Virus record (IMG/VR): IMGVR_UViG_3300030328_003630
Span: 3,095-32,257 of that record
DNA length: 29,163 nt
Direction: 5' to 3' (one strand)
Source of the DNA: a virus
The notes beneath the pieces were generated by a model. It made no database searches and was not told where the DNA came from. It worked only from the letters and a program-made list of their open reading frames with translations. Positions 1 through 29,163 of this stretch are shown in pieces; positions within the stretch are counted from its first letter, which is position 1; the number at the start of each line of letters is the position of its first letter. A program made the translations under genes and the position numbers.

Positions 1-1116
1 CCAAAACCAGTGGAAGATGAAGTTAAAAAAGATAACACTAACGACGAGGGAGTGGCTCCAAAGTCTGAGGATGCCGACACCCCAAAAGAACAAGAAGAAG
101 TACAACCGGAAGCAGAAGCACAAGAAGAGTCAGTATTAGAAGAAGTTAAAGAATCTACTAGTGAAGATAAAGAAACTAAAGAAGATGTAGTTTTAGAAGA
201 GATCACTGACGAAAAAGTAAAAGAAGAAGTTGAAGAAGTAAAAGAAGAAGTTAAAGAAGCTATTGCTGAAGCTGAAAAAACTGGTAAACCTCTTCCTGAA
301 AACATGCAAAAGTTAATGGACTTCATGGAAGAAACTGGTGGTGATTTAGAAGATTACGTTCGTTTAAATCAAGATTATAGCAAGTTAGATGACATGTCTT
401 TGTTAAGAGAATACTATAGACAAACTAAATCTCATTTAAATGACGATGAAATAAGTTTCTTAATGGAAGATTCTTTTTCTTACGATGAAGATGAAGACGA
501 CGATAGAGACATACGAAGAAAAAAATTAGCGTTAAAAGAGCAAGTTGCCAACGCTAAAAGCCACTTGGACGGGCAAAAGTCCAAATACTATGAAGATATC
601 AAAGCTGGTTCAAAGCTTACGACTGAACAACAAAAAGCAATTGATTTCTTTAATAGATACAACAAAGAGTCAGAAGAGACTAAAAAAGTAGCAGAAGCAC
701 AAAAATCAAATTTTTTAAATAAAACAAACAATGTTTTTAACGACAAATTCAAAGGTTTTGAATATAGTGTTGGCGACAAAAAATATAGATTTAATGTGAA
801 AAATGCAAACGAAGTAAAAGAAGCGCAAAGTGATATTAATAATTTTGTCAAAAAGTTTTTGAACAAAAATAATGAAATGTCCGATGCTAAGGGTTATCAT
901 AAGTCCTTATTTACAGCAATGAATGCTGATGCTATAGCTCAACACTTTTATGAGCAAGGTAAAGCTGACGCTATAAAAAATAGTGTTGCTAAATCTAAAA
1001 ATATAAACATGAATCCTAGACAATCTCATGGAGAAATTAAAGGAGGTGGTTTAAAGTTTAAAGTGTTAGGTGATAATTCTTCTGATTTTAAGTTTAAAAT
1101 TAAAAACAATAAATAA
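1..1116 (+). CDS. Scaffold-like protein preceding the capsid gene (5' end missing)
   Basis: The reading frame is open to the window edge, so the true start probably lies upstream; the GTG at 10 is the first possible start inside the window but is unlikely. About the first 95 visible residues are low-complexity and very acidic, rich in Glu and Lys. A mostly helical, charged body follows (from about PENMQKLMDFMEETGGDLED), with a second acidic patch (YDEDEDDDRD) near residue 160. The C-terminus is short, basic and Gly-containing. There is no membrane segment, signal peptide or catalytic motif. A soluble, acidic, helical protein directly upstream of a major capsid gene is the usual position and character of a phage scaffolding protein, which guides procapsid assembly in the cytoplasm. 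The gap to the capsid gene is 19 bases, suggesting co-transcription. It could instead be another head-assembly protein. The role is inferred from position and composition. Confidence 0.6.
   Translation, partial: PKPVEDEVKKDNTNDEGVAPKSEDADTPKEQEEVQPEAEAQEESVLEEVKESTSEDKETKEDVVLEEITDEKVKEEVEEVKEEVKEAIAEAEKTGKPLPENMQKLMDFMEETGGDLEDYVRLNQDYSKLDDMSLLREYYRQTKSHLNDDEISFLMEDSFSYDEDEDDDRDIRRKKLALKEQVANAKSHLDGQKSKYYEDIKAGSKLTTEQQKAIDFFNRYNKESEETKKVAEAQKSNFLNKTNNVFNDKFKGFEYSVGDKKYRFNVKNANEVKEAQSDINNFVKKFLNKNNEMSDAKGYHKSLFTAMNADAIAQHFYEQGKADAIKNSVAKSKNINMNPRQSHGEIKGGGLKFKVLGDNSSDFKFKIKNNK
217..258 (+). repeat. Imperfect 21-bp tandem duplication in the acidic region
   Basis: Two adjacent 21-base units (217-237 and 238-258) differ at one position. 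They encode VKEEVEE followed by VKEEVKE, extending the Glu/Lys-rich N-terminal part of the scaffold-like protein in frame. This looks like slippage in a low-complexity coding stretch rather than a mobile or regulatory repeat. Confidence 0.75.
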
Positions 1117-1135
1117 CAATTAAAAATTTAAAATT

Positions 1136-2647
1136 ATGGCATTAACACCCGGAGGTAGTTTGAATAGTGTTCCTAGCGCAAAGCAACTAACACTATCATC
1201 AAACTATCTAGATTTTACGACAGCCGCAGACGGCTGGGCAAAACAATACTTACCTGAGGTAATGGAAGAAGAAGTGAAAGTTTTTGGAAACAGAACAATT
1301 TCTGGATTCTTAGCTCAAGTAGGTGCAGAAGAGGCAATGGCCTCAGACCAAGTAATCTGGTCGGAAATGGGAAGATTACATTTAGCATATATAGTTGATA
1401 TTAATAACCTTACGGCTGGTACACTTGGTGGTGGTCGAGTAGTAATTAAAGACCATATAGATGGTGCAACTACATATACTGCAAACTCTCACGGTATAAG
1501 ACCGGGAGATACTGTTTTATTAACAACAGTTGCTGGTACGCTTAAGTGTCACGTTGAGGTTGCTAATACATCTTCAAACAACATAGACTTAGTTCCTTAT
1601 GGACAAGCTAACTTAGGTTCTGCTGGTGTTACTATGGTTACTGGTACTAACAATGGTAGATTACTAGTTTATGGTTCTGAATTTGGAAAAGGATCTGGTG
1701 CTAGAACTAGAGGTAATGAGCCAGATCACAAAACTTTCACTAACAAACCTATTATATTAAGAGATTACTATGAAGTATCAGGTTCTGACGCTTCTCAAAT
1801 AGGTTGGATTGAAGTTGCTGGTGAAGAAGGACAATCTGGATATATGTGGTATGTAAAAGCTTCTGGAGACACTAGAGCGCGTTTCTCTGATTATATTGAA
1901 ATGGCGATGCTTGAAGGAGAAACTGGTGGTGGTGGTACTGACTTAACAGATTCATCTGTTACTTTTGTTACTACAGGTACAGCGGCTACTGGTTCTACTA
2001 CAGGTACTGAAGGTATGTTTGCTGCTATCAAATCAAGAGGTAATCAAGCTTCTCAGATTGACACAGGTTCAGGTGCTGCGGCTAACTTAGCTGAGTTTGA
2101 CAGAATATTAAACGAGTTTGATAAGCAAGGATCTATTGAGGAAAACATGATGTTCTTAGGTAGAGATTCTTCTATAGCAGTTGATGATATGTTAGCTATT
2201 ATGAATGGTGCAACAGGTGCTACTACTCATACTTCTTATGGTGTATTTAACAACTCAGAAGATATGGCGCTGAATTTAGGTTTCTCTGGATTTAGAAGAG
2301 GTTCTTATGACTTCTATAAATCAGATTTCAAATACTTAAACTCAATGGATGGTAGAGCTGGTGTTTCTAAGATTGGTAACACTTTAGTTCCTGATGCAAT
2401 TAGAGGTGTTTTCGTTCCTGCAGGTGTTTCTTCTGTTTATGATAGAAATGCTGGTATGAATATGAAGCGTCCTTTCTTACACGTTAGATATAGAGCTGCT
2501 GCAAATGGAGATAACCGTAAGTACAAATCTTGGGTTACTGGTTCTGTGATGGCTGCTACTGACGGAGATGATGCAATGAAAGTTCATTATTTATCTGAAA
2601 GATGTTTAATTACACAAGGTGCTAATAACTTTATGTTATTAACATAA
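1136..2647 (+). CDS. Major capsid protein
   Basis: This 503-aa protein would form the icosahedral head shell, probably with an HK97-type fold. Support comes from its place directly after a scaffold-like gene, its size, and stretches I recognise from marine phage capsid proteins: VFGNRTISGFLAQVGAEEAM and DQVIWSEMGRLH (about residues 50-82), NKPIILRDYYEVSGSDASQI (about 203-222), ALNLGFSGFRRGSYDFYKSD (about 377-396), and a C-terminus ending LSERCLITQGANNFMLL. Residues about 93-185 are Gly/Thr/Val-rich, probably beta, and may be a surface insertion. A Gly/Thr-rich loop lies near 262-290. The ATG at 1136 follows an A/T-only leader and is the first in-frame ATG. A strong hairpin terminator follows the stop, fitting high expression of this gene. 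The family call is from memory of motifs, not a search. Confidence 0.86.
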   Translation: MALTPGGSLNSVPSAKQLTLSSNYLDFTTAADGWAKQYLPEVMEEEVKVFGNRTISGFLAQVGAEEAMASDQVIWSEMGRLHLAYIVDINNLTAGTLGGGRVVIKDHIDGATTYTANSHGIRPGDTVLLTTVAGTLKCHVEVANTSSNNIDLVPYGQANLGSAGVTMVTGTNNGRLLVYGSEFGKGSGARTRGNEPDHKTFTNKPIILRDYYEVSGSDASQIGWIEVAGEEGQSGYMWYVKASGDTRARFSDYIEMAMLEGETGGGGTDLTDSSVTFVTTGTAATGSTTGTEGMFAAIKSRGNQASQIDTGSGAAANLAEFDRILNEFDKQGSIEENMMFLGRDSSIAVDDMLAIMNGATGATTHTSYGVFNNSEDMALNLGFSGFRRGSYDFYKSDFKYLNSMDGRAGVSKIGNTLVPDAIRGVFVPAGVSSVYDRNAGMNMKRPFLHVRYRAAANGDNRKYKSWVTGSVMAATDGDDAMKVHYLSERCLITQGANNFMLLT

Positions 2648-2659
2648 TCAATTTTTAAA

Positions 2660-2709
2660 AGAGGGAGAGCGGCATACAAGTAAACGTTCTCCGCTCTCTC
2701 TTTTTTATT
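2660..2709 (+). terminator. Rho-independent terminator after the capsid gene
   Basis: The left arm at 2661-2672 (GAGGGAGAGCGG) pairs with 2691-2702. Eight perfect pairs, GAGAGCGG with CCGCTCTC, sit next to the loop, and four more, including wobbles, extend outward. The loop is 18 bases. The right arm runs directly into a T-rich tract (TTTTTTATTTTTATT). It lies 13 bases after the capsid stop and 28 bases before the next start, so it can end or attenuate capsid transcripts. Confidence 0.85.
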
Positions 2710-2736
2710 TTTATTAATTTTATTATATATTATATT

Positions 2737-3540
2737 ATGGCAAAGAAAACAAAAAAAGAAAATATAGTAGTTGAAGAAACTACACAGGTTGTAGAACAAC
2801 CAAAAAAGAAAAAAGATACTTGGGAAATAAAAGATAGAACATATTTTTTAAATGGAAAAGATAAACCTATAACTAGAGCTTTAAAAGCATCTAATATATA
2901 TTGGTTTGATGAAGAAAAAGGTTACGAGCGGGAATTAAAATTAACATCCAACCAGAGAACCCCTTTTGTTGATGAGATGATAGGAGAACATAGGTTAGAA
3001 CATATTGTGTTTAGAAATGGAGCTTTATTTGTAGAAAAAGAAAAAACAGTTTTGCAAAAACTTTTATCTTTATATCATCCTCATAGAGAACAAATATATT
3101 ATGAGCATAAACCTGAAGAAGTTGCTAAAGATGAATTACAAGATTTAGAATTAGAAATAGAAGCATTAACAACTGCAAAAAATATAGACATTGATTTAGC
3201 CGAAGCTATTATGCGTGTAGAGATTGGTTCTAGTGTGTCTAGTTTAAGTTCTAAAGAGTTAAAGAGAGATTTGCTTATATACGCTAAGAAAAACCCTAAA
3301 TTGTTCTTAGAATTAGTTAATGATGACAATGTTCAACTTAGGAATTTTGGTATTAAAGCAACTGAATTAGGGATAATTAAATTATCTCAAGATCAAAGAA
3401 CTTTTTCATGGGGTTCTAATGATAGAAAACTAATGAACGTTCCATTTGATGAACACCCATATACTGCTTTAGCCGCTTGGTTTAAAACTGATGAAGGTAT
3501 GGAAATATATACGAATATAGAGAAACAATTAAATTCATAA
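2737..3540 (+). CDS. Conserved phage protein of unknown function (267 aa)
   Basis: After about 30 Lys/Glu-rich, probably disordered residues, the protein has a compact domain from DTWEIKDRTYFLNGKDKPIT to about residue 110, including LQKLLSLYHPHREQIYYEH. A helical region follows (ELEIEALTTAKNIDIDLAEA, about 136-155), then VEIGSSVSSLSSKELKRDLL and a C-terminal part with LSQDQRTFSWGSNDRKLMNV. I recognise this as a type that often follows the capsid gene in marine phage contigs, but know of no assigned function. It has no signal peptide, membrane segment or catalytic motif. The C-terminal part ('GIIKLSQDQRTFSWGSNDRK') reads like an RNA- or DNA-interacting or assembly domain only by guess. The gene lies between two intergenic hairpins, so its transcript level may be set separately from the capsid gene. 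A late structural or assembly role is inferred from position. Confidence 0.85.
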   Translation: MAKKTKKENIVVEETTQVVEQPKKKKDTWEIKDRTYFLNGKDKPITRALKASNIYWFDEEKGYERELKLTSNQRTPFVDEMIGEHRLEHIVFRNGALFVEKEKTVLQKLLSLYHPHREQIYYEHKPEEVAKDELQDLELEIEALTTAKNIDIDLAEAIMRVEIGSSVSSLSSKELKRDLLIYAKKNPKLFLELVNDDNVQLRNFGIKATELGIIKLSQDQRTFSWGSNDRKLMNVPFDEHPYTALAAWFKTDEGMEIYTNIEKQLNS

Positions 3541-3546
3541 TCAAAC

Positions 3547-3583
3547 TGTAGAGCGGTCGCCCTACGGGGCGATCGTAACTACA
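3547..3583 (+). other. Intergenic hairpin with UACG tetraloop
   Basis: An inner stem pairs 3553-3562 with 3567-3576 (ten pairs, two of them G-T wobbles) around the loop TACG, closed by C-G. In RNA this is a UNCG-class tetraloop, known to be very stable. After a small internal loop, an outer stem pairs TGTAG (3547-3551) with CTACA (3579-3583). The downstream bases are A/T-mixed with no T tract, so it is a poor classical terminator. It could protect or process mRNA ends, or attenuate transcription before the 56-aa gene that starts 13 bases later. Confidence 0.7.
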
Positions 3584-3595
3584 AAATTTAATTAT

Positions 3596-3766
3596 ATGGA
3601 AAAAAAGAAATCTAAAGGATTAGGCGATACAATAGAAAAAATTACAAAAGCAACGGGAATAAAAAAAGTGGTTGAAAAAGTTAGTGAAATTACAGGTAAA
3701 GATTGTGGTTGCGCTAAAAGACAAGACGCTTTAAATAGTTTTTTTCCGTATAATTACAATAAATAA
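3596..3766 (+). CDS. 56-aa protein with Cys-Gly-Cys motif
   Basis: This short reading frame runs from ATG to TAA and encodes a Lys-rich, probably helical N-terminal part (GLGDTIEKITKATGIKKVVE). A compact motif DCGCAKRQDALN and an aromatic tail (FFPYNYNK) follow. It fills almost the whole space between the upstream hairpin and the next gene and ends two bases before that gene's ATG, sharing the AATAAATA leader, so it is very likely real and co-translated. Small proteins of this shape, with CGC followed by basic residues and a Leu-Asn, occur in my memory of marine phage structural regions, but I know of no function. The two cysteines could bind a metal with a partner, or form a redox or disulfide pair. 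The total is pI-basic, so contact with nucleic acid or acidic virion surfaces is possible. Function is unknown. Confidence 0.8.
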   Translation: MEKKKSKGLGDTIEKITKATGIKKVVEKVSEITGKDCGCAKRQDALNSFFPYNYNK

Positions 3767-3768
3767 AT

Positions 3769-4482
3769 ATGATAAATATAGATACAGTATATCAACAAGT
3801 ATTAGCTTTAGCAAATAAAGAGCAAAGAGGTTATATAACTCCTCAAGAGTTTAATTTATTTGCAAATCTAGCACAGCAAGATATATTTGAACAATATTTT
3901 TATGACTTACATCAATTTAAAAGATTAAACGATAACGACAATGCGCATACAAACATGCAGCAGTTGATTGAAGAAAAAATTCAATTTTTTGAAGTAACAG
4001 CTGGTACTGCGACTATAGGTACTTGGACTGGAAACACTAACCCTATTAGTAAACTTTTACCTTCAAGTGTTTATCGAGTACATAGAGTGACTTATAATGG
4101 TAGACCTTCGGAGATATTAAATACAGTTGATTTTAATAAAACTAGAAACAGCGGACCGCTAGTAGCACCAACAGATACTAGAACAGTATGTAACATAAGA
4201 GGTAATAGAATAAGACTTTTGGGTAGTGGTGGAATTTTTTTAATACCAGGTGGGGTTGTTTACTCTAGAAAACCAAATAGAGTTACTTGGGGTTATGTAG
4301 TGGTAAATGAAAAAGCTTTATATGATCCTCAATCTTCATCTAACTTTGAATTACATCAATCTGAAGAGCCTAGTTTAGTTTATAAAATATTAAAATATGC
4401 AGGTATTTCTATTAAAAATCCAGACGTAATACAAGCTGGAGGAAGTATGGAAATATCTCAAATTCAACAAGAAAAACAATAA
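3769..4482 (+). CDS. Probable head-tail connector or tail-ring protein
   Basis: This 237-aa protein begins with a helical segment, VYQQVLALANKEQRGYITPQ followed by EFNLFANLAQQDIFEQYFYD (residues about 7-46), which I recognise from structural proteins of short-tailed Bacteroidota phages, including crAss-like ones. The middle (about 70-180) is beta-rich and carries KLLPSSVYRVHRVTYNGRPS. The C-terminal region has helices (SLVYKILKYAGISIKNPD). The helical start and beta core fit a connector or ring protein that sits between portal and tail, but this is inference. The gene starts two bases after the 56-aa gene and is followed after four bases by another probable ring protein, forming a tight translational cluster. 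No signal peptide or enzyme motif is visible. Confidence 0.55.
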   Translation: MINIDTVYQQVLALANKEQRGYITPQEFNLFANLAQQDIFEQYFYDLHQFKRLNDNDNAHTNMQQLIEEKIQFFEVTAGTATIGTWTGNTNPISKLLPSSVYRVHRVTYNGRPSEILNTVDFNKTRNSGPLVAPTDTRTVCNIRGNRIRLLGSGGIFLIPGGVVYSRKPNRVTWGYVVVNEKALYDPQSSSNFELHQSEEPSLVYKILKYAGISIKNPDVIQAGGSMEISQIQQEKQ

Positions 4483-4486
4483 ATAA

Positions 4487-5881
4487 ATGGCATTAATTAC
4501 TCAAGCACCTCAACAATATTATAACAGTCCAGGTTCATATGGTAACTATTCATTAGTATCTTTAACTAATATTATAGATCAATTTATGTTTGGTTATGTG
4601 GGTGAAGATAAAGTTATAACAAGATTAAAAAAAGGTGATGCGCAGTTTTTTGCCATGAGAGCTATACAAGAATTATCTTTTGATACTTTGGTTAGTAAAA
4701 ATGCTATAGAAATGGATGTTCCAGCTTCACTACAAATGGCATTACCAATTGATTATGTTAATTATACTAAAATTAGTTGGTCAGATTCTTCAGGTGTAAA
4801 ACATAGAATATATCCTACCAACTGTAAGACGGGTGACCCAGAAAGATACCAACAAGATAGTGATGGAGATTATTTATTTGATCTTTCAGGTGATTTAATA
4901 CAAAGTGGAGACATGATTGATGATGGGTCAAGCTCTCTTCAAGGTGGTCCTGGGCGCTGGGAATTAAATGTAAAAATAGGTTCTGGTACCGCAAACACAA
5001 CAGTTACTGTACCAACTTCTAACCAAACATTATCTCAAGGTGTTGGATGGTTTTGGGATAATAATAAAATACAAGGATATAATTTGCCTAACAATCAAGG
5101 TATAAGACTTACTAATGTTCCAATATATAGTGGTGAAAAATATAAAATAACATTTACTTTAAGTAACTTTGGTGTAGCAAGTAGATTTTCATGGGTTTTC
5201 CGTGATGAAAATGGAGATACTTACACTCCAACTACTGGTACTGTTTATTATACGGCTAACGGAACTTATACAGAAACAATAGATTTTTCTGCAGCAAACA
5301 CAACAGCAGATAATAAAGAAGCTCAAGTGATTGGATTTAAACAGTCCCAAAGTTCAACTGCTGGAACAGGTTGTAATGTAACTATAGACAATATTTCATT
5401 AGTACATGTCGGCGATGAAGATTCTTCTAGTACATGGTCTAGCTATAGTTCTGTAACACCATCCGAAAACGTTGATGATGATTACCAAGACGATGTTTAT
5501 TGGCCATATCAAGGTGAAAGATTTGGGTTAGACCCTCAAAACGCTCAAGTCAACGGATCATTTTTTATTAAAGATGGAAAAATATATTTTAGTTCTAATC
5601 TATCTGGTAAAACAATTGTTTTAGACTATCTATCTGATGGATTAGCATATGGTGATGAGAGTGGAGAAATATATGTTCATAAATTTGCTGAAGAAGCTAT
5701 ATATAAATGGATAGCTTATTCAGTGTTATCAACACGTAGTGGTATTCCAGAAGCAACTGTAAGACGTTATAAAAAAGAAAAATTTGCTGAAACTAGAAAA
5801 GCAAAGTTAAGATTATCTAATATTAAATTAGCAGAGATTAGTCAAGTTTTAAGAGGTAAATCGAAACAAATTAAACATTAA
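4487..5881 (+). CDS. Probable tail-ring/adaptor protein with inserted lectin-like domain
   Basis: The 464-aa protein has two conserved-looking flanks. The N-terminal flank (about 20-115) contains LKKGDAQFFAMRAIQELSFD and ALPIDYVNYTKISWSDSSGV, stretches typical of ring or adaptor proteins of Bacteroidota podovirus-type phages. The C-terminal flank (about 330-464) contains FGLDPQNAQVNGSFFIKDGK and a helical basic end (EEAIYKWIAYSVLSTRSGIP). Between them, residues about 157-306 form a separate beta-rich module: WELNVKIG, then LTNVPIYSGEKYKITFTLSN, and a closing VTIDNISLVHV. That layout resembles jelly-roll carbohydrate-binding modules of the CBM4/9 type. The protein would thus join head to tail and perhaps display a sugar-binding domain. 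The ring role and module identity are both inference from motif memory. The leader is AATAAATAA right against the ATG. Confidence 0.55.
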   Translation: MALITQAPQQYYNSPGSYGNYSLVSLTNIIDQFMFGYVGEDKVITRLKKGDAQFFAMRAIQELSFDTLVSKNAIEMDVPASLQMALPIDYVNYTKISWSDSSGVKHRIYPTNCKTGDPERYQQDSDGDYLFDLSGDLIQSGDMIDDGSSSLQGGPGRWELNVKIGSGTANTTVTVPTSNQTLSQGVGWFWDNNKIQGYNLPNNQGIRLTNVPIYSGEKYKITFTLSNFGVASRFSWVFRDENGDTYTPTTGTVYYTANGTYTETIDFSAANTTADNKEAQVIGFKQSQSSTAGTGCNVTIDNISLVHVGDEDSSSTWSSYSSVTPSENVDDDYQDDVYWPYQGERFGLDPQNAQVNGSFFIKDGKIYFSSNLSGKTIVLDYLSDGLAYGDESGEIYVHKFAEEAIYKWIAYSVLSTRSGIPEATVRRYKKEKFAETRKAKLRLSNIKLAEISQVLRGKSKQIKH

Positions 5882-5885
5882 TTAA

Positions 5886-8800
5886 ATGTCAGAAATAAAG
5901 CATCATTTTACTGGTGGTAAGATGAACAAGGATCTTGATGAAAGACTTGTTCCAAATGGAGAATATAGAGACGCTATGAATATAGAGGTTTCAACTTCAG
6001 AAGGGTCTGAGGTTGGAACTGTACAAAATATACTAGGTAATATTGAAGGGTGTACTTGGCCAAACCCTCCTTATGATGGTGGTGACCCTATACTACCAGG
6101 TTCTAAAACTGTTGGTTCTATTTCAGATGAAAAAAATGATACTTTATATTGGTTGATTTGTGGTCCTAACTTTGATACAAGCTTTGTACAACAACAAATA
6201 CAAGATTTACAAACTCAATATGGTAACACTTACGATCCAGTAGTGCATTTCCCTCCATTATATGCAAAAGACATGATAATGAGAAAAAATGTTGATAATG
6301 GAAGTTGTGAACCTGTTCTTGTTGATCTTTACGGTGTTGTAGTTGCTAATATCGACACAAACGCTAATACAAATGTAGATTCTTTTGTAATACCAGCGGT
6401 AAACTTACCTCATGTACATGTTGGAATGAATGTGCAAACTGTAGATACGAATGGTAGTATCTCTGAACCAACTCAAGTTCAAAGTGTAGGGGCAATAAAT
6501 AGTATAACGTCTAGCGTAGGTCAAAATTTTAGTACAACTACAAGTGTTTTACAAAGTTTTAATGGAAATTCATTCCAAGTTTTAATGCCAACAATTCCTG
6601 CGTTTCAAGGTTTAAACTTAACAGGTAACTCTCCTTCTTACCACCATTGTATATTAATTCAAGATTGTACAATAACGGTTCCCCCTATGGGTTTAAACAC
6701 CTCAAATGCACAGCAACACTTACAAGGTGGTTGCCAAAGTACAAGCGTTTGGGACACTCAAATAGCTTCTCAAGGCTTTGTAACTAATGTAAATTCTGAA
6801 TGGAGTGTAAATGATGGAAGTGGTGTTAATATGTTGCCACCAGGCGCAAACTTAGTATCACAAGAACTAGTACTAATGTCTATGGCTAGTGGTTTAGCTT
6901 TTAGAAAAGCCTGCTTTGAAGTTAATGGAGTGCCAGCTATAATGACTGGTACCACTGCTCCAATACCCGCTGTTGACAATACTTCTTTCCCAGATTATCA
7001 TACTTTATATAATCCTAATGGAGTTTTGGCTAACACTTTAATAACTCCAGTTAGTGGGTTTTTATTCGCTGGACCAATAGTTCCACCTGCATTTAGTTTT
7101 GACGTTACTCAATATACTTCAACGTCAGCCATGAATAATATTATAACGTTACCACCAAACTCTCCATGGTTAGACGATTTATATCAGTCTTTATTTGATG
7201 CAGGTAATGACGGTATTTATGGCGGTCCAAATCCAGATGACATTCTAACGCCTGGTGCTCAACAAATAGCAATTATTCCTAATAGTACTTTTCCAGATTT
7301 AGGTAGTGGAACTGGTGGTTGTATAGACCCAACAGCCACTTACTTTGATCCATCAACAAATGCTTTATATCCAGATCCTCAAAGCGTAAATCAAATTCAT
7401 ATAGTAGATTGCACTACAGGAGCTCCAGTAGTGATGGCTTCTGGTGTTAATGATACAACAATAGGACTAACTGTTGAGTTTAACATGCCAGCTTTTACTA
7501 CTAGCTCTAATACTATATATGTAACACAACCGTTACCTAGTGTAGATAGAATTCAACAGCCTTACTTATATTTTTCTAGTGATAGAGTTTTGAAATTCAA
7601 CCAAAACAACATGATAACAGGTTTAAATATAATAGATGATCTGTTATTTTGGACTGATGGAGAGTCAGAACCTAAAAAAATAAACATAACACGTAGTGTT
7701 GCTGGTACTAGTCCAAATGGTTTACAACATACTAACTTAATTAATAACGCTGCTAACATCAACCCAACAACGGGTTCTACTGTACCAATAAAAGAAACTC
7801 ACGTTACAGTTGTACGTAAACCACCAAAAAAACAACTTAGCTTTACCGTAAGTGATACTAATAGGTCTATAAATGATTTTAATTCAGCTATTATAGATAC
7901 TATTCCTACTGTTGCTGGTACAAGTACTTCTAGTATTAACACGTGGAATTTAGCTAACGCTGACATTGGTGATGAGATTTGGTTAATAATACCAACAGCT
8001 CTTGGAGATAATGGCACACAACACCAAACATTTACGTTAAGCTGGAGAGCAGGTGATATTCTTTTACTCAACCCTTCTAATCCAAATGGAACTTTACCTG
8101 GAACACCTTTATTGATTGAAGATTTTTATCTTAAAGCAGAGGTTTTAAGCCAAAATATTAATTTAACCTCTGATCCTAGTGATCCTGGTTCTTTAACTTC
8201 ATTAAATCTTCCGGTTAATTACTTCAACTGGGCTACTCTTGGCGCTATTGGTTCTTTTGTTGGGGCGCCTGGATCACAAGCTATACTAAACTCTACAGCG
8301 GCTGTTAGAGTTAAAATAGTTGGTAAAAATAACATACCACCAACTCCTGGAGCTGGATTTCCTGATCCATTACAATGGGTTGTTGATTTACTTTCAGAAG
8401 AAGAAAAACTTTATGAATTTAAGTTTCCTAGATTTGGTTATAGATACAAATATGTAGATGGTGAGTATTCTTCATTTTCTCACTTTACAGAAGTAGCTTT
8501 TTCTCCAGGACCTTTTAGATATCACTCTAAATATGGTTATAATTTAGCCATGAGAAATAATGCTTCAAATATAATTTTAAGTGGTTTTTCACCGTGGTTA
8601 TCGTCTATGGCTGGTGCACCTTTTCAAAGAGAATACGAAGACGTAGAATCTGTTGATATTTTATATAAAGAAGAAGGTTCGCCTAGTGTATATGTTGTAG
8701 ATACAATTAGACCTGATGACGAGCTTCAAGTTGATCAAAGATTCAACGCTTGGTACTCAGATTCTTATAAAATAACATCTGAAAATATTAGAGCTATTTT

Positions 8801-11800
8801 ACCTGAAAATCAGTTGTTGAGAACTTATGACAACGTTCCGTTAAAAGCTAAAGCACAAGAAGTTACTGGAAATAGAATCGTTTATGGTAATTATTGGCAA
8901 AACTTTAACTTAATAACTAGTAGTAATACGGAATATTATCCAGATTTTGATATTAATGTAGGTGTGCATAGTGCTGATCCTGGAACAACTGAAGCTATTA
9001 CATCAATAAAAACACTAAGAGATTATCAATTAGGGGTAAGCTTTTTAGATGAGTTTGGAAGAGAAACACCGGTTATATCTAGTTCAAATGCTACTTTTTC
9101 TTTAGAAAAATCAAGATCTGGTAGTTATAACAGATTACAAGTTGGCTTTAAAGATATAACAGGTGCGCCTTTAAATATGAAATACTATAAGTTTTATATT
9201 AAAGAGACAGACGGTGAATATTACAATATGGCTATGGATCGTTGGTATAACGCTGAAGATGGTGGTATTTGGCTTTCTTTTCCTTCTAGTGATAGAAATA
9301 AAGTAGATATAGATAGCTTTATTATACTTAAAAAAGCAATGGAAACTGATGATATAGTTACTGATTCGGCTAGGTATAAAGTTCTTGCTATTGAAAATGA
9401 AGCGCCTGATTTTATAAAAACAAAGAAGATTCAAATATCACAAAAGTTACATGACGTAGGGTCAAGCAACCCTCTTGCTTTTGATATATTTCAAAATACA
9501 GAAAGACCGTTATTAAATGAAAAAGAGTTTAAATTATTATATTCAAACTCAGTTACATCTGAAAAGGTTTATAGTAACTCTTCCATATCTAGACTAGATG
9601 AAGAAGAAACTAGTCGTGGTACATTATATTTTGAATTAGAAAACCCAACAACAAACGTTACCTCCGCGAGATATAGAATAGCATCTCTTAGTAAAACAAC
9701 ATGGGATATCGGCCAGACACCTACTAGTATATACTTCAATGTTAAGTTAAAAGAAAAGCTTGGAACCGATATAAGTATATTTACGGATGATCCTAGTGGA
9801 GTGAACCAAACAAAAATTATTGATAATACATTAGTAAATCTTTACGAATATAAAGTAGAAAATAGTGCAGAGTTTGATGGTAGGTTTTTTGTAAAAATAC
9901 ATCAAGACTCTACTTTTAATCGACATATTCTTGGTAATTCACCGTCTTCTGACGATGAACTTTTTGTAGTAACTCATAGAAACCTTTATTTACTTCCAGA
10001 TCAAAATACTAGTAATCAACATAGGTATGCTTTTAGAATGTATGATTTTGGTGCTAATACTAATGATTGGATGAATTCTAAAAATCTACTCCCTACACGG
10101 GCAGTTGTTGATTTCACGTGGAATAATGATAAGTCTTGGGTAGACTATATTAAAGTAACTAACGCAACTGGACAATTTTTAGATAATGTATCACCATGGC
10201 AAGGATTTGCGGGCGCTAAATGGATACCTTATCAGGCGTTTTTTAGATGCATGAACGTTTATGATTATAATGGCACGTCTAATCCAACAGAAGGTTTTCA
10301 AAATGGAGTAGGCGATCACGGTATTGATTGGCGTTTACCAGCTCCTCAGAATTATAATTTCTGGGGTCATTGGGAAAGTTTAGCCCCTAGTTTAAATCCT
10401 CCTTTAGGAAGTGCTGGAGTATCAAATGTGCAGTGGGAATTCGAGTCAGATTTAAACCCTACTTTTGCTGATGTTTGGTTTATAGATGAAGATCCTTATA
10501 TAAGTTCTTTTGCTTATAATGGTGGTAATGGTAAGTGGACTAACAAACCTACTGGTGCTGGGGGTACTGGAAAAGGTATTCAAACAGGTCAAACTGGAGC
10601 CGTGATAGATTTAGGTTTTGGTGGTATACAACCTGTAGATGCTTGGCCTGGACTTGGTGGTGGTTGTGGGGGTAATATCAGCAGCAGTGGCTTTGTAGCT
10701 ACATGTGAGGCTGATGAGTTTTTCCGAATAGCAGACGCCAACTCGGTTTATGCCGCTGAACAAGAAGAATTTGTTAATAGAATTGTACCAGGTCAAAAGC
10801 TTAGGTTTAAAGAAGATCCTAATCAAGAGGTGTATAAAATAATTAACGTTGACCATGAATATAGGGTTAGATATTCTAGTGACCCATATAAAGATGGAAC
10901 TTTAAACCATAGGAAAAGTGCTAAAGGAATTGGTAGCGGACACAATGCGGTTACTTCATCACTTACCGGTGCTGGTGGTTCTGGAGGTATTCTATATTCT
11001 ACTAGCACATACTTTAGACCAAGTAATTTTACTAGAAACTTTATAATAACATTAGATAAAAATTTAAGTTGGAATCCTGTTGGAAGCGGTATCGGAGTTC
11101 CTATTAACGGTGGAACGTCGGTATCAGTAAACACAGTTGCTTCTGGGACAGTTTCGTCTGATGGAACATATATTGCTTTAGCATGTACTGATAAAGTAAA
11201 GGTAGGAATGGTTTTAGATAATGTCAATGGTACTCCGGTAGTAGATGGCCCATCACAAGGAGGAAATTTTCATCCTATGATAGTTGTTGGAAGTTATAAT
11301 ATTACTACACAAAATCAATGTCATAGTACTATTATAAATCTTAACGCATATTACGCTGATAAACATGTTGAAGGAGATAATGGTGGTACTATCACGTCTG
11401 CTGGTAATAATGTACCTGTTACATTCAGACAATATACTATGAACGGTTTAAGTAATAACTCAGTTAAAGCTATAAATGCTTTTTCTGGATACAATTATAA
11501 TCATCCTAACATTCCCTCATCAGCTTCAGGTGGTGTGAGTATTGGTGCTGAAGCCTTGGGTTATAATATAGAGTTTTTAGATGGTATTGAAGGTGGTGAA
11601 CCTTTAATGTCAGAATTTCCAGCTATATGGGAAACAGAACCAAAAGAAACAACAGATTTAGATGTTTATTACGAAATAAGTGATTACAACCCTTTAATGT
11701 TAGATGGTGAATCTATAAAAACTTTTATACCAAGACGATCTATAATTTATAACGCCGCTAGTCAAGACCCTTTAAATCCTGGTATTCCAGGTGATACACG

Positions 11801-14800
11801 TGTTATTAACCATAGTATAACTGGTGAGGTTGCATTAAATCAAAATGTATGTTATGACAATGGTGTGATACCAGTTCCTACAGGATGTACTGATCCCGTA
11901 ATACTAAATGATAATTTAAACGTAATAAGACCTGATGGTACTGAAGTTATAGTACAAGTTGTTGGTTTTAATGACCCACAGAATAATGGTACTGCAAACG
12001 CTTTACAGTTAAGATCTACTTTATATGACACAACTTATTATTTAAATTGGCATAATTGTTATTCATTTGGTAACGGTGTAGAGTCTAATAGAATTAGAGA
12101 TGGGTTTAATTTACCTTATATACTTAACGGTGTTAAAGCATCAACAACTTTATCCGAACAATATAAAGAAGAAAATAGAAAATACGGTTTAATATATTCT
12201 GGACTATACAACTCTATTAGTGGTATTAATAATTTGAATCAGTTTATAATGGCTGAAAAAATTACTAAAGATATAAACCCTATATATGGTAGTATTCAAA
12301 AACTACACTCTAGAAATACTGATTTAGTAACATTATGTGAAGATAAAGTATTAAAAATATTAGCAAATAAAGATGCTGTATATAATGCTGATGGAAACCC
12401 TCAATTAACAGCAACAGAAAATGTTTTAGGACAAACAATACCTTTTATTGGTGAATATGGTATATCTAAAAACCCAGAGTCGTTTGCTTCAGAAGCTTAT
12501 AGAGCTTATTTTACAGACAAAGTGAGAGGTACTGTTATGAGATTATCTAAAGATGGATTAACAGCGATATCTGAACATGGCATGAAAGATTGGTTTAGAG
12601 ATAATTTAAAGCTTTCTTATCAATTAATTGGTAGTTACGATGACAGAAAAGACGAGTATAATCTAACTGTTAAACAAAACGATACAACCGTTCAAACTAG
12701 TAACAACACGACTATAACAGCTAATAATACCACTACAATATCTTTTAAAGAAAACGTAAAAGGTTGGGTAAGTTTTAAATCTTTTGTATATGAAAACGCT
12801 AATAGCGCTGCTAACGAATACTTTACATTTTTAGATGGACATTTATGGAAACATCATCACGAAGGGCCAGCGCTTAATCCACATCCAAGAAATACTTTTT
12901 ACAACAATCCACCTGTACCTTCAAGTTTTAACGTTATACTAAATGATTTACCAAGCAGTATAAAATCATTTAATACTTTAAATTACGAAGGTTCTCAATC
13001 TAAAATACAACTATTAATAGATAAAGATCCAATGGATAAAATAACTGGTCTTCCTACTGGGTTGTTATATAGTGATAATGAGTATTATAATTTAATACCT
13101 AAAGACGGTTGGTATGTTCATAGTATAGAAACTGATCAAGAAAAAGGTAGTTTAGAGGAGTTTATAGAAAAAGAAGGAAAATGGTTTAACTATATAAGAG
13201 GTAGAAATATTGGCGTAACTCAAGACGGTCGTTTAACTAATGATTATAGTGATTTTGATGTTAATAGCTTAGCAGTTCAAGGTATTGGAAGAGCTAGTAA
13301 CATAACAACATCAGCCGTAGCTCAATGTACAGATCCTACGTTCTTTAATGGAAGTACTAGTAATACTTATGATTGTAATGGTCAACCTGCGGGAACTTTT
13401 GGTAGTGGATGGAACTCAAGTCCTTGTTGTATACCGGTTATAGGTGGTTGTCTTGATCCAAACGCTGATTTAGGTAGTTACATACAACCAATTAACGATC
13501 CTATGGTTGACGCTAATACTGATGATGGATCATGTAAGTACGAAGGTTGTTTAAATGATCCAACAGCCGTGAACTATGGAGGTCCTGGTAATCAAAATAA
13601 TATTTTCCCAATAGTAACACATGATAACGGGTCTTGTACTTCTGCCATACCTGGATGTACTAATCCTACAGCGTTTAACTATGACATAAGCGCTAATATT
13701 GATGATGGTAGTTGTTACCCTGTTATTCCTGGATGTATGGATAGTTGGACTGGATCAAATCTAACAACTTATTCTGGAGCAATAACAGTGGTTAATTATG
13801 TTCAACCAACAGGTAATCTTCAACAAGACGTAAACACAGAAGATGGAAGTTGTATTTACGCGGGTTGTTTAAATAATCCTTCAGCTATTAACTATATTAA
13901 TACTACACCATTATCTACAGCAACCTCTACTACAACTGCAACTTGTGATGACACCATGCCTTATCCACACACTGTAAACCCTAACGGTTTACCACCTTGT
14001 ATTATGCAAGACGATCAATCTTGCGCTGGTGTTGGTGGTTGTACGGATGCCGCGGCTTGTCAGGGTATTTATCCATTAGGCGCTACAGTTAACGATGGTA
14101 GTTGTTACTATCAAGCTTGTTCTGATATTAATGTTAGTGTAGTTAACTATGGTGTATTTGAGGATTCTACGGGTAATATTACCATGAATGGGGCAAATAT
14201 AGTTAACTTAGGTGCACCTTTAGTTGGTACGGGTAGTACTTGTGGTTGTAAATACTGCGAAACACCAACTATCACTAGTCACAACTCTGTTTATGATCCG
14301 AACACGGGAGCGTATACTGTAACTGTATCTTGGGATACCCCAGCTCTTCCTTGGGATGCTAGTATGTTGCAAGATTTTGAAATTTGGTGGTGGGATCCTT
14401 CTTGTGGGGGTAATAGTGGTTGTAGCAATCCATATGATCAATCATCAGGAATACAAGGTTCAACAGTTCTTAACGTAACTAACCCACTAAACTCTGTAAC
14501 TTATAGTAATCAACAAGCTGAAATTGTTGTTATTCCTGCATCACCTAATGTACAGATAAGAAGTAGATGTAACGGGGTAAATTCAACTCCAGGATTAACT
14601 GTAATTACTAGTGATACTGATTCACAATTAATTCCTCTTGGAGCTCCTACCGTTGCTGGATGTACTTGTGATGGAGGTCTTGGTAATGGAGCAGCACCAG
14701 CTAATGATTGTTATAATGATCAAACTCCAGCTGCTAATTATAATATAAACGCCAATGTTGATGATGGTTCATGTGTTCAAGCATTGCCTGGATGTACGTG

Positions 14801-17183
14801 TGGTGGTGATCAAGTTAACGGTCAATTAAATGGTATGGTTCCACCTACTTATAATGATTGTCATGGTAATGGGTATCCAGCTCCAAACTTTGACCCAACA
14901 GCTAATGTAGATGATGGATCATGTTCTCCACCATCTCCAGGTTGTTCAGATCCAACGGCTTTAAACTTTATGCCTTGGACTGTTGGACAGCCAAACGCAA
15001 CAACGTTTAATAACACGTATTGTAAGTACTCATGCCAACCTATAACTGGTTTATTTGCACAAAACATAACACCAACATACGCGGAATTTTTCTGGACACA
15101 AGCTTCAAGTCAGCCGTTTGGAACGTGGCCTAATATTTTTAATCCAGCCGCTACTCAAGCTATAGATATAAAATTAGAAAGATGGGATGCGAACTGGGGT
15201 AATAATGGAGCTTGGGTTTCTTATATATCTAACTTTGCTGGATATCCACCTAGCACTACAGCGAGTGTACAGTATTTAAGCAACGTTCCTGGTACTGGTG
15301 GTACTAACTTATTTTATAAATATACAGGATCTGTAACAGGAATAAGTTCGTTTGATGGTTATGATGGTGTTGATATGAACGGTGGTGATGGAACACAAAC
15401 CGCGATACGTATTAAACCTTGTCCTCAACCAGGTTCAAATTATCAAGGTAGTATGTTTAGTTGTGATAATACTATAGACGATGATCCAACAAATAATTGT
15501 GGGTGTCATGATTATAATAGTTTAAATAACGGTAAACAGTATACTAGTGGTGATCCAGGACAAAGTCATGGTGGAGCTTTCTTCCCTGGAATGTTAGCAC
15601 CAAATACACAATATAAATTTACTTATCAAAACCATTGTACAACTACAAACTCAGCACTAGAGCAATCTGTAACTTTTACAACGCCACATTTACAGGGTTG
15701 TACAAATCAACTTGCTGGTAATTATAATAAATTCGCTACACAAGATGATGGTAGTTGTGCGTTTAACGGATGTACGAATGCAGCGGCAATGAACTTTGGT
15801 TGTAGTATAGATGATCCAAACTGGGATCCAAATGGAAACACACCTTGTACTAGCAACATAGCTACAGTTAGTACTGGACAATGTGCAAATGATGGTTGCT
15901 GTAACATGTCAACGACACAATTTGGCTGTTTACATCAAGATGCGTTTAACAATGACTGTGCGACTGCAAACGCACTTAACGCTGTAGCACCGTGTACAGA
16001 TGGTGTTACTCAAAGTATTCCTGGTTCCACTTCTTTATGTAAAACATTAGGTATGCCTTTAGCTGTTGATAATTTCCCAAATTATGATCCTAGTACTAAC
16101 AATGGAGGTGTAGTTAATTTTTGGACAAGTAACAGTCCTCTAAATAGTTCTGGTTATTTTGTGGGATACAAAACAGCTTTCTTCTTAATGGACTTAAGCA
16201 CCACGTATGGATGGAGAATTTGGGATAACTCAGGTAACGTTGTACCTGGTGGTGTTGATCGAATAAAAAACAACGCGCTCCAAACCACTCCTATTAAAGG
16301 TAGTATTGAAGGTGGTTTTAGTGTAGATCCAGGAACATCTGGTTATACACCAGTATATTCATATGGTAATTCTTATTGGCCTGCTAATCAAAGCCTTCAG
16401 GTAAGTGATTTTACACCAATGAACTTCTCAAATAGTGTATATTGGTCCTTAGGAAATGGTAATAGATTTTTAGCTATAAACTTTGGTAGATCATCAGCAA
16501 CCAGACCAATGCCTGGTAATTTAGTTGATATTCAATTTAAGAAAAAAATTAAGAGTCATGATCTAAGTAACGAAGCTGAAAGCACTGTTAACTTTAGTCA
16601 AGTAACAGTACCGGCTTGTTCAGAAGATCCAATTACAGTTGTTCCTGGACCTCAACTAACAGGTTCAAACCCGCAATTCAATGGAACTATGGGTACTCAA
16701 ACTATAACTCAACAAACAACTTACCAAGGGCCAGGGTTAAATAATGAGCTTTATTTCCAATATCAAGGGCAATATCACCCAGGTATTAATTGGGACATGA
16801 CTGATCCAAACGTAGGTAATAATCATTTCTTTGTTTGTTATACCGCAACAACCGGTGGAGCTATTTCTTGCGCAACGCCTCAACCACCGGGATGGGATGG
16901 TAACAACCCTGCGGTTAACACTTATAAACTAACCCTTCCGCAAAATACAGTTGCTACAGTGTGGTATGGAATGAGATGTAACGTGATGGATGTAGGAGAT
17001 AGAGTATTTAATCCAACAACATCTCTCAACCACATAGAAGTTGATTCTCATTGGTACGCTAATATAAACAATGCAAACTATATAAATACTCAGCAGTGGA
17101 ATACTTGGTTTGAAGGTGGTGTGTTAAATGGTGGAAATCCTTCTATACAATATGATACTGGTAGTGGTACTATTATTCCTTAA
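5886..17183 (+). CDS. Giant tail nozzle/muzzle-like protein with adhesin repeats (3765 aa)
   Basis: The N-terminus (FTGGKMNKDLDERLVPNGEY, then RDAMNIEV) is like phage tail nozzle/muzzle or DNA-stabilising proteins, usually far shorter. Residues about 96-545 look like an insertion, with a lone degenerate repeat start, GGCIDPTATYFDPSTNA (about 477-493). Beta-propeller-like strands follow, such as MITGLNIIDDLLFWTDGESE (about 578-597) and FPRFGYRYKYVDGEYSSFSH near 850. A further tail-like region, with SEFPAIWETEPKETTDLDVY near 1900 and GLIYSGLYNSISGINNLNQF near 2100, runs to about 2500. From C2522 to about residue 3400 the chain is Cys-rich, with DDGSC-type repeats and two fibronectin-III-like modules (about 2791-2918 and 3050-3272). 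The last 360 residues are beta-rich and unrecognised, possibly the tip. It probably forms the tail conduit and the host-binding surface in one chain. The frame is uninterrupted; no signal peptide is seen. Confidence 0.65.
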   Translation: MSEIKHHFTGGKMNKDLDERLVPNGEYRDAMNIEVSTSEGSEVGTVQNILGNIEGCTWPNPPYDGGDPILPGSKTVGSISDEKNDTLYWLICGPNFDTSFVQQQIQDLQTQYGNTYDPVVHFPPLYAKDMIMRKNVDNGSCEPVLVDLYGVVVANIDTNANTNVDSFVIPAVNLPHVHVGMNVQTVDTNGSISEPTQVQSVGAINSITSSVGQNFSTTTSVLQSFNGNSFQVLMPTIPAFQGLNLTGNSPSYHHCILIQDCTITVPPMGLNTSNAQQHLQGGCQSTSVWDTQIASQGFVTNVNSEWSVNDGSGVNMLPPGANLVSQELVLMSMASGLAFRKACFEVNGVPAIMTGTTAPIPAVDNTSFPDYHTLYNPNGVLANTLITPVSGFLFAGPIVPPAFSFDVTQYTSTSAMNNIITLPPNSPWLDDLYQSLFDAGNDGIYGGPNPDDILTPGAQQIAIIPNSTFPDLGSGTGGCIDPTATYFDPSTNALYPDPQSVNQIHIVDCTTGAPVVMASGVNDTTIGLTVEFNMPAFTTSSNTIYVTQPLPSVDRIQQPYLYFSSDRVLKFNQNNMITGLNIIDDLLFWTDGESEPKKINITRSVAGTSPNGLQHTNLINNAANINPTTGSTVPIKETHVTVVRKPPKKQLSFTVSDTNRSINDFNSAIIDTIPTVAGTSTSSINTWNLANADIGDEIWLIIPTALGDNGTQHQTFTLSWRAGDILLLNPSNPNGTLPGTPLLIEDFYLKAEVLSQNINLTSDPSDPGSLTSLNLPVNYFNWATLGAIGSFVGAPGSQAILNSTAAVRVKIVGKNNIPPTPGAGFPDPLQWVVDLLSEEEKLYEFKFPRFGYRYKYVDGEYSSFSHFTEVAFSPGPFRYHSKYGYNLAMRNNASNIILSGFSPWLSSMAGAPFQREYEDVESVDILYKEEGSPSVYVVDTIRPDDELQVDQRFNAWYSDSYKITSENIRAILPENQLLRTYDNVPLKAKAQEVTGNRIVYGNYWQNFNLITSSNTEYYPDFDINVGVHSADPGTTEAITSIKTLRDYQLGVSFLDEFGRETPVISSSNATFSLEKSRSGSYNRLQVGFKDITGAPLNMKYYKFYIKETDGEYYNMAMDRWYNAEDGGIWLSFPSSDRNKVDIDSFIILKKAMETDDIVTDSARYKVLAIENEAPDFIKTKKIQISQKLHDVGSSNPLAFDIFQNTERPLLNEKEFKLLYSNSVTSEKVYSNSSISRLDEEETSRGTLYFELENPTTNVTSARYRIASLSKTTWDIGQTPTSIYFNVKLKEKLGTDISIFTDDPSGVNQTKIIDNTLVNLYEYKVENSAEFDGRFFVKIHQDSTFNRHILGNSPSSDDELFVVTHRNLYLLPDQNTSNQHRYAFRMYDFGANTNDWMNSKNLLPTRAVVDFTWNNDKSWVDYIKVTNATGQFLDNVSPWQGFAGAKWIPYQAFFRCMNVYDYNGTSNPTEGFQNGVGDHGIDWRLPAPQNYNFWGHWESLAPSLNPPLGSAGVSNVQWEFESDLNPTFADVWFIDEDPYISSFAYNGGNGKWTNKPTGAGGTGKGIQTGQTGAVIDLGFGGIQPVDAWPGLGGGCGGNISSSGFVATCEADEFFRIADANSVYAAEQEEFVNRIVPGQKLRFKEDPNQEVYKIINVDHEYRVRYSSDPYKDGTLNHRKSAKGIGSGHNAVTSSLTGAGGSGGILYSTSTYFRPSNFTRNFIITLDKNLSWNPVGSGIGVPINGGTSVSVNTVASGTVSSDGTYIALACTDKVKVGMVLDNVNGTPVVDGPSQGGNFHPMIVVGSYNITTQNQCHSTIINLNAYYADKHVEGDNGGTITSAGNNVPVTFRQYTMNGLSNNSVKAINAFSGYNYNHPNIPSSASGGVSIGAEALGYNIEFLDGIEGGEPLMSEFPAIWETEPKETTDLDVYYEISDYNPLMLDGESIKTFIPRRSIIYNAASQDPLNPGIPGDTRVINHSITGEVALNQNVCYDNGVIPVPTGCTDPVILNDNLNVIRPDGTEVIVQVVGFNDPQNNGTANALQLRSTLYDTTYYLNWHNCYSFGNGVESNRIRDGFNLPYILNGVKASTTLSEQYKEENRKYGLIYSGLYNSISGINNLNQFIMAEKITKDINPIYGSIQKLHSRNTDLVTLCEDKVLKILANKDAVYNADGNPQLTATENVLGQTIPFIGEYGISKNPESFASEAYRAYFTDKVRGTVMRLSKDGLTAISEHGMKDWFRDNLKLSYQLIGSYDDRKDEYNLTVKQNDTTVQTSNNTTITANNTTTISFKENVKGWVSFKSFVYENANSAANEYFTFLDGHLWKHHHEGPALNPHPRNTFYNNPPVPSSFNVILNDLPSSIKSFNTLNYEGSQSKIQLLIDKDPMDKITGLPTGLLYSDNEYYNLIPKDGWYVHSIETDQEKGSLEEFIEKEGKWFNYIRGRNIGVTQDGRLTNDYSDFDVNSLAVQGIGRASNITTSAVAQCTDPTFFNGSTSNTYDCNGQPAGTFGSGWNSSPCCIPVIGGCLDPNADLGSYIQPINDPMVDANTDDGSCKYEGCLNDPTAVNYGGPGNQNNIFPIVTHDNGSCTSAIPGCTNPTAFNYDISANIDDGSCYPVIPGCMDSWTGSNLTTYSGAITVVNYVQPTGNLQQDVNTEDGSCIYAGCLNNPSAINYINTTPLSTATSTTTATCDDTMPYPHTVNPNGLPPCIMQDDQSCAGVGGCTDAAACQGIYPLGATVNDGSCYYQACSDINVSVVNYGVFEDSTGNITMNGANIVNLGAPLVGTGSTCGCKYCETPTITSHNSVYDPNTGAYTVTVSWDTPALPWDASMLQDFEIWWWDPSCGGNSGCSNPYDQSSGIQGSTVLNVTNPLNSVTYSNQQAEIVVIPASPNVQIRSRCNGVNSTPGLTVITSDTDSQLIPLGAPTVAGCTCDGGLGNGAAPANDCYNDQTPAANYNINANVDDGSCVQALPGCTCGGDQVNGQLNGMVPPTYNDCHGNGYPAPNFDPTANVDDGSCSPPSPGCSDPTALNFMPWTVGQPNATTFNNTYCKYSCQPITGLFAQNITPTYAEFFWTQASSQPFGTWPNIFNPAATQAIDIKLERWDANWGNNGAWVSYISNFAGYPPSTTASVQYLSNVPGTGGTNLFYKYTGSVTGISSFDGYDGVDMNGGDGTQTAIRIKPCPQPGSNYQGSMFSCDNTIDDDPTNNCGCHDYNSLNNGKQYTSGDPGQSHGGAFFPGMLAPNTQYKFTYQNHCTTTNSALEQSVTFTTPHLQGCTNQLAGNYNKFATQDDGSCAFNGCTNAAAMNFGCSIDDPNWDPNGNTPCTSNIATVSTGQCANDGCCNMSTTQFGCLHQDAFNNDCATANALNAVAPCTDGVTQSIPGSTSLCKTLGMPLAVDNFPNYDPSTNNGGVVNFWTSNSPLNSSGYFVGYKTAFFLMDLSTTYGWRIWDNSGNVVPGGVDRIKNNALQTTPIKGSIEGGFSVDPGTSGYTPVYSYGNSYWPANQSLQVSDFTPMNFSNSVYWSLGNGNRFLAINFGRSSATRPMPGNLVDIQFKKKIKSHDLSNEAESTVNFSQVTVPACSEDPITVVPGPQLTGSNPQFNGTMGTQTITQQTTYQGPGLNNELYFQYQGQYHPGINWDMTDPNVGNNHFFVCYTATTGGAISCATPQPPGWDGNNPAVNTYKLTLPQNTVATVWYGMRCNVMDVGDRVFNPTTSLNHIEVDSHWYANINNANYINTQQWNTWFEGGVLNGGNPSIQYDTGSGTIIP
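13449..15758 (+). repeat. Coding array of GCxDPxAxNY...DDGSC repeats
   Basis: Within the giant tail gene, nine copies of a Cys-ended motif are visible. DDGSC or close variants start at residues 2546, 2580 (DNGSC), 2606, 2652 (EDGSC), 2709 (DDQSC), 2736 (NDGSC), 2959, 3009 and 3287. Most are preceded by GC plus DPTA-NY-like residues, as in GCTNPTAFNYDISANIDDGS. The spacing is irregular because two fibronectin-III-like modules interrupt the array. The DNA copies are diverged rather than identical. The Asp-rich loops suggest calcium binding and the Cys pairs suggest disulfides formed outside the cell, both inferred. Confidence 0.85.
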
Positions 17184-17197
17184 ATAAATAAATTATG
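17181..17197 (+). promoter_or_regulatory. A/T-only initiation leader, first copy
   Basis: The 17 bases TAAATAAATAAATTATG include the stop of the giant tail gene and the start of the 134-aa gene. An identical copy precedes the 520-aa gene. There is no Shine-Dalgarno sequence; such leaders are usual in Bacteroidota, where initiation depends on an unstructured A-rich region. Confidence 0.7.
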
Positions 17198-17599
17198 CAA
17201 TTATTAAATCTTAACTTTGGCTTTCCTTTAAATGAATCTTTACAAGTAGGTGATTGGGTTTTTTATGTACCAACACAACCACAGGGAATAGTTAATACTT
17301 TTAACACTGGTAACCTGTCTAATGTAATACGCTTAGGACAAGTAAGAACACTACCACCAGGTAGTTTAGTTACAGGTTGGGATGTTGTAGTTTGGTATGA
17401 TGATGGTGATTATAATGGAGACGGAGTGCCAGATATACCAATACCTACGGTAAATGATTTTATAATGTTTGCTAAAGATAAAAGTATTAATACAACTAGT
17501 TTAACAGGTTATTATGCGGATGTTAATTTTGTAAATGATTCTATAGAGAAAGCAGAGTTATTCTCTGTTGGTTCAGAGGTTTTTGAAAGTAGTAAATAA
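17195..17599 (+). CDS. Small conserved phage structural-region protein (134 aa)
   Basis: The protein begins MQLLNLNFGFPLNESLQVGD and is probably beta-rich in its first two thirds (GDWVFYVPTQ, VIRLGQVRTLPPG, WDVVVWYDDGDYNGDGVPDI). The Asp/Gly loop DDGDYNGDGVPD resembles a calcium-binding loop but also occurs by chance. The end, FIMFAKDKSINTTSLTGYYA then VNDSIEKAELFSVGSEVFES, is a stretch I recall from proteins near tail genes of many marine phages, with no assigned function. It lies between the giant tail protein and a fibre-like protein, so a tail or appendage role is likely. There is no signal peptide, membrane segment or catalytic motif. The gaps of 11 and 7 bases to its neighbours suggest one operon. 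Confidence 0.8.
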   Translation: MQLLNLNFGFPLNESLQVGDWVFYVPTQPQGIVNTFNTGNLSNVIRLGQVRTLPPGSLVTGWDVVVWYDDGDYNGDGVPDIPIPTVNDFIMFAKDKSINTTSLTGYYADVNFVNDSIEKAELFSVGSEVFESSK

Positions 17600-17609
17600 A
17601 TAAATTATG
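17593..17609 (+). promoter_or_regulatory. A/T-only initiation leader, second copy
   Basis: This stretch is identical over 17 bases (TAAATAAATAAATTATG) to the leader at 17181. It overlaps the stop codon of the 134-aa gene and ends with the ATG of the 520-aa gene, so the ribosome start region and upstream stop are merged. Similar shorter forms, AATAAATA or AATAAATAA, precede the starts at 3769 and 4487. Confidence 0.7.
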
Positions 17610-19169
17610 AAAACAATAAGAGATTTTGATTTAAACACAGAGCACTTACCAGCTAATGGAGAAACTAGAAAAGCAACTATAGTAGGGGATAGTGAATCTA
17701 AATTTAACTTAGAAATTGTTAATGAAGACAATTATTATTATAATTTTAACAATCAAACTTTTCAAGCTACTAAAACTGGTTTATACAACCAAGAAATAAA
17801 TAATACAGGTATATATAATACGCCTATAACATTTCCAAGTGTAGGTGATCCTGATCAATACGATATATACTTAATAGCGTTAAGTGACACTAAGCACGCT
17901 AAGTTTGTAGAGTATAGAGATAGTAGTGGAAATATTGATTTAAATTTATCGAAAGGATCAAATAGTAAAGTTTTAAAAAAAGTAATATATCAATTAAATG
18001 CTGTTACATTAACGTTAACCGCTGAAGCCCCTCAAAGTACCGCGGGTTTTAGCAGCATGTCGGTAACAACTGATTCTTTAACTCTTCAGCCTAAAAAAAG
18101 TGGTCATTATTCTTTTACTGTTACAGTTAATGCTCATGCCTCAAAATCTTTTAGAATTATAGAAGATATAAAAAATAGACATGCTAGTTCTTATATCTCA
18201 GCTGATATAGTTGACCAGCAATTAATACAAGGAGAAAATGATTTTCCCGCTGTAACAAATACAGATACTGTAGATGGTACTGTAAGTGGTGGAACCAAAA
18301 TAGTTATGGATAATAATGTTGCAGATAACATGTCTGTAGGTGACAAAGTAACTGGTTTTACTGATGGAGATGGAGTTACTGTTGTGGCCTTAAATCCAGA
18401 TGAAGATAACGTAAAGGAGTTTTCCGTTTCGGCCGCTGTTGATGCCGCAGATGGGGCTACGTTAAGTTTTAGTAACCAAAAGTTTTATAGATGGAATATA
18501 GATAATATAGTTAACTTAAAAGAAGGAATGAGACCACAAGGTACTAACGTAGTTGACGGAACAATCATATATAGTTACTCTGACACTAGCACGTTGTCTC
18601 AAGATACTCCTAATGAAACTGTAGTGCGAAATTTTGTAATACCTGCTTTGCAGGAGGTTGGTAGCCCTACTTATACTTATGGTAAAAAATCTACTCAACC
18701 TGGTATGATAACATTTAACAAACAGCAACCGTTAGCACTCGCTGGTGATACTTTAAAATTTTACGCTTATAACAATGATGGAATAAGAGATATTACTGGG
18801 TATAATATATCATTTTCAAATTTAAAATCTGAGTTAACAAAGGTAACTACAACTACAACCTCTGCGGTTTCTAATAGTGCAACAATACCTGTTGCGGAAA
18901 CTTCTGGTATAATGAATAATGTTAGTCAAATTAGTGGTATAGGTATTGATCCTAGTGCTGACGACCCTACAATAACAGCAAAATCAGCTACAAGTGGAGC
19001 TGGAAATTTAACAGCAAGTGCTGCACAAACATTAGAAGATGGTCAAACATTTACTTTTGCTAACGCTGGAACAACGTTAACAATAACGGGTGATATAAAC
19101 GTTCTTGAAGCTGGAAACGCTAATGCTACTATAGCTTTTGACTTAGAAGCCTTCATAGAAGCGTCTTAA
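17607..19169 (+). CDS. Beta-rich fibre- or appendage-like structural protein (520 aa)
   Basis: The protein starts MKTIRDFDLNTEHLPANGET, a type of opening I associate with phage virion appendage proteins. It is rich in Thr, Ser, Asn, Asp and Val, with few Cys, typical of extended beta fibres. Two similar modules stand out. One at about residues 220-300 runs from GGTKIVMDNNVADNMSVGDK to AADGATLSFSN. The other, at about 420-510, runs from SATIPVAETSGIMNNVSQIS to LEDGQTFTFAN. Both have a residue-rich turn, a '...MsVGdkVtG...' or 'nnVSqISGiGI' strand and an 'xDGxTxxFxN' end, so they are probably duplicated. The middle region (about 300-400) is a different beta segment. Position next to the tail proteins supports a surface role such as host binding. 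No enzyme motif or signal peptide is seen. Confidence 0.65.
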   Translation: MKTIRDFDLNTEHLPANGETRKATIVGDSESKFNLEIVNEDNYYYNFNNQTFQATKTGLYNQEINNTGIYNTPITFPSVGDPDQYDIYLIALSDTKHAKFVEYRDSSGNIDLNLSKGSNSKVLKKVIYQLNAVTLTLTAEAPQSTAGFSSMSVTTDSLTLQPKKSGHYSFTVTVNAHASKSFRIIEDIKNRHASSYISADIVDQQLIQGENDFPAVTNTDTVDGTVSGGTKIVMDNNVADNMSVGDKVTGFTDGDGVTVVALNPDEDNVKEFSVSAAVDAADGATLSFSNQKFYRWNIDNIVNLKEGMRPQGTNVVDGTIIYSYSDTSTLSQDTPNETVVRNFVIPALQEVGSPTYTYGKKSTQPGMITFNKQQPLALAGDTLKFYAYNNDGIRDITGYNISFSNLKSELTKVTTTTTSAVSNSATIPVAETSGIMNNVSQISGIGIDPSADDPTITAKSATSGAGNLTASAAQTLEDGQTFTFANAGTTLTITGDINVLEAGNANATIAFDLEAFIEAS

Positions 19170-19219
19170 AGTAAAAAAAGTGCAAAAACTGTGATAATAA
19201 CTATATAAAAAAGAATAAT

Positions 19220-20377
19220 ATGGCTACATGGATAAACCCAAACCCACCAGATTGGACTCAAGCTCCTCCTGCAAATACGCAAGAGAGAAGAGATTGGTAT
19301 ACTAAACATAACTTAAAGCAAGATCATACTACAGTTTTATTTGGTAGTGGTAGTGGATCTTCTGGATATTCATCGACTCAAAACGCGTACAATGAAGGTT
19401 TTGGTAGCCTTGGTGGAACTAGTATGAGTGGTTCAGATCTGGCCTACAGTAACGATGCGGTAAGTAAAATGGGGTTTGACTATCTTAGAAGAGGAACTGG
19501 AAATCCAACATCACCTCAACTAAAACAAGCACCTGATTACTTATATGACGATAGTGATATTACTTTTGTAGACAACAACCCAAGAGGAAACAATATGGAC
19601 ACGCAATATAATATTAAAGGTTTTGATTATTCATCTCCAGCTGAAGATCAGTTTGGAAGCGGTAATAATTCTCAACGTAATCCAGCTGCTACAGCTGCTA
19701 TTATACAGGGTACTGCTGGGATTATACAGGGTTTAGCGGGTAGAGAAGGTAGAAAAATTGCTCAAGCTGATGCTCAAGAGGCTTATGACGATCTATTAGC
19801 TCAATATAGAAACTTAGACACTAGTAATATATACGCGGATGTAGAAAACTTTTTTGCAGAAAATGTTTACGAAGATTTAACAGTAAATAGACAGCAGGCA
19901 GAATTTGAAAAAGAAATGTTTGAAAGAAATCAAGCAAATATAATGAGTAATTTAGCTGGAGCAGCGGGAGGTAGTGGTATAGCTAGTTTAGCTCAAGCTA
20001 TGGCAAACCAAAGCCAAATACAAGCTCAAAGAGCAGCTGGAACTATTGGAATGCAAGAATCTAGAAACCAAATGTTAAGAGCACAGGGGGCTTTACAAGT
20101 TCAAAAAGGAGAAATGCTTGCTGCACAAATGAGATTACAAGGCGCTGAAACAGCTAGAGCACTAGAGTGGCAAAGAACGATGACTGAATTAGGAATGTCA
20201 CAGCAAGATTTAGCAGCGGCTAATCAAGCTCAAGCTCAAGGTGAATCTTCTTTATGGGGAGGTGTTGGAACAGTTGCTGGTGGTATTATTGGCGCTTATT
20301 TTGGTGGGCCAGCTGGTGCTTCTATGGGTGCTCAAATAGGAGGTTCTTTAGGATCAAGTATTGGAAAAACTGATTAG
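19220..20377 (+). CDS. Probable internal virion/ejection protein with C-terminal glycine zipper
   Basis: Residues 1-155 are Gly/Ser/Asn-rich and probably flexible. A short Ala/Ile/Gly stretch (TAAIIQGTAGIIQGLAGREG) leads into long Gln/Ala-rich helices (about 175-340), including GAAGGSGIASLAQAMANQSQ and QMRLQGAETARALEWQRTMT. The last 36 residues (G347-G382) are a glycine-zipper-like membrane segment, WGGVGTVAGGIIGAYFGGPA followed by GASMGAQIGGSLGSSIG. Soluble helical proteins with such tails occur among internal core proteins that phages inject to line a channel across the host envelope, for example T7 gp14-like proteins. The next genes, an unrecognised protein and a huge multidomain protein, match the usual grouping of ejection proteins. 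The gene follows a 50-base gap with no clear promoter or hairpin and ends with the only TAG stop in the window. The role is inferred. Confidence 0.6.
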   Translation: MATWINPNPPDWTQAPPANTQERRDWYTKHNLKQDHTTVLFGSGSGSSGYSSTQNAYNEGFGSLGGTSMSGSDLAYSNDAVSKMGFDYLRRGTGNPTSPQLKQAPDYLYDDSDITFVDNNPRGNNMDTQYNIKGFDYSSPAEDQFGSGNNSQRNPAATAAIIQGTAGIIQGLAGREGRKIAQADAQEAYDDLLAQYRNLDTSNIYADVENFFAENVYEDLTVNRQQAEFEKEMFERNQANIMSNLAGAAGGSGIASLAQAMANQSQIQAQRAAGTIGMQESRNQMLRAQGALQVQKGEMLAAQMRLQGAETARALEWQRTMTELGMSQQDLAAANQAQAQGESSLWGGVGTVAGGIIGAYFGGPAGASMGAQIGGSLGSSIGKTD

Positions 20378-20402
20378 ACGTAGAATTTAAACAAATATAA
20401 AT

Positions 20403-21683
20403 ATGGCAAAAAAAGGATTATCATACGGACCAAATACAGCTCTTATATTCGGACAGAGAGACGTAGCAATGTCTGAAGCAGCTCGTAAAAGTGCTGGTGG
20501 AATGGGTTTTACTAAAGGTCTTACTGATTCTTTCATAAGTGCTTATGCTTACGGTCAAAAAGAAAAAGAAAAAAGTAAAGCTTTAGTTGATAAGTATGCA
20601 GATAAAATTAAAGTACCTAGTGGTGCGGTTCTTTTAACAGGTGAAAATAGACAAACGGCACTTGACTTTACAAGAAAAAAACGTCAACAAGTAGTTGATC
20701 TTATGCAGAAATATATACAAGGTGGTAAAAAAGATAAAAATATATTAGATGAAATACAACTAATAGAAGCATCTGTCGCTAACTTTGGAAATCAAGTAAA
20801 AGTTTATAACAAAGAATCTGGTGAATATACATTGGCTAATAGTAAAAATCAAATAGCACGAGGCAAAAGTTTTGATTACAAAAAGTATGATAATATTCTT
20901 ACTAATAATAGCTCAATGAGTGTAGAAGATAATGGTAATTTAGGTTTTACCACTAATGGTGTTTATGATAAATATATAGATGTGACTGGTGGTTGGAATG
21001 TTAATAATAATATATGGAATAAAAGCTTTTTAACATTAGATGGTGCTGTAGTTCAAAACGCGCGAAAAGGTGGTAAATTTGATGCAACAGGTATACAAAA
21101 CAATATTTCATTAGGTCTTAAAAACATGGGACCAGAAGAAGTTCAAGTAGCTCTTGAAACAGACATAACTGGAGATGATGATTTTCTTCTTAAAGATGGG
21201 AAAACAGCTGGTCCTCTTTCTTTTGAGGCTATATGGAGTAGTGGCGGTATGGACCCTAAATATTATAAAGGTTTTACACCTGAAAAAGGTGGTACTTATA
21301 ATAGCGATTGGATGTTTGATGATAACAACGTTAATCAAGCTATTAAATTATTTTCAATGTATAATACAGATGTTCTAGGTGATAGACACACTGGTAATTT
21401 TGTACAAAAAAGAAGTGATAACAACAAACGTCGTGAAGGCGCCGGTGTTTTGGGTGGTTTTAAAACATGGGCCCAAATAGATGATGTGGCTCAAGATATA
21501 AAAAATAAAAAAGGCCACACTGATCTAGCTGGTGTTACTTGGCTTTGGAGCGACAAGTTAAATACTTTTACAACTTCTGATGGAAAAACTAAAAGATCAC
21601 CAGAGCAGTTATTATCACGTAATCAAATAAAATATTTATATCCAGATATGTTTAAAGTTGATACACAATACAAAGACGAATAA
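20403..21683 (+). CDS. Unrecognised protein of the probable ejection module (426 aa)
   Basis: I do not recognise a domain. The protein begins MAKKGLSYGPNTALIFGQRD and has a long helical, basic N-terminal part to about residue 135 (KGLTDSFISAYAYGQKEKEK, FTRKKRQQVVDLMQKYIQGG). The remainder is mixed and rich in Gly, Asn, Asp and Trp, with no Cys. It includes VYDKYIDVTGGWNVNNNIWN and the run DGKTAGPLSFEAIWSSGG. There is no signal peptide, membrane span or enzyme motif. By order, between a glycine-zipper protein and a huge internal-virion-like protein, it could match the middle member of three ejection proteins, as gp15 does in T7. No sequence likeness to gp15 can be claimed from here. Its TAA stop is followed after one base by the next ATG, so the two genes are probably translationally coupled. 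Confidence 0.75.
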   Translation: MAKKGLSYGPNTALIFGQRDVAMSEAARKSAGGMGFTKGLTDSFISAYAYGQKEKEKSKALVDKYADKIKVPSGAVLLTGENRQTALDFTRKKRQQVVDLMQKYIQGGKKDKNILDEIQLIEASVANFGNQVKVYNKESGEYTLANSKNQIARGKSFDYKKYDNILTNNSSMSVEDNGNLGFTTNGVYDKYIDVTGGWNVNNNIWNKSFLTLDGAVVQNARKGGKFDATGIQNNISLGLKNMGPEEVQVALETDITGDDDFLLKDGKTAGPLSFEAIWSSGGMDPKYYKGFTPEKGGTYNSDWMFDDNNVNQAIKLFSMYNTDVLGDRHTGNFVQKRSDNNKRREGAGVLGGFKTWAQIDDVAQDIKNKKGHTDLAGVTWLWSDKLNTFTTSDGKTKRSPEQLLSRNQIKYLYPDMFKVDTQYKDE

Positions 21684-21684
21684 T

Positions 21685-24600
21685 ATGAGTGAATTTTACG
21701 AATTCGAAGGCACAACATATGAAGTAAGTCCTGGTAGACTAGAGGAGTTTATGGAAAGATTTCCTGATGCTACAAAATCTCGTGAAAGTTTGGAACTAAG
21801 ATCTATTGATCCAAAAACTGGTCAACCAATACCTGAGGGTGATTTATTAATAGGTGATGGTATATTAACAGAAGATCAAATAAACGAACAAAAAAGACAT
21901 GCTGAGGCTGAGCAAGCGTCTAGAGAGGTTTTAAAAGATTTTTATTCAAAAACAACAGGCATACCAAAGTTTATGTTACCATATGTAACTAATTTCACTG
22001 GTGGAACAGCTGGACTTGTTAGTGGTTTATTTAAAAGTGTAGAAGCTACGGCTGAAAATATAATAGGTATGTCTGCTCAAGAACAAAGAGAAGATGGTGT
22101 AAACCCTATATCTGCCGCTTTAGATAGTTTTCATGATTTCACAGATGCTTTTGATACTAAATATTATGATAAACAAGGTAGATCTTTACAGGTTGATGAA
22201 CTGTTAGAAAGAGGAGAATATAGCAAAGCAATACAAATAGGATCAGAACAAGCAGCTGAGTCAGCACCTTCTATGATAGCTAGCGCTTACAACCCAATGC
22301 TTGGTGGTGCTTTAATGGGTGTATCAACCGCTGGTACAACTTATTTTGATGATTTAGAAAATAGACCAGACGCCGTGGCTGGTGATATTATAAAAAATTC
22401 TTTAATAGCTGGTTCTTCTGAATTTTTAACAGAGTGGGCTGGGGGCTATGCTTTTAGAAGAATAAACAAAATAGGTTCAAAACTAAAAGGTACTGGTAAC
22501 GCAGAAAAAGTAGCAAAAGATTTTACAAAAGGTTATATTAATAAATTTATAACTAGAACTTTAGGTAGTGGTATTGGGGAAGCAACTACTGAATCTGTAA
22601 ACTCTATGGTTCAAGACTTAGGTTCAAACTGGGTTTATGATGAGGCTTTTGATAAAAAACAATTTGTTAGTAATGTTATAAACAGCGCTGTACCAGCACT
22701 ATTATTAGGTGGTTTTGGTGGAGGTATGTCAACTTTAAATAAACAAGACAGAAAAGATCTTTACAAGTTTGTGGCAGATGGAAAATGGAAAAGAGATTAT
22801 ATGGATATCGGTAAGCAGATATACGAAACGTCTAACGATTATAAAAATGCTGATAGCGAATCTACAAAGAAAATTTTTAAAGAGAAATTAGATAATTTAC
22901 AAAAACAAAAACAAAAACACGAGCAAGATTTATTTGATTCATTTGAAAATTTATCAGATAAAGAATTAACAGATATTGCTAAAAGAATAGATAAAGTAAA
23001 TAAAAATGCTAATATAGTTGGTAATAATAAATATTCACAAACAGCACAACAAGAAGCTGAATTAGAAACTTTAGAATTATTACAAAAAAATTATGATACA
23101 CTTGGTAGAGAATATACTAGTAAAGATATTGAAGTAGATAAAATTATTAGTGAAAGTTTAAAAGCTAGTGAAAGATTAGATCCTATGCTTAAAAAGCTTA
23201 AGGGTATAAATAGAGAAGATCTTGAAACACAAGTAATAAATACAGATAAAGAATTACAAGCATTACCTGAAAATATAAGAAAACAAGTTGAAAAAGGTGA
23301 TGGATATTTTTTAGCTAAAGACAAAGATGGTAAAGCTAAAATATATATAAACGCTAGAATAGCTGGTTTATCTGGTGCTACAAATGTTGTAGGTCATGAG
23401 CTACTACACTACATGATATCTAGAAAATTTAAGACTGATAATAAATCTATGAAACCTTTTATAGATAGTTTAAAAAGCTATTTACAAGAAAATCATGCTG
23501 ACGTTTATAGTCGTTTACAAACTAGAATAGATAATTTTTACACTAATCCAGATGGTACTATAAAAGAAGCTGCGTTAGAAGAGTATTTAGAAATATTTTC
23601 CGATTTAGTTGCAACTGAAAAAATTGATTTAAAAGAAAACGAATCAAAAGGTTTTAGAGATAATATGAAAGATATATTATTAGGTTTTGGTTTAGGTGGA
23701 GGAAAAACAGGTTTAGGTAAAGGTGAAGTTCAATTAGACACAGCTCAAGATTTTATAAGGTTTATAAGAGCTTATAATAAAAATATAAATAGAAAAAGTT
23801 TACTTGGCAAACTAATGGGTACTAAAATATTAGACGTTAAGTTAAAAAGTAAAACTTTAAAAGAAGGTAAACCAGAAACTATAGGTAAAAAATCTATGTC
23901 AGCTGCTGAAGTCAAACAAGTAGAAGAAAGAGTTACAGAAATAGGTTTAACATATAACATGAAAGGTGGTAAAAAACTTTGGGATGAAAAAGGTGCTGAT
24001 CAAGCTATAGATGAGATGAAACGTGATGGTACTATAGATAACTTAATAGCTTCTAAATACAAAGTTAGACCAGTACCAGAAGGATTTATCAATGATGTGT
24101 TTAATAAACTAATACCAGATATAAGAGGTTTTAATCCAGAAATTAACAATGATTTTGGTGGTTACTTAGGTCCTAGAATTAATTTTAGAGCAGGTGATAT
24201 TTATAAAGAAATATATGAGAAAAAAGGCCCAGCTACAGTACCTACAGAAGCTAGAACAAAAGAAGGTGAAGTAAAAGTTCAAATTGCAGCTGAAACAGAC
24301 GCTGCTATGGAAGCTTTTGAAACCGAAGATTTATCTCCAGAAGCTCAAACTGCAAAATTAAAAGAGCTAGAATCTCAAATGAGAAAAGATCTTGAGTTGT
24401 CAAAAGAAAAGAAAGAAAAAGTAATGGCAGCTGCTAGAAAAATATTTGGTCTAGCGTTGCCTTCTATTAATAATCCTAGAGTATATAGAAAAGCAGTTGC
24501 AAAAGCTTTTAAGGTAGAGTTAAAAAGTGAAATACAAGATATTTTTGGTAGAGAAAAAGAATATAATGCTTTTTTAGAAAAGTATATACCAGTTTTTCAT

Positions 24601-27600
24601 AATTTAATAGATAAAGAAACTTGGATTCAAATAGAAAGATTAGCACCAAAAGATAAAAAAATATTTGCAGAAAAAAGAAGAATAACAAAAGTTGTAGAAG
24701 TTAGAAAATTACAAGAACAAGGTTTAATAAGTAAAGATATAAAACCTGCTTCTGGCCCTAGTTTAATAACCTTGTTACCAACTCCTTCTACAAGGCAGAT
24801 CATGGCTTTTTATAGAGGTAAATATAAAAACCCAGATACAGGTAAGGTTGAAACAATGGAAGATATTTTAGGATACACTGTTGGTGAGTCAACTTTTGGT
24901 ACTAGAAAAGATGCTTTAGCAGAAGCAGTACTGGTGGAACTTGGTTTTGACGCCAGTGTAGATGTGTTGAATAATGAAAGAGAAGTTGCTGAAAGAAGAA
25001 GGGGTGTTGATGAAATAATTAATAAAGAACAACTTGAAAACGATATTGAGCTAATAGCAAAAGCACTTGATAGAGATCCAAATTTAAAGTTTAGTAAAAG
25101 CGCTATAGTTTTAAGCCAATTTGATGACTTGTTAAGCAAAATAGAAGATAAAGGTTTTAAAAATGTATTTAATATAGATGGAACTCCTAAAGTTAACTTT
25201 TATGGAAAAAGATATTTAGAAGAGGTTTATGAGCCGGTATATGAACTAGGTAATAAAGGTGGTTTATTTACTGCAAAAGAAGTAAACAAGCAATTAAAAG
25301 AACTTTTTAAAGGTCTTAGAATAAAAGCAGATAATACACTGGGTGATACCTCAGAAAGAGCAGTTTTTGAATTATTTGAAAGAGCTGATTTTATAGCTCC
25401 AGGATTTCAACTTAGTGAAAAAAAGGTTGATATACCAGCGTTTCATACTTTTGTAGGTGGGAAATTTCAAAGTGCAGATATAATGTTTGTATTAAAAAAC
25501 GCTGTACAAGTTGCAATGGAGGTTAAATTTGCTGTTGATGGTACGGTTAATGCTGGTAAAATAGGTGTAAAAAGTTTTAACTCTAAAAATGGTAAATATA
25601 CAATAGATGAATCTTTACCAGAAAACGTTAAAAAAGTAATAAGAAAAAGTTATGATAAGACCGCAAAAGTAGTTTTAGAAATGCAAGATTTACTTATAAG
25701 TGAATTTGGTTATCCTAAAACTTTAGATTTAAGTAAAGAAAAGTTTTTGTTTGACAAAAACGGTGTCGCTAAATCTCCAAATGGTAAGGTTATATATACA
25801 ATGGTCAACAACAAACCAATATGGCATGATAAAATTAAAAAGTTAAAAGCCAAATCTAACCAAACTACTAAAGATAGTGGTGATGTAGTTACTTATCATT
25901 ATAATAAAAAAGGTAATTTTTATATAACGTTTGTAGGCGTTGGAAAAGGAAAAGGAGTTTACTATATAGGTGAAGATCCGCTTAATGTTTCTAAAGAACT
26001 AGGTGTTGAGAAATTAGAAAGCAATGAAGACGGTTTTTTGTTTAAAACTAGACTTTTAACAAGTAGTGTGCGTAAAACTGTAGATGGTATAAAAGACGTA
26101 AAAGTTGGTTATAAACTAACACTAAATGGAGAGTCTGTTGTTAACACTAATAATATAGCTAAAACATCAAAATTTAATATTAAGTCTGAAAAAGATGTAA
26201 AAACATTTAAAAAAGCAGTTAACAAAAGTATACATGCTAATATAAAACATGGTAAAAGCAGTAAAACATTAAATAATGCTGTTAAAATGTCTAGATCTAT
26301 TGGTGATCCAAAGGGTATTACTGTTTTAGATTTTGATGATACGTTAGCAACAACTAAATCTTTAGTTAAATTTACTAGACCAGATGGAACTACTGGAACT
26401 TTAAATGCTGAAGAATATGCTAGTACGTATGAAGATTTATTAGATCAAGGATATACGTTTGATTTCTCAGATTTTAATAAAGTTGTAAAAGGTAAGTTAG
26501 CACCATTGTTTAATAAAGCAATGAAATTACAAGGTAAGTTTGGTCCAGAAAATATGTTTGTATTAACAGCTAGACCACCTGCTGCTCAAAAAGCTATATT
26601 TGATTTCTTAAAAGCCAATGGTTTAAACATACCATTAAAAAATATAACTGGTTTAGGTAACTCTACAGCAGAAGCAAAAGCATTGTGGATAGCTGATAAG
26701 GTTGGTGAAGGTTATAATGACTTTTATTTTGCTGATGATGCTTTACAAAACGTGCAAGCTGTTAAGAACATGTTAGATCAATTCGATGTTAAGTCTAAGG
26801 TTCAACAAGCTAAGGTCAAGTTTAGTAAATCAATGAATGATAATTTTAATGATATACTAGAAAACGTAACTGGTATTGAATCTAAGAAAAGATTTTCAGC
26901 TGTTAAAGCTAGAAAACGTGGTGCTGGTAAAGGTAAGTTTAGATTCTTTATACCACCATCACACGAGGATTTTGTAGGATTATTATACAACTTTATAGGC
27001 AAAGGTAAAGAAGGTAATAAGCATAGAGATTTCTTTGAAGAATCTTTAATTAAACCATTATTAAGAGCTGATAGAGAATTAAACACAGCTAGACAGTCGA
27101 TAGCTAATGATTATAGATCATTAAATAAACAATTTAAAAACGTTAAAAAGAAATTAAATAAAAAAACCCCAGATGGTGATTTTACTTATCAAGATGCTAT
27201 AAGAGTATATTTGTGGAATAAGCATGGTCATGACATTCCTGGATTAACACCAACTGATCAGCAAAATTTAGTTGATTTAGTTAAGTCTGATCCTGAGTTA
27301 CAAAATTATGCTGAAACGCTAAACATTATATCTAAAAGAGAAGATTATGTAAAACCTTCTGAAGGTTGGGAGGTTACAGATATAAGAGTGGATTTAGATG
27401 ATGCGACTGGTAGAATTGGAAGAAAAGAATTCTTTGCTGAATTTCTTGAAAATGCAGGGATAATATTTTCTGAAGAAAATTTTAATAAAATAGAAGCAGC
27501 TTATGGCCCTGATATGGTTAGTGCTCTTAAAGATATGTTATATAGAATAGAGAACGGTAGAAATAGACCTAGTGGATCAAATAAGATTGTAAATGGATTT

Positions 27601-28899
27601 ATGAACTGGTTTAATGCTTCTGTTGCTGCAACTATGTTTATCAATGTAAGATCTGTAGTATTACAGCAAATGTCTTTAGTTAACTTTATAAATTACAGTG
27701 ATAACAATGTGTTTGCTGCTGCGAAAGCCTTTGCTAATCAAAAACAATATTGGACTGATTGGGCAACTTTATTTAACTCTGATTTTATGAAGCAAAGACG
27801 TGGTGGTATAATGACAGACGTTAACGGTGCTGAATTAGCAGAATCATTAAGAGGCGCTAAAAACAATCCAGTAGTATTGTTAGGTAAATTATTACAAATG
27901 GGTTTTAAACCAACTCAAATTGGGGATAATGTTGCAATTGCTACCGGTGGAGCTACTTATTATAGAAATAGAATTAATACGTATTTAAAACAAGGGTTAA
28001 GTCAAAAAGAAGCAGAGGCAAAAGCATTTGTTGATTTTCAAGGATTAGCAGAGGCCACACAGCAATCAGCTAAACCTTGGATGGTTTCAGCACAACAAGC
28101 AGCTGCGCTTGGAAAAATAATATTAGCATTCCAAAACGTTACGTCTCAATTTAATAGATTGGGTAAAAAAGCATTTTTAGATATTAAAAACAGAAGAATA
28201 AGTCCTGAATATAAAAACGCTAAAAACCCACAATTACAAAGTGACATGTCTAACTTATCAAGAATAGCTTATTACTTTGCAATACAAAACTTAGTATTCT
28301 ATACTTTACAATCAGCATTATTTATGGCGATGTTTGATGATGATGAAGATGAAAAACAGTTGTTAAAGAAAAAAGAAAGAGTTATTAATGGTAGTATTGA
28401 TTCTGTTTTAAGAGGTACCGGTGTTTGGGGAGCGGTTGTTGCTACTTTAAAAAATATGGCTAGAAAACGTTTTGAAAATGAAGGTAAAGATTGGAGAGCT
28501 AATGAATATAGCGTGATGGCTGAGGCACTACAGGTTTCTCCACCTCTTGGCGCGAGAACTAGAAAGTTAGTTAAAGCTGAAAGAGAACTTATTTGGGATA
28601 AAAAGGTTATTAAAGAAATGGAAACTTTTGATATTGAAAACCCACTTTGGCCAGCTGTAACAAACTATATTGAAGGAACAACTAACGCCCCACTTAACAG
28701 ATCGTATAACTTAACGCTTCAAGCTAAAGACGGGTTAGACAATCAGTTTAGCGCTCTTCAAAGAGTTCTTAGACTTGGTGGTTGGGGTCGATGGGATGTT
28801 GGGATTGAAGGTATAAAAAAGTCTAAAAAGAAAGGAAAGTCTGGTGGTAAGAAGAAAACTAAAAGTATAGAAAAAGCTTTTAAAGAAAAGGGATTATAA
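21685..28899 (+). CDS. Giant polyvalent virion protein: metallopeptidase, nuclease-like and HAD phosphatase motifs (2404 aa)
   Basis: The ATG at 21685 was chosen over an in-frame TTG at 21658, which would overlap the upstream gene. Order of parts: N-terminal SEFYEFEGTTYEVSPGRLEE; glycine-rich hydrophobic helices (about 96-128, 231-260 and 329-353); charged coiled-coil (about 360-540); zincin motif HELLH at 571-575, with a possible third ligand in EEYLEIFSD (E632/E633). A PD-(D/E)XK-like set follows (E1224, D1265, E1279, K1281 in MEVKF), then a HAD phosphatase set: DFDDT 1549-1553, T1628 in LTARP, K1665, DD1684-1685. Hydrophobic helices recur at about 1975-2010 and 2190-2220, and the tail is Lys-rich. 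The C-terminal 650 residues resemble conserved proteins of marine phages. Large 'polyvalent' phage proteins with such enzyme mixtures are thought to enter the cell with DNA and counter defences or remodel the envelope. Injection is inferred here from that family and from the ejection-like neighbours. Confidence 0.7.
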   Translation: MSEFYEFEGTTYEVSPGRLEEFMERFPDATKSRESLELRSIDPKTGQPIPEGDLLIGDGILTEDQINEQKRHAEAEQASREVLKDFYSKTTGIPKFMLPYVTNFTGGTAGLVSGLFKSVEATAENIIGMSAQEQREDGVNPISAALDSFHDFTDAFDTKYYDKQGRSLQVDELLERGEYSKAIQIGSEQAAESAPSMIASAYNPMLGGALMGVSTAGTTYFDDLENRPDAVAGDIIKNSLIAGSSEFLTEWAGGYAFRRINKIGSKLKGTGNAEKVAKDFTKGYINKFITRTLGSGIGEATTESVNSMVQDLGSNWVYDEAFDKKQFVSNVINSAVPALLLGGFGGGMSTLNKQDRKDLYKFVADGKWKRDYMDIGKQIYETSNDYKNADSESTKKIFKEKLDNLQKQKQKHEQDLFDSFENLSDKELTDIAKRIDKVNKNANIVGNNKYSQTAQQEAELETLELLQKNYDTLGREYTSKDIEVDKIISESLKASERLDPMLKKLKGINREDLETQVINTDKELQALPENIRKQVEKGDGYFLAKDKDGKAKIYINARIAGLSGATNVVGHELLHYMISRKFKTDNKSMKPFIDSLKSYLQENHADVYSRLQTRIDNFYTNPDGTIKEAALEEYLEIFSDLVATEKIDLKENESKGFRDNMKDILLGFGLGGGKTGLGKGEVQLDTAQDFIRFIRAYNKNINRKSLLGKLMGTKILDVKLKSKTLKEGKPETIGKKSMSAAEVKQVEERVTEIGLTYNMKGGKKLWDEKGADQAIDEMKRDGTIDNLIASKYKVRPVPEGFINDVFNKLIPDIRGFNPEINNDFGGYLGPRINFRAGDIYKEIYEKKGPATVPTEARTKEGEVKVQIAAETDAAMEAFETEDLSPEAQTAKLKELESQMRKDLELSKEKKEKVMAAARKIFGLALPSINNPRVYRKAVAKAFKVELKSEIQDIFGREKEYNAFLEKYIPVFHNLIDKETWIQIERLAPKDKKIFAEKRRITKVVEVRKLQEQGLISKDIKPASGPSLITLLPTPSTRQIMAFYRGKYKNPDTGKVETMEDILGYTVGESTFGTRKDALAEAVLVELGFDASVDVLNNEREVAERRRGVDEIINKEQLENDIELIAKALDRDPNLKFSKSAIVLSQFDDLLSKIEDKGFKNVFNIDGTPKVNFYGKRYLEEVYEPVYELGNKGGLFTAKEVNKQLKELFKGLRIKADNTLGDTSERAVFELFERADFIAPGFQLSEKKVDIPAFHTFVGGKFQSADIMFVLKNAVQVAMEVKFAVDGTVNAGKIGVKSFNSKNGKYTIDESLPENVKKVIRKSYDKTAKVVLEMQDLLISEFGYPKTLDLSKEKFLFDKNGVAKSPNGKVIYTMVNNKPIWHDKIKKLKAKSNQTTKDSGDVVTYHYNKKGNFYITFVGVGKGKGVYYIGEDPLNVSKELGVEKLESNEDGFLFKTRLLTSSVRKTVDGIKDVKVGYKLTLNGESVVNTNNIAKTSKFNIKSEKDVKTFKKAVNKSIHANIKHGKSSKTLNNAVKMSRSIGDPKGITVLDFDDTLATTKSLVKFTRPDGTTGTLNAEEYASTYEDLLDQGYTFDFSDFNKVVKGKLAPLFNKAMKLQGKFGPENMFVLTARPPAAQKAIFDFLKANGLNIPLKNITGLGNSTAEAKALWIADKVGEGYNDFYFADDALQNVQAVKNMLDQFDVKSKVQQAKVKFSKSMNDNFNDILENVTGIESKKRFSAVKARKRGAGKGKFRFFIPPSHEDFVGLLYNFIGKGKEGNKHRDFFEESLIKPLLRADRELNTARQSIANDYRSLNKQFKNVKKKLNKKTPDGDFTYQDAIRVYLWNKHGHDIPGLTPTDQQNLVDLVKSDPELQNYAETLNIISKREDYVKPSEGWEVTDIRVDLDDATGRIGRKEFFAEFLENAGIIFSEENFNKIEAAYGPDMVSALKDMLYRIENGRNRPSGSNKIVNGFMNWFNASVAATMFINVRSVVLQQMSLVNFINYSDNNVFAAAKAFANQKQYWTDWATLFNSDFMKQRRGGIMTDVNGAELAESLRGAKNNPVVLLGKLLQMGFKPTQIGDNVAIATGGATYYRNRINTYLKQGLSQKEAEAKAFVDFQGLAEATQQSAKPWMVSAQQAAALGKIILAFQNVTSQFNRLGKKAFLDIKNRRISPEYKNAKNPQLQSDMSNLSRIAYYFAIQNLVFYTLQSALFMAMFDDDEDEKQLLKKKERVINGSIDSVLRGTGVWGAVVATLKNMARKRFENEGKDWRANEYSVMAEALQVSPPLGARTRKLVKAERELIWDKKVIKEMETFDIENPLWPAVTNYIEGTTNAPLNRSYNLTLQAKDGLDNQFSALQRVLRLGGWGRWDVGIEGIKKSKKKGKSGGKKKTKSIEKAFKEKGL

Positions 28900-28933
28900 C
28901 TAAATAATTTAAAAAATAAGTGACTATATAACA

Positions 28934-29163
28934 ATGGTGAAAAAACTAATAATATTATTAACAACTATTTTAATTGCTTGCGCAGCTCCAAAGAAATGCT
29001 GTTCGCAAACAAATCCAAATATTGATGTTAAAAAGCTTTTAAAGTTCTCTACATTTTATGCCGCTGTAAATGGTGGTACATCATTATCAGATGTTGAAGT
29101 ATTTTCTGTAGGTAATGGTTTATCTACACAAACTATTTCAACTCCTTATGATTATAATTTTAC
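28934..29163 (+). CDS. Exported protein or lipoprotein, 3' end beyond window
   Basis: The ATG follows an A/T-rich gap of 34 bases. The first 76 codons show a classical signal peptide: MVKK, then a hydrophobic run LIILLTTILIAC, then AAPKKCCSQ. LIAC at residues 13-16 fits a lipobox, with Cys16 as the lipidated residue; cleavage before Gln25 by signal peptidase I is the alternative. The mature part starts TNPNIDVKKLLKFSTFYAAV and NGGTSLSDVEVFSVGNGL, a type I recall after the large virion gene in marine flavobacterial phage contigs, with no known function. An exported product would act in the periplasm or outer membrane of the infected cell, for example in surface exclusion or lysis, but that is a guess. 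The gene is cut by the window end. Confidence 0.8.
   Translation, partial: MVKKLIILLTTILIACAAPKKCCSQTNPNIDVKKLLKFSTFYAAVNGGTSLSDVEVFSVGNGLSTQTISTPYDYNF

What the first reader, a model, noticed from the sequence alone, without database searches (positions are those of the whole stretch)
21685..28899. One virion-type chain carries protease, nuclease-like and phosphatase motifs
Seen directly: an HELLH motif, an E/D/ExK set and all four HAD motifs in order in one 2404-aa chain, with hydrophobic glycine-rich helices at both ends. Known: 'polyvalent' phage proteins combine such enzymes and may enter the host with DNA. Inference: this is an injected multi-enzyme package of a Bacteroidota phage, coupled to an ejection-like pair of genes upstream. 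The combination and order may be unreported.
Basis: partly seen in the sequence, partly recalled or inferred. Interest (0 to 1): 0.75.

Follow-up and report, generated by a model that had tools for sequence, protein, structure and literature searches.

The report
Giant swappable multi-enzyme phage cargo protein
A marine virus of Bacteroidota-type bacteria encodes a 2,404-residue protein that joins a predicted protease, a predicted DNA-cutting enzyme, a predicted phosphatase and a domain resembling a bacterial transcription-start factor to a constant tail end, and at least 84 related viruses carry the same end with different enzymes attached, so it looks like an interchangeable package delivered into the host with the viral DNA.

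Summary
ORF 21685-28899 (2404 aa) has HELLH (571-575), an E1224/D1265/E1279-x-K1281 set and all four HAD motifs (1549-1685). The C-terminal module finds 214 IMG/VR loci. In 85 distinct members (76 full length) HAD+C-terminus is constant, while the N-terminus (12 clusters) and the slot before HAD (4 clusters) are exchanged. HExxH occurs in 73/76 (1% in shuffles); with the downstream Glu it is the only invariant set in 62 zincin segments at 22% identity. The modelled zincin is matched by N4 virion RNA polymerase C1 and anthrax lethal factor. The nuclease signature recurs in 19/33 members with that slot type (4% in shuffles), but its fold could not be modelled. Two features were missed. A module after the zincin (58/85) resembles sigma-factor region 2 by fold and profile-profile comparison, though not by HMMER. 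The HAD takes insertions: a zeta/PNK-type kinase in 8 relatives, an ART-like domain in one. Cultured relatives have a giant 'structural protein' at the same place; two giants carry the zincin, one the C-terminal segment. Best reading: a phage-type polyvalent protein, packaged and ejected like N4 vRNAP but without a polymerase. Packaging, ejection and activities are inferred. New variant of a known kind.

The parts
21685..28899 (+). ORF of the giant protein, 2404 aa (P0001)
21685..23154 (+). N-terminal variable module (aa 1-490); one hydrophobic Gly-rich stretch at aa 327-345
   Evidence: shared by 8-18 of 85 members per segment; 12 N-terminal clusters in the family, hydropathy
23161..23694 (+). 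zincin-like metallopeptidase domain (aa 493-670)
   Evidence: 62-member alignment with only H, E, H, E invariant; AF2 model pLDDT 80-95 in the core; VIA-align matches to N4 vRNAP 2124-2364 and anthrax lethal factor
23395..23409 (+). HELLH catalytic motif (aa 571-575); third ligand E633 at 23581-23583
23923..24300 (+). sigma-70-region-2-like helical module (aa 747-872)
   Evidence: top structural matches are sigma region 2; profile-profile 23.2 vs at most 15.6 in 80 shuffles; best-scoring place in an 82-chunk scan; found in 58/85 members; HMMER and Pfam negative
25189..25881 (+). PD-(D/E)xK nuclease-like domain (aa 1169-1399): E1224, D1265, E1279, K1281
   Evidence: AF2 model with 3 sequences failed, pLDDT 33
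26308..26829 (+). HAD phosphatase-like domain (aa 1542-1715), start of the constant end
   Evidence: (Pfam DUF2608 E 1.9e-4, just under cut-off)
26827..28896 (+). constant C-terminal module (aa 1715-2404), proposed packaging/delivery end
   Evidence: 214 loci; one cluster in 74 members
27832..28239 (+). segment of the C-terminal module (about aa 2050-2185) shared with the terminal giant of Tenacibaculum phage Gundel_1
   Evidence: hmmsearch E 1.7e-7 among 5 proteins; hhalign E 1.5e-4 with phi38:1/Gundel C-termini
20403..21683 (+). gene directly upstream (426 aa), fast-evolving, candidate partner ejection protein
   Evidence: homologues in 7 loci only; most other loci listed have a 430-990 aa ORF at this place
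19220..20377 (+). second gene upstream (385 aa), Gly-rich hydrophobic C-terminus, candidate ejection protein
   Evidence: homologues in 85 loci; weak match to elemovirus gp20, 'virion structural protein'
5886..17183 (+). 3765-aa structural protein gene, homologue of phi38:1 gp97; marks the virion-gene context
   Evidence: phmmer E 1.5e-97
1136..2647 (+). virion structural (capsid-position) protein linking the virus to Elemovirus/Pervagoviridae
   Evidence: PHROG 13704 E 1.3e-86; 85 cultured or public records below 60% identity, best rows 37-42%

Best explanation
The 2404-aa protein is a phage-type polyvalent cargo protein of a podovirus related to Elemovirus and Pervagoviridae. It is the last large gene of the structural cluster. 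Proposed working: the constant end (HAD plus about 690 residues) gets the protein into the capsid and/or out through the tail. The exchangeable N-terminal region and middle slot carry the payload. During entry the chain is ejected with the upstream-gene products, as N4 gp50-gp52 are. The zincin then cuts the chain into units or cuts a host protein. The nuclease and HAD domains act on nucleic-acid ends or nucleotides in the first minutes, and the sigma-like module may help the phage engage host RNA polymerase. Shown by sequence: domain order, conserved catalytic residues, constant versus exchanged regions, virion-gene context. Supported by model: zincin fold. Inferred: packaging, ejection, processing, substrates, any transcription role.
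For: Constant HAD+C-terminus (1 cluster in 74) against 12 N-terminal and 4 slot clusters; of 946 pairs at least 70% identical in the constant end, 655 share no slot and 734 no N-terminus. Catalytic residues kept while the rest diverges. Zincin model matched by N4 vRNAP 2124-2364, the published C1 HExxH domain, and by lethal factor. Same genomic slot as 'structural protein' genes of cultured podoviruses; two such giants carry the family zincin (elemo gp18 E 1.8e-9; ctfjg026 E 5.5e-7) and one the C-terminal segment (Gundel gp074 E 1.7e-7). Maribacter phage Panino's terminal giant matches LPD38, a domain listed as exclusive to phage polyvalent proteins (E 1.8e-5, below cut-off). Zeta-toxin/PNK-type kinases (E 1.2e-13) and an ART-PolyVal-like domain (E 0.007) in relatives belong to the polyvalent repertoire. 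Gene order parallels N4 gp52-gp51-gp50.
Against: No proteomic evidence for this protein; 'structural protein' in cultured relatives is an annotation, in phi38:1 by similarity. Pfam MPTase-PolyVal and LPD38 HMMs do not match the window. VIA-align Z of 5-6 is middling. The nuclease model failed and the HAD and C-terminal folds were not modelled. No autocleavage site is identified. There is no detectable sequence homology with N4 gp51/gp52 for the upstream genes.
Confidence: 0.7

Rival explanations
1. Morphogenesis factor: a large virion-assembly protein whose protease processes head or tail proteins during assembly, with remnant or structural enzyme folds; it is not ejected.
For: End of the structural cluster; zincin kept in essentially all members, as an assembly protease would be; P1 DdrB is processed before packaging (PMC5512222).
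Against: Nuclease, kinase, ART and N-terminal parts are exchanged between close relatives, unlike assembly proteases; catalytic residues of HAD and zincin are strictly kept.
Confidence: 0.15
2. Structural inner-tail or channel giant: the protein mainly forms the DNA ejection conduit (like T7 gp14-16, from general knowledge), and the enzyme domains only help the chain cross the envelope.
For: Podovirus gene context; hydrophobic stretches in the N part of 43/74 and C part of 49/74 members.
Against: No peptidoglycan-hydrolase domain found in the family by Pfam; variable nuclease/kinase/ART domains are not needed for a conduit.
Confidence: 0.1
3. On the modules only: the sigma-like module is a generic helical bundle, and the nuclease and HAD domains are inactive scaffolds (compatible with either delivery model).
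For: HMMER and Pfam sigma profiles find nothing; helical bundles often give middling Z; nuclease fold unmodelled.
Against: The best sigma profile-profile match falls on the same module in independent alignments and beats 80 shuffles; catalytic residues are invariant.
Confidence: 0.35

Closest known systems
Phage-type polyvalent proteins (Iyer et al. 2017, PMC5512222)
   Same: Large multi-domain protein encoded among virion genes with a zincin hub domain; relatives carry zeta-type kinase and ART-PolyVal-like domains; domains vary between relatives
   Different: My text searches of that survey found no 'REase', 'haloacid' or 'sigma'; one HAD-plus-C-terminal end is constant here; enzyme domains are inserted inside the HAD domain; a sigma-region-2-like module is present; the MPTase-PolyVal and LPD38 HMMs do not match the window
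Coliphage N4 virion RNA polymerase gp50 (PMC12633501)
   Same: Giant podovirus protein with a zincin-like C1 domain (HExxH, residues 2124-2375), large C-terminal part, two smaller genes directly upstream whose products form the ejection conduit
   Different: No polymerase domain found; sequence homology to gp50-52 is not detectable beyond the HExxH segment; carries nuclease-like, HAD and sigma-like modules instead
Terminal giants of Elemovirus (gp18), Cellulophaga phage phi38:1 (gp101), Tenacibaculum phage Gundel_1 (gp074)
   Same: Same place after the same structural genes, annotated 'structural protein'; zincin in elemo gp18 (and in the uncultured ctfjg026), C-terminal segment in Gundel gp074
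   Different: No HAD motif I in any of the five giants checked; phi38:1 gp101 and Panino's giant lack HExxH; elemo gp18 carries DUF3293
Polynucleotide kinase-phosphatase (PNK-HAD) enzymes
   Same: In 8 relatives a PNK/zeta-type kinase and a HAD domain form one unit
   Different: The kinase is inserted between HAD motifs I and II (cap position) rather than fused at the N-terminus; the window protein has no kinase

Membership tests
Phage-type polyvalent proteins | Two or more different functional domains in one polypeptide | tested here: met
   Zincin and HAD with invariant catalytic residues; nuclease-like motif set
Phage-type polyvalent proteins | Encoded beside virion structural genes | tested here: met
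Phage-type polyvalent proteins | Zincin-like MPTase domain (commonest hub domain) | tested here: met
   HExxH + downstream Glu invariant, AF2 model matched by N4 vRNAP C1 and lethal factor, Z 5.3-5.8; Pfam PF18818 HMM does not match
Phage-type polyvalent proteins | Phage-specific LPD domain (LPD38) | tested here: inconclusive
   PF18857 matches Panino's terminal giant (E 1.8e-5, below cut-off) but not the window
Phage-type polyvalent proteins | Packaged in the virion and delivered to the host | not testable with these tools
   Only annotation 'structural protein' of positional relatives
N4 virion RNA polymerase family | T7-like single-subunit RNA polymerase domain | tested here: not met
   No Pfam or PHROG polymerase match in the window protein or its relatives
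PD-(D/E)xK nuclease superfamily | Catalytic E ... D ... ExK set in order | tested here: met
   Invariant in 3 close homologues; pattern in 19/33 slots, 4% in shuffles
PD-(D/E)xK nuclease superfamily | alpha-beta-beta-beta-alpha-beta core fold | tested here: inconclusive
   AF2 with 3 sequences gave pLDDT 33; only the order of elements is compatible
HAD phosphatase superfamily | Motifs I (DxDxT), II (T/S), III (K), IV (DD) in order | tested here: met
   Invariant in 35 sequences; 77 residues between I and II, 55 between II and IV; Pfam DUF2608 1.9e-4 and HAD 0.077, both below cut-off
HAD phosphatase superfamily | Rossmannoid fold | not tested
Sigma-70 region 2 | Sequence profile match (PF04542) | tested here: not met
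   No match in the giants of 11 family records or in 5 related phage records; the one hit is a separate ORF in one contig; local sigma HMMs also fail
Sigma-70 region 2 | Region-2 helical fold | tested here: inconclusive
   The 11 best VIA-align rows are all sigma factors (region 2), up to Z 6.6; 76 of 77 residues of SigE NTD at 2.7 A; hhalign E 0.0035 above 80 shuffles, best place in 82-chunk scan

The most novel reading that the evidence does not exclude
A virion-delivered protein that carries a sigma-factor-like domain released by its own N4-type zincin: the phage would inject a transcription-initiation specificity factor together with a nuclease and end-processing enzymes, doing with host RNA polymerase what N4 does by injecting its own polymerase.
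Probability: 0.22. Interest if true: 0.88.

Novelty: new variant of a known kind. Interest (0 to 1): 0.62.

Why it matters
If it works as proposed, hundreds of uncultured viruses carry a modular delivery vehicle: one constant end and a changing enzymatic payload that acts before any phage gene is expressed. The constant end gives a handle for finding new early-infection effectors, and cultured relatives (Elemovirus, Pervagoviridae, Pachyviridae) make packaging and ejection directly testable. A sigma-like injected domain would be a new answer to how a phage without its own virion polymerase starts transcription.

Tried and rejected
Single-sequence Pfam and PHROGs scans of P0001 gave nothing usable. 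Profiles of zincin, HAD, nuclease, C-terminus and sigma-like module found nothing meaningful in PDB sequences. A joint alignment for zincin+nuclease misaligned the nuclease rows, so the regions were modelled apart. The nuclease model failed at pLDDT 33. Foldseek against PDB gave no hit at E<=0.001; against BFVD only two fragments of one uncultured-virus protein. A first sigma alignment contained wrong-strand translations and was discarded, redone. My first search found the nuclease segment only in 3 members; clustering of the slot showed divergent forms in more. HMMER sigma profiles gave no signal. The N4-family reading was rejected because no polymerase domain was found. The papers read give no gene-level virion proteomics for the cultured relatives' giants.

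Full report
Observation. ORF 21685-28899 is a single open frame of 2404 codons. The window is part of a 32,257-base virus record (G000). Its neighbours are virion genes: PHROG 13704 for 1136-2647 (E 1.3e-86), PHROGs 14543 and 13977 for 3769-4482 and 4487-5881, and a 3765-aa protein homologous to phi38:1 gp97 (E 1.5e-97). The nearest cultured viruses are podoviruses of Flavobacterium, Cellulophaga, Maribacter and Tenacibaculum; podoviral morphology is published for Calle and Gundel (PMC8776804).

A family with one constant end. A first scan with the whole protein found 15 IMG/VR loci, several matching only the C-terminal third. A profile of aa 1715-2404 found 214 loci, 80 kept. From these I extracted 85 distinct proteins including the window's, 76 of them full length, 2032-3383 aa. 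Identity to the window jumps from background to high values (mostly 60-98%) at about aa 1545, where the HAD domain starts. HAD+C-terminus forms one cluster of 74; the part before the zincin forms 12 clusters and the slot between sigma-like module and HAD forms 4. Of 946 pairs at least 70% identical in the constant end, 655 share no appreciable slot similarity, 734 no N-terminus and 523 neither. This is module exchange onto a constant C-terminus.

Protease. HExxH is present in 73 of 76 full-length members and HDxxH in the other three; a shuffled member has HExxH in 1.0% of cases. In 62 zincin segments with 22% mean identity the invariant columns are exactly H, E, H and a Glu about 60 residues on. 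The AF2 model of aa 488-1165 (51 sequences) has mean pLDDT 79, mostly 80-95 in the zincin. Its VIA-align matches for that part are N4 vRNAP residues 2124-2364 (Z 5.8, 175 residues, 5.2 A) and anthrax lethal factor (Z 5.4, 156 residues, 4.7 A). The N4 range is the published C1 domain (2124-2375) with the HExxH motif (PMC12633501), and lethal factor is the relative named for the polyvalent zincins (PMC5512222). The Z values are middling, but the invariant residues agree. The family zincin profile also matches other giants: elemovirus gp18 (E 1.8e-9) and ctfjg026 (E 5.5e-7), in a search of five proteins.

Sigma-like module. Aa 747-872 was not in the finding. The eleven best VIA-align rows for the model are all sigma factors, matched in region 2; SigE N-terminal domain is covered over 76 of 77 residues at 2.7 A. 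The module occurs in 58 of 85 members, always after the zincin. Against 12 real sigma-2 sequences, hhalign gives score 23.2, E 0.0035, over 77 columns spanning the domain; 80 column shuffles reach at most 15.6. The deeper 58-sequence alignment scores only 14.5 (shuffles at most 12.6). In a scan of 82 chunks from all family alignments the four best chunks come from this part of two alignments, in the same register. Against it: PF04542 and local sigma HMMs find nothing. I put a sigma-2-like fold at about one half, and a transcription role lower.

Nuclease. The close form of aa 1169-1535 is in three viruses with E, D, E and K invariant. The same slot type in 33 members, including the window, holds divergent forms, 19 with a D...ExK pattern such as NPDIRV..FAIEIKG (L063) and RPDIHF..GLEIKM (L067), often after a helix with a conserved Glu; 4% of shuffled slots have the pattern and two or three of the 19 look fortuitous. 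The fold model from three sequences failed (pLDDT 33), so this domain rests on motif recurrence. The other large slot type (38 members) often has an EHxxP motif.

Phosphatase. All HAD residues are invariant in 35 members. Spacing between motifs I and II is 77 in 57 members, 276 in seven and 213 in one; motif II to IV is 55 in all 65 measured. The insertion is a P-loop kinase (Zeta_toxin E 1.2e-13 and AAA_33 E 2.4e-13 in L012, similar in L029; the same sequence type in eight members: L012, L026, L029, L031, L032, L042, L057, L100), and in L052 an ART-PolyVal-like domain (E 0.007, below cut-off). A PHROG polynucleotide-kinase match appears in one member. PNK-HAD fusions are RNA-repair enzymes in jumbo phages (PMC7824862), which suggests, without proof, an end-healing role. 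L014 and L015 lack the HAD and keep the C-terminus.

Delivery. The terminal giant gene sits at the same place in cultured podoviruses and is annotated 'structural protein'. Gundel gp074 shares a C-terminal segment (E 1.7e-7; hhalign E 1.5e-4). Panino's giant matches LPD38 (E 1.8e-5, below cut-off), listed as phage-only among polyvalent domains. The two genes upstream parallel N4 gp52 and gp51, whose products form the ejection conduit, but no homology is detectable. The first is conserved in 85 loci; the second is not.

Conclusion. A phage-type polyvalent protein, ejected like N4 vRNAP but without a polymerase, is the best reading (0.7). Domain anatomy and module exchange are shown; the zincin fold is model-supported; the nuclease and sigma-like assignments are provisional; packaging, ejection and activities are inferred. 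Relative to the published polyvalent survey the constant HAD-containing end, the enzyme-in-HAD insertions and the sigma-like module look new in the texts I could search; absence from those texts is not proof of novelty.

Noticed in passing
window 28934-29161 (runs off the end); full homologues e.g. L031:12111-13208, L081:12101-13219: Gene directly downstream of the giant, about 366 aa in relatives, begins with a signal-peptide-like stretch (MVKKLIILLTTILIACA) and has homologues in 72 loci; no Pfam match. Possibly a secreted or envelope protein encoded by the phage.
   Followed up: partly
window 5886-17183: The 3765-aa structural protein has many cysteine-containing repeats of the type GCxDPxAxNYxxxAxxDDGSC in its C-terminal third.
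   Followed up: no
L012, L026, L029, L031, L032, L042, L057, L100 (HAD region): P-loop zeta/PNK-type kinase of about 199 aa inserted between HAD motifs I and II; L029 also has a deletion removing HAD motif IV.
   Followed up: partly
L052:9071-10001: ART-PolyVal-like domain inserted at the same place of the HAD domain (E 0.007).
   Followed up: partly
slot cluster 0, 38 members (e.g. L053, L065, L013): The alternative slot before HAD often carries an EHxxP motif of unknown nature; a similar motif stands where the HAD would be in L014 and L015.
   Followed up: partly
L040, L083, L098: HExxH replaced by HDAFH or HDGLH in an otherwise similar setting.
   Followed up: no
G009:C1:58589-58819 (contig of L099): Separate 264-aa ORF with a Sigma70_r2 match (E 4.3e-5) in one relative's genome.
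   Followed up: no
L019:31774-37263 (Maribacter phage Panino): Terminal giant annotated 'tRNA methyltransferase' matches LPD38 near its C-terminus.
   Followed up: no
L104 (6.6 kb contig in a Maricaulis MAG): A member of this viral family is binned in an alphaproteobacterial MAG, probably a stray phage contig.
   Followed up: no
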